From contig JAUJYN010000015.1 in NCBI GenBank assembly GCA_030737835.1, positions 2,721,685 through 2,785,684 on the forward strand: 64,000 nt of DNA, in the 5' to 3' direction. This document shows, one piece after another, positions 1-64,000 of the stretch. The first letter of the stretch is position 1. Each line of letters begins with the position of its first letter. The notes beneath the pieces were generated by a model that was given only the letters and a program-made list of their open reading frames with translations, was not told the DNA's origin and did no database searches. The position numbers and the translations under genes were made by a program. This stretch comes from Acorus gramineus. Its lineage: Eukaryota > Streptophyta > Magnoliopsida > Acorales > Acoraceae.

Positions 1-1243
1 TGAAAAGTTTTAGACTCAATCATTTTTATCAACCAAAATTAGAAGACCACCAAAAAATCTACCATTACCTTCGATGAGAGTATGCACAGTCAATCACCTA
101 ATCCAATTTTCGACCACTATCCATTAAAAAATCGATTACTGAACCCCCTAAAAACAATCATATCAATAAAAAAAACACAGCTCTAAAAAAAACTAAAAAT
201 ATATTTATTTTCACATCTAAAAAGAAAGTGATACATATAAATCCAAAATTAATAAAAAAAAGAACAAATTTTAAATTCAAAAGAAAGGCATCCATCAGTA
301 ATTTTATGGGATCAAATGAGTCTGATTCTATTTGTAACTTTTGTATTTATTAATGTGATTAAAATATTTATATTTTATAATTTTATAGATATCTTAATGG
401 TTTGAAAAATTATTGAATGAAATTTGAAGTCCGGAGTCACGATTTGATTTTAGGGATCTGTTTATAAATCTTGAAATCTGATTTAGGGACCTGTTTGTAA
501 CACAGATAGGGTCTAGTTGTGAAACTGGTAGAACCTGGGGGTGGATCTGCCAAACGCCAAGGAACAGACAAAATTAGCCGTTTTTTGTCAAGGATCTTGT
601 TATAAATATCAGTGACTTGTTTATAACACATTTTATAGAACTGGGGGGTCTATCTGAAAAAGTACCTCGGTGAAATTACGAAAATTCCCCCGGTACACCA
701 ATTCCGGTTTATAGAAGAGTATAGATACGTTGGTTTTTTATTTTTTTTCTTTTTCAAAACATAAAATTTTTAAATTCTATATATAAATTTATATATATAT
801 TTGACTTCAAACTCTAATTCTTAACATGATTTCAAATAATCATCAATTAGCTAAGTGTAGAACTTAGATATAATATGGACAAGGGTTATGAGGCATGTGA
901 TGTATTTTGGCAAGTGAAATACGTACATTGAACTCTATTAATGTTGATGTGTGTATAAACTTTGCAAGATTTATGTGTTTAGGATTCTTATACATAATGT
1001 ATCTAGGTTGGAATAAACCATATTTATAGTTATAAATATGCAAGTTTGAATTTCAATAATGTAGTTAGATAGAATACATGAAACTTTGCATGAAAAAGTG
1101 AAGAGTCCTCTATATGTACATTGAACTTGTCATCACTATTGACTATGAAACAATGAACCACGCATGAAATAATTATAAGTCTATTATTTTCAATTAATTT
1201 GAGACTTTGAATTTGGAAAGGACTCTTCTATTGTTTAGAGGCC

Positions 1244-1253
1244 TATATAAAGG
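1244..1253 (+). promoter_or_regulatory. TATA-box-like motif
   Basis: TATATAAAGG lies about 60 bases upstream of a GA-rich leader-like stretch. It has good core-promoter form, but no gene or element boundary could be tied to it, so it may be a chance match in AT-rich DNA. Confidence 0.25.
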
Positions 1254-1746
1254 ATTTCATGTATGCCATTCCATCTATCCAATTTAGAAAAGTGATCCAC
1301 TCAAAAAGAGAGAGTTTATAGTGAGAGATTGTGAGAGATAACCCAAATGTCCTATTAGTCCAGAAGTTCGAGTGCTTTTTGTGATGATAAAGTTGTTGGA
1401 TATATTTTTAATTGTGATCCAAATTTTATTAGGTTGTGAATATTTTATCTTCTCTTTTAGACAGTTACGAATTTGAATTGAATGTGGTAAATAATATTAT
1501 TTATTTGTTACCGTTTTAGCTGTTGCAAAGCTATTTCCAATTTGGTCTATATAATGACCTTTTAAATTGGTGATGTGATATACTTAGAATATGAGAGAGA
1601 AGAAAGAGACATATAAAGAAAAATAATTCTTCTTTTCTATTGATCTTGATCAAGCCTTGTCTATTCCATTTCGGGTATGGATAATACAATGATTCAATTC
1701 GAGGACTCCACTTGATCGCACCACGGGGAGTCTGCGGAATCTCGTG

Positions 1747-1991
1747 GGTCGAGTTGTATCTCAGGAACGTTATGTCGGTGAAACTCCGTGCGTATGAAAG
1801 ACATATTCGTTTCAAGGATAGCATCTCCTATGTGCCTCTCGACCAGGCGATTCCAATCCTTTATTTCTTAATTATATTATTTTTGTTCTTGATATTTTAA
1901 TGTATTAATTTTCCAAAATTATGATTCATTGAGATACAACATTTTTCATGATTTCTGAGATTAGTTCTAACAATCTTGAAACGAATATGTC
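1747..1991. repeat. Interlocking set of inverted repeats
   Basis: Three perfect inverted pairs are visible: GGTCGAG (1747-1753) with CTCGACC (1837-1843), GTTGTATCTCA (1754-1764) with TGAGATACAAC (1930-1940), and a 17-base pair GACATATTCGTTTCAAG (1800-1816) with its complement (1975-1991). The second and third pairs are in crossing order, so they cannot all form one simple hairpin. No known RNA family was recognised; hammerhead and C/D-box cores were looked for and not convincingly seen. Confidence 0.5.
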
Positions 1992-3538
1992 ATCATGTCA
2001 ATATGTTGCATCTCAAAATTATTTTATAAATCAGGCACTATGAATTTGGGAAGGAAATTAATTTTTATTGATTTGGCACCTTCATTGTGTTATTTTGTAT
2101 TGATGACTCTTGATAATATATGTAACTGTCAATATTTTCTGTAATGAGTAGTGTATGCTATAATTTCTGCCATGATGCATGACTATGGATTCTCAAATAT
2201 TTGATTTTTTTAAATGTTTAAATATTGAGCATGCTGTTATATAATATTTTATTAATTTATTCTTTGGCATGGGGCATGGCTACACATGGAATTCTAAGTG
2301 TATTATAAATTTGTTTTTGTAGATTTAGTTGATCAATAATCGGTTTGATTTGCTGTCTTAGAAATGTATCAATGGATTGATTGTCAGTTTCTATTTTAAA
2401 TGTCACTCTTACATATTCTGTATTTGTGCATTTTTGAATTGTGATATATTTCATTTAATTTTGAAATATATATTGTGAATAATGAAACCTGCAAATAGAA
2501 GTGCACATGGTCATAATAATATTTATAATATTATGTACTTTGAAATGATCATATAATTAATATAATTCAAATAAATGAGATCATGGAATAATGCCCATCA
2601 TTATTGTTATTTTCATATTTTTGGCAGTTATACAATCTGATTCAAATTTGATATGGTACTTAATTAATGATTTACCATTTATATTTGTCATATTATGACC
2701 ATTATTATTCTTGTTATTTTCCTTTTGGTCATATTAAATTAAATTACTATTTTTGTGCCTTTGTTGGGTATCTCTATTTGTTCACAGTTTGCATGACAAT
2801 TAATGAGTAAAACTGGAATGAAGTTTTATATATATAGCTTTAAATTAATGATCGTCTCTCTTCATTGGCAGTGCTAATATGTGTTTACCATGTTATTATA
2901 TTTGCATATGCGTTTAATATGACAAATTCAAGAATCTCAGTGTCTGATCTTCTCTTTGAATAATTTAGTGATGCTTACAGAAGTCAGATCGCTTATTATA
3001 TATGCTGCTTTTATGGGTCAATATATTCTCATGAGTTTATTATTATGATTCTCCGGTTTTCTTGAATACCACTCTACTGGTTGTATCAAATATTTATATG
3101 TCATTTTGATATAACATTTAAAAGGAGAGATGATATGTATATAATGCATGCATGTTTACATTTAAATGTCTGGTTTTTGGAAAGTCTAAATAATAACGAG
3201 TCAGATATTATATGCTTTCCAATTTACTCATTTCAATCAAACCAGTGTGACTATTATTCTTATTCTTTCCACTTTTGACATAACTGAATATGTATCAGGG
3301 ATTCATAAATTCTTCTTTTGCTGAGGGATTTTAGTGAGCACATTCTTTAGATCCTATTATACAAGGCTATTAAAATTCTCCTCTGATATTTTATTATGAT
3401 GATCATTGTTCTAGAAATTTCCATATATTTCAATGATATATTTCAAGGCCCGTATTATATCACTCAACACATGCAATCGGGATATTTTATGTGTTTGGGA
3501 TATTCTATATGGAATTATTATTATTCTGGACTTATTGG

Positions 3539-4409
3539 TGTAGGGGATGAAATCAGGTCCTCCACTACTGGGCCGGATCGACGTGGATCCGAGCTTTTGA
3601 AGGTGGTTCGAGATGGTGTTGATGTTAACTCCACTTTGCAACGATCCGGAGCAAGCTTCGTCTGCTCACCGTCTTCCTTCTCTTTCAGCCTTCGAACACC
3701 TGAAACTCACACCAATGTGGTGTCGGCTAATGCCCCTCTGACGCTCAAGTCAGTGACTCCTCCATGATAAGAAGAAGAAGACTATAAAATTCTTAAGCGC
3801 AAGTAAGGGAGAGAGAGAGAGAGTGCATACCATCGGGGGGGGGGGGGATGTCCTCCTTTTATACTAGAGAAGGGGCTTGTCGAGCTTAGCCTTGTGGAGT
3901 GAGTATAGCATGAAATGGAGTCTCCATGTGGCTCTAGGATCTATGGACACGTGTCACCTAGGGATTGCCATACTGCAACTGATTTCTGACATCTAGTCCT
4001 TTTCCTGTGTCAGGGAATATTCCCTTGGTTAACCGTTATTTCACAAAGGTGGATGTATGGCCGACTTGTATTCCAGTTCGGGTTTTATGGTTTGGACAAC
4101 TCATACTTCAGGTCAGACCTTTGGTATTCGGGCACCTTGACTTGGTCGGGCAATACTATGCATCCGCCCTTGGTCAACCAGGGACTAAACATCCAACTTG
4201 TGTGAAAGTCCGTCTTGACCTGGTCGGGCAATATCATTTGCCCGACCTGATGGGGAAGGTAGGCCTGTTTAACTCATGGGGTAATTTGGGCCCTTGGGCC
4301 TTCTCATTCTGGATTTCCTACTAATCATAATGGGCGTATCCGCGCTTAACTCTTATACTTATGCAATCTTATTTCTTGTTCCGTTTTGTGATGGATTTGG
4401 TCTCCTACA
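3539..4409 (-). mobile_element. Solo LTR, Tat-like Ty3/gypsy
   Basis: The plus-strand ends are TGTAGGGGA and TCTCCTACA, a 9-base inverted match typical of LTR termini. The flanks ATTGG (3534-3538) and ATTGA (4410-4414) agree at four of five bases and look like an aged target duplication. On the minus strand a TATAAAAGGAGG box is followed by a leader containing CTGACTTGAGCGTC, a phrase recalled from Tat-lineage LTRs, so the element reads on the minus strand. A GA run (about 3809-3823) and a run of about 13 G (about 3835-3847) lie just downstream of the TATA box in that orientation. No internal region is present, so this is a solo LTR of about 0.87 kb. The family call is from recalled motifs and is less certain than the LTR call. 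Confidence 0.75.
3851..3863 (-). promoter_or_regulatory. TATA box of the solo LTR
   Basis: On the minus strand this reads TATAAAAGGAGGA, a strong plant core-promoter form placed within the LTR upstream of the GA-rich leader. It fixes the direction of the element. Confidence 0.6.
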
Positions 4410-4675
4410 ATTGACATTCTAGATTCTTTCATATATGGAGCAAGCGGTCTACATATTCTTATACGGATATCATATATGTTGGTTATCTATTCACTGGACC
4501 ATATATGTTTTGTTGGCTCTTCTGGGATTTCGATGCATATGGTATGTATATATTATTTGGCTTCTATATTATTTTATCAGTGAAATGCAAGACTTTTAAG
4601 GTATGTGACTAAATACCATTTTATTTTAATTGCACATGCTTATATGCAAATGACTTGCATGGTAAATGACATATT

Positions 4676-4709
<34 letters not shown>

Positions 4710-4911
4710 GTCAATATGATGATTCTTTGTAACTCATATGTTTATGTGATAAATTAGACCAAGTTATGAAATTAAAAGCATGTGATGTGTAGAGAAAACT
4801 GAAATAGAATGTAAGTGGATTTTATTTATGTTTTATATGAAAAATAAATGATCATTTATGAGTAGAGATTTATTTCACAATTACCTTCTGAGGTGGATAT
4901 TTTCCACCTTT
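4410..4911. other. AT-rich intergenic DNA
   Basis: This is the continuation of the left flank beyond the solo LTR. No gene is visible. It contains an (AT)n microsatellite, listed separately. Confidence 0.5.
4675..4711. repeat. (AT)n microsatellite
   Basis: A run of alternating TA that passes into a short CACACA stretch. This is a simple-sequence repeat with no link to a gene. Confidence 0.85.
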
Positions 4912-6352
4912 TGTTAAACCCCGAGGCAACCGTCACCGGAGTGTTCCAATGACATCAATATCAGAGAGTCATACACAAGAGGCCAATAATGACTCCAACA
5001 AAGTACAACAGTAACCAATAAGAATCAGATGACGCAAGCAAAGCAATGATGAGCAATGGTTAACTGAAGGTGCGGAAAGGTAAACTACATATAAAAAAAG
5101 TATATAATACAAAATATCATTACAGACCGGTTACTATAATAATTGTTTTGTGAGAGCCTAGAGTCTAGTCAATAACAAAAGACAACTCATGCAATTGACG
5201 CGAATCACAATTACATACAAGAAGGAATGCTAACGGCCTCACGCTCGTAGACCCAAAAGATTGGACGCAATACACCTCACGGGAGCTCTGGCTTCACGTT
5301 CGACCCGGCCTCAACCAGAGAAACAATACGAGAGGGGGTGAGCTACAAGCTCAGTGAGTGGCACAGGTCCACGCATCATACACAATAATAAGTATCCCAT
5401 AAAACAATATAGAGTACCAACAATTAAGGGAAGCAAACCAACAATCATAAGTGTCATACAACCCCAATCTCATCATCACCTTCACCCATAGGGTGACATT
5501 GGATTATCGGAAAAAGAAAACCAAACTCGCTAACTCCCTTAACCTTCCAGTAGCCCTCTCTCGGGTAGCCCTCTTCCTGACGGCCTTCCAAGATAGGTAC
5601 AAAGCCACAAAGTTATTGAAATATACATTGGGCCTCCTATAATATGGTGGTACCATTCAGGATGGCTCCAACGCCGAGTAGCTTCAACACGGATACGAGG
5701 TAGGGGAGAAGCATATCTACACTCACAACATGATATTTATGGATCCTTTGGTTATCACTCACCAAACGATATTAAATCCAACTAAAGTTATACAATGTTG
5801 CATCTTTCAGATGCAGGAAGATTAATTAAGTTCTCACCTAATTTATGTCGTAGAATGACCCTAGAGATGGGTCACACGCATGCCTAACACACTTATTATT
5901 CAAGGTACATATACTTAATAAGCTATCATTTGGCTAAAGATTTTAAAACAATGATCATGAGTGCATAATAGATTTAACCAAACATAGATCATGGATGCAT
6001 AAGAGATTTAATCATTCAAGTAAATAAATATTCATGGTAGTGGGAATACAAGAGACAACCTAAAGCATGCTTTCTACTTATGCGTTCATGTGTGGGCAAA
6101 TGACATTACCATACTAAACACATAGGGGTATGGAAGTATGGTTATGCATACATGGGCGTGATATACAAACAAGCATGAGATCCTATACAAGCTACAATTT
6201 ATAATAATCATATTATGTAAGCTATCTAACATAGTATGAATCTAGTAAATACATATGATCTAGCCATCATAATTAAATATAGCTATGGAGCCCAAAAAAT
6301 GCTCAACGCATGATTAGGTGCACTAAGCGCTTCCCAAATGAGTGGGCGAACC
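4912..6352 (-). mobile_element. Old, diverged fragment of a Tekay-type LTR
   Basis: The segment starts TGTTAAACCCCGAGGC, which aligns with the TGTCACGCCCCAGGGC terminus of the younger LTRs in this window. It then follows their order: AATATCAG, a GTGAGAGCC block, GAGGGGTGAGCTACAAGCTCAGTGAGTGG (split here as two recognisable blocks), CACCCATAGGGTGACA, and near its right end a GCGCTTCCCAAATGAGTGGG block matching GCGCCTCCCAAACTGGGTTGG of the neighbour. It therefore reads on the minus strand and is the terminal half of an LTR that was split when the Tekay element to its right inserted. Its divergence marks it as clearly older than the other copies. Confidence 0.65.
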
Positions 6353-6880
6353 TGTCACGCCCCAGGGCGGCCGTCCCTGGGACGTGGCAAGGGTATACAT
6401 GATATCAGCAGTCAATACAAGAGATCAATAATATACCATAAACAACAGCTAAAAAGACAACACAGACAACAAAGAGGCTGACATGATGTATACACAGAAA
6501 TGCGGAAGCTAAAAAGACTGAATCTGTAAATCAACAACACTTTACAGACTCGATACATAATCATATGTCCTGTGAGAGCCAATATATCCACAATACATCC
6601 AAATACAATCCATACTAGGTGCCCAAGCACAGAAATATATACATACAATCAAAAGGAAGGATGCTGATGGCCTCAAAACTCGAGGGACGTGGCGCTACTC
6701 CGCTACTGGTGTAGTCGCTCGGGAAGCTCCTCTTTCAAGTCCGCCTCGGTAATCACTGGAGAAAATAATTATGCGAGGGGTGAGCCACACGCTCAGTGAA
6801 TAGCACAACCCATGCATACAGTTTATATTAACCACATTTAATCAAGTCACTAGCCTCAAAGTGGCATAAACAACACTAAT

Positions 6881-7130
6881 CCGGGGGTTCGTACATCGCC
6901 GAACCACCATACCCTCACCCTCACCCTCACCCCTCAATAGGTGACAAAGGATGTTGGGACTTAATAGGCTGATAATCATCCTTACACAATCTAGTGGGTC
7001 GTCGCATCGCCGACCCACCACACCCTCACCCTCACCCCTCAATAGGTGACATAGGCTCTTGGGACTGACTAGGCTGTTGGTCACCCTTGGTCGACCGATA
7101 GTCTCTCCCCACTCCGTAGGTCGTTTGGCC
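6881..7130 (-). repeat. G-rich minisatellite in LTR A1, two units
   Basis: Two units of roughly 115 bases each contain (minus strand) TATTGAGGGGTGAGGGTGAGGG, given here as a 20-base core TTGAGGGGTGAGGGTGAGGG, followed by a TGGGTCGGCGATG block. The same unit occurs once, twice or three times in sister LTRs, so this is a variable-number repeat internal to the LTR. The spaced G-runs could fold as a G-quadruplex. Confidence 0.7.
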
Positions 7131-7850
7131 ACTCCCACATTCGGCACAGTCCATCTACCAAATCAGGAGGTGCATACTGATGGGAGCCCCTGCACGGGAC
7201 GATCTTTCTAACGCTGAGATAGTCTCTACACGGATCCAACGAAGGGAACAGAACAGCCTATCCATCGCATATGATCCACTCGGATCCGCTGACAGCACAT
7301 CTCTACTACTCTAATGTCTTGAATTCTTCAGAATTCCACCAGCGCGCATAACCAAGATGCGGGGAGTACATAAGATAATAATAATGAGGAAAAGAGATCT
7401 TGGGAGGGCAACCTGAGGTCCCGATGTAGGACATCCCGCCAACCAAACAAGGAACACGGAGTACCCTAACCCGGGTCTCAATGTTAACCTCGCAAGGCCC
7501 CCTTATATTCCCCAACGAATGCTAACAATATCACAAGCTTGCATTTAATTAAATAAATCAAACTAATAGGACGCATGCATAGGTCGGGGCTTTCCTAGCA
7601 TGATAACGAGGTGACAGGATGCACGGCTCATGCACATATCCTAAGGGTGCAAGTCCCTAACATACAAGTCTAGGGTGGCATGCATTCTATACATAAATCA
7701 TGCTTGCATGGATTACAATAAAACAGTTAATATTAACTATGTGCCCTAGGGGAGGACGGTACACGCCCAAGTGCATGTAGCGCCTCCCAAACTGGGTTGG
7801 GTTGTCCCACTCACCGGAAGTCGGGTCGTCGCGTGACCGTCCGTCAAGAT

Positions 7851-8723
7851 CTGCAAGACAGGGTATCAACTTGGTGAGTAAAATCCACAAATACCACAAA
7901 ATACACAAAAACATACAAATAAACACCCAACACTCGGGCAAACGTGCATACGGCCCGTACACACGCTAGCCCGAGCACCCCGACTCACTCCCGCACCCCC
8001 GGCAACCACCCGCACGGCCACCCGCCCCCGGATGCACCGCCGCGCCTCAGCCCGCGCACCCAGGCGCACCGCCGGGCCCCTGCCCGCCGCCTGGACACGC
8101 CGCCGAGCCTCCCGGGTGCACCGCGCGCCCACTGCGCCCCATCGCAGCAGCCCGCGCGCACACCGCACGCCCCGCGCTGGCCCGCGCGCACACCACACGC
8201 CCCGCGCGCCCAGCGCCTCGCCCCGCGCGCACCCCGCGCCCACCACCGGCTCGCCCAGCGCTCCACCAACTCGCCGTGCGCGCACAGCGCGCCTGCGCCC
8301 CTGCGCAGCGCTCCGCGCGCACCCCGCACGACGCCCTGCTCGCATGCCTACTCGACTAGCACCCAGCACGCCCAGTACGCCCAGCGCCCAGCACGCCCAG
8401 CGCCCGCACGTCCAGCACCCGCACGTTCAGCACGCCCAGTACGCGCGCCCTGCTGGCCTCCAGCTCCACCCGAGCGCACGCCCGCGCGCACGCACGCGCG
8501 CGCCCTGCCAGCTGCTCCGCCTGCTACGCCAGTGCTGCCTGTGCTGCTGCCTGTGCTGCTGCCCTGCCCGAGACAGCAACCCACCCTGTCCGAGCACCTC
8601 CACCACCAACCACCGGCCACCCATGGCCTCCGACCGCCCCCAACCACCTCCGACAGCCACCAACACCCAAACCCACCCTCCTAACAAGCATCTAAACAAG
8701 AAAAGCAAGGAAGGAGAGCTTAC
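7851..8723 (-). other. Apparent GT-AG intron inside LTR A1
   Basis: On the minus strand the donor reads GGTAAGC and the acceptor CTTGCAG followed by ATCTTGACGG. A TTACTCACC block lies about 25 bases before the acceptor, as in sister copies. Most of the interior is an alternating CG/GC/TG island. The call rests on conservation of both borders in at least seven other LTR copies and on one copy that lacks precisely the homologous segment. Confidence 0.65.
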
Positions 8724-9477
8724 CCAAAGGAAAAAGAGGAAAGGAAGGGAACCGGAAGCTCCTTTTGCACCGAAATGCTTCCCCAAAGGTCTCTACCACC
8801 AAGACCTATTCCCACCTCCGAAATGGCTCGGATCTGAGGAAAAGAGAGGGCGGAAGAAAGGGCTAGACACACCGGAATCCGTATTTGAAATCACCGGGGT
8901 GTAGATCGGGACCGGATCTACCCTTTCTATGTTTTAGGTTTTAAGGTTTGGGCACTCCAAGGGGCTCAAATCTAAGAAAAGGAGAGAGGGGGAGAGAGAA
9001 AACACAAAGAGGAAGATGATGAATAGTGAAGAGCACCTTTTTAGCTCACTTTAAATAAGTCAAACAAGGTTTAATTAGGGTTTAACCAAGATTAATTAGG
9101 TTAAGGGTGCTTAAAAGGGGGATTTGACTTGGGTCAACCCAACCACACAAAAAAACAAAAAGGGTTGACCAAGTCATGGGCCCACTTTGACCGAGTCAAC
9201 TCTCCCAATGACTTCTCGCTCGGTCAAAACCCGGATACGCCCCGGAACTGTGAAATTTCAGAAACGTTACCGGAATTTGATGAAATTTTTGTGAGTGGCT
9301 TAGAATGGCACCAGGACACATAATATGCAGTTAGATTTTCAATTGGAGTCCTCAAGCTCAGGACGATAGCTAACAGTCCAAAATTTTGCGGTTCCGATCG
9401 AAAAACGAAAAAAAACTCAAAAACTGCCAAAATGCTCCAATGGTTACCAGCAGGCAAAAAGTGACACATATATAACA

Positions 9478-9492
9478 TTCTCCCCCCCTTAG
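9478..9492 (-). other. Polypurine tract of the Tekay element
   Basis: On the minus strand TAAGGGGGGGAGAA abuts the LTR start TGTTATATATG. This is the expected plus-strand primer site, and it confirms the orientation and the 3' LTR boundary. Confidence 0.8.
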
Positions 9493-10483
9493 GAAATTTT
9501 GTCCTCAAAATAAATACAAGAACATCTAAGAAGGGAAAAGATGCGGATACGCGTCACGCATGGCGTCCTCAAGCTCCCAAGTGGCCTCGGCACCGGAACG
9601 GTGCTGCCATCGCACCTTGACCAGCTAGACGGTCTTGGTGCGGAGCCTCTTCTCGCGGCGGTCCAGGATCTCAATCGGCTGCTCAACGAAAGACAAGTCC
9701 GGCTCGAAGACGAGCGGCTCGAACGGGATGATGTGAGCAGGATCGTGGACATATCGCCTCAGCTGCGAGACATGGAAGATGTCATGAGCCTGAGCCAACT
9801 GTGGGGGCAGAGCTATGCGATAGGCCACCTCTCCAACTCGCTCGAGGATGAGGAACAGCCCAATGAAACGCGGACTCAGCTTGCCCCGCACACCAAATCG
9901 GAAGATGCCCTTCATCGGGGACACCTTCAAGAACACATGGTCACCAACCTCGAAGGTGAGCTCACGGCGACGACGGTCGGCGTAGCACTTCTGACAACTC
10001 TGAGCGACTCGGATACGCTCGCGAATCGTCTTCACCATCTCTGAGGTCTGGTGAACGATCTTTGGTCCCTCTAACTGGCGTTCTCCGACCTCGTCCCAAC
10101 ATAGGGGGGACCTGCAGCTGTGGCCATAAAGTGCCTCGTAAGGAGCCATCCGGATGCTCGAGTGGTAGCTGTTGTTGTAGGCAAACTCCACCAACGGAAG
10201 GTGCCTCTCCCAACTGCCCCCAAAATCGAGAACACAGGCCCGCAGCATGTCCTCAAGAGTCTGGATCGTCCTCTCTGACTGGCCGTCCGTCTGCGGATGA
10301 AACACTGTACTGAAATGGAGGTTCGTACCAAGGGCGTGCTGGAGGCTACGCCAGAACCTCGAAGTAAAACGCGCGTCTCGATCAGAAATGATGCTGACTG
10401 GAGTGCCATGGAGACGGACAATCTCGGAGACAAATAACTGCGCCAGGGTGTCCAGAGAATCGGTGAGTCGGATGGGGAGGATG
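9493..10483 (-). pseudogene. Tekay integrase core end and chromodomain-type tail
   Basis: The minus strand encodes the end of a Ty3/gypsy polyprotein. Visible blocks include VSIISDRDARF, the conserved FHPQTDGQSERTIQTLEDML, the LPLVEFAYNNSYHSSI block, YEALYGHSCRSPLCWDEVGE, and the C-terminal GDHVFLKVSPMKG and RGKLSPRFIGLF blocks. These are diagnostic of Tekay/Del chromoviruses, whose integrase inserts cDNA and carries a C-terminal chromodomain. A VRWQH-like chromodomain tail is recognisable towards 9500-9680. Only the 3' part of pol is present; the fossil is broken and lacks gag, protease and RT. It adjoins the polypurine tract and 3' LTR to its left. Confidence 0.85.
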
Positions 10484-12596
10484 TCACAAAGAGAAGAGAA
10501 GGAGAAGGTGCAAGTGCAAGTCTAGGTTTGTGTAGGTGTTGTTGTTGTTGTTGATCTCCTCTCTCTCAAGCACCTTTTCATGAACTTCCCCCCCCCCATG
10601 ATTTTCAGCCAAGAAGGAGGCTGAGGAGGGCTGTGGAGGTGGTGGTAGTGGTGGTGGTGGTTGAGGTGGTCGCGGGTGCATCGAGGGCCCCCGAGTCTCC
10701 CCCTTTCATTCCCCCTCCCAAGGTGAGCTCTTCCCCTTCTTTTCTTGGTTTTTCATGGCTTAAAGGGTTGTTGCGAGGTCATGCATGCTAGATGATTGGT
10801 TTAGGGTGAGTGAGAAGTGTGGAGGAGGGGTTAAAAGGGGTTAGGGAAGGCTGGGCGCGCGCAGGGGGCTGTCTGCGCTCGTGCGCGCGCAGGCGCGCTC
10901 ACAGGAGGGCGCAAGCAGGCGCAGGCCGGCGCGCAGATGTGCGCGGGAGCGTGCGCGCGAGCACGCGGGTGCGCGCAGATTGGGCGCGCGAGGAGTGCGC
11001 GAGAGCGTGCGCGCGCGCGGGGCATGCGTCCGGGCATGCGCTTGGGCGCGCGGCTGGGGGGCCAGTGCTCATGCGCGTGCGTGCGTGCATGTGCTGGGGC
11101 ATGCGCGGGGCTGCCCAGGGGCTCGGGTAGGTGCTGGGGCACCCGGGCATGCGTGCGTACGCGCGTGCTCGCATGCGTACGAGCCCGTATGCGTGCATGT
11201 CTGAGTCTTTGGTATTTCTAATGATTTCTAAGTGTAAATTGTGATGTTACCCAATGATTGTGCATATGGTTCATGCACATAGCTAAGATTAAATTCTCCT
11301 CAAATATATGCGCATGTTAAAAACTGAGGGGCCTATATGGAATAGGCGTGGGTATGACCCGCTGTCGGGTTGTACCTTGTTAGTTAGAGCGCTAGCGATA
11401 AAATCGCCCGTGCATCCGAGCGATGCCCTCGTTTGGAATTTAGGAGGATTCATTATCTTAATGATTTGTTAAGCCGGTAGTTGGGGCGTGTCACCCCCTT
11501 TGTGTCTGAGCGACGCAACGGTGTGGGAGTACAGTAGTATTCGATATCTCGATAAGTGATTATCGAGAGTAGTTGTTTTCCATTGGGTTCGCTTTGCGAA
11601 CATGGAATGTTTACTCCCAATGTCGTCCGTGTTGAGGGGGGCCGGGTTGTAGCTGTCCTGACAGAGGGCTCCCATCCGTAGGTACCACCGATGCATTCGG
11701 AAGCGTACTAATCGTGGGAGTATACCAGGTAGAGGCTACGTGGGGAAAGGGCTACCGGTGGACCAAGGGTGTAGAGCAGTCTAAGTCTCTTCCAAAACAA
11801 CTATGTCACCTCTAGGGGGTGAGGTTGAGGATGAGGTGAAGACACATCGCCGCGTGACCCATTCGTTGTTCGTCCGTTCCCATAGTTGTTGGGTCCGGTT
11901 GTGTATCGATGTTTAAAGACATCGTGGGTCAGTTATCCCGATGTAGATGATCCAGTAGTGTTGTGTAGACCAGTAATCCCGGGTCTCCTCGACCAACGGT
12001 ATGGTCTCTCCCCAAAAAGTCCCAAGAGTCTCCCTCCGGGAGTGAGGGTGAGGGTGAGGTTGGTCGCGCTGCCGCGTGACCCTGTTATCCATGGGTTTCC
12101 ACCCATGTTTTCCTTGAAAGGAAAGTGCTTATGTATTGAATTGTTGTATGGTGATTGGTTTCTAGCCACTCACTGAGCTTGTAGCTCACCCCTCGCATAC
12201 TGTTTCTTTTCAGGGGCAGTGTTGGGCGTGGAGCTGGAGCTTTCCTGTGGCGTGGTCTTATGGGCGTGGAGCGTTCTTCCGGCGGATGGCGAGTGCGAGG
12301 CTGTCAACAGTCCTAGAGTCATTATATGTATTGTAAATCGTGCATGTGGCACAGGTTGTATTTTCTTTGGTCTAGACTTGGCTCTCACAGGACAATGATT
12401 GTGTATTCGAGTCTGTAATAATGTTTTTGATTTACAGACATTGTTTATATATTATGCTTCCGTTTTTCAGTCAGTTATCATTATCCTTGCTTTGCCACCT
12501 TGTGTGTTGTTGTTGGAGTCTTTATTGACCTCAGGTATTGATAGCTGATATTTTATTATTGCCACGTCTCGGGGACGGCCGCCCTGGGGCGTGACA
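10484..12596 (+). mobile_element. Partial long LTR (copy C0), plus strand
   Basis: The sequence matches the second half of the C-type LTRs seen at 31750 and 40403. It has the GTTGTTGTTG leader, a GTGAGC donor-like site at 10723 followed by a CpG-rich island (about 10850-11190), the TTGGGGCGTG block, the G-rich GGGAGTGAGGGTGAGGGTG repeat, the CACTCACTGAGCTTGTAGC block and the terminus GGGGCGTGACA at 12596. Only part of the LTR is present. It directly follows Tekay integrase sequence on its left and E-element DNA on its right (flank AGATG). Confidence 0.75.
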
Positions 12597-12856
12597 AGAT
12601 GTAAGTGTGATGGGTGATAAAGAAAGTATGTAGGCACATGATAGAGATGGTCATGGTGGGCTAAAGGGACGAGTAAATACGTGATTCATATGAAGGAGTC
12701 CTGTAGCAAGGGAGGCTAATTTTCCTTTAGGATCATATATTTCATGCTTTTATTTTTTTTTGGTATGCGAGCATGGTTTAGAAAGAAAACTTTGCTTAGA
12801 TTCAGGATTCTTACTTCTCGGATGCCTCTTTTGCTTGGACTAACCCCTTTCTTTCA
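12597..12856. other. E-element leader before the antisense ORF
   Basis: This short non-coding stretch lies between the end of LTR C0 and the first recognisable plant-mobile-domain exon. It is AT-rich and T-rich towards the right (TTTATTTTTTTTTGG) and probably belongs to the promoter or 5' leader of the antisense ORF. No clear TATA box was assigned. Confidence 0.4.
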
Positions 12857-15165
12857 TTGTTTCAGTGGCCGAACCGCATTCGAGCTCTATGGCATGGGAC
12901 GAAGAGGTGGTACTCCGCCTTGGGGCAGGGGGAGAGGGACCTGGTGGACGGAGCGGGCTTCCGCTCCTTCTTCTTGATCGAGCCCTTCCACGTTCATCAC
13001 CCGTACCTTGAGGCGTTGGCGGAGCGGTGGGACCTGGAGAGCTGCACATTTATCCTCCCCACTGGTGCAATGATGTCGATGCTCGAGGATGTTGAGCGGA
13101 TTACGGGCCTCCCAGCCTTGGGCGATGCGGTGATAGAGGCTACCAGTCCAGACTACAAGGCGCTCTTTTGGGAGTTGATCAGGGATTGGGAGTACGTGGA
13201 GCGGGAGAGGACATTGAACCGGATCCCTCTTGGACAGCTATCGAGGCAGTATGGCCTCGGTTCATTCACGCGCCGTTAGAAGGGTGAGGCTGCGGCCAGT
13301 TTTGAGAGGAGGAGGCTGATGATCGAGGCCAGGGAGGCTGCTGCATGCCCACAGAGGGCACGGAGGGAACTGAGGGCGTTCTTCCTCTATTTCTTCGTCC
13401 GGGTCATCTTCTCGACGGCCTCCGACAAGGTCTCCTCCCACTTCTTGTTGCTGATGGGGGACTTGGCGATGATGGGCCGCTTCGCTTGGGGCGCGGCCAT
13501 GCTGGCTCATCTCTTCGTGGAGTTGTCGAAGAAGGTGAAGAGGGCCGGAGGCAAGAACCTTGGCGTTTTCGCATCATTTCTGCAGGTATAGTTAGCAAAA
13601 AATAGAAATGATTTGATCTCTGTTTATTCATTTCCCCTGACTTTGGTTTCGGCTTTCTTTCTGCAGATTTTTGGGTATGAGCACTTCGCCATTGCTCATC
13701 TGACCCAGATGGTCTTTGACTGTGCCCTTCCTTGGGCCATGAGATGGGCGCCTCTAGGGGCTTCGCGCCTGCGTCGCCTCGTACAATTTCGGGAGGCCTT
13801 TCAGGTTTTGAGAGAAGAAGAGGTATATATTTTTATCTTTTCCGCTTTTATCAAGTTTTCTTTAAATTAAGCTCTCTTCCTTATTCCTTGGTATCTCTTG
13901 TTGCAGATGACATGGAGGCCCTAAACCGAGGAGGAAGTCCCCGAGAGGCTGTCGAGGGATATCTGGCTAATCTTCTTCAATGAGGTCATCTATCATGCGA
14001 TCAGCCGGGTGGTCCGCCAGCTTGGGTACCACCAGTGGGTGCCCAAGGCTCTGCCGAAGCGTCCTTCGATTCCAGTGGCCCGCATTCCTCGGGATACGAA
14101 CCTCCTGAGGAATTATTACGTGTACTTGCATGGATGGGTTGAGAGGGGGACTTTGGTCGAGTGGCGCCCCGACGTAACATTGAACGACGACTACCTGGCT
14201 TGGTATCGTCTAGAGTATGTGAGCATTCTTGGGACCATGGAGGAGGAGATCCCGGACCCTTATGTGAGTATATTTGCCGTTCCTTCCTTTTCCTTTTCTT
14301 TCCTCTCTTAAGTGTTTTTGATATATATATTTATTTTGTAGTTTGAAATGAACGAGCTGGAAAAGAAGCTAGAAACAACCAACCAACATCTCTTGAAGAG
14401 AACCGATCAGGTGGAACGCTTGAAGATCTAGAGGCGTCACTTGCAGGAGCAGGTACAGGTCCTTGAGGTTTAGGTGGAGGCGTTGGCAAGGGCGAGGGCG
14501 AGGGCCGATGGTGCCTCCTCTTCATCTGCTCCTCCTCTGTCCATGGTTTCTGAGAGAGAGCTCGAGCTAGTGAGGGAGCTGGATGTGGCCCGGAGAGAGT
14601 TGATGGCCACAAGGATGGAGCTTGATTAGGCGAGAGAGATGGCTGCACGAGCTGAGGAGGAGATGAGCCGGCTAAGGTTTGAGAGGGTGTCGAGAGAGGA
14701 GAAGTTCGTCCTCTTGCGCTGTGAGCGAGACTCTCTCCAAGCAAGGGTGTCAGAGTTGGAGGCATCGGTGGGTGTCCCCGGGGGTTTGATGGGAGATCTG
14801 CTCTGCTCCCTTCAAGTGGCTAAAGATAGGGACCGGGATTTGCTTCGGTTGAGTGAGGAGAGACTCCAGGCTGCAGAGGCGAGGGCACAGGAGCTTGAGG
14901 AGCGGTTGAGGGTGGTCGAGGATCGATCGAGGAGGATGGAGGGTCGTCTCCGCCAGAGGTTGAAGAGGAAGGATAGGGAGCTTTAGCAGATCAACCTCTA
15001 GAGGGCTACTATGAGGGGGAAGCTGGTTGGAGGAGGTTCCATGACTGAGGCGGACCTCGACCTTCTTCCTCTTGAGCCCTACCACTCGGTCTCTGCCTCC
15101 CTAGCCACCGGAGCTACCTTCAGTCAATCTTCTCACCCATCAGATACTCAGAGTCGTGGGATATA
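12857..15165 (+). pseudogene. Antisense plant-mobile-domain (PMD) ORF of element E, main part
   Basis: The plus strand encodes a protein with a PMD-like N-terminal region: WDLESCTFILPTGAMMSML, LEDVERITGLPALGD, then LSRQYGLGSF. After two short introns comes a block containing YHQWVPKALPKRPS and WVERGTLVEW, and finally a long Arg/Glu/Leu-rich coiled coil (about 14342-14990). GT-AG introns are visible at about 13586-13666, 13823-13906 and 14264-14341. PMD proteins occur as host silencing factors (MAIN/MAIL1) and as cargo of plant transposons. Here its position after the integrase of E and its opposite strand argue for a Tat antisense ORF. The frame is broken, with several breaks. An LTR nest inserted in its last large exon splits it from the part at 25350. 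Confidence 0.7.
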
Positions 15166-15945
15166 TGTTATGCCTGTGTCATTTGGAGCCATTTCAGTTA
15201 AGCCTTGGTCATATCTGGGTCATTCAGGGCGTTTTTCTTTTTCGATCGGAGTCGCTAAAATTTTGGCTTTTAGCCACCTACGGGAGTTGGAGTACTTTGA
15301 TTGAAAATCTAACTGCATATTATGGGTCCTAGTACTGTTTAATACTACCCATAAAAATTTCATCGAATTCTGATAATGTTTTGAAAAATATGCAGTTCCG
15401 AACCGTATCCGGGTTTTGAGAGATCCTGGTTGGCCGAATAGTGTGAGATATTTTGAGGATATGGTGACCTTTGGTAACCTTACCCCCACCTTGCTTAGTG
15501 ATGAAAAACCCATGGCCTTTTGATATGTGAGTGGGTGAGCCTAACCCTAACCTCACCACCCCCTTATGGTCACCCCTAGACACTATTTGGGCATGAAAAA
15601 GACATTTTTGCCCTCTCTCTCTCTACCCCTCTCTCCCATTTTGTGGAAGACTTTCTCTCCCTCTCTTGGTCTCTTTTTTTCCCCCTCTTTGTGTGTGGAG
15701 AAGGAGGAGGAAGAAGCAAATGAAGGAGAAGGTGAAGAAGGAAGCACAAGAAGGTGTTTGTGCAAGTAGTTGTTGTTGTTGTTGTTGATTCTCTTCTCTC
15801 AAGCTCCCTTTTATGCCCTTCTTTTCCTCTGTTTTTCAGCCAAGAAGGGCTGGTGGAGAGGCTGAAGAGGAGGTGTTGTGGTGGTGGTGGTTGAGGTGGT
15901 CGTGGGTGCGTCGAGAGCCCCGCATCTCCCTCTTTCCCTTCCCCT

Positions 15946-15957
15946 CTTTTGATCTCG
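15946..15957 (+). other. Exon-exon-like junction where sister LTRs have an intron
   Basis: C1 reads CTTTTG joined to ATCTCGTCGG. The sister copy at 31750 has the same two flanks separated by 510 bases that start GTAAGT and end TTGCAG. Sequence on both sides of the junction is nearly identical between the copies for over 30 bases upstream and over 100 downstream. An exact loss at both predicted splice sites is best explained by copying from spliced RNA. A chance deletion at the same two bases is the alternative. Confidence 0.7.
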
Positions 15958-17183
15958 TCGGATGGGATGCGCGAGGTCCCGGGTTGCGGTGAATGGTTTG
16001 ATCCAATCCCCCCCCTGAGATGCGCTCGACGCGCGTAGTCGTGCGTCGCGCATCGATGGGGCACCCTAGCTATACTACTTGTGTAGATAAGTAGTATGGC
16101 CATGCTTAAACTATAATATGTTAGATATCTTGCATGCTAGGCTTATATTGCATGTATTGTATCCATGTATGAATGACTGTATCACATGCGCCCCTCTAGT
16201 ATGGGCATGTATTCTGTAATGTGTATGGATGTATAGAATATGGCATGCCTTAGGTAGTATTGTAATACTACTCTCACCATATTAATTGGAATATCCAGCA
16301 TGATTAAGTCTGGGTTAATAATGGGCACCTGCCTAATATTCCCTTGCGATAAGACTCGAGGGCGTGGTGTAGTTGTTGCACCCATGCTAATGTGGCAAAG
16401 CTATGACCAACTTCAAGAGATGGTGATCTGTCTCTCGCTCTCTCCATCTACACGAACTGAGTAAGTAGAGGTGATTTCCTACTCGACTCGGGTTCGTTTG
16501 GAATATTGGCATGCACCTGTTAGTGCACGAGATCGCGCTTGACCCTTCCCTTTTAAGTTGGTGATATCCAACGCATGCTTAAGTAATGGCCATGTATGCA
16601 TGTTGTATGATTTGTTGTTTATGATGTAAATATATGTTAGGGAGTATCTGTATAATTATTTGATAGGTTATCGTGCATATAGTCCATGTACATAACTAAG
16701 ATATAATTCTCCTGGATATATATGTGCATGTTAAAACTGCTTAGGCCTATCTGAAATAGGCGTGGGTATGTGTTATGCCTGTGTCATTTGGAGCCATTTC
16801 GGTTAAGTCTTGGTCACATCTGGGTCATTCAGAGCCTTTTTCTTTTTCGATCGGAGTCGCTAAAATTTTGGGTTTTAGCCACCTGCGGGAGTTGGAGTAC
16901 TCTGATTGGAAATCTAACTGTGTTATATATGTGTCACTTTTAACCTGCTGGTAACCGTTGGAGCGTTCTGGCAGTTTTTCATTTTTTTTCGGTTTTCGAT
17001 CGGTACCGCTAATTTTTGGACTGTTAGCTATCGTCCTGAGTTAGAGGACTCCGATTGGAAATCTAACTGCATATTTGGTGTCCTGGTGCCATTTTAAGCC
17101 TCTCACGAAAATTTCGTTGAATTCCGGTAACGTTTCTGAAATTTCACAGTTCCGGGGCGTATCCGGGTATTTTAAGTCGCTCG

Positions 17184-17192
17184 CTATATAAG
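17184..17192 (+). promoter_or_regulatory. TATA box of LTR B1
   Basis: CTATATAAG stands about 35 bases upstream of CACTATTCATCATC, a leader block shared by the A and B copies, which is consistent with a transcription start near that block. Confidence 0.6.
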
Positions 17193-17509
17193 TGGAAGCT
17201 AAAAAGTGCCTGGCACTATTCATCATCTCCTTCCTTGAGCCCTCTCTCTCCTCTCCTCCGTTTTTCTTCCATTTGAGGCCCTTAGACCCCTCAAACCTTA
17301 AAAGTTAAAACCTAGGAAGTGTAGATCGGGTCCCGATCTACACCCCGGTGGTTTCAAATCTCAATTCCGGCAAGTTTTGGCCGTCCGTCCGCCCTCTCTT
17401 CGTCCCTGATTTGAGCCATCTTGACGGTGGAGGTAGATCCGGGCGTTGGAAACCTTTTGGGAGAGGTTTCGGTGCGTGGAGAGCAACCGGATTTCCTTTC
17501 CTCCCCTTG

Positions 17510-18715
17510 GTAAGCCTCTTTTTCCTCTCTTTCTTGCTTAGATGTATGCTAGGAGGGTGGAAATGGGGTTGGGTGGAGGTTGGCGGCGGTGGGTGGCCGT
17601 CGGAGGGCTGTGGGAGGTGGTCGGAGGCTGTGGTGGTGGTCGGAGGTGGGTGGTAGAGGAGCTCGGGCTGGCAGGCTTGCAGCTCGGGCTGGCGGGCTGC
17701 TGTCTCGGGCAGGGCAGCAGCGCAGGGTGGTGCAGGCGCAGTGGCTGGCACAGGCGCGCGTGCGCGCGTGCGCGCGTGCGTGCGCTCGGGCGGTGTCGGG
17801 GGCCAGCAGGGCTGGGCGTGCGGGCGCTCGGCTGGCACTGGAGGCCAGCAGGGCTGGGCGTGCGCGCTGGGCAGGCTGGCAGGGTTAGCTCGGGTAGGCT
17901 GGGAGCAGGTGCACCAGTTTGCTGGGCGCGCGAGCGCGTGCGTGCGGGTGCGCGCGCGGGCGTGCGCTCGGGGGGTGCAGAGGGAGGTGTGCGGTGCAGG
18001 CTGGCTGCGGGCAGTGGCTGTGCGCACTGGCAGGCCGGGCTGGCAGGCACAGGCAGCACAGGCGCAGCAGCTGGCAGGGGTGCGCGCGCGTGCGCGAGGG
18101 CGTGCGCGCGGGTGGAGCTGGGCGCTGGCGGGCGCAGTCGGGCGCGCAGTCGCGCGCGGGTTCTGGCGCGAGCGGGGGTGTGCGCGGGAGTGCGCGCGGG
18201 TGCGCGCGGGCGTGCGCGCGAGCGTGCGCGCGCGCGGGCAGGGCGCCTGGGCACTGTGCCTGGGTGCTGGGCAGGGCGCCTGGGCATGCGCCTGGGCGCG
18301 GTGCTGGGAACCAGTGCGTGCGGTGCTGGGGCGTGCGTGCAGTGCGCGCAGGGGCGCGCTGGGCTGGGCGCGCGGTGCGCGCGGGCGCGCGCGAGCGTGC
18401 GCGTGCGTGCGGCGGTGCGTTGGGGCGCACGGGCAGGCACGCGGCAGTGCGCCGCTGGTGTCCGGGTGTGCGGGCTGAGTTCGGCAGGGCGCCTTGGCGC
18501 GCGGGCCGGGGCTCGGCTGTGCGCCCGAGGCGGGTGGCCGTGCGTGCGGTTGCCCGGTGGGTTCGGGAGTGAGCCGGAGTGCTCGGGCTAGCGTGCGTAC
18601 GTGCCGTATGTACGTTTGCCCGAGTATGGGGTATTTTTGGAGTATGTTTAATGTATTTTTGGGTATTTTGGGGTAATTGTTTATTTTACTCACCGTATAA
18701 ATGCCTGTCTTGCAG
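17510..18715 (+). other. Apparent GT-AG intron inside LTR B1
   Basis: The donor is CTTGGTAAGC and the acceptor TCTTGCAG before ATCTTGACGG, with TTACTCACC about 30 bases upstream of the acceptor. The interior from about 17690 to 18590 is an almost uninterrupted CG/GC/TG-alternating island. A minus-strand open frame of about 500 codons through it is a composition artefact rich in Pro, Ala and Arg. Confidence 0.65.
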
Positions 18716-19499
18716 ATCTTGACGGACGGTCGCGCGACGACCCGGACTTCGGTGAGTGGGACAATCCAACCCAGTAGAGAGGTGTTATACGCACTTGGGC
18801 GTATACCGACCTCTCCTGGGGCACCATGGATAGATATTGGCATGTGTAATATGTATATCATGCGAGCATGATTAAAATTGTAGAATGCATGTTACCCTAG
18901 ACTTTGCATGTTAGGGACTTGCACCCTTAGGATATGTGTATGAGCCATGCAGCATGTCCCCTGGTTCCATGTTAGGAAGCCCGACCGATGCATGTGCCCT
19001 ACTAGTTTATTTATTAAATTAAATACTAGTATTTGTTAAAATTGCATGTTATAGTGAATATTATAGGGGAGGGGCCTTGCGAGGACAGCGGTGAGACCCG
19101 GGTTAGAGTACACCGTGTTCCTTGTTTGGTTGTCGGGGTGTCCTATAACGGGAACTCACGCTGCCCTCCCGAGTTTCTTTCCCCAACGATATTCCACCCT
19201 GTTATAACCTTATGCATGTTCCCCGCATCGTAGTTATGCGCCCTGGTGGGTTCTGAGGAATTCAGAGCATTAGTGTTGTTATGATGTGTTGTCTGCGGAT
19301 CCGAGTGGATCATATGCGATGGATAGGCTGTTCTGTTCCCTTCGTTGGATCCGTGTAGAGACTACCTCAGCGTTAGACAGGTTGTCCCGTGCAGGGGCTC
19401 CCAGTAGTAGGTGCCTCCTGATTTGGTAGAAGGACTGTGCTGAACATGGGAGTGGCCAAACGACCTACGGAGTGAGGAGAGACTATCGGTGGACCAAGG

Positions 19500-19760
19500 G
19501 TGACCAACAGCCTAGTCAGTCCCAAGAGCCTAGGTCACCTGTTGAGGGTGAGGGTGAGGGTATGGTGGGCCGGCGATGTGGCGACCCACTGGATTGTAAG
19601 TCCCAAAATCCTATGTCACCCATTGAAGGGTGAGGGTGAGGGTGTGGCGGGTTGGCGGAAGCGACCCGCTGATTTTGTGTAGTTAGTCCCAATATCCTTG
19701 GTCACCCATTGAGTGGTGAGGGTGAGGGTGTAGTGGGTTGGCGGTAGCGACCCACTAGGT
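19500..19760 (+). repeat. G-rich minisatellite in LTR B1, three units
   Basis: Three consecutive units of about 90 to 100 bases share a CCCAA-G/T-A-CCT-GGTCACC start, a GAGGGTGAGGGTGAGGG core and a GGCGG-AGCGACCC-CT end. Sister LTRs have one or two units, so the array expands and contracts between copies. Confidence 0.75.
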
Positions 19761-21897
19761 TGCGGAATTGTTGTTATTTGTGGCTATGGTAATGAGGTTG
19801 TGGATTATAAAGACTATCTGGTTGTGGTCAATATTGTCTGTGATGCATGGGTTGTGCCGTTCACTGAGCGTGTGGCTCACCCCTCGCACAATATTTTTCT
19901 TCAGTGTCATCTGAGTCGGATCTGGAGGAGGAGCTCCCCGAGGGACTTCATCAGTAGCGGAGTAGCGCCACGTCCCGCGAGTTTCTGAGACTATCAGCAT
20001 CCCTTGTGCCAGTATGTATTATTTTTCGTGCTTGGGCACGCGTTTGGTTGTATTTGGATGTCTTTGTATGTAATTGGCTCTCACAGGACATGTGATTATG
20101 TATGGAGTCTGTAGTGTGTTTTGATTACAGATTCAGTCATTAGTTATCCGCATTTGGTGTATATATCATGTCAGCCCTGCTTTTGTTGTCTGTGTGTCAT
20201 TCTGGTTGCTCGTGTATGATATATTATTGACCTCCTGTGTAGATTCTGATATTTTATATACACTTGCCGCGTCTCGGGGACGCCCGGGGCGTGACAAACT
20301 GCATATTATGGGTCCTGGTACTGTTTCGTACTACCCATAAAAATTTTATCGAATTCTGGTAACATTTTGAAAAATATGCAGTTTTGAACCGTATCCGGGT
20401 TTTGAGAGTTCCTGGTTGGTCGAATAGTGTGAGATATTTTGGGGATGTGGTGACCCTTGGTAACCTTACCCCCACCTTGCTTGGGGATGAAGAAACCATT
20501 GGTTATTTGATATGTGAGTGGGTGAGCCTAACCCTAACCTCACCCCCCCCTTAAGGTCACCCCTAGGCACTATTTGGGCATGAAAATGACTTTTTTGCCC
20601 TCTCTCTCTCTCCCCCCTCTCTCCCATTTCGTGGAACACCTTCTCTCCCTCTCTTGGTCTCTTTTTTTCTCCTCTTTGTGTGTGAAGAAGGAGGAGGAAG
20701 AAGCAATTGAAGGAAAAGATGAAGAAGAAGCACAAGAAAGAGTGAGAAAGGGTGAGTATGTGTTGTTGTTGTTGTTGTTGTTTCTCTTCTCTCATGCCCC
20801 TTTGCACCCCTATTTTCTGCCATGAAGGGATTGAGGAGATGCTGATGAGGTGGTGGTAGTGGTGGTGGTGGTTGAGGTGGTCGTGGGTGTGTCGAGAACC
20901 CCGCATCTCCCCATTTCCCCCCCTGTTTTGGTAAGGCAGCACTCTGTATTTCAAAGATCTCAGTGCATCTAGTACTTAAAGACACAGTTTTAGGATTATG
21001 TCTTACTATGATATGATCATCTATGTGTCTAGTTGTTATATATGAAATTTGGGATCATTATGATATCTGTGGTGTAAGTTAGAACCAGTTTTGCATGGCC
21101 TGTCCAGATTCGCGTAGGAATTGACCTGCTTCTGGAAATAATTTGTTTTGGGCTTGTAGAGGCAAAATTAGGTTCTATTGTCTTCATGGATTGTGATCCC
21201 AGCATATCATAGGATGTGCATGATTTATTTCATAATTTTTGGAAGTGTATTGGGTGCTGTGGAGACCATTGCGATAAGACTCGAGGGCATGGTGTAGTTG
21301 TTGCGCCCATGCTAATGGGGCAAAGCTATGACCAACTTCATGAGATGATGATCTCTCTCGCCCTCTCCCTCTGCACGAACTGAGTAAGTAGATGCGATTT
21401 CCTACTCGACTCAGGTTCGTTTGGAATATTGGCATGCACCTGTTAGTGCGCGAGATCGCGCTTGACCCTTTCTTTTAAGTTGATGATATCCAACGCATGC
21501 TTAAGTTATGCCTTATGTGCTTATATGATTAATGGCCACGTATGCATGTTTAAGTGGGCCATACCCTGTATGAATGTTGTATGATTTGTTGTTTATGATG
21601 TAAATCCATGTTAGGGGTCACCCTTATGGTCAATTATTAGATGATTGTGCATATGGTTCATGCACATAGCTAGATATAATTCTCCTGGATATATTTATAT
21701 GCGCATGTTAAAAACTGATAGGCCTATCTGAAATAGGCGTGGGTATGACCCGCTGTTGGGTTGTACCTTATTAGTTAGAGCGCTAGCGATGTAATCTCCT
21801 TGTGCATCCGAGCGATGCACTCGTTTGGAATTCAGGAGAATTCATTATCTTATCGGTTTTGTTAAGCCGGTAGTTGGGGCATTAAGCTAGGCCTACC

Positions 21898-24366
21898 TGT
21901 TATATATGTGTCACTTTTAGCCTTTTGATCACCTTTGGGATATTTCTGACAGTTTTCTAATTTTTCTTTTTTTCGATCGGAATCGCTAAAATTTTGGACT
22001 TTTAGCTATCTTCATGAGCTCGAGAACTCCGATTGAAAATCTAACTGCACATTATGAGTCCTGGTGCCATTTCGAGCCACTCACAAAAATTTCATCGAAA
22101 TCCGATAACGTTTTAGAATTTGGCAGTTCTGAATCGTATCCGGGTTTTGACCGAGTTGGAATGTCAAAGGGGGGACTTGACCAAGTCAAGAAGACTTGGA
22201 CCAAGTCAAATTTGACCATTGACTTGGTCAAATAGTTTTGTTTTTTTGTGTGGTTGGGTTGACTCAAAGTCAATCCCCACCAACCCTAATTGTTCCTTAA
22301 GTGTGTGAGTGTGTGTGTGTGTGTGTGGCCCTATTAGTGGGCGTCCCCTTCTTCTTCCCCATCTCTATCTCCCTCTCACACACTCCACCACTCACTCCCT
22401 CTTCTTGTTGTTCCAAATAGAAGTAGTAGAAGAAGAAGAAGAAGAAAACCCTAGAAAGGAAAAAGAAAGGTAAGTGTGTGATCTACCTTTGTATGGTGTT
22501 TGATTTGTTTTCCCTTTTCTCTATCTCCCTGTCATGGCTTCCCACACCCCTGTTTTCAGCCATTTCGAGGGCTTGAGAGTCGCTGAGGAGGTGGTGGTGT
22601 TGGTGGTGGCGAAAGAGGTGGTTTGGTGCGCAAAGGGCACCCGAGTTTTCCCCCCCTTGTTCTTCCTCTCCTTGGGTAAGTCCTCCTCCTCCCTGAGCTT
22701 TGTTTAGATGATTGTTAGGGTTTATAAGTGGTCAAGCATGCCTTGCATGGGTGGTAGGGGGTGTGGGAGAGCTGAGGAGGGGGTGGGAAGGGTTCGGGCG
22801 CACGCGCGTGGCAGCACGTCTGGGAGCGCGGGCAGGGGCGCGGCAGTGCGCTCGGGGTGCTGGGGTGCATGCGTGCTTGCGCATTTGTGCGTGCGCGTGC
22901 GGGAGGCCATGCGTGTGGCTGCCCGAGGGTTCGGGTGGGTGTCGGGGCACTCGGACTCGCGTGCGTACGTGCGTGCTTGCATGCGTGCGAGTCCGTATGC
23001 ATGCTTTGTCCGAGTATTTGGCTATTTCTAGTAAATTTCGTGTGTATTTGTGTAGTTTACTCACCATATTGAATGCCCATGTCTTGCAGATCTTGGCGAA
23101 CGGTCACGCAATGACCCGGGTTTCGGTGAGTGGGTCAATCCAACCCAGTAGGGAGGCGTTCGATGCACATAGGCGTGCATTGCCCTCCCCTGGGGCACCA
23201 TAATTGTATATTAACTTGTGCTAAATGAAAAACTGTGTAATGCATGTTTTAATATGATGTAACAATGCCACATTAGACCTTGTATGCTAGGGATATGCAT
23301 CCATATATCATGTATAGAGGCCCATACATGCCTAGACACCATGTCCCATGATTGGAAAGCCCCGATCTATGCATGTTTCCCATTTAGTTTAATTTAATTA
23401 AATCAAAATGAGAACATATTGTTATAAGCATGCCTTAGAGAATATTATAACCTTGTTGTTATAATATATGTTTCCCCGCATCTTAGTTATGCGCCCTGGA
23501 GGAATTCTTGAGAATTCATGACATTAGTAGTGTTAGAAATCGTTGTCGACGGATCCAAGAGGATCGTATCCGTGTGGGTAGGCTGTTTTCTCCACTTCGT
23601 TGGATCCGAGTAGGGACTCCCCGACGTTGGAATGCTGTCCTGACACAGGGCTCTCATCTGTAGGTACCTCCGATGCGTTGGACAGTGCTGATCGTGGGAG
23701 TATACCAGGTAGAGGCTACGGAGTGTGGGAGAGGCTACCGGTGGACCAAGGGTGGAGAGCAGTCTAGTCTGTCCCAAAAGGCCCATGTCACCCCTTAAAG
23801 GGTGAGGGTGAGGGTGGGGTGGGTCGGCGATGTTACGACCCACTAGCTTGTGTAGTTACTCCCGTTTAGGGACTATGATTATTTTAAGGTTAATATGAGT
23901 TGTGTTGCATAGATTGTGCCATTCACTGAGCGTGTGGCTCACCCCTCGCATATTCTTTTCCTCCAGTTATATCTGAGTCAGATCTGAAGGAGGAGCTCCC
24001 TGAGGCATCACAGCAGTAGCGGAGCAGCGTCACGTTTTGGGTTCTGCGAGTGAGAGGCCATCAGCATCCCCTTCTTGCTTGTATGTATTGTTATCCGTGC
24101 TTGGGCACAACACTTGTATTTGGATGTCATTGTTTATATTGGCTCTCACAGGACAGTTGATTATGTATTCGGGTCTGTAATATGTCTTTGAATTACAGAC
24201 TCAGTCGTTTAAGCTTCTGCTATATGTATATATATTATGTCAGCTACATTATTGATTGTGTTATCATTTTCGATGTTGTTTAGAGTATTTTATTGATCTC
24301 CTGTATAGACTGCTGATATTATATATATTTGCCACGTATCGGGGACGGCCGCCCTGGGGCGTGACA
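21898..24366 (+). mobile_element. 5' LTR (copy D) of a Tekay-type element
   Basis: The LTR begins TGTTATATATGTGTCAC after the flank CTACC and ends GGGGCGTGACA. It is about 2.5 kb, shorter than B1 mainly because its intron island is short. It has a (GT)n run near 22303-22328, GTAAGT-like donor and CTTGCAG acceptor sites, and one minisatellite unit (near 23770-23845). A tRNA-primer site follows at once, so this is a true 5' LTR and not a solo LTR. Only the LTR and a short leader survive. It inserted in C2. Confidence 0.85.
22676..23089 (+). other. Apparent GT-AG intron inside LTR D
   Basis: The donor is TTGGGTAAGT and the acceptor TCTTGCAG before ATCTTGGCG, with TTACTCACC upstream. The CpG-rich island is only about 200 bases (22790-22995), the shortest of the Tekay-type copies. 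Confidence 0.6.
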
Positions 24367-24371
24367 AAAGT

Positions 24372-24383
24372 TGGTATCAGAGC
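24372..24383 (+). other. Primer binding site for initiator-Met tRNA
   Basis: TGGTATCAGAGC lies five bases after the LTR end, complementary to the 3' end of initiator methionine tRNA. This is the usual minus-strand primer site of Tekay and many other plant LTR elements. Confidence 0.9.
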
Positions 24384-24510
24384 CTGGTCCTGTCAGAGCC
24401 AATTATTTTCTTAGAGATGAGTCCTAGGATTTCTATATGAGTATTCTGATCCTAGTGTCTGTTTTCTTAGGTTGCTGATATGCATCCCCTTTTTGCTTGT
24501 ATGTATTGTT
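24384..24510 (+). mobile_element. Leader remnant of element D
   Basis: A short untranslated stretch follows the primer site. It then passes into sequence resembling the LTR's own CATCCCCTT-TTGCTTGTATG block before C1 sequence resumes. No gag is present. Confidence 0.5.
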
Positions 24511-25349
24511 ATCCGTTCCCACAGTTGTTGGGTCCCGTTGTGTATCAATGTTCAAAAACATCGTTGGCCTGTTACCTTGATGTAGATGATTCAGTAGTGT
24601 TGCGTAGACCAGTAATTCCACGTCTCTTGAACTAACTGTATGTTCTCTCCCCAAGAGACCCAAGAGTCTCCCTCCGGGTGTGAGGGTGAGGTTGGTGATC
24701 GAGTAGAGTTGTGTAGACCAGTAATTCTGCGTCTCTTCGACCAGCGGTATGGTCTCTCCCCAAAAGTCCCAAGAGTTTCCCTCTGGGAGTGAGGGTGAGG
24801 GTGAGGTTGGTCGCGCCGCCGCGTGACCTTTTTATCAATTGGTTTCTACCCATGTTTTCCTTGAAAGGAAAATTGCCTTAACATTGAATTGTTGTAATGG
24901 TGATTGGTTTCCAACCACTCACTGAGCTTGTAGCTCACCCCTCACATACTGTTTCTTTTCAGGGGCAGTGTCGGGCGTGGAGTTGGAGCTTCCCTGTGGC
25001 GTGGTCTTATGGGCGTGGAGCGTTCTTCCGGCGGGTGGCTAGTGCGAGGCTGTCAGCAGTCCTAGAGTCATTTTATGTATTGTAAATCGTGCATGTGGCA
25101 CTGGTTGTATTTTCTTTGGTCTAGACTTGGCTCTCACAGAATAGTGATTGTGTATTCGAGTCTGTAATAATGTTTTTGGTTTACAGACATTGTTGATATC
25201 ATATGATTCCGCTTTCAGTCGAGTTATCAGTTATCATTGGTTTGCCAGCTTGTGTATTGTTTATTAGAGTCATTATTGATCTCTTGTACTTGATAACTGA
25301 TACTATATATATTGCCACGTCTCGGGGACGGCCGCCCTGGGGCGTGACA

Positions 25350-25625
25350 ATATACACGAGGGCTGCTTCTTCGGTGAGGGAGACTCCTGCTGCTCTGGAC
25401 GCTCCAGAGATCCAATCTTCTCATCAGCCACCGCCTCCTTTTCAGCCCGGTCAGGACGCTCCTCCCCTGACCCAGCCTCCCATGGATGACGACAACATTC
25501 CAAGGTATAGCCTTTGTGTCCTCGTTTTGATAGAAGAAATGTATATATGCAAGGAATTCATGCTTTCTTCTTTTCTTTTGGCTCAGGTGATTATTCGGAT
25601 GACGTATAGCCCAAGACATTTGGAG
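25350..25625 (+). pseudogene. C-terminal part of the antisense PMD ORF of element E
   Basis: Directly after the right-hand ATATA duplication the plus strand reads a Pro/Gln-rich tail (SSHQPPPPFQPGQDAPPLTQ, then MDDDNIP), typical of the end of PMD-type proteins. A GTATAG donor-like site follows near 25504, with a CTCAG acceptor-like site near 25586. AT-rich, GT-rich 3'-UTR-like sequence follows to about 26000. The shared duplication and reading context show it belonged to the ORF starting at 12857 before LTR C1 inserted. Confidence 0.6.
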
Positions 25626-26021
25626 TTTGGAACTCGTTTGGTGGACCTATCCCTTCTTTGCTTTTATAAAGACTTTCTTTTGTGTAATTTGTATGTTCTA
25701 GGGACAATTTATGTCTTTTCATGCATGATTTATGTATTTAAACATGGGTGTTTAGTTTTGAAAGTATTTTGATTCTTATTTTGATGATTGTGTATGTGTG
25801 TATGTGTGTGGTGAATGGTTGGGTGTGTGAATGGATGAATGTTTGGGGGTGGGTGTATGGTTTGGTATATGATTTTGGTTTTTGTTGCTGTTTGATTCGT
25901 ATTTATACAAGTTTTGGGATTGCGTATGTGTATGGAATGTGTGTGTACAGGTTTTGGACAAAAAATATTTCTAGTAGGCCTTGAAGGGTTGAAGAGTTGA
26001 TTAAAACTGGACTGACAGGGG

Positions 26022-26603
26022 CAGGTAGGATAGGGGTGCAACTTGGGCGGGTTGAACCCGACCCAACCCGACCCAACCCGGTTCATGGGCGGGTTTGGGT
26101 TGAGGTTTTTCTCTGCCAGGTTCAACCCGACCCGAACCCGAACTAACCCGAACCCAATTCAGGTCGGGTTTGGGTTGGGGGGTCAGGTTATGCGGGTTCA
26201 ACCCGAACCCGAATTGGTAAATGTTTTTTTATATTTTTGTTGAAAAACGATGAAGTTATGTTTAACTTAATTAAAATTTAGAATATGTATTCATAAACTA
26301 TTTGGATTTTGTAAGTTTTTTTTTGTGGTGAATATACATTTAATTAATTAGAGTTTATTGTGTTGTTTATTAAATAATTTTTATGATCTTTTAAGTATTA
26401 AACCCGAGCCCGACCCGAGCCCGAATTCAACCCAAACCCGACCCGAACTCGCGGGTTGAGGTCGGGTTCGGGTTTGGGTTGAACCCTTCGGGTTGAGGCC
26501 GGGTTCGGGCTCGGGTTCGGGTTGGGCTCTGTGCAATGTGGGTTAAAGCCGAACCCGACCCGAACCCGACCCAACCCGCCCGAGTTGCACCCCTACAGGT
26601 GGG
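26022..26603. mobile_element. hAT-like MITE built of CCCGAA repeats
   Basis: The terminal inverted repeats are TAGGGGTGCAACT and AGTTGCACCCCTA (about 26031 and 26595 as outer ends). They are flanked by CAGGTAGG and CAGGTGGG, an 8-base duplication with one difference, which is the hAT signature. Nearly all of the GC-rich interior is made of CCCGAACCCGACC-type repeats, in one orientation on the left and the opposite on the right, around a central AT-rich stretch (26215-26400). It codes for nothing and would need a transposase supplied elsewhere. It lies in the spacer of element E. Confidence 0.7.
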
Positions 26604-27826
26604 GCAACATGTGAGGGGCAGCTAGTTCAGACTAGCCGCCCATGGTCAGGCGGCTAGTTTGTTTTAGCCGCCCCTGGACTGTGGGTTTTGACTTGGAAAG
26701 GGGTTGGGCCGGTATGTTGGTAGTAGCCGCCTGAAATCCGACGGCTTGTTTGAAGTAGCCGCCCCCTGCCTGGGGCAATTTCCTGGTTCTGCTATCTATC
26801 TGCTGCTGCTGAAAGTCTTTGTGAGTGTTTGTTCAACCTTCAAAACCTGTAAAAACATTCTTTCCATGGATTAAGTGTTAAATCTATCCAGATTGTGCCT
26901 CTACACTAACTTTCAAGCCCCTCTTGCTTGAATTGTCAAGGGCTACAACCCATCTAAGGTAATTTAAAGTAAAACAAGGAAAAAGAGTGCGAGAAGCCAT
27001 GTCCGGCATACAAAGGAGGGAGCCTAGGTGACTCTAAGTGTGAGAATATGTGAGAATGGAAAAGTCTCAGGGGTGTATGAGAGTGGGGCAGTTTTCCTTC
27101 TCAAATGTGTGTGGAAGGGTATGAAATGAAAGTAATAGGGGCAATTTTCTTTTGGTGTGGGAGTCAATTGTGGTATTTTGAGAAAATTGAATGCCTAAAT
27201 GTTTGGAAAAGGAAAATACAATCTTATGCATAAGTGTGAGTGACATAAGGGAGCATTTTAGTTCTTCAAAGGATCTTTTATGTAAGAGGACAATGTTTTC
27301 AATTTCCTAAAGTAAAGGATACCACCAAGTCCTTGAAGAGTGGCCCTTGTGATCACTTATATCCAAACCAGGATTGTGTTTGAAAGGTATTGGCTTTTAG
27401 TTGTCAATTTCTCAAGTTCATGGTTCTCAAATGCTTGATCATATTATTCTAAACATGTTGGGAAATCCATGAATGCACCAAGATTTAAGTCAAGTAAGCT
27501 TCCTTTAGATAGGCAAGTGTTTTAAGTGAACTCATGTGAGTGTGTGCTGTTTGTAAACATAGGAAAAGGTCTATCTTTCATTGAAATTTCGCCTTTCCAA
27601 GTAGACACAGTTCAATTCCAACTCCATAGCAAGAAAATAAAAGGGTAGGGGGTGAATGGGGGCAAGAGTAATATCTTCCTTTGGGGTAATATTTTAGAAT
27701 TGTCTAAGTCTGGCATATGTCTTACTTTCTAGGTCCCTCTGGCTTTCTTCTTTTTACCACTTCTTTATTTGGGTGAAGAGTACAGCCCGCCAGGCATATA
27801 CCCGTGTTTTGGGTGGAGAGTACAAT
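26604..27826. other. Element E spacer with AGCCGCC modules
   Basis: No coding frame is seen. The first 170 bases carry repeated GCTAGTT and TAGCCGCCC modules that also occur in both E-type LTRs (near 49000-50040 and 52980-53640), which ties this stretch to E. The rest is AT-balanced and unrecognised. It continues to the right of solo LTR A2 at 30770. Confidence 0.55.
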
Positions 27827-30774
27827 TGTCACGCCCCAGGGCGGCCATCCCCGGGACGCGGCAAGTGTATACATGATATCAGCAGTCTATACAGGAGATC
27901 AATAATATACTCTAAACAACAACTAAAATGACAACACAGACGAAAGCAAGGCTGACATGATATATACACAGATAGCGGAAGCTAAAAGACTGAGTCTGTA
28001 ATTCAAAAACATACTACAGACTCGATACATAATCAACTGTCCTGTGAGAGCCAATATACACACATACATCCAAATAATATACAAACGAGTGCCCAAGCAC
28101 GGAAATATAATACATACAATCAAAGAAAGGATGCTGATGGCCTCTAACACTCGCGGGACGTGGCGCTGCTCCGCTACTGATGAAGTCTCTCGGGGAGCTC
28201 CTCCTTCAAGACCGACTCAGTAATAACTGGAGAAAAATTATGTGAGGGGTGAGCCACACGCTTAGTGAATAGCACAACCCATGCATCACAATTTATATTA
28301 ACCACAAATAATCATTAAAAGCCTCAAAGTGGCAGGAACTACACAAATCCAGTGGGTCGCTACATCGCCGACCCACCACACCCTCACCCTCACCCCTCAA
28401 TATGGTGACATAGGATATTGGGACTGACTAGGCTGTTAATCACCCTTGGTCCACCGATAGTCTCTCCTCCACTCCGTAGGCCGCTTGGCCACTCCCACAT
28501 TCAGCACAGTCCGAATCCAAAATCAGGAGGTACCTACTGATGGGAGCCCTCTCATGGGACGGCCTTTCTAACGCTGGGGCAGTCTCTACACGGATCCAAC
28601 GAAGGGTACAGAAACAGCCTATCCATACGCATATGATCCACTCGGATTCGTCGACAACGCATCTCAACAACTCTAATGTCATGAATTCTTCAGAATTCCT
28701 CCAGGGCGCATAACCAAGATGCGGGGAACATATATAATATTATTGGGAAAAGAAACCTTGGGAGGGCACCATGAGGTCCCGATATAGGACATCCCGACAA
28801 CCAAACAAGGAACACGGAGTACCCTAGCCCGGGTCTCAATGTTGACCTCGCAAGGCCCCTTAATATTCCCTAAGGCATGCTAAAATACCATAAGTTCACA
28901 TTTAATTTAATAAATTAAACTAATAGGACGCATGCATAGGTCGAGGCTTTCCTAGCATGATAACAAGGTGACAGGATGCATGGCTGTTACACATATCCTA
29001 AGGGTGCAAGTCCCTAACATACAAGATCTAGGGTGCATGCATACTACATAACAATCATGTTTGCATGGATTACATATTACACAAGTTAATATTAAACCAT
29101 GGTGCCCCAGGGGAGGACGGTACACGCCCAAGTGCATATAACGCCTCCCTACTGGGTTGGGTTGTCCCACTCACCGATAACCGGGTCATCGCGCGACCGT
29201 CCGTCAAGATCTGCAAGACAGGGTAATCAACTCGGTGAGTAAAATACACAAATATATACAAAAATACACTAAAATACCCAACACTCGGACAAGCGTACAT
29301 ACGGCCTGTACGCACGCAAGTCCAAGCACCCCGACTCACTCCTGAACCCCCCGGCAGCCGTACGCACGGCCACCCGACCCAGGCGCACAGCCGCGCCCCA
29401 GCCTGCGCTCCCAGACGCACTGCCGAGCCCCTGCCCACATGCCCGGACACGCTGCCGAGCCCCCCGGGTGCACCGCGCGTTCACTGCGCCCCAGCGCAGC
29501 AACCCGCGCGCACACCCGCACGCCCTGCGCCCCAGCGCCTCACCCCGCGCGCACCACCGGCTCGCCTCACCGCGCGCACACAGCACGCCTGCGCCTCAGC
29601 GCAGCGCTCCGCGCGCACGCCCCCGCACGGCGCCCTGCGCGCAGCATCCGCACGCGGCCCCCTGCGCGCGGCACGCACTGCGCCCCGCGCGCACTTCCCC
29701 GCACGGCGCCCAGCGTGCATTACCCGCACGCTCCTGCTCCACCCGCGCGCACGCCCGCGCGCACGCGCCCGTGCCCTGCCAGCCTGCCTGACAGTGCCCT
29801 GCCAGCTTGCCCGACAACGCCCTGCCCTGCGCCTGCCAGCCCGCCTGCCCTGCCAGCCTATCCGAGCTAACCAAACACCCCAACCACCACCCACAGCCAC
29901 CGACAGCCACCAAAACCACCATGGAAACCATACATACCCAAAAACACCTCCTAATCAAGCATCTAAACAAGAAAGGAAGGAAAGGAAACCTCACCCAAGG
30001 AAGGAAAGGAAGGAAGGGAAGATCGGGTGCTCTTCGCGCACCGAAACACCACCTCAAGGACCACCACCACCAAGATCTCCTATAGCCCTCGAAATGGCTG
30101 AAATCAGAGGAGAAAAGGGGGCATGAGAGGGGGTCACACTTGAGGGAACTCGAATCCGAGACCACCGGAAGATAGATCGGGAGCTCACCTATCTTTTCTC
30201 TTCTTAGGGTTTTTGGTTTCAAGCACCCTAGCTAGGTCTAAATGGGGAATAAAGAGAGGGAGAGAGAGAGAGAGAAATTTGGAGAAGATGATGAATAGTG
30301 GGGGATATGTTGTCGTGGGATTTATTTATCCTCACACACACACCACACACTCTCACACCCTCAATTAGTGAAAAAAAGATTAGGTTAAGCTAGGATTAGG
30401 GAGGTTTAAGTGCACTTTGACTTGGGTCAACCCATCCACACTAGAAAACAAAGGGGGTTGACCAAGTCATGGGCCCACATTTGACCAAGTCAAGTCTCCC
30501 AATGACTTCTCGCTCGGTCAAAACCCGGATACGCTTCAGAACTGCGAAATTCTGAAACGTTACCGGAATTCGATGAAATTTTCGTGAGTGGCTTGAAATG
30601 GCACCAGGACACATAATATGCAGTTAGATTTTCAATCGGAGTCCTCAAACTCAGGATGATAGCTAACAGTCCAAAATTTTAGCGGTTCCGATCGAAAAAT
30701 GAAAAAAACCAAAAAACTGTCAGAATGCCCCAATGGTTACCAAAAAGAAAAAGTGACACATATATAACAACAAT
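27822..30774 (-). mobile_element. Tekay-type solo LTR A2, target duplication ACAAT
   Basis: The LTR proper is 27827-30769, about 2.9 kb, minus strand. It has TGTTATATATGTGTCAC at its start (right), CGTGACA at its end (left) and a perfect ACAAT duplication. It matches A1 closely through its length and has the same apparent intron (29211-29994) and one minisatellite unit (about 28350-28445). Runs of CA and GA lie near 30260-30360. It inserted in the spacer of element E. Confidence 0.9.
29211..29994 (-). other. Apparent GT-AG intron inside LTR A2
   Basis: On the minus strand the donor is GGGTGAGG and the acceptor CTTGCAG before ATCTTGACGG, with TTACTCACC about 25 bases upstream. The interior holds a CpG-rich island (about 29340-29850). 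Confidence 0.6.
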
Positions 30775-31315
30775 CTGTTTTCTTGGATGTGTACTAGTAT
30801 AGCCTTTTGTTCAGCATATACTGCGTAAAGGCGTTCGCGCCTCCTAAAATAGAGAGTTTAACCCGTTGTTTTGGTCTTGTTTTGATCTTTGGCCTCTCAT
30901 TGCCTTTCTTTTTTTTTGTTTTGAGGGGGGGGGGGGCTTTTCTATTTTTCACCCCTGTTCTTTTCTGCTTCCCCTCTAGAAGTGTATATATAGTGCCAGA
31001 GCTAGTAGTTTGGGACATATGTCAGGTCCAGATAATTCCTCATTTTGCCTTTGGGTTGATACGAGTGAGGGCAAAAATAAGGGGAGATGCTTTGGGTTTA
31101 AAAAATTGTCCCAGTCTACAGGGTAGGCAATTTTTCCTTTTATCAAATTAACCGATTCCTAAGTCATACTGGTGTGATGAAGGTGGTATGAGTGGTGAAC
31201 ATATGAGTTCAAATAAAATACAAGTCATCTTTGAGAGTCTTATAATTCTATCATCAGGTGCTAAACACTGGAAATCGCAGGAAGGAAGAATAATATTTCT
31301 CAAGTATTGAGAGTT
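30775..31315 (-). other. Element E region after integrase
   Basis: No coding frame is recognised. It contains a plus-strand T-run followed by about 13 G (near 30927-30940), which on E's own strand is a C-run and so is not a polypurine tract. It separates the integrase end from the spacer left of solo LTR A2. Confidence 0.45.
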
Positions 31316-31744
31316 TCATGCATGGAATTTCTTTAGATAAAGTGCATTCCACGAACCTGAGACTTCGACTCCTTCGGCATCCACCAAGCGGTAGGCATTC
31401 CCGGAATAGGCATGGGTGATCACATAGGGTCCCTCCCATGTGGGTTGCAGCTTGCCTTTTGGGTGGGGCTGCCTTGATGGCATGATTTGCTTAAGCACTA
31501 GCTCCCCAATTTTAAATCTTCTCTCTATTACTTTCTTTTCAAATGCCCTTGCCACCCTCTTTTGGTAGGCCTGGGCATGGTCCACAACTCTTAACCTTTT
31601 TCGTCTAATAGTTCAAGGCGTAGTGGGAGCGCTTCTCTTCTTTCTTCAATCTGCAGGTCTTCTTCTAATACTACTCTTAAGGATGGGATAAGAATTTCCT
31701 AAGGTACTACCGCTTCTACTCTGAATGTGAGTGAATATAGGGTC
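31316..31744 (-). pseudogene. Element E integrase C-terminal end
   Basis: The minus strand encodes the GPY/F-like end of a Tat integrase: RRFKIGELVLK, then PKGKLQPTWEGPYVI, NAYRLVDAEG and NALYLKKF. This module follows the DDE core in Tat/Ogre polyproteins and helps bind DNA. It is separated from the rest of the integrase by LTR nest C3, whose TAGCC duplication lies at the break on both sides. Confidence 0.8.
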
Positions 31745-32531
31745 TAGCCTATTATGCCTGTGTCATTTGGAGCCATTTCGGTTAAGCGTTGGTCACATCT
31801 GGGTCATTTAGGGCCTTTTTCTTTTTCGATCGGAGTCGCTAAAATTTTGGCTTTTAGCCACTTGCGGGAGTTGGAGTACTCTGATTAGAAATCTAACTGC
31901 ATATTATGGGTCCTGGTACTGTTTCGTACTACCCATAAAAATTTCATCGAATTCCGGTAACGTTTTGAAAAATATGCAGTTCCGAACTATATCCGGGTTT
32001 TGAGAGTTCCTGGTTGGTCGAATAGTGTGAGATATTTTGAGGATGTGGTGACCTTTGGTAACCTTACCCCCACCTTGCTTAGTGATGAAGAAACCATTGG
32101 TCTTTTGGTATGTGAGTGGGTGAGCCTAACCCTAACCTCACCACCCCCTTATGGTCACCCCTAGACACTATTTAGGCTTGAAAAAGACATTTTTGCCCTC
32201 TCTCTCTCTCCCCCTCTCTCCCATTTCGTGGAACACTTTCTCTCCCTCTCTTGGTCTCTTTTTTTTCCCTCTTTGTGTGTGGAGAAGGAGGAGGAAGAAG
32301 CAAATGAAGGAGAAGGTGAAGAAGGAAGCACAAGAAGGTGTTTGTGCAAGTAGTTGTTGTTGTTGTTGATTCTCTTCTCTCAAGCTCACTCTCATGCCTT
32401 TTTTCCCCCTTGATTTTCAGCCAAGAAAGCTTGAGGAGAGGCTGAAGAGGAGGTGTAGTGGTGGTGGTGGTTGAGGTGGCCGTGGGCGCATCAAGAGCCC
32501 CGCATCTCCCCCTTTCCCTTCCCCTCTTTTG

Positions 32532-33041
32532 GTAAGTCCTCTTCCCTTCTTTTTGATTTTTATGGTTGTAGGGGCTGTTAGGGGAGTCATGCATGTTAGG
32601 TGAATGGGTGAGGGTGTGTGAGGAGGGTTGGGGAGGGGTTAAGAATGGCTGGGGGCGTGCAGGGCTGTTAGAGCGTAGACGCGCGCGCAGAGGGGCGCAG
32701 GCAGGCGCGGGCGGGCGGAAGCACGCGGAGCGGGCACACATGTTCGCGCGGGCGCTGGCAGCGCACGCAGTGCGCGCGGGGCAGCGTGTCTGGGCGCGCC
32801 TGGGCATGCGACAGGACGCCAGTGCGCGCGCGTGCGTGCGTGTGCGTGTGCGTGCAGGGGCATGCGCGGGGCTACCCAGGGGCTCGGGTAGCTGCTGAGG
32901 CACTCGGGCATGCGTGCGTACGCGTGTGCTAGCATGCGTGCGAGCCCGTATGCGTGCATGTCTAAGTCTTTGGCATTTCTAGTAATTTCTAAGTGTTATA
33001 ATATGATGTTACTCACCAAATTTGATGCCCTTACCTTGCAG
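32532..33041 (+). other. Apparent GT-AG intron inside LTR C3
   Basis: The donor is CTTTTGGTAAGT and the acceptor CCTTGCAG before ATCTCGTCGG, with TTACTCACC about 30 bases upstream. The interior has a CpG-rich island (about 32640-32960). Copy C1 has precisely these flanks joined without the 510-base segment. Confidence 0.7.
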
Positions 33042-34570
33042 ATCTCGTCGGATGGGATGCGCGAGGTCCCGGGTTGCGGTGAGTGGTTTGATCCAACCCC
33101 TCGAGATGCGCTCGACGCGCGTAGTCGTGCATCGCGCATCGATGGGGCACCCTAACTATACTACTTGTGTAGATAAGTAGTATGGCCATGCTTAAACTAT
33201 AATATGTTAGATATCTTGCATGCTAGGCTTATATTGCATGTATTGTATCCATGTATGAATGACTGTATCGCATGCGCCCCTCTAGTATGGGCATGTATTT
33301 CTATAATGTGTATGGATGTAGGGCATGCCTTAGGTAGTATTGTAATACTACTTCCACCATATTAATTGGAATATCCAGCATGATTAAGTCTGGGTTAATA
33401 ACGGGCACCTGCCTAATATTCCCTTGCGATAAGACTCGAGGGCGTGGTGTAGTTGTTGCGCCCATGCTAATGGGGCAAAGCTATGACCAACTTCAAGAGA
33501 TGATGATCTCTCTCTCGCCCTCTCCCTCTACACAAACTGAGTAAGTAGATGCGATTTTCTACTCGACTCAGGTTCGTTTGGAATATTGGCATGCACCTGT
33601 TAGTGCGCGAGATCGCGCTTGACCCTTCCCTTTTAAGTTGGTGATGTTATGCCTGTGTCATTTGGAGCCATTTCGGTTAAGCCTTGGTCACATCTGGGTC
33701 ATTCAGGGCCTTTTAATTTTTTGATCGGAGTCGCAAAAATTTTGGCTTTTAGCCACCTGCAGGAGTTGGAGCGCTCTGATTGAAAATTTGGCTACATAAT
33801 TTTTCTCCTAGAAGTTATGTATTTTTTATTTGGTATTTCGATTTAATTTTGTTAAAATCCAAGATGAAGAGGTTTAAATATGATTTTATCATGAGATGCT
33901 CAGTTTTGAGTTAGCTTTCGTACAAAAGTAGAATTAGATCAACTGGATTCATGTAGTAAAAGTTATGGGTATTTTTCCAAGTATACCCCGGGGATGAAAA
34001 ATTCTGGCAGCAGCCCTGTTCAATGTTTAGCTCTCATTTTGGAATAGTTGGAGGGATTATTTGATCTTGGCATAAACATGAAAGTTGTAGATAATCTTCT
34101 TGGATTTCCAGAGGATTTTGAATTGTGCAATTCGGAGCTATATCGGGGAAGTTATGGCTGTTCTAGTGAAGCCCGTCCAGAATTTCTAGTCAGGGACGAT
34201 TTGGTCTTGTTTCCCCCCACCAACTCACTTTATTTCCATTTAAAGCCCCTTTTTTGGTGGAAATCTCTCACTCTCTCTCACTCTCGTCTCCCTCTCCCTC
34301 TCTGTTTTTTTGGTTGTGTGTGTGTTGTTAATGGAGGAAAGGATGAAGAAGAAGCTCAAGAAAGAGTGAGAAAGGGTGAGAAAAGGTGAGCATGTGTTGT
34401 TGTTGTTGTTTCTCTTCTCTCAATCCCCTTCTCATGCCCTTGCACCCCTGTTTTCTGCCAAGAAGGGCTGGTGGAGAGGCTGAAGAGATGGTGGTAGTGG
34501 TGGTGGTGGTTGAGGTGGTCGTGGGTGTGTCGATAACCCCGCATCTCCCCATTTCCCTCCCCCTGTTTCG

Positions 34571-35080
34571 GTAAGGCAGCTCACTGTCTTTTAAAGATAT
34601 CAGTGAATCTAGTATTTAGAGGCATATTTTTAGGATTATGTCTTCTTATGATTTGATCAGCTATGTGTTTAGATGTTATATATGAAATTTGAGGTCATTA
34701 TGATATCTGTGGTGTAAGTTAGAACCAGTTTTGCATGACCTGTCCAGATTCGCGTAGGAATTAACCTGCTTTTGGAAATAATTTATTTCGGGCTCGTAGA
34801 GGCAAAATTAGGTTTTAGTGTCTGCCTGGATTATGATCCCAGCATATCATAGAATGTGCATGATTTATTTCATAATTTTTGGAAGTGTATTGGGTGCTGT
34901 GAAGACCAATTAGTAGGGCTGGTTGCAGCAGGTTTAGCAAAACGGTTGTCAAGGAGTTGGTTGCATGTGTCTTGGGTGATAATATGGAAGTATCAGGGGT
35001 TAGGGTCTTCATGAAGTAAGCTTATATGTGTGATAGGAGGTTCCATAATTTAATTATGGATCATTGGTTGTGTTTTACAG
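34571..35080 (+). other. Apparent intron of LTR C4, AT-rich type
   Basis: The donor is TTTCGGTAAGG and the acceptor GTTTTACAG before ATCTCGTAGACC. The borders sit at the same place as in C3, but the interior is unrelated, AT-rich sequence shared with C2 (20931 onward). This shows replacement of intron content while exon flanks stayed similar. Confidence 0.6.
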
Positions 35081-35636
35081 ATCTCGTAGACCGGACGCGC
35101 GGCGATCCGGGTATCGGTGAGTGGTTCGATCCAATCCCCCCCCTCGGATGCGCTCAACGCGCGTAGTCGTGCGTCGCGCATCGATGGGCCCCCCCTAGCT
35201 ATACTACTTGTGTAGATAAGTAGTATGGCCATGCTTAAGCTATAATATGTAGATATCTTGCATGCTAGGCTTATATACATGTATTGTATTCATGTATGAA
35301 TGATTGTGTTGCATGAGCCCCTCTAGTATGGGCATGTATTTTTGGTAATGTGTATGGATGTATAGAATATGGCATGCCTTAGGTAGTATTGTAATAATAC
35401 TCCCACCATATTAATTGGAATATCCAGCATGAATAAGTCTGGGTTAATAACGGGCACCTACCTAATATTCCCTTGCGATAAGACTCGAGGGCGTGGTGTA
35501 GTTGTTGCGCCCATGCTAATGGGCAAAGCTATGACCAGCTTCATGAGATGATGATCTCTCCCGCCCTCTCCCTCATGAACGAACTGAGTAAGTAGATGCG
35601 ATTTCCTACTCGACTCAGGCTCATTTGGAATATTGG

Positions 35637-37102
35637 TGTCACGCCCCAGGGTCGGCCGTCCCCGAGACGTGGCAATAATAAAATATCAGCTATCAATACC
35701 TGAGGTCAATAAAGACTCCAACAACAACACACGAGGTGGCAAAGCAAGGATAATGATAACTGACTGAAAAGCGGAAGCATAATATATAAATGTCTATAAA
35801 CCAAAAACATTATTATAGACTCGAATACACAATCACTGTCCCGTGAGAGCCAAGTCTAGACCAAATAAAATACAACCTGTGCCACACACGATTTACAATA
35901 CATAAAATGACTCTAGGACTGCTGACAACCTCGCACTCGCCACCCGCCGGAAGAACGCTCCACGCCCATAAGACCACGCCACAGGGAAGCTCCAACTCCA
36001 CGCCCAACACTGCCCCTGAAAAGAAACAGTATGCGAGGGGTGAGCTACAAGCTCAGTGAGTGGCTGGAAACCAATCACCATACAACAGTTCAATACTAAA
36101 ACAATTTCCTTTCAAGGAAAAACATGGGTAGAAACCCATGGATAACACGGTCACGCGGCGGCGCGACCAACCTCACCCTCACCCTCACTCCCGGAGGGAG
36201 ACTCTTGGGACTTTTGGGGAGAGACCATACCGTTGGTCGAGGAGACCCGGGATTACTGGTCTACACAACACTACTGGATCATCTACATCAGGATAACTGC
36301 CCAACGATGTCTTTGAACATCGATACGCAACCGGACCCAACAACTATGGGAACGGACGAACAACGAATGGGTCACGCGGCGACGTGTCTTCACCTCATCC
36401 TCACCCTTACTCCCGGAGGGTGACTCTGGGGACATTTGGAAGAGACCTAGACTGCTCTACACCCTTGGTCCACCGGTAGTCACTACCTGGTATACTCCCA
36501 TGATCAGTACGCTTCCGAACGCCTCGGTGGTACCTACGGATGGGAGCCCTCTGTCAGGACAGCTTTTCCAACACCGGAAAGTTCCTACATCGGATCCAAC
36601 GAAGGGGAGAACGATTCCACGCTCGCAATATCATTCGTTAACCCTCTTCCAGGTAGCCTCTACCTGGTACACTCCCACGATCAGTACGCTCCCGAACGCA
36701 TCGGTGGTACCTACGGATGGGAGCCCTCTGTCAGGACAGCTACAACCCGGCCCTCTTCAACACGGACGACATTGGGAGTAAACATTCCATGTTCGCAAAG
36801 CGAACCCAATGGAGAAACAACTACTCTCGATAATCACTTATCGAGATATCGAATACTATTGTACTCCCACACCGTTGCGTCGCTCGGACACAGGGGGGGT
36901 GTCATGCCCCAACTACCGGCTTAACAATCCGATAAGATAATGAATTCTCCTAAATTCCACACGAGTGCATCGCTCGGATGCACGGGGCGATTACATCGCT
37001 AGCGCTCTAACTAATAAGGTACAACCCGACAGCGGGTCATACCCACGCCTATCCCAGATAGGCCTATCAGTTTTTTTAACATGCGCATATAAATATATCC
37101 AG
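35637..37102 (-). mobile_element. Partial LTR copy C5 (minus strand) inside C4
   Basis: It starts TGTCACGCCCCAGGG after the flank ATTGG and reads as the end half of a C-type LTR on the minus strand, up to the GCGCATATAAATATATCC motif. Plus-strand C4 sequence then resumes, making the region a large inverted repeat. It contains duplicated GTACCTACGGATGGGAGCCC modules about 180 bases apart (near 36530 and 36710). Confidence 0.75.
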
Positions 37103-38730
37103 GTTCATGCACATAGCTAGATATAAAATTCTCCTAGATATATTTATATGCGCATGTTAAAAACTGATAGGCCTATCTAGGATAGGCGTGGGTATGACCC
37201 GCTGTCGGGTTGTACCTTATTAGTTAGAGCGCTAGCGATGTAATCGTCCCATGCATCCGAGCGATGCACTCGTTTGGAATTCAGAAGAATTCATTATCTT
37301 ATCGGATTGTTAAGCCGGTAGTTGGGGCGTGACACCCCCCTGTGTCCGAGCGACGCAACGGTGTGGGAGTACAGTAGTATTCGATATCTCGACAAGTGAT
37401 TATCAAGAGTAGTTATTTTTCCATTGGGTTCGCTTTGCGAACATGGAATGTTTACTCCCAATGTCGTCCGTGTTGAAGAGGGCCGGGTTGTAGCTGTCCT
37501 GACAGAGGGCTCCCATCCGTAGGTACCACCGATGCGTTCGGGAGCGTACTGATCGTGGGAGTGTACCAGGTAGAGGCTACCCGGGAGAGGGTTAACGAAT
37601 GATATTGCGAGCGTGGAATCGTTCTCCCCTTCGTTGGATCCGATGTAGGAACTTCCCGACGTTGAAAAAGCTGTCCTGACAGAGGGCTCCCATCCGTAGG
37701 TACCACCGAGGCGTTCGGAAGCGTACTGATCGTGGGAGTATACCAGGTAGTGACTACCCGGGAAAAGGGCTACCGGTGGACCAAGGGTGTAGAGCAGTCT
37801 AAGTCTCTTCCAAAAGTCCCAAGAGTCTCCCTCCAGGAGTGAGGGTGAGGATGAGGTGAAGACACATCGCCTCGTGACCCATTCGTTGTTTGTCCGTTCC
37901 CATAGTTGTTGGGTCCGGTCTCGTATCGATGTTTAAAGACATCGTTGGGCAGTTATCTCGATGTAGATGATCCAGTAGTGTTGCGTAGACCAGTAATCCC
38001 GGGTCTCCTCGACCAACGGTATGGTCTCTCCCCAAAAGTCCCAAGAGTCTCCCTCCGGGAGTGAGGGTGAGGGTGAGGTTGGTGATCCAGTAGTGTTGTG
38101 TGGACCAGTAATCCCGGGTCTCCTCGACCAACGGTATGGTCTCTCCCCAAAAGTCCCAAGAGTCTCCGTCCGGGAGTGAAGGTTAGGGTGAGGTTGGTCG
38201 CGCCGCCGCGTGACCCTGTTATCCATGGGTTTCCACCCATGCTTACCTTGAAAGGAAATTGTTTATGTATTGAACTGTTGTATGGTGATTGGTTTCCAGC
38301 CACTCATTGGGCTTGTAGCTCACCCCTCGCATACTATTTCTTTTCAGGGGCAGTGTTGGGCGTGGAGCTGGAGCTTTCCTGTGGCATGGTCTTATGGGCA
38401 TGGAGTGTTCTTCCGGCGGGAGGCGAGTGCGAGGCTGTCAGCAGTCCTAGAGTCATTGTATGTATTGTAAATCGTGCATGTGGCACAGGTTGTAATTTCT
38501 TTGGTCTAGACTTAGCTCTCACAGGACAATGATTGTGTATTCGAGTCTGTAATAATGTTTTTGGTTTACAGACATTGTTTATATATTATGATTCCACTTT
38601 TCAGTCTGTTATCATTATCTTTGCTTTGCCACCCTGTGTGTTGTTCTTGGAGTCTTTATTGACCTCAGGTATTGATAGCTGATATTTTATTTTTGCCACG
38701 TCTCGGGGACGGTCGCCCTGGGGCGTGACA
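35637..38730. repeat. Palindrome of about 3.1 kb formed by C5 and C4
   Basis: The left arm (35637 to about 37102) and right arm (about 37130 to 38730) are inverted copies of the same LTR half, from TGTCACGCCCC at one tip to GGGGCGTGACA at the other. Only about 30 bases lie between them. The right arm is slightly longer because it has an extra G-rich minisatellite unit near 38080-38195. Confidence 0.8.
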
Positions 38731-40397
38731 GGTGATATCCAACGCATGCTAAAGTTATGCCTTGTATGTGCTTATATGATTAATGGCCATGTATGCATGT
38801 TGTATGATTTGTTGTTTATGATGTAAATCCATGTTAGGGAGTATCCCTATAATTATTTGATAGGTTATTGTGCATGTAGTTCATGTACATAATAAGATAT
38901 AATTCTCCTAGATATATATGTGCATGTTAAAACTGGTTAGGCCTATCTGAAATTGGCATGGGTATGACCCGTTGTCGGGTTGTACCTTATTAGTTAGAGC
39001 GCTAGTGATGTAATCGCCCCCGTGCATCCAAGCGATGCACTCGTTTGGAATTCAGGAGAATTCATTATCTTATCGGTTTTGTTAAGCCGGTAGTTATGGC
39101 ATTAAGCTAGGCCTACCCGTGCTAGGCGTGTGTATGAACCGCCTGTTGGGTTATTATGTGCCTTGGGCTTATTTCTGCGTTAGAGCAGAGCCCCCCCCTG
39201 TGTCCGAGCAACCCAACCGTGTGGGAGTACAATAGTATTCGATATAATCGATATGCGATTATCGAGAGTAGTTGTTCTTCCATTGGGTTCGCTTTGCGAA
39301 CATGGAGTGTTTCCTCCCAATGTCGTCCGTGTTGAAGCGGGCCGGGTTGTAGCTGTCCTGACAGAGGGCCCCCACCTGTAGGTACTATCGATGCATGCGG
39401 CAAGATGTACTGATCATGGGGGTATACCAGGTAGAGGCTACCCAGGAGAGGGCTAACAAATGATATTGCGAGTGTGAAATCATTCTCCCCTTCGTTGGAT
39501 CCGTGTTGGAACTCCCCGTCGTTGGAAAAGCTGTCCTGACAGAGGGCTCCCATCCGTAGGTACTACCGATGCATTCGGGAACGTACTGATCGTGGGAGTA
39601 TACCAGGTAGAGGCTAACCGGGGAAAGGGCTACCGGTGGACCAAGGGTGTAGAGCAGTCTAATCTCTCCAAAAGTCCTATGTCACCTCTAAAGGGTGAGG
39701 GTGAGGATGAGGTGAAGACACGTCACCGCGTGACCCATTCGTTGTTCGTCCGTTCCCATAGTTGTTGGGTCCGGTTGCGTATCGATGTTCAAAGGCATCG
39801 TTGGGCAGTTATCTCAACATAGATGATTCAGTAGTGTTGTGCAGATCAATAATTCCGCGTCTCTTCGACCAACGGTATGGTCTCTCTCCAAAAGTCCCAA
39901 GAGTTTCCTTCTGGGAGTGAGGGTGAGGGTGAGGTTAGTGATCCAGTAGTGTTGTGTTGACCTATAATTCCGCATCTCTTCGACCAATGGTATGGTCTCT
40001 CCCCAAAAGTCCCAAGAGTCTTCCTCCAGGAGTGAGGGTGAGGGTGAGGTTGGTCGCGCCGCCGCGTGACCTTGTTATCCATTTGGTTTCTACCCATGTT
40101 TTCCTTGAAAAGAAATTGCCTTAACATTGAACTGTTGTAATGGTGATTGGTTTCCAGCCACTCACTGAGCTTATAGCTCACCCATCGCATACTATTTCTT
40201 TTCAAGGGCAGGGTTGGGCGTGGAGCTGGAGCTGCCCTGTGGCGTGGCCTTATGTGCGTGGAGCGTTCTGTCCGACGGGTGGCGAGTGCGAGGCTGTCAG
40301 CAGTCCTAGAGTCATTTTATGTATTGTAAATCGTGCATGTGGCACAGGTTGTATTTTATTTGGACTAGACTTGGCTCTCACAGGACAGTGATTGTGT

Positions 40398-43300
40398 ATT
40401 CGTGTCACGCCCCAGGGCGGCCGTCCTCGAGACGTGGCAATAATGAAATATCAGCTATCAAGTACAAGAGATCAATAATGACTCCAATAAACAATACACA
40501 AGCTGGCAAACCAATGATAACTGATAACTCAACTGAAAAGCGGAAGCATAAGATATCAACAATGTCTGTAAACCAAAAACATTATTACAGACTCGAATAC
40601 ACAATCACTGTCTTGTGAGAGCCAAGTCTAGTCTAAATAAAATACAACCTGTGCCACATGCACGATTTACAATAAATAAAATGACTCTAGGACTGCTGAC
40701 AGCCTCGCACTCACCACCCACCGAACAGAACGCTCCACGCACATAAGACCACGCCACAGGGAAGCTCCAGCTCCACGCCCAACACTGCCCCTGAAAAGAA
40801 ACAGTATGCGAGGGGTGAGCTACAAGCTCAGTGAGTGGCTGGAAACCAATCACCATTACAACAGTTCAATGTTAAGGCAATTTCCTTTCAAGGAAAACAT
40901 GGGTAGAAACCCAATGGATAACAAGGTCACGCGGCGGCGCGACCAACCTCACCCTCACCCTCACTCCTGGAGAGAAACTCTTGGGACTTTTGGGGAGAGA
41001 CCATACCGTTGGTCGAAGAGACGCGGAATTACTGGTCTACACAACACTACTGGATCACCAACCTCACCCTCACCCTCATTCCCGGAGGGAGACTCTTCGG
41101 ACTTGCGGGGAGAGACCATACCGTTAGTCGAAGAGACGTGGAATTACTGGTCTACGCAACACTACTGAATCATCTACATCAAGGTAACAACCCAATGATG
41201 TCTTTGAACATCGATACACAACCGGACCCAACATATGTGGGAATAGACGAACAACGAATGGGTCACGCAGCGACGTGTCTTCACCTCATCCTCACCCTCA
41301 CCCTTTAGAGGTGACAATGGACTTTTGGAGAGATTAGACTCCTCTACACCCTTGGTCCACCGGTAGCCCTTTCCCCGGGTAGTCTCTACCTGGTATACTC
41401 CCACGATCAGTACGCTCCCGAACGCATCGGTAGTACCTACGGATGGGAGCCCTCTGTCAGGAAAGCTTTTCCAACACCGGGGAGTTCCTACACGGATCCA
41501 ATGAAGGGGAGAACGATTCCACGCTCGCAATATTATTCGTTAGCCCTCTCCCGGGTAGCCTCTACCTGGTATACCCCCATGATTAGTACATCTTGCCGCA
41601 TGCATCAATAGTACCTACAGGTGGGGGCCCTCTGTCAGGACAGCTACAACCTGGGCCGCTTCAACACGGACGACATTGGGAGGAAACACTCCATGTTCGC
41701 AAAGCGAACCCAATGGAATGACAACTACTCTCGATAATCACATATCGATGATATCGAATACTATTGTACTCCCACACGGTTGCGTCGCTCAGACACAAGG
41801 GGGTTGCCTCTGCTCTCACACAGAAATAATCCCAAGGCACATAACCCAATAGGCGGTTCATATACACGCCTAGCACGGGTAGGCCTAGCTTAATGCCACA
41901 ACTACCGGCTTAACAAAACCGATAAGATAATGAATTCTCCTGAATTCCAAACGAGTGCATCGCTCGGATGCACGGGGGCGATTACATCGCTAGCGCTCTA
42001 ACTAATAAGGTACAACCCGACAACGAGTCATACCCACGCTTATTTCAGATAGGCCTAATCAGTTTTAACATGCGCATATATATCCAGGAGAATTATATCT
42101 TAGTTATGTACATGAACTACAAGCACGATAACCTATCAAATAATTATAGGGACACTTCCTAACATGGATTTACATCATAATCAACATGCATACATGGCCA
42201 TTAATCACATAAGCACACAAGGCATAACTTAAGCATGCGTTGGATATCACCAACTTAAAAGGGAAGGGTCAAGCGCGATCTCGCGCACTAACAGGTGCAT
42301 GCCAATATTCCAAACGAACCCGAGTCGAGTAGGAAATCGCCTCTACTTACTCAGTTCGTGTAGAGGGAGAGGGCGAGAGAGAGATCATCATCTCTTGAAG
42401 TTGGTCATAGCTTTGCCCCATTAGCATGGGCACAAAACTACACCACGCCCTCGAGTCTTATCGCAAGGGAATATTAGGCGTGTGCCCATTATTAGCCCAA
42501 ACTTAATCATACTGGATATTCCAATTAATATGGTAGGAGTAGTATTACGATACTACCTAAGGCATGCCATATTCTATACATCCATACACATTAATACATG
42601 CCCATACTAGAGGGGCGCATGCAATACAATCATTCATACATGGATACAATACATGCCATATAATCCTAGCATGCAAGATATCTAACCTATTATAGTTTAA
42701 GCATGGCCATACTACTTATCTACACAAGTAGTATAGCTAGGGTGCCCCATCGATGCGCGACGCACGACTACGCGCGTCGAGCGCATCTCGAGGGGTTGGA
42801 TCAAACCACTCACCGCAATCCGGGATCTCGCGCATCCCATCCGACGAGATCTGCAAGGTAAGGGCATCAAATTTGGTGAGTAACATCACATTATAACACT
42901 TAGAAATTACTAAAAATACCAAAGACTTAGACATGCACGCATACGGGCTCGCACGCATGCGAGCACGCGCGTACGCACGCATGCCCGAGTGCCCCAGCAC
43001 CTACCCGAGCCCCTGGGCAGCCCCACGCGCGCACTGGCGCCCAGCCGCACGCCCTGATGCGTTGCCCCGCGTGCTCGCACGCTCGCGCGTGCACGACCTG
43101 CGCGCCCGGCACTCTGGGCGCGCCTCTGCGCGCGCACGCCCGCGGACAGACCTGCGCGCGCGCCTAGCACTCTTTTAACCCCTCCCTAACCCCTCACACA
43201 CACTCTAACCCATCTACCTAGCATGCAAGACCTCCCCAACCATCCCAACAGCCATAAAAATCAAAAAGAAGGGGAAGAGGACTTACCAAAAGAGGGAAAG

Positions 43301-44049
43301 GGAAAGGGGGAGATGCGGGGCTCTCGACGCGCCCACGGCCACCTCAACCACCACCACCACCACACCTCCTCTTTAGCCTCTCCACCAGCCCTTCTTGGCT
43401 GAAAAACAAGGGAGGGAAGACATGAGAGGGAGCTTGAGAGAGGAGAAACCACAACAACAACACATGCACAAAACTCACCTTCTTGTGCTTCCTTCTTCTT
43501 CTCCTTCATTTGATTCTTCCTCCTCCTTCTCCACACACAAAGAGGGGAAAAAAAAGAGACCAAGAGAGGGAGAGAAGGTGTTCCACGAAATGGGAGAGAG
43601 GGGGAGAGAGAGAGAGGGCAAAAATGTCATTTTCATGCCCAAATAGTGCCTAGGGGTGACCATAAGGGGGTGGTGAGGTTAGGGTTAGGCTCACCCTCAC
43701 TCAACCACTTATTTTTGCTTTATTGGGAAGCGTGTGGAGAAGCACCACACACTCAAAAATATCTCACCCCCCGAAACCCAGTAACGGCCAAACCCGGATG
43801 CGATTCGGAACTGCATATTTTTTAAAATGTTACCGGAATTCGATGAAATTTTTATGGGTAGTACTAAACGGTACCAGGACCCATAATATGCAGTTAGATT
43901 TCCAATCAGAGTACTCCAACTCCCGCAGGTAGCTAAAAGCCAAAATTTTAGCGACTCTAATCGAAAAAAAAACAAAAAGGCCCTGAATGACCCAGATGTG
44001 ACCAAGGCTTAACCGAAATGGCTCCAAATGACACAGGCATAACAATTCG
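40398..44049 (-). mobile_element. Complete C-type solo LTR C6, target duplication ATTCG
   Basis: The LTR proper is 40403-44044 (about 3.6 kb) with TGTTATGCCTGTGTCA at its start (right), CGTGACA at its end (left) and a perfect ATTCG duplication. It is the uninterrupted reference copy of the C family in this window and gives the full LTR length. It includes the apparent intron at 42851-43286 with a CpG-rich island, duplicated cargo modules near 41400-41640, and G-rich minisatellite units (plus strand CACCCTCACCCTCAC near 40950-41080). It inserted near the right end of C3, in opposite orientation. Confidence 0.9.
42851..43286 (-). other. Apparent GT-AG intron inside LTR C6
   Basis: On the minus strand the donor is TTTGGTAAGT and the acceptor CCTTGCAG before ATCTCGTCGG, with TTACTCACC upstream, identical in plan to C3. 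The CpG-rich island runs from about 42940 to 43170. Confidence 0.65.
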
Positions 44050-44240
44050 AGTCTGTAATAATATTTTTGGTTTACAGACATTGTTTATATATTATGCTTC
44101 CGCTTTTCAGTTGAGTTATCAGTTATCATTGCTTTGCCACCTTGTGTGTTGTTTGTTGGTGTCTTTGTTGACCTCAGGTATTGATAGCTGATACTTCATT
44201 TATTGCCATGTCTCGGGGACAGCCGTCCTGGGGCGTGACA

Positions 44241-45897
44241 TAGCCAGTGGGTGTTCGGATAGAGGTTCGGTAAGCCCAGAGGGCATCAACTAACTTGTCT
44301 GGCCAGTCAGTAGCTTTGTGGGTTTCTACTATCTTTTTTATGATTCTGAGCAAGGTTTTGTTGGTGGCCTCTGCTTGCCCATTTCTCTGGGGGTAGTAAG
44401 GTGTGGAGTGATGAAGTTCTATGTGATGTTTATCACATAGGTCTCAGAATTCTTGGAAATGAATTGTGGGCCATTATCTGTTATGATCATCTTGGGGGTG
44501 CCGAACCGTGCAAGGATATGGGTACGGACGAAACGAGCCAAGGTAGAGCTCTTGATCAACACGTAGGACTTGGCTTCAGCCCATTTAGTAAAATACTCAG
44601 TGGCAGTGAGGATAAAAGCCTTTTGAGTGGTATTTTCTACAGTGTCTCGGAATGGCCCGACCACATCTAGTGCCCACATAGAAAATGGCCATGGTGAAGT
44701 CATGGGGTGCAAGGAGGATGCTGGTGCATGTATTTTATTGGCATGGGTTTGACACTGGATACAACGTCGCACGTATTTGTTGCAATCACCTTCGAGCGTG
44801 GGCCAGTAGTAACCCATCCTCAACACCTTTTTTGCCAGCATTTGAGCATTGACATGTCCCCCGCATACTCCGGATTGAGTTTCTTCTACAATTGTGTATG
44901 CTTCTTCATCGTCCAAGCACCTGAGTAACTTTCCATTGAAAGATGCTCGAAAGAGTATCCCCCCTAAGAGGCAGTATTTAGTCGCTATCCTCTTAACTAT
45001 CCTTTGATCATTGTTGGTGGCATATTCTGGGAATGAATCGTCTTTGAGGTAATTTTTGATATCAAAATACCAAGGATTTCCATCATCAATATCTTCTAGA
45101 TCGAGAGCTAGGATTCTTTCTACTTGGTTTAGGGGGTCTTGAGTCCTATAATCTTGAAGTTCAGTGGCAGGTGCTTCTAGTCTCTGAATAGTAACTGTTT
45201 CAGATCTTTTGGATATGGGAAAGGTGAGTATTGAAGCTAATGAGGCTAAAGTGTCCGCGAGAATATTGCCTGTTCGGGGTATGAAGATGTGGGTGCCTTT
45301 GCGAAATTGTTTCAACAAGACCATGGCTAGTTCTCTATATGGTTTTAATTTTGGGTCCCTAGTATGATATTTCCTCAGAGTTTGGCGAATCACTAAAAGT
45401 GAGTCTCTAATAATATCTAGATATTTAATTTCTAATGCCAGAGCTGCCTTTAAACCTGCTATCAGAGCTTCATATTTAGCAATGTTATTGGTGGTGTTAA
45501 ATGTGAGTTGAAATGCCCGTGGGATAATGACGCCTTTGGGGGAGATTAGCGCTATTCCTATTCGTCTCCCTTGTTGATTAACCGCTCCATCGAAGTATAG
45601 CATCCAGGTTTTCCTATCCTTTTCTTCAATGAGTGCAAATATTTCTTCGTCTGGGAAGTCGGTTTGTACTGGTTCGTAATCAAGGAGAGGGAGCTGGGCG
45701 AGATGATCAGCGATTGCTTGACCTTTGACGGATTTTTGAGTGGCGTATGTGATGTCAAACTCATTTAACTGGACTTTCCATCGGGCTAAGCGACCAGTTA
45801 ATACTACTTTCTCGAACAGGAATCTTATTGGATCCATATTCGAAAGTACTTGACTTTGTGGGCAAGGAAATAATGGCGTAGTTTTTGGGATGCCCAT
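44241..45897 (-). pseudogene. Element E RNase H and integrase core
   Basis: The minus strand encodes, in order, an archaeal-type RNase H (KTWMLYFDGAVNQQGRRIG, NNIAKYEALIAGLKAAL, NILADTLASLASI), then an HHCC zinc module (GGHVNAQ with CIQCQ) and the integrase core (WALDVVGPF, TDNGPQFISK). A second RNase H of this type is a hallmark of Tat/Ogre elements. RNase H degrades the RNA template and integrase inserts the cDNA. The C-terminal end lies beyond LTR nest C3 at 31316-31744. Part of a broken fossil. Confidence 0.85.
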
Positions 45898-47132
45898 ACT
45901 AAGGCTAAGCAGGTTTTTTCTATGGGAGGGTAGGCCTGCTCGTATTCGATTAGTGTCTTACTCAGGTAGTAGACGGCCTTTTCTTTCCTTCCCATGTCAT
46001 CGTGTTGTGCAAGCACTACGCCGATGGCCTCTTCGGTTGTAGCAATATAAATAAGCAGGGTTCGCTCGGGTACCAGAGCTGAGAGAACCGGTGGTTTAAG
46101 CAGGTATTTCTTTAGGTCATCGAAGGCCTGTTGGCATTCGCTATCCCAGGTAAACCTAACTCCTCCCTTTAGCAATTTGTAAAAGGGATGACATCGTTCG
46201 GCATGTTGTGATATGAATCTCTTGATGAATTGCAGCCAACCGATGAGTCCTCTTAACTCTTTTAAGTTTTTAGGTGGGGGCATTTGGGTAATGGCCCTTG
46301 CTTTAGTTGGGTTGACTTCGATCCCCCTCTTGCTTACCATGAACCCTAGGAGCTTCCCGGAAGAGACGCCGAAGCAACATTTCTTTGTGTTCATATTGAG
46401 CGTGAACTCCCTACACCTTTGTAGGACTTGTCTAAGTACATCTACGTGCCCTATCCGAGTCCTAGATTTAACTAGGATGTCATCTACATAAACCTCTACT
46501 AACCTGTGCATCATATCATGAAATATTGAAGTCATTGCTTTTTGATATGTTGCACCAGCATTTTTTAGTCCAAAAGGCATTACCACATAACAGTAGGTCC
46601 CCCAAGGTGTGGTGAAAGAAGTTTTCTCTTGGTCTTCTTCTGCTAACCGGATCTGGTTGTACCCAGAAAAGCCATCGATAAAAGAGAGCATTTCATATCC
46701 TACCGTGTTGTCGACAAGAAGATCAATGTGTGGGAGTGGGAAGTCATCTTTTGGGCATGCTCGATTGAGGTCCCTAAAGTCGATGCATACCCGGACTTTG
46801 CTGTCTTTTTTGGATACTGGAACGATATTAGCTACCCATTTTGGGTATAAGACTACCCGGATAAACTTAGCCTCGTGGAGTTTGTCCACCTCATCTTTAA
46901 TTTTTAAGGCCACCTCCGATTGAAGGCGTCTCAACTTCTGTTTCATTGGTTTTGCACTAGGCTCTAAAATTAATGAGTGCTCGACCAAGGAGGTATCAAG
47001 CCCAGGCATGTCTTTATAAGACCAAGCGAAGATATCAACATATTCGCGTAGTATTTTGACCAGGCTTTCTTTTTCATCCGGTTTTAGTTCTGCGCTGATC
47101 ATAATGACCATTGGGGCTAGCATTAGTTTCAA
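45825..47132 (-). pseudogene. Element E reverse transcriptase and gypsy RNase H
   Basis: The minus strand encodes a nearly continuous Ty3/gypsy RT. It has YKDMPGLDTSLVEH at the N-side, VRVCIDFRDLNRACPKDDFP, FIDGFSGYNQI, VMPFGLKNAGATYQ and the active-site VEVYVDDILVK. The thumb and connection follow, then the first RNase H (TLLIYIATTEEAIG, YYLSKTLIEYEQAY). The wording is typical of the Tat/Ogre branch. It copies element RNA to DNA in virus-like particles. This is the best preserved coding part of E. Confidence 0.9.
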
Positions 47133-48025
47133 GGTTTAGCTCTTCTACCTTCTCATTCGCTTCTTCTGTCTTCTCATCAAATTTTTGGAGACTCCGCTCA
47201 AATTCTTCAGAGATGCCTTCTTCTTGTTCGTCGTCTTCATCACAGATTTCAAAGACTCCCAGACCATCATCTAGATCTTCTATGTTGTCTAAGTCTGGTT
47301 CTTCTATGACTGCTATGGACTCAAATTTTTCTAGGCCAAAGATAGTCTCACTATGTCCTTTTATGTGGTTAATGATATGGTCAGGTATCTGACTTCTAGA
47401 GGGCTTGATTGTTTTAAGTGAGGTAATAGGGCTGGAATGTTTAGTTTGGCTGGCCAGATGCCGCAAATTGTTTAGAAGTTCAGAGTCAGCACTGAAGAGG
47501 TGCCATGCTGGGGTGAAGTCATCCTTGTCAAACAAAGACCCTAAAGTTTTAGCTTCCATTTTTTTTGAAAGGAAAAGACAACTAATATTTACAACTTACT
47601 AGATTGAGTCAGGTGATTCACCCAACTTTTCTCCAACAGCTGGTGCTCCTTTGTTGCGATGCTTGCGCACTGCTAGGGAAGAGCGCACCGTTAGTTGGAG
47701 TCTTATTGACTGGTGGTGTGTGTGTTTTTAGAGGTTTATTTGGGTGTGGAAATAACCAATCAAGGGAGCCTGAGAGGTAGTCTGGCTCTCCTTCTTGGAC
47801 AGGGGTTAAAGGACAAGTGTACGCTGTTTTGTTAACCCATTCCACAACTGTTCCTTTTACAAAGTGTTCATACAATCCCCAATTGTGTTTTGTTTTTAAG
47901 TCAGTATGTTGGGGAGACGAGCTAATGCCCTTCTTGTCCAGCCAAATCGGGAGTTTGATGGGTTCCAAGATTCCACCTCTCAGCCCTAGTGTTTTTCCTA
48001 GGATGTGACCCATGGCTTTCATCAT
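47074..48025 (-). pseudogene. Element E protease-RT linker region
   Basis: The minus strand holds two open stretches between the protease and RT. One has an acidic low-complexity part (NIEDLDDGLGVFEICDEDDE). The other, to its right, has the glycine-rich MGHILGKTLGLRGGI and a Pro/Thr-rich stretch. Such linkers between protease and RT are usual in Tat/Ogre polyproteins. No enzyme motif was recognised. Confidence 0.6.
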
Positions 48026-48028
48026 ATG

Positions 48029-48856
48029 CTAGCCCGGGTTCTTAGGTTTAGGGTGATCTGCCTTTATAGTACTGGTGAGAGTGCCTTGAAGGTTCATCCA
48101 ATTGATCGGGAAGTCTAAGATGTGGATGGTGGTTTCTTTTGGCCTTGGGTTGATGGTCTTTACAGTGGTAGACTCATTATTAGTGAACTCTGATTTGGGC
48201 TCCTTGATTGCGTCTCCCCATATTTTGATTATTTGATTCCCTAAGGGGAATTTCAAACACTGATGTAGGGGAGAAGAGACCCCTTTGATTGAGGCTAACC
48301 ATTTACGTCCTAGGATCATGTTATAGTTAGAGTCCATTTCTAAAACATATGCTTCGACGATTGTTTCTAAGGACCCTATTTTTAATGGGAAGTCTTTAAA
48401 GCCAAGAATTGGACGAGCCGTTTTGTCATAGGTGAATATCCAAGTATCCGTTTCTAGGAGCGTTGTGACATGTCTGCCAATCTGTTCAAAAGTGTGTAGT
48501 GACATGAGGTTTATTCCTGCACCAGTATAGACTAGTACTTTATCTACGGGATGCCTGTCGATATCAACTGTGATGCATAGGGTTGAGGTGTTGATAATTT
48601 TATCGCGGACTTCTTCTTTGGGCCTAAATGTTATCATAGGCCCCAGTTCTGCAGAAGCCAAGGCTCTTGGTATGTTTAAGGTGGAGATTTGAGGGTCAAC
48701 TTGGACTCTTTCTAAAAACATCCTCAGGGCCTGTTGGTGGTGTTCTGAGGTTTCAATCAACTCCAGGATGGAGATCTTTGCGGGGATTCTTTGGAGCTGG
48801 TCGAGGATGTCAATTCTATCCCCGACACTTGCCTCCTCAGTTTCTGTTTTGGGCAT
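48029..48856 (-). pseudogene. Element E aspartic protease region
   Basis: The minus strand encodes a retropepsin-like region: a VLVYTGAGINLMSLHTFEQI block at the place of the family's active-site loop, the ILGFKDFPLKIGS flap-side block and the downstream NMILGRKWLASIKGVSS, a well-known Tat signature. The protease matures the polyprotein. The same-family solo LTR at 48862 begins just upstream of this region and separates it from gag. Confidence 0.8.
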
Positions 48857-50189
48857 GGGACTATCGGTATCGTTTTTTGGAAGGGGTTCCCCTAGGGGCG
48901 CTGGGCTGGAGTGCGGGTGGGCCTCAGAAAAGGATGTTTCGTTCTGGGTTTTTGGGGTCCCGGTTGCGGTTGCATGTGTGGGGGTTCTTCGGAGGTTTGG
49001 ATCTGTTGCGTGCCTTGGCAGGCTTGGTCGGATCGTCTCTCGGAAGGGGGAAGGGGTTTTGGTTCCCGGCTGAGGCGGCTGACAGGTCCTCAGGAGGATT
49101 CAGGGGTAGTTGTGATCGCCACCTGCTTTCTCAAAAAGCAGGAAAAGTTGGGTCGGATTTGATCACCTTCGTGGGGGAGTTTGTGGGGCCTCCTCTCTGA
49201 GACACGGGCATGCCATACACAGAGGTGAAAACAGGGATCCTCTTCTGCTTTGGGAACTTGGCTAAGGAAGGTTTTGAGAATTTAGGGTATAGGTGAGGGT
49301 CGGCTAGTTGTTTATAGCCGCCTGGTACGTGGCGGCTAGTTAGGAGTGCCTGCCTGGTGTCTGGCTCCATTTGGGCAGAGCCTGGGTAGGGTTTGGTTTA
49401 GGTGTTGGCTGAGGTTAAGCTAGGTTTAACCTGGGTTTTGGAGAGTGGATTTGGAGAGTGATTTGGTGTAGGAAAGGGGGTTTTTCTCTCAAAATAGAGC
49501 TCTCTCTCTCTCTCTCTCAAGGGTTTTAAGTGGGGGAAGGGTTTGTGAGTGTGGCTATGGCTTAGGAAGGAATGGATGATTTTATGTGTGACACGGATAT
49601 GAATTCTTGATGATGGAAGAAGTGCTTGGAGACCATCTATTTATAGTAAAAAGGGGTAGAGGAGTGTCCACTAGACAATAGATCAAAATGGGTAATAAGG
49701 TGCTTGATTTGACCTTCCATTAGATCTTTGGTCTCTGACAATGTCCAGGTGAAGAACGGCTAGTTGCAACTAGCCGCCCAGTGAGGGGCAGCTACTCTTA
49801 AGTAGCCGCCCCCATCATAACTTGCCAAACGTCCCATCTCTGACAAGCGGTGGCTTGTGCTGGTTACTAAGTTTGAACCGGCTAAGAGGGGGTGGATAAA
49901 AGGGACAATCCGCCTCAATCATGTTGTTTTATGTCCCATCCCAGCAAGGCGGTTTGGGGTCGGTTGGGGGGGCAGCTAGTTGAGACTAGCCGCCCAGTAT
50001 GGGGCGACTACTCTCAAGTAGCCGCCCTTGTCCAGGTCTCAGGTTTTCCCAAGTGTTTGAAATAGGGTTTCCGGTTTTGATTTTTTTTAAGGGAGTTTTC
50101 TATTAGATTTTCAAATGTGGTCATTTCGAAATGAAACTTGAAGTATTTTCATTTATTTGGACTGCCAAAATTGGGGTATCTACAGGGAC
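48857..50189 (-). mobile_element. Same-family solo LTR inside element E, target duplication GGGAC
   Basis: The LTR proper is 48862-50184 (about 1.3 kb). On the minus strand it starts TGTAGATACCCCAAT. GGGAC lies on both sides. It matches the E 5' LTR at 52544-53792 along its length, including a CTATAAATAG TATA box (plus-strand 49639-49645) and the TAGCCGCCC modules. Because it sits between gag and protease with its own duplication, it is a separate insertion and not one of E's own LTRs. Confidence 0.9.
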
Positions 50190-52400
50190 GTCTAGAGGTG
50201 GGGACAGCATTAAAGATTCTCCCGGCCCTGGTTGTATGGTGGTTTAGGGTATCAACCGTGGTCTGGGGAAATCAGTTTTTTGATAGGCTTGGGTTTTTGT
50301 TGATTAGTAGAATGGGACTAAGCCTAAGGGGTGGCCTTATATGAGAGGCGAGGGACTTTATGGGGCTTGGGAGGATGGGGGAAGGTGCTGAAAGAATTAG
50401 GCCACCCAGAATGATCCTGAGCAGTTCTTCACGGTTTGTGGCCCCTATGGTGTAGATGCTTTTGAAACTCAGGCTTTCTGGTTCTTCTATGAAGGCTTGC
50501 ATAGTTGGTTTTGGGTCATGTATTTTGGTATTGATTATAGGATTGGGACATGCTAGGGTTTGGTTTTGTTTGGGTGAAGGATTTAAGTGGGTCCCTGGTG
50601 GCTTCGTAGTTGAGCCATTTTTGAGTCCCCTGATGGTGGCCCAATCCAGGCGTCTCTCCTCATCGAGATCATAAACAATGTCTCTGAATGAAAAACACTA
50701 TTCAATGTTTGACCATGATGTTTATGGTATGGGCAGTAGCGGGCAGTATCGGCACTAAGAGGCAAAGATCTGGCTATGGGTAGAGAAATACTATTGGTTT
50801 TTACCAAAGCCCTGAAGATGTTTGCTAGGGTTTCCGGGAGCGGTGGATAACAATCCCCTCTATTTACCCATCTTGGGCCATGTGAGGAGGGGGAAGTGAT
50901 TTTATTGTACGCGCCCGGTGTAGGCTGCCTGGGGCTACATTTTGTGCTCTTGGGGAAGCAGAGTAGGCAGAGGGAGTTCTGGATTGACCCTGATTTTGAA
51001 ATATGGGGTTTTGGACTGAAGAGCTTTGGATTACTGGGTTTTGTCGTGTCAGCATGAGGGCGGGTACTAATTGGGGAGTAAAGTTTTGATTGGTTTGCCG
51101 AGGCGGCATATATCTGGATGAACCAGGTGTACACTTTCTCGAAGCTGGTCCTTGATCGGGTACCCGCGCTCTACCGTGGGGGTTTGTGCCTTTCTCGATG
51201 GTTGTCCAACCCTATGGCTGATAGGTGGGGATTGGGCTTGGACTACTTGGGCTGCACAACTTGAAATCCTATTGTGGCGGTCAATTAGAAGCTGGTACAT
51301 GGTACAGTCTCCGTATAAAAGACTCGTACGAAGTTCTGGACTCAGGCTCTATAACATCATGTCAATTTCTTGACATTATGTTAGTTGTAGGCTAGTTCGG
51401 TGGACGAGGGTGCGCCACCTAGACACGTACTGCTCACATTCCTCCCTAGGCCTCATTCTTTCTAGGGTCAGGTCTGAGATAGAGGGGGTCCTAATCCTCT
51501 GGTAACCGTAGCAGCCTAAAAACTTCTCGCTTACAGCCGAGAAGTTTGACAAATGGTCTACAGGGAGTGTGGAGAACCATTGTAGTGCTTCTCCTTCCAG
51601 TGATTTTTGGAAAAGGAAGACTAACAGAGGTTGATTATCTAGAAAAGGTCGGGCATCTAGATAAAAAGCAGTTAAATGAATGTCTGGGTCTCCACGACCA
51701 TTATATCAGTGAAATTCAAGATTTTGAATCCCTCCAGTAGGTTGACTGACAGGATTTGTCTCAAGTTGTGTAGAGACATGTGTTTGGAGGTAGACGGGCC
51801 AGTCTCGGAGAGGATTCTCCGGATGGTTTCATCCAGTGTTTCTGCCTTGGGCAGGTAGTTTAGTGGTCCTGGGTTGGACATGGCCTGGTAAGGGCCGGGG
51901 GCAGAAGCTGCTGGAAATATTGGATTTGCGGGGGAAGGCAGGGTGAATGAAAAGGTGGGGGGAGAAAAGAGGCTTGGACTCAGATTTACCGAGAAACCGG
52001 GTGTTGGTAGTGTATTGGGGGTGGGGCAAGCCTTGGGGGTCTTGACAGGAGTTTCCTGCTTCAAGGTCTTGGCCTGGTGATAGTCGGTGAGGTCATTGAA
52101 CATGTCCTCGACCGACTGGTATCCTAGGGTAGCCATCCTCTCCTCTAGGTGGCTGAGGAATTGGGCAGTTTGGTCTCCCTGGTTGTCTTTCTCCTGTACT
52201 ACTTTCTCATGGGTGTAGGCCTCCATGGTGTGAATATGGAAAAGCCTAGGTGAAAATGAATGCAGATTTAAAGCAGTAAATAAAGCGGTAAAGGGGTGCG
52301 CAGCTGTGTACGGCTTAAAGCAATAAAGAGATGTGATTAAAGCGGTAGAGGGCTGCGCAGCTGTGTGCGGCTTAAAGCAGTAAAGGATGTTGTAATGCAA
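50190..52400 (-). pseudogene. Element E gag region
   Basis: The minus strand begins with a long leader and a coiled N-terminal part (HLEERMATLGYQSVEDMFND), followed by a Pro/Ser-rich stretch (TPNTLPTPGFSV, FSPPTFSFTLPSPANP) and a knuckle-like CPYHKHHG block nearer the C-end (about 50730). Gag forms the particle and packages RNA. The order fits Tat/Ogre gag. The frame is broken at several points. It ends against the solo LTR at 50184. Confidence 0.7.
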
Positions 52401-52521
52401 AGTAGAGGAGGGTCAAACTTGAGGGGTGGGAAATCCTAGCTTTCCTAGAGGGGTGATGGCATTCTAGTCAAGTTGCGGAGGGGAGCAGAAGGGAGTTACC
52501 TTTGGTTGTTTTCACGTGGGA

Positions 52522-52541
52522 GCTCCCACCGTGATCGCCAG
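52522..52541 (-). other. Primer binding site region of element E
   Basis: On the minus strand TGGCGATCACGGTGGGAGC follows the LTR end after a three-base spacer. Its place and TGG start fit a Tat-type tRNA primer site, but the tRNA was not identified. Confidence 0.55.
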
Positions 52542-52543
52542 GC

Positions 52544-53792
52544 TGTCAATATCGTTTTTCGGAAGGGGTTCCCCTTAGGGTGCCGAGCGCGGCGTGCGGG
52601 TGGGCCTCCGAAAGAGGATGTTTCGTTCTAGGTTTTTTTGGGGTCCCGGTTGCGTGTGTGGGGGTTCTTCAGAGGATTGGATCCGGTGCATTCCTTAGCA
52701 GGCTCAATCGGATCGTCTCTCCAAAGGGTGGTGGGGGGTTTTTGGTTCCTGGCTGAGGCGGCCGACAGGTCTTTAGGAGGATTCAAGGGTGGTTGTGATC
52801 GCCACCTGCTTTCTCAAAAAGCAGGAAAAGTTGGGACGGATTTGATCGCCTTCGTGGGGGAGTTTGTGTGGTCTCCGCTCTGGGACACAGGCATGTAGTA
52901 CACAGAGGTGAAAATAGGGATCCTCTTCTGTTTTGGGAACTTGACTAAAGGAGGTTTTGGGAATTTAGGGTGTAGGTGAGGGTCGGCTAGTTGATGTTAG
53001 CCGCCTGGTGGGGGGCAGCTAGTTAGGAGTAGCCGTCTGGTGTCTGGCTCTATTTGGGCAGAACCTGGAAAGGAAGTGGGTTAGGTTTTGGAAAGGGCTA
53101 AACTAGGTTTAACCTGGGTTTTGGAGAGTGGATTTGGAAAGTATTTTGGTGTAGGAATTGAGCTTCCCTCTCTCTTTCTAGGGTTCTAAGTGGGGGAGGG
53201 TTTGTGAGTGTGGGTATGGCTTAGGAAGGAATGGGTTATTTCATGAGTGATTGATGATATATGGATATGAATTGTTATGAAATGTTTGGGAATGCCCCCT
53301 ATTTATAGTAAAAAAGGGGCAGGGGAGTGTCCACTGGTTAATAGATCAAAATGGGTAATAAGGTGCTTGATTTGACCTTCCATTAGATCTTTGTGGCCTG
53401 ACAGTGTCCAAGTGAGGGGCGGCTAGTTGAAACTAGCCGCCCAGTGAGGGGCGGTACTCTTAAGTAGCCGCCCCCATCATGACCTACCAAACATCCCATG
53501 CGGTAGCTTAGGTCGGCTACTGGGGTTGAACCGGCTAAGATGGGGTGGCTAAAAGGGACAATCCGTCGCAATCATGCTGCTTTATGTCCCATCCCAGGAA
53601 GGCGGTTTGGGGTCAGCTACTCTAAAGTAGCCGCCCCTGTCCAGGTCTTAGATTTTTCTAAGTGTGGACTTCTAGGGTTTCCGGTTTTGGTTTCTAAGGG
53701 AGTTTTCTATTAGATGTCCAAATGTGGTCATTTCCTGAATATTACTTGAAGTATTTTTGTCTCTTTGGACGGTAAAAATTGGGGTATCTACA
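52544..53792 (-). mobile_element. 5' LTR of element E
   Basis: On the minus strand it starts TGTAGATACCCCAATTTTT and ends CGATATTGACA, about 1.25 kb. A TATA box CTATAAATAG lies at plus-strand 53301-53307. Repeated GGCGGCTAGTT and ACTAGCCGCCC modules occur in two clusters (about 52980-53040 and 53410-53640). It is followed by the primer site and gag, so it is the 5' LTR. Its outer flank TGCTT is F-element DNA. The partner 3' LTR was not found. Confidence 0.9.
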
Positions 53793-54225
53793 TGCTTATC
53801 GAGACTTGTTCACCGCTCAAGTTCGGGCCGTTGCTGCTGAAGAGCGAGTGAGAGAGCTCCTCGAGCTGAAGCTCTCCCAATCCTTCGATCAGGCTTCCTT
53901 TTCCTTGTGGGCGCACAACGCAGAAAAGCGAGTCGAGGCCCTGATGCGTGAATTGCAAGAGTAGCAAGTTAAGCTCTGCGAGCTTCGAACCGACTGTGCT
54001 GCTGCTTTCGAGGATGGTCTGTCGAGGGTCGAGCAGAAGCCTTCATGACTATGAGGGACCAAATGAAGGAGATTTCGGATTCTTTGACGACTTGTGCCAA
54101 GAAGAACTACAATTGTGGATATCGTCAAGGTTATGAAGATAGATCCAACAACGTCTCTCCTCGCATTGCTGCCACTCCTTTTTCTGGTTCTGATTCTGGC
54201 CCTGATGATGGGTCTCAGATTTAGA
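53793..54225 (+). pseudogene. C-terminal part of the antisense ORF of element F
   Basis: The plus strand encodes an alpha-helical, Arg/Glu/Leu-rich stretch (AVAAEERVRELLELKLSQ, then NAEKRVEALMRELQE) and an end containing YRQGYEDRSNN and an acidic Ser/Asp tail (SGSDSGPDDGSQI). It resembles the coiled-coil end of the PMD-type antisense ORF of E and has the same place relative to integrase. The N-terminal part would lie beyond E, outside the window. It is broken. Confidence 0.55.
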
Positions 54226-55060
54226 TATTTTGTAAAAAAATAATGTTTTCATAAACGACTTGTCTTTTACATGGCTGCTTGTTTTTCACATGATCTGAAT
54301 GTTTGGAGTGCTTATTGTCGTGATAATAGAGTTTTGTGCCCACTCGACGGACTAACTCTGAATTATCCCGTCATCGTGACCTCTGTAGGGTCGGGCCCCT
54401 AGAAATCCATTGAATAACAGGGGAAGGTTATCCCTCTTTTCGTCCTCATCATGTGAGGGTGTCTTGTGCGTTCCTTTTGCTCCTGCTTGAGGGTTTTGAA
54501 GACGGAGTGCTTAGGACGAGAGGGAAGTACCCTTTCAAAATTTTGAGTCCATAGACAAATTCTGCTCGTCCTTTCCTAGCGACCTCCAAAGATTGGTCGT
54601 AGAGCCTGGGCTCTGTACGATCGTGTGAGCATAGGGGGAAGCTTATACTTCTTAACGACCTCATCGTTTGAGTGTAACCTATGTGTCTCACTTTTGCAAA
54701 CCTTTTACTCGAATGATTATCGATGGATGGGGCGTCCTCCGCGCGACCTCTTACAAAGAGTTCTCATCCAATTGACCTGAACTGGATCAACACGTGACCT
54801 CCTTAGAGTGTTATTCTCACAACCTCTTTGGAGTGCTATTCTCACAACCTCTTTGGAGTGCTATTCTCGTGACCTCTTTGTCGAGAGTGCTATTCTTGCA
54901 ACCTCTCTTCAAAAATGCTTTATTTGAATCCAAGTTCACGCGCGACTTCGAACGGGCTTTCATTCACATAAAATATTCATAACGAATTGAAACGAAATTG
55001 AATTTCAAAAGTAATACTTTTTCAAATGCATTATATTCCGAGGTCTTATAAGTGCCTCTT
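54226..55060. other. Element F spacer between integrase and antisense ORF
   Basis: No coding frame is recognised. A poly-A-like AAAAAAATAATG stretch lies just after the antisense ORF end. A tandem repeat is listed separately. The remainder is unremarkable. Confidence 0.5.
54795..54912. repeat. Tandem repeat of about 25 to 30 bases, about four units
   Basis: The unit is roughly ACCTCTTTGGAGTGCTATTC followed by TCACA or TCGTG. Three units are nearly identical and one or two outer units are diverged. It lies in the F spacer. Confidence 0.75.
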
Positions 55061-56395
55061 CATGCATCCGTTCTAGATAATAAGCCCCTTTGGGACCCAG
55101 CCCGACGACCTTGTACGGGCCCTCCCAACTGGGTCCAAGCTTACCATCGGATCGTTTTTGGGATTCGAGGAATACCTCTTTGAGGACCAGGTCTCCTACT
55201 CGAAAGCTTCGTCGTGAAACCCTCTTGTTGTAGCTTCGTGCGATTTGGTACTAGTAGTTTTCCATCCTGATGGAAGCTGCTTCCCTTTGCTCGTCCCTCA
55301 GGTCCAAGTTAGACTCGAGAACTTCTTCATTGGCTTGCGGCTCAAAGTTCTCGATCTGAAAGGTTGGAATCTCAAGCTCTATGGGAATCACAGCCTCAAT
55401 GCCAAAAGCCAGAGAAAACGGAGTCTCCCCCGTAGCCCTTCGTGCCGTGGTGTGGTATGCCCATAACACCGAGGGAAGCTCGTCCACCCAGTTGCCCTTG
55501 GCCACATCGAGCCACTTCTTGATCCCGTCCAGGATGGTACGATTGGTGATCTCTGCCTGACCATTTCTTTGGGGGTAGCGTTGAGAGGAGAAAAGGTGCT
55601 TTATACCTAACTCCTTGTAGAACTCCCTCATGGTGGCATTATCGAATTGTGTTCCGTTGTCGGAGATTATGGTGTTCGGCACTCCGAACCGGCACACAAT
55701 CTCCTTCCAAAGGAAACTTCGAAGCCAGGGCCACATCCTTCACCCATTGGTGAAATAGTCAGTGGTGACCATGAGGAATCGCTTCTGAGATGGCGCCAAG
55801 GGCATAGGTCCTACTATATCGAACCCCCATTGAGCGAAAGGCAAGGGACTTGACAGTGTATTCAAATCCCCAGCTGGTCGGTGAATCAGGGGACCAAATC
55901 GCTAACACTTGTCACATTTCCTCACTAGGTCGAGTGAGTCTTTCGCAAGGGTTGGCCAGAAATATCCGGCAGTCAATACGCGTCTCACGAAAGACCTTGA
56001 GGCCGTATGGCTCCCGCATATTCTTGAATCCAATTCTTCCAACACTTCCTTAGCCTCCTCGAGATTGACGCACCTGAGGAGTGGACCTTTAAAGCTTTGC
56101 TTGTATAGTACACCTTGATCAGAGATCAAGAACCGAGAGGATCAGATCTTGATTTTCCTGGCTTCTTCTTTGTCTACTTGGAGAAAGTCGTCTTTCAGGT
56201 AAGATAGGATGGGGTCCATCCAAGTCAGCTCCCGTGTTGTCGACTCCACTGCCATAACCTATTCGAGGTGGGCAATGCTCGGATCCCCTAAGAACTCGAC
56301 CTGAATCTCCGGGGATGGTTCTCCTTCTAGCCCGCTCGCCAGGTTTGCTAGGGCATCAACTTGAGTATTCTGCTCGGGATCGATTGCGTGAATTT
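55061..56395 (-). pseudogene. Element F integrase
   Basis: The minus strand encodes an HHCC module (ICGSHTASRSFVRRVLTAGY, ending CDKC), the DDE core (NTIISDNGTQFDNATM, QRNGQAEITNRTILDGIK), SVLWAYHTTARRATGETPF, and a C-terminal GDLVLKE with DGKLGPSWEGPY-like ending towards 55080. This is a typical Tat integrase in separate open pieces. Solo LTR B3 separates it from RNase H. Confidence 0.8.
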
Positions 56396-59300
56396 TGTTA
56401 TATATGTGTCACTTTTTCCTTGCTGGTAACCATTGGAACATTTTGGCAGTTTTTGAGTTTTTTTCGTTTTTCGATCGAAACCGCAAAATTTTGGACTGTT
56501 AGCTATCGTCCTGTGTTTGAGGACTCCGACTGAAAATCTAACTGCATATTATGTGTCCTGGTGCCATTTTAAGCCACTCACGAAAATTTCATCGAATTCC
56601 GGTACGTTTCAGAATTTCGCAGTTCCGGGGCGTATCCGGGTTTTGACCGAGCGAGAAGTCATTGGGAGAGTTGACTCGGTCAAAGTGGGTCCATGACTTG
56701 GTCAACCCTTTTTGTTTTTTTGTGTGGTTGGGTTGACCCAAGTCAAAGCTCACTTAAATCACCCTAACCCTCTCTTAAACCTAATTAAACCTAGGTTCAC
56801 ACTAATTAAGTGTGTTGACTTATTTAAATGAGCTAAAAAGGTTGCCTAGCACTATTCATCATCTTCTCAAAATAAATTTCTCTCTCCCCCTCTCTCAAAA
56901 ATCTTCATTTGAGCCACCTACAGTGCTTGAACCTTAAAACCCAAAACATAGAAAGGTTAGATCCGGTCCCGATCTATCTACCGGTAGTTTCGGATTCGAA
57001 TTCCGAGGTGTTTGACCCCCTCTCCCCCCCTCTTTTCTCCTCAGATTTTGGCCCTTCCTTGGCTAGGAGGAGATCTTGGTGGTGGAAGGCTTTGGGAAGG
57101 CATTTCGGTGCAAGAAGAGCTTCTGGTTCTCTTCCTTTCCTCTCCTTCCTTTGGGTAAGCTCTCTTTCCTTCCTTTTCTTGCTTAGATGCTTGTTAGGAG
57201 GGTGGGTTTGGGTGTTGGTGGCTGTGGGGGGGGGGTGATTGGTGGCTGTTGGAGGCCATTGGTGGCCGGATAGAGGAGGTAGGGTGGCTCGGGCAGGGGG
57301 TTGGCTGTCTCGGGCAGGGTGGCTGGTGGTCTCGGGCAGGTTGGCAGCACAGGCAGCAGCACAGGCAGCACAGGCGCAGCAGGCGGAGCAGCTGGCAGGG
57401 CGCGCGCGTGCGTGCGTGCAGGCGTGCGCGCGGGCGTGCGCTTGAGTGGAGCTGGAGGGCGTGCTGGGCGCTGGTCGTGGGCGATGGGGCGCTGCGTGCA
57501 GGGCGCCGTGCGGGGGCGTGCGCGTGGAGCGCTGCGCAGAGGCGCAGGCGCGCTGTGCGCACGCGGCGAGTCGATGGAGTGCTGGGCGAGCCGGTGGTGT
57601 GCGCAGGGTGCGCGCGGAGCGAGGCGAGGGCAGCGGAGGTGCGCGCGGGGGGTGCGGTGTGCGCGCGGGCCAGCGCGGGGCGTGCGGTGTGCGCGCGGGC
57701 TGCTACGATGGGGCGCACTGGGCGCGCGGTGCACCCGGGTGGCTCGGCAGCATGTCCAGGCGTGCGGGCAGGGGCCCGGCGGTGCGCCTGGGTGAGCGGG
57801 CTGAGGCGCGGCGGTGCATCCGGGGGCGGGTGGCCGTGGGGGCGGTTGCCGGGGGTGCGGGAGTGAGTCGGGGTGCTTGGGCTAGCGTGCGTACGGGCCG
57901 TATGTACGTTTGCCCGAGTGTTGGGTATTTAATTGTGTATTTTTGAGTATTTTGTAGTGTTTGTGTATTTTACTCACCGGGTTGATTACCCTGTCTTGCA
58001 GATCTTGACGACGGTCGCGCGACGACCCGGTTACCGGTGAGTGGGACAACCCAACCCAGTTGGGAGGCGTTATATGCACTTGAGCATATACCGTCCTCCC
58101 CTGGGGCAGCATAGTTAATATTAACTGTTATATGTAATCTATGCAAGCATGATTAGGGTGTAGAATGCATGCCACCCTAGACTTGTATGTTAGGGACTTG
58201 CACCCTTAGGATATGTGTAAGAGCCGTGCATCCTGTCACCTTGTTATCATGCTAGGAAAGCCTCGACCTGTGCATGCGTCCCATTAGTTTGATTTATTTA
58301 AACTAAATGCAAACTTAAGATATTTTTAGCATGCCTTGGGGAATATTAAGGGGGCCTTGCGAGGTCAACATTGAGACCCGGGCTAGGATACTCCGTGTTC
58401 CTTGTTTGGTTGGCGGGATGTCCTATATCGGGACCTCAGGTTGCCCTCCCAAGGTCTCTTTTCCTCATTATTATCTTATGTATTCCCCGCATCTTGGTTA
58501 TGCGTGCTGGAGGAATTCTGAAGAATTCAAGACATTAGAGTTGTAGAGATGTGTTGTCAGCGGATCCGAGTGGATCATATGCGATGGATAGGCTGTTCTG
58601 TTCCCTTCGTTGGATCCGTGTAGAGACTACCTCAGCGTTAGAAAGGTCGTCCTGTGTAGGGGCTCCCATCAGTAGGCACCTCCTGATTTGGTAGACGGAC
58701 TGTGCTGAATGTGGGAGTGGCCAAACGGCCTACGGAGTGGGGAGAGACTATCGGTGGACCAAGGGTGACCAACAGCCTAGTCAGTCCCAAGAGCCTATGT
58801 CACCTATTGAGGGGTGAGGGTGAGGTTGTGGTGGGCCGGCGATGTGGCGACCCACTGGATTGTGTGAGGATGATTATCAGCCTACTAAGTCCCAATATCC
58901 TTTGTCACCTATTGAGGGGTGAGGGTGAGGGTACGGTGGTTCGGCGATGTAACGAACCCCCGGATTTGTGTTGTTTATGCCACTTTGAGGCTAGTGACTT
59001 GATTAAATGTGGTTAATATAAACTGTGATGCATGGGTTGTGCTATTCACTGAGCGTGTGGCTCACCCCTCGCATAATTATTTTCTCCAGTGATTACCGAG
59101 GCGGACTTGAAGGAGGAGCTTCCCGAGCGACTACACCAGTAGCGGAGTAGCGCCACGTCCCTCGAGTTTTGAGGCCATCAGCATCCTTCCTTCTCATTGT
59201 ATGTATATATTTATGTGCTTGGGCACCCAGTTTGGATTGTATTTGGTTGTATTGTGGATATATTGGCTCTCATAGGACATATGATTATGTATCGAGTCTG

Positions 59301-59484
59301 TAAAGTGTTGTTGATTTACAGATTCAGTCTTTTGCTTCCGCTTTTCTGTGTATACATCATGTCAGCCCTTTGTTGTCTTTTTGATGTTGTTTATGGTATA
59401 TTATTGATCTCCTGTATTGACTGCTGATATCATGTATACCCTTGCCGCGTCCCGGGGACGGCCGCCCTGGGGCGTGACAAATTT
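56391..59484 (+). mobile_element. Tekay-type solo LTR B3, target duplication AATTT
   Basis: The LTR proper is 56396-59479, about 3.1 kb. It begins TGTTATATATGTGTCAC, ends GGGGCGTGACA and has a perfect AATTT duplication. It closely matches A1 in inverse orientation, including the TTATTTAAA TATA-like box, the CACTATTCATCATC leader, the apparent intron (57155-58001) and a two-unit G-rich minisatellite (about 58770-58975). It inserted between RNase H and integrase of element F. Confidence 0.9.
57155..58001 (+). other. Apparent GT-AG intron inside LTR B3
   Basis: The donor is TTTGGGTAAGC and the acceptor TCTTGCAG before ATCTTGACG, with TTACTCACC about 30 bases upstream. The CpG-rich island runs from about 57330 to 57880. 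Open frames in it are compositional. Confidence 0.65.
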
Positions 59485-60478
59485 CCCACTCACCGATTTG
59501 TTTGAGCAAAGTACGTGTGTAGCCCTGGTAAGCCGCTGTACGATCGTCCTTCGTCTGATATTCTCTAGTGCTCTGATATACTACGAGCTAAGAATCGCTG
59601 TAGATCACCAGTTTACGGACGGCGAGATCTATGGTGAATTCCAAGCCCGTGATGAGTGCCTCGTATTCGACTTCATTGTTAGAAGCTTTGAATCCCAGCT
59701 TGATCGCGTGTTCAAACAGGAATCCGTCTTCTCTACGCAAAATCAGCCCTGCTCCCGACCCTTTTCGGTTGGACGCCGTATCGACATGGAGTGTCCAAGA
59801 AACTGGTCTGTAGTCGGAGACAGCACAGACCTGCTGCTCGGCAGGTCTAGGGTCGGCGATGATGTCTGCGATGACCTGTCCTTTGATTGTGTTCTTGGGT
59901 TGGTAGTGGATATCAAAAGCTGAAAGTTTCACTACCCATTTGAGCAACGGTCTTGCGACATCCGCCTTTCGCAACACAGCTTTGAGGGGCAAGTCGGTGA
60001 TGACATGGATCGTATGGGCTTGAAAGTAATGGCATAGTTTTCGGGGGGAAATGAGCAAGGCAAACGCAAGCTTCTCGATATGAGAATGCCTGGTTTCCAC
60101 CCCGCTGAGCGCCTTACTCGCATAGTATATTTCCCTCTGCTTTTGTTTGATGTCCTTCAGTAGCGCGGAGCTAACGGTGTGCTCGGCGGCTGCAATGTAA
60201 AGGAGCAAAATATCTCCTAAGGAAGGGCATACCAGAAGTGGCGGCGTGCTAAGGTACTTTTTGATTTCTTCAAAGGCCTTTTGACACTATGGCGTCCATT
60301 TGAACCTCTGAGCCTTCCGCAGCAACTGGAAGAATGGCTAGCATCGATTAGTGGCCCTGGAGATGAATTGATTGAGAGCGGCCAACCTCCCTGCTAGTTT
60401 CTGCACCTCCTTTTTGTTTCGCAGAGGCTTCATCTCCAATATCGCCTTGATTTGATAAGGATTGGCTTCGATTCCTCG
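59485..60478 (-). pseudogene. Element F RNase H region
   Basis: The minus strand shows the gypsy RNase H (LLLYIAAAEHTVSSALL, IYYASKALSGVETRHSHIEK) and then the start of the additional Tat-type RNase H (WTLHVDTASNRKGSGAGLIL, NNEVEYEALITGLEF). The region ends at the AATTT duplication of solo LTR B3. Confidence 0.8.
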
Positions 60479-61290
60479 CTATGTCGTCAGATACCCCAAA
60501 AACTTGCCTGAGGTGACTCCGAAGGAGCATTTCATCGTGTTTAGTTTGAGGCGGTACTTACGCAACACAGCGAAGACTTCTTCCATGTGGGACAAGTGGT
60601 CAACTCGATGCTCGCTTTTGACCATCACATCGTCGATGTAGACTTCAATAGTCTTACCGATCTGACGCTGGAAGATCTTAGTCACTAGCCTCTGATAAGT
60701 GGCCCCAGCGTTCTTTAATCCAAATGGCATTACTTTATAGCAATAAATGCCCATAGGGGTTATGAACGCTGTCTTCTCCTGGTTAGGCTCGTACATCGGG
60801 ATTTGGTGGTAGCCTGAATAAGTATCCATGTAACTCATTAGTTCATTACCCATGAAGAGTCCACCAGCTGGTCGATCTTCGGAAGTGGGAAGCTGTCCTT
60901 CGGACATGCGCTGTTCAGGTCAGTGAAATCCACGCAAACCCGCTACTTCTTGTTCTTCTTGAGAACCACCACAGTGTTGGCTAGCCACTCAGGGTGTCAC
61001 ACTTCATGGATGAATCTGGCAGCTAGAAGTTTGTTCACCTCGTCTCGTACCGCCTCTGTGTGTACTGTGGCCATTCGTCGCTGCTTCTGTCGAACTGGAT
61101 GGATGGTGGGTGAGATGAACAGTCGGTGGCTTGCCACCTCGAGGTCGATCCCTGGCATGTCTTGAGGTTTCCAGGCGAAAATGTCCTTGTTCTCAACAAG
61201 GAGATCAAGTATCGCATTTCTCTCTTCTGCAGAGAGTAAACTCCTAACGAGAAAGTATCTCTCAGGGTCATGTGGATCTATCAAAACTTG
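60479..61290 (-). pseudogene. Element F reverse transcriptase
   Basis: The minus strand encodes the N-side ENKDIFAWKPQDMPGIDLEV, then YMDTYSGYHQIPMYEPNQEK, KVMPFGLKNAGATYQRLV and the active-site IEVYIDDVMVKSEHR, followed by KCSFGVTSGKFLGYLTT. The order and wording are those of Tat-lineage RT, distinct in detail from E. Broken fossil. Confidence 0.85.
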
Positions 61291-61834
61291 TTCGAGGTCT
61301 TCGAGAACCCTGTCTTCGGGACCGAGCCGGCGCTCATCGGCCTTGACTCGGTCCTGAAGTAATTGCTATCTCTTTGGATGAATTTCTCCATCCTCAGGCT
61401 ACTCCTCGAACTCGGGTAGGGCCGACTTCCCTGCCATCACCTCCATGTAGCATCGCTTTGTGGCAACTTGGTCTCCTCAAATTTCAATTATCCCCTCAGT
61501 TGTGGGGAAACAGAGCCATTGGTGGTAAGTAGATGGAATCGCCTTCATCGCCACCAGCCAGGTGTGTTCGATGATGGCATTGTACGGAGACGGGAGGTCA
61601 ATGTAGTGAACTCCGTCATAGTGGTCTGATTCCCTGCTCGAACTGGTAGTGTAATTCATCCGACAGGGATGACTCGTGCTCCGTTGAACGCAACCAGAGG
61701 GTCCTTCGTTGGGGCGAGATCGGTGGCTTCTAACCCCATCCGAAGAAAGGGTTTCATGAAGAGGATGTCGGCTCAACTTCCTGTATCAACAAGAATCCTT
61801 TTAACGTCAAAATTAGATATATGCAGAGTGATTA
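61291..61834 (-). pseudogene. Element F protease region
   Basis: The minus strand contains a retropepsin-like stretch around 61480-61830 with an ADILFMKPFLRMGLEA-type block, a recognisable Tat protease phrase, and a downstream YNAIIEHTWLVAMKAIPSTYHQ block matching the usual YNAILGRP-to-STYHQ signature of this lineage. It lies between gag and RT as expected. Confidence 0.7.
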
Positions 61835-63660
61835 CTAGCGCATCCAAGTGCGGGGCCTGGACACCTTCCAAGTCAGCATTAGAGAATGTGATGGCTCCTT
61901 CATCACCATTTCTCGTTTCTTCACAACCAGTTTTGGCTTCTGGTCGATCTGCATCATTTCGAAGGAGACCTGCATCTTCCTCAAATCTCGTCGGGTGCTC
62001 TTCGGCATGACAAAATGCGATATGCCACCAAAGATAACGTCAATGACCCCTACTGAAGTGGTGGGGCCAATATTCGTCACATGTTGCTCACCGGGAGCTG
62101 GGGTCTTTTCGGCAGGAACATATTCCTTCATATGCCCCTTTTGAATCTGGTGTTCCAAGTACCTTCGGAGGATACGGCATTGGTCGGTAGTATGGCCCAC
62201 GCTCTTGTGGTAGTCACAACAAAGAGTTTGATCCCATTTCGACTTGTCACTCCTCATAGGCGCAGGCCACTTGAACCACGGCTCCCCTTGGATTTTGGAC
62301 AGGATCTGCGATGGAGGAATCTTGAAGAACATCCCTCGTCCTTCTCGCACTTTGTTAGTCGAGGCACCAAGATTTTTTCCCTTTTCGCCCCATTGGTCCT
62401 TCTACCGCGGCTCCTGCGGGCATTTTATTGTTGGTGAAGAGGTGGCGGCCGTTGGCGAAGACCGGGAAGCAGCCACCGCCTGCTTAAGGACCTTGGATTC
62501 TTCCTCCACCTTGACATACTTTTCAGCACGCCCCATCAAATCTCGTAAGTCAGAAGGAGTGCTCTTGGTTAGTGACTCCTTGAGACCATTTTCGAATGGC
62601 AGGCCGTTCCGGAAAGGCATTATCGCGGTGCCCTCATTGCAGTCCTCCACTTCAAACTTCAAGATGCGGAAACGATCGACATACTGCCAAATCGTTTCTC
62701 CTGACTGCATTTGGATTTTCATGAGATCACCGAGATCCTTCTTCCTCCATCGGCTATAGATGAAGTGTTCGGCAAACATGGTACTGAGCTCTTTGAAAGT
62801 TCTGATGGTTGCGGGTGGAAGGAGGTGAAACCACGTCAGCGCGGGCCCTTCTAGACTATTGGGGAAGAGGCGGCACATAAGCACGGCATAGAGCTCATAC
62901 AACGCCATCGAATGTCGGAATGCCAAGATATGATCATAGGGATCCATCATGCCGTTGTATAGCTTAAATTTTGGTTGAACAAACTTCCGGGGAAGTCGTT
63001 CTCTGAGAATCTCCACGCAAAACAAGGAAGCGAATCCTCGTATCGCATGCTCCACCATCTCATGACTCGGAACGCGCCGTACCTCAGAGCGCAAGGTGTA
63101 ACGGGGTTGTTCGTCTGCTTCCCCAGCCCTCAAGCGGGGCGAAGAGTCATGCTGACGCCCTTTCGATACTTCTCGTAGAACCGATCGCTCTTGGCGTGCT
63201 TTCCTGCGTGAAGCCTCCCGCCGGGCGGAGTGTTCTCCATGGGGTGAACGCTCGTGCCTCTGTTCTTCATGCGGCCGTCGACCTGTTCGAGGGGTACGCG
63301 AGCGCCTACGGGTCCGCTACCTTTGATTGGAGGAAGAGGTACTCCCCTTCGAACCTTCAGCACTGATGGCCAGGGGGTTGGGCAGCGCAGGAGGTGGTGG
63401 CCGAATTCCCTCCGGAGCTAGTTGTCGTTGTTGCACATTCATACAGAACTGTTGCATCGAGGCTTCAATCATCTGCTGCATTGACCCCTGTAGACGGACA
63501 AATAGAGTTTTTTGCGTGGACTCTAGTGCCTGCCTGAGGTCCTGGACCTGACTCACCAGGGTTCCCGGTGAGCCGTCATCAGCGGCATCGAAAGGGAGGA
63601 CGTCTCTCTCCTATTGTCCTCTAGCATTGGTGTTACTAGGATCTGACATTGCGAACACTG
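61835..63660 (-). pseudogene. Element F gag
   Basis: The minus strand encodes a low-complexity N-part (MQQMIEASMQQFCMNVQQRQ), then the conserved gag core (FKLYNGMMDPYDHILAFRH, GPALTWFHLLPPATIRTF, FIYSRWRKKDLGDLMKIQ, ETIWQYVDRFR) and towards 62200 a knuckle-like CDYHKSVGHTTDQC followed by LRRYLEHQIQKGHMKEY. This is a classic Tat/Retand gag with its CxxHxxxGHxxxxC finger. It packages RNA into the particle. Broken fossil. Confidence 0.85.
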
Positions 63661-63674
63661 GATTTTTGTTTCAA

Positions 63675-63693
63675 GTTCCCACAGGCGGTGCCA
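63675..63693 (-). other. Primer binding site of element F
   Basis: On the minus strand TGGCACCGCCTGTGGGAAC lies three bases after the LTR end. It strongly resembles the TGGCGCCGTCTGTGGGAA site recalled for Tat-lineage elements. Confidence 0.75.
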
Positions 63694-63696
63694 ATC

Positions 63697-64000
63697 TGAG
63701 GTTGATATTTTTTCCCTTCAGTTAAATTTGTAGATCTCTTGAGAAAATGAACTTGAGCTATATGAATTTTTGGCTATATTTGACTGGGATTGTTCGGTTG
63801 AGTGTGTAGAAAAGACTGGCTATGTTTGATTGTACCTAACTGTCAATGACTCACAATGATTGGTTGTGCCTCTAGAGTGCTGAGCGTACGTACCCCTAAG
63901 TGATCAAGCCACACATAGTTCCCTTTTTGCCCTTGTAACCGCCTTGCCATTAAGTGTTTAGTGGGCTTTTTTCCAGGGAAACGCCCTCGGTGTTTATGCT
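63697..64000 (-). mobile_element. 5' LTR of element F, partial at the window edge
   Basis: On the minus strand the LTR ends AATATCAACCTCA just before the primer site. The sequence runs to the right edge of the window without reaching its other end, so only the last 300 or so bases are seen. Confidence 0.65.

Follow-up and report, generated by a model that had tools for sequence, protein, structure and literature searches.

Can the LTR of a plant retroelement hold a complete spliceosomal intron, donor and acceptor alike? The question is raised by the 64,000 nucleotides of Acorus gramineus DNA analysed here (the window), in which a first-pass annotation had picked out eight stretches with shared GT-AG borders, whose coordinates proved correct to the base. 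The window is made up of nested plant LTR elements, and two related LTR families concern the predicted intron (Table 1). Family A is represented by five copies (A1-A5) with the ends TGTTATATATG...GGGGCGTGACA, and family B, the LTR of which begins TGTTATGCCTG, by copies B1-B5 and a fragment, B6. These are recognizable as LTRs by their TG...GTGACA ends, by the TSDs of three solo LTRs (A2, A4 and A5), by the PBS-like sequence that follows A3 (presumably a fit to tRNA-Met) and by the purine tract that precedes A1. The annotation had placed the intron wholly within the LTR, and this holds for all six LTRs that can be read end to end (A1-A5 and B5): in the A copies the intron starts at LTR position 590-779 and 1,277-1,581 LTR bases remain after its end, and in B5 it occupies LTR positions 759-1194 of about 3,642. 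The region 35637-42251 is densely packed with partial copies, both inverted and direct, of B-type LTRs (their 3′ part), including a 1,214-nt inverted repeat with arms that are 93% complementary (39193-40406 and 40590-41803).

Table 1. Positions in the window of the LTR copies, their introns and associated features.
Feature	Position	Strand	Remarks
A1 LTR	6351-9477	-	3′ LTR; purine tract AAGGGGGGGAGAA precedes; cut two bases past the LTR end
A1 intron	7851-8723	-	873 nt
A1 element, integrase C-terminal part and chromodomain-like tail	9514-10521	-	has stop codon
A2 solo LTR	16921-20296	+	TGTTATATATG...GGGGCGTGACA; 5-bp TSD AACTG
A2 intron	17510-18715	+	1206 nt, GC 0.73; GTAAG...TTGCAG
A2 branch-point candidate TTACTCACC	18686-18694	+	CTCAC fits YTNAY
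A2 segment, acceptor to second donor-like motif	18716-18751	+	36 nt; small covarying hairpin (suggestive only)
A3 LTR	21898-24366	+	5′ LTR; PBS-like AGTTGGTATCAGAGC follows
A3 intron	22676-23089	+	414 nt
A3 exon 1 stretch with mini-intron candidate (rejected)	22416-22675
A4 solo LTR	27827-30769	-	TSD ATTGT
A4 intron	29211-29994	-	784 nt; donor GTGAGG
A4 exon 1 stretch with mini-intron candidate (rejected)	29995-30254
A5 solo LTR	56396-59480	+	TSD AATTT; cut one base past the LTR end
A5 intron	57155-58001	+	847 nt
B1 LTR, intron-less	15166-16770	+	interrupted at 16770; exon junction 15951/15952, 1-nt ambiguity
B2 LTR	16771-16920 and 20297-21897		split by A2 insertion
B2 AT-rich intron	20931-21265	+	shares 90% identity with the B4 intron; acceptor deleted
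B3 LTR	31752-33644
B3 intron	32532-33041	+	510 nt, GC 0.62; reference for the single large gap of B1
B4 LTR	33645-35636
B4 AT-rich intron, unrelated to main type	34571-35080	+	510 nt, GC 0.37; same junction
B5 LTR	40403-44044	-	read end to end
B5 intron	42851-43286	-	436 nt
B5 exon 1 stretch with mini-intron candidate (rejected)	43287-43546
B6 fragment	~10526-11253
B6 intron, 3′-incomplete	10723-11253	+	donor GTGAGC; acceptor lost

The elements that carry these LTRs appear to be chromovirus-like. The coding sequence adjacent to A1, which lies upstream of its LTR on the same strand, is an integrase fragment only, with a match to SH3_Tf2-1 (E 1.6e-24), and a 32-aa piece after the stop codon behind it has a Pfam Chromo match that falls below the cut-off (E 0.0013). 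The 'Tekay-type' label given to these families by the annotation is plausible; this evidence, together with the PBS-like sequence after A3, points only towards the chromovirus level. Other Ty3/gypsy coding sequence, broken into several frames, is present on the minus strand at 44422-49099 and 59591-63316, and comprises RT, RNase H, integrase, an extra RNase H-like domain (RVT_3), a weak protease match and gag. An open frame at 12800-13276 has a match to the plant mobile domain (PF10536, E 2e-10), a domain reported in 57% of Ogre elements in the portion available of that study (PMC6317226). Within the window there are no Rfam matches at the gathering threshold, and an exact pattern scan of viral contigs for related copies gave no match.

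As the annotation had described, the donor of the eight listed copies reads G^GTAAG in seven cases and G^GTGAGG in one (29211-29994; the caret marks the border), the acceptor CAG^ATCT(T/C)G is present in all eight, and the TTACTCACC block is missing only in 34571-35080. The block starts 30-33 bases ahead of the intron end in the seven copies carrying it, and the CTCAC inside it, which fits YTNAY, starts 27-30 nt before the intron end in all seven complete main-type introns. YTNAY is the branch-point consensus, usually placed about 20-40 nt before the acceptor; TTACTCACC is a good branch-point candidate as far as motif and spacing can tell. In B4 the alternative branch-point-like match is TTAAT at -31, YTNAY being a loose motif.

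A search of the window with 150-base exon flanks recovered 11 exon 1 ends and nine exon 2 starts, corresponding to eight copies with both borders and the intron, two with the donor only (B2 and B6) and one, B1, in which the two flanks are present but the intron is not; these last three are additional to the eight originally listed. When the donors of B2 (at 20931) and B6 (at 10723) are included, G^GTRAG is found in 10/10 donors. More specifically, donor columns -1 to +5 read G, G, T, A/G, A, G and five of the six are invariant in all ten copies, against one of 44 columns elsewhere between -20 and +30 (hypergeometric 1.7e-5, a figure that ignores both the relatedness of the copies and the dependence between columns). 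The borders thus agree with the U2-type GT-AG consensus in the extended GT donor and in the AG acceptor, with CAG in 8/8 copies and the acceptor lost in B2 and B6.

Some of the broader expectations have to be narrowed. The borders are better conserved than exon 1 and the intron, but towards exon 2 they pass into sequence that is itself conserved and that they do not surpass, a point against the intron reading. The flanking LTR sequence aligns overall, although not uniformly: between A1 and A5 identity is 72% in the 400 bases upstream and 93% in the 600 bases downstream, with the intron itself (81%) in between. The interiors do vary widely in that two unrelated types exist, but seven of the listed copies, together with B6, form one homologous GC-rich set, with significant pairwise matches in most, not all, pairs.

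Plant introns are normally U-rich, and in this respect the evidence is mixed. The eight complete introns are T-rich at their ends (37-48% T in the first 60 nt and 38-47% in the last 60, compared with 25-30% in the flanks), but over their whole length the T content of the GC-rich introns is not above that of the flanks, which counts against the intron reading. The GC content of the seven complete main-type introns and of B6 is 0.59-0.73, and such high values may lead to weaker or regulated splicing. The interiors at 7851-8723, 17510-18715, 29211-29994 and 57155-58001 contain CpG-rich, minisatellite-like GCGCGC tracts, with CpG observed/expected ratios of 1.05-1.11; the LTR around them has ratios of 0.59-0.98.

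The intron-less copy B1 bears directly on the nature of these inserts. In a global alignment, B1 (15166-16598) and B3 (31752-33645) are 94.7% identical over 1,382 bases, and the single large gap is one of 510 bases at G^GTAAG...GCAG^, placed with an ambiguity of 1 nt, the next largest gap being 7 bases. Alignment with B5 gives a 436-base gap at the same place, and other gaps elsewhere of up to 73 bases. Ultrafast bootstrap values of 81 (exon 1) and 89 (exon 2) place B1 together with B3 and B5, and the introns of B3 and B5 are homologous to each other and to those of B6 and A3, both outside this group (the position of B6 just outside the remaining B copies has a bootstrap of only 57). Since B1 lies inside an intron-bearing group and homologous introns are carried by B6 and A3 outside it, its empty state is derived.

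This derived state is also what makes it very unlikely that the 'intron' is a MITE or introner-like insertion and B1 its empty, pre-insertion site. Empty and filled sites with sharp borders do both exist, as such an insertion would leave them, and B2 and B4 carry an unrelated insert at the same place; however, B6 and A3, outside the group of B1, hold inserts like those of B3 and B5, the borders lack a target-site duplication and share only 1 nt, and two unrelated GTAAG...CAG inserts on one base are difficult to account for unless splicing is involved. For an ordinary DNA deletion with both ends on the motifs by accident, the probability is smaller still. Deletions are common in these nested LTRs, as the gaps of up to 73 bases between B1 and B5 illustrate, but here both gap ends fall exactly on the splice borders with 1 nt of microhomology, in a pair of copies free of any other gap above 7 nt. 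The chance that a random gap of at least 70 nt in the B1-B3 segment would do so is about 1.2e-6 for the pre-named pair of borders, and 2.6e-4 for any GTRAG...YAG pair.

Judged from its alignment, then, the loss in B1 looks like the footprint expected from reverse transcription of spliced LTR RNA, a loss that rests on a single event, B1 being the one intron-less copy in the window. It would parallel, in nature, the experiment with an artificial intron in a yeast Ty element, as described in the accessible part of the report (PMC12786077). In barley, DNA copies of spliced BARE RNA were not amplifiable, according to the portion available of that work (PMC3735527), and B1 looks like such a copy.

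A second kind of change is found in B2 and B4. Their introns are AT-rich (37% GC) and mutually 90% identical, and both keep GTAAG, with B4 also keeping ACAG at the junction. When the AT-rich intron was compared with all other introns in the window by BLAST at E 0.001, no match was obtained, and within the window it is matched only in B2 and B4. Local alignment of intron ends gives the AT-rich intron a maximal z of 2.1 (with A1, first 120 bases) and values of -0.3 and 0.6 against B3; the comparison score for the last 120 bases of A3 against B3 is 33, and comparison of the first 120 intron bases is of limited use across families A and B, with some main-type pairs likewise near zero. Relative to B3, exon 1 is 85.6% (B4) and 86.4% (B2) identical over 118 aligned bases, and exon 2 of B4 is 90.6% identical over 244 bases. 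The comparisons indicate that one lineage, that of B2 and B4, is a case in which the whole intron was replaced, retaining only the splice signals.

The start of exon 2 bears on how the replacement came about. At the first 36 positions B4 matches B3 at 25/36 (plus a 1-nt gap), compared with 37/37 for B1 and 35/37 for B5, and beyond them at 225/243. Because B4 is unusually divergent in these 36 bases, the simplest account is a cassette exchange, in which template switching or recombination within the conserved exons would have brought in the intron of a related family absent from the window, one that had drifted beyond recognition. The intron and the short segment would then be one import ending near CGGTGAGTGG. 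We consider this somewhat better than an even bet; a donor family was not found within the window, and the same short segment varies among the A copies (27-33 of 35-36 positions matching), so that its divergence in B4 may be ordinary.

A fresh gain is a less probable route, in which a B1-like lineage would have acquired the AT-rich intron at its empty junction; a host intron could, for instance, have been reverse-spliced into LTR RNA that was then reverse transcribed. The exactly intron-less state that this presupposes is known in family B (B1), and the swapped intron is plant-like in composition (GC 0.37) with precise borders; to our knowledge, however, intron gains by such routes have rarely been demonstrated. 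It is correspondingly doubtful that a single lineage lost its LTR intron by retrotransposition of spliced RNA and, before spreading, took up an unrelated intron at that junction, possibly through reverse splicing. If it did, the LTR would be a natural recorder of the RNA used in replication, spliced or unspliced, and of intron birth.

The claim of a selected GT-AG intron is supported by conserved borders combined with interior turnover and by a branch-point-like block at the right distance, and it also fits the exact, derived loss in B1 and the unrelated GTAAG...CAG replacement at the same junction. We therefore favor, with a probability of roughly 90%, the reading that a genuine leader intron of the U2 spliceosomal type is present in the LTRs of these two related, chromovirus-like families, together with the following scheme of spliced and unspliced RNA. 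Transcription would probably start about 290 bases upstream of the donor, upstream of a CT-rich leader. About 325-335 bases ahead of the donor lie TATATAAG in A2 and, at about 330 bases, TATTTAAA in A1 and A5, and the other copies show no clear TATA box there. A TATA pattern near the expected place was found only in A2 among the 11 copies, with a match in B4 at -433, which weighs against the scheme. In the nascent RNA the intron would lie close to the 5′ end, to be removed from a share of the transcripts by the host spliceosome. The spliced share may serve translation, and the unspliced RNA is probably the usual template for reverse transcription, since an intron is retained in ten of the 11 copies whose donor junction can be read, the remaining one showing an exact loss; most new LTRs would keep the intron because the unspliced RNA is the usual template. 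Occasionally spliced RNA would be copied, and because strong-stop DNA (the first cDNA) has the 5′ end of the RNA as its template, the resulting LTR would be without the intron; B1 would be such a copy. The lineage of B2 and B4 acquired an unrelated intron in place of the original at this junction and left at least two copies. As to function, the intron could improve export and translation or, alternatively, binding of U1 could suppress polyadenylation in the 5′ LTR, as in foamy virus.

Three other candidate features were rejected. The reverse of TTACTCACC is the donor-like GGTGAGTAA, but the gap of B1 follows the sense GT-AG (CT-AC on the other strand), and the sense reading is therefore kept over an antisense intron. 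An upstream mini-intron in exon 1 (GTRAG ... TTTCAG^CC, about 80-90 nt) is unsupported as a conserved feature: GTRAG is present in 5/11 copies (A3, A4, B2, B4 and B5), accompanied by CAG in only 3/11 (A3, A4 and B5), and B1 keeps the stretch. Depletion of ATG is not decisive as evidence for a leader, being mild in exon 1 of six LTRs (six observed against 11.3 expected) and present in the promoter part as well (23 against 40.6).

The start of exon 2 contains a further candidate signal. At 35-37 bases past the acceptor, the near-invariant CGGTGAGTGG is found in 9/9 copies (in B1 as CGGTGAATGG, with one base changed). It is a second strong donor-like motif, reading CG^GTGAGTGG (in A2 at 18751-18759), and by its sequence would define an exon of about 36 nt and a second leader intron. 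The translated RNA may undergo a second splicing step that joins this donor to a site past the PBS. Doubly spliced RNA of that kind would be unfit as a template, but B1 suggests that RNA from which only the first intron has been removed could serve as one. The LTR part after the second donor has 33-66 ATGs per copy in the six LTRs, about the chance expectation. Just before the second donor, the 36-nt segment can form a hairpin of five pairs (GGTCG/CGACC type) with a CGCG-rich loop. In it 88.9% of cells are paired (7/500 shuffles reach this value, and slid controls at most 57.8%) and three of the five pairs changed on both sides (68/500 shuffles reach this), statistics that come from nine related sequences and a structure drawn from those same sequences; the hairpin is suggestive only.

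Splicing of plant retroelements has been described for Ogre, BARE1, EVADE, CRR and Bagy2, in no case inside an LTR in the portions available of these reports, and among the titles and abstract openings of the matches listed from the open-licence literature (subscription journals being mostly outside it) none concerned an intron contained in an LTR. In Ogre (Ty3/gypsy, Tat lineage), a spliceosomal intron is spliced out of some transcripts only, according to the accessible text (PMC6317226). The present LTRs share with it a spliceosomal intron in a plant Ty3/gypsy element, but the Ogre intron lies between the gag-pro and rt-rh-int ORFs, where splicing permits translation of the whole polyprotein, whereas here it lies inside the LTR. 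In the Ty1/copia elements BARE1 and EVADE/ATCOPIA93, splicing separates the RNA for translation from the genomic RNA, with the intron in or near gag rather than in the LTR, as far as the available portions go (PMC3735527, PMC12786077). For Diaspora, a soybean Athila-type element, five splice donors in the LTR are given in the excerpt available, as predictions only, and two predicted acceptors flank the gag-pol start codon (PMC1142308). Foamy virus, in the part of the source at hand, is alike in having its major splice donor within the LTR, upstream of the polyadenylation signal, and polyadenylation in the 5′ LTR is suppressed when U1 binds at this donor (PMC3694450). The LTRs of the window differ from it in holding both donor and acceptor. 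Foamy virus acceptors lie outside the LTR, and HIV-2 and SIV splice within the leader, the latter a point on which our literature search gave no confirmation.

Within the scope of one genome window, with one intron-less copy and one swapped lineage of two copies, the arrangement has several implications. Annotation pipelines may split or misdate such LTRs owing to their fast-evolving interior. The swap at one junction would be a rare intron replacement in a multicopy element, of which intermediates may still exist. An intron within the LTR would be copied into both LTRs of each insertion, so that genomic copies would record whether the replicated RNA was spliced, and the division of retroelement RNA between translation and replication would become countable from genome sequence alone.
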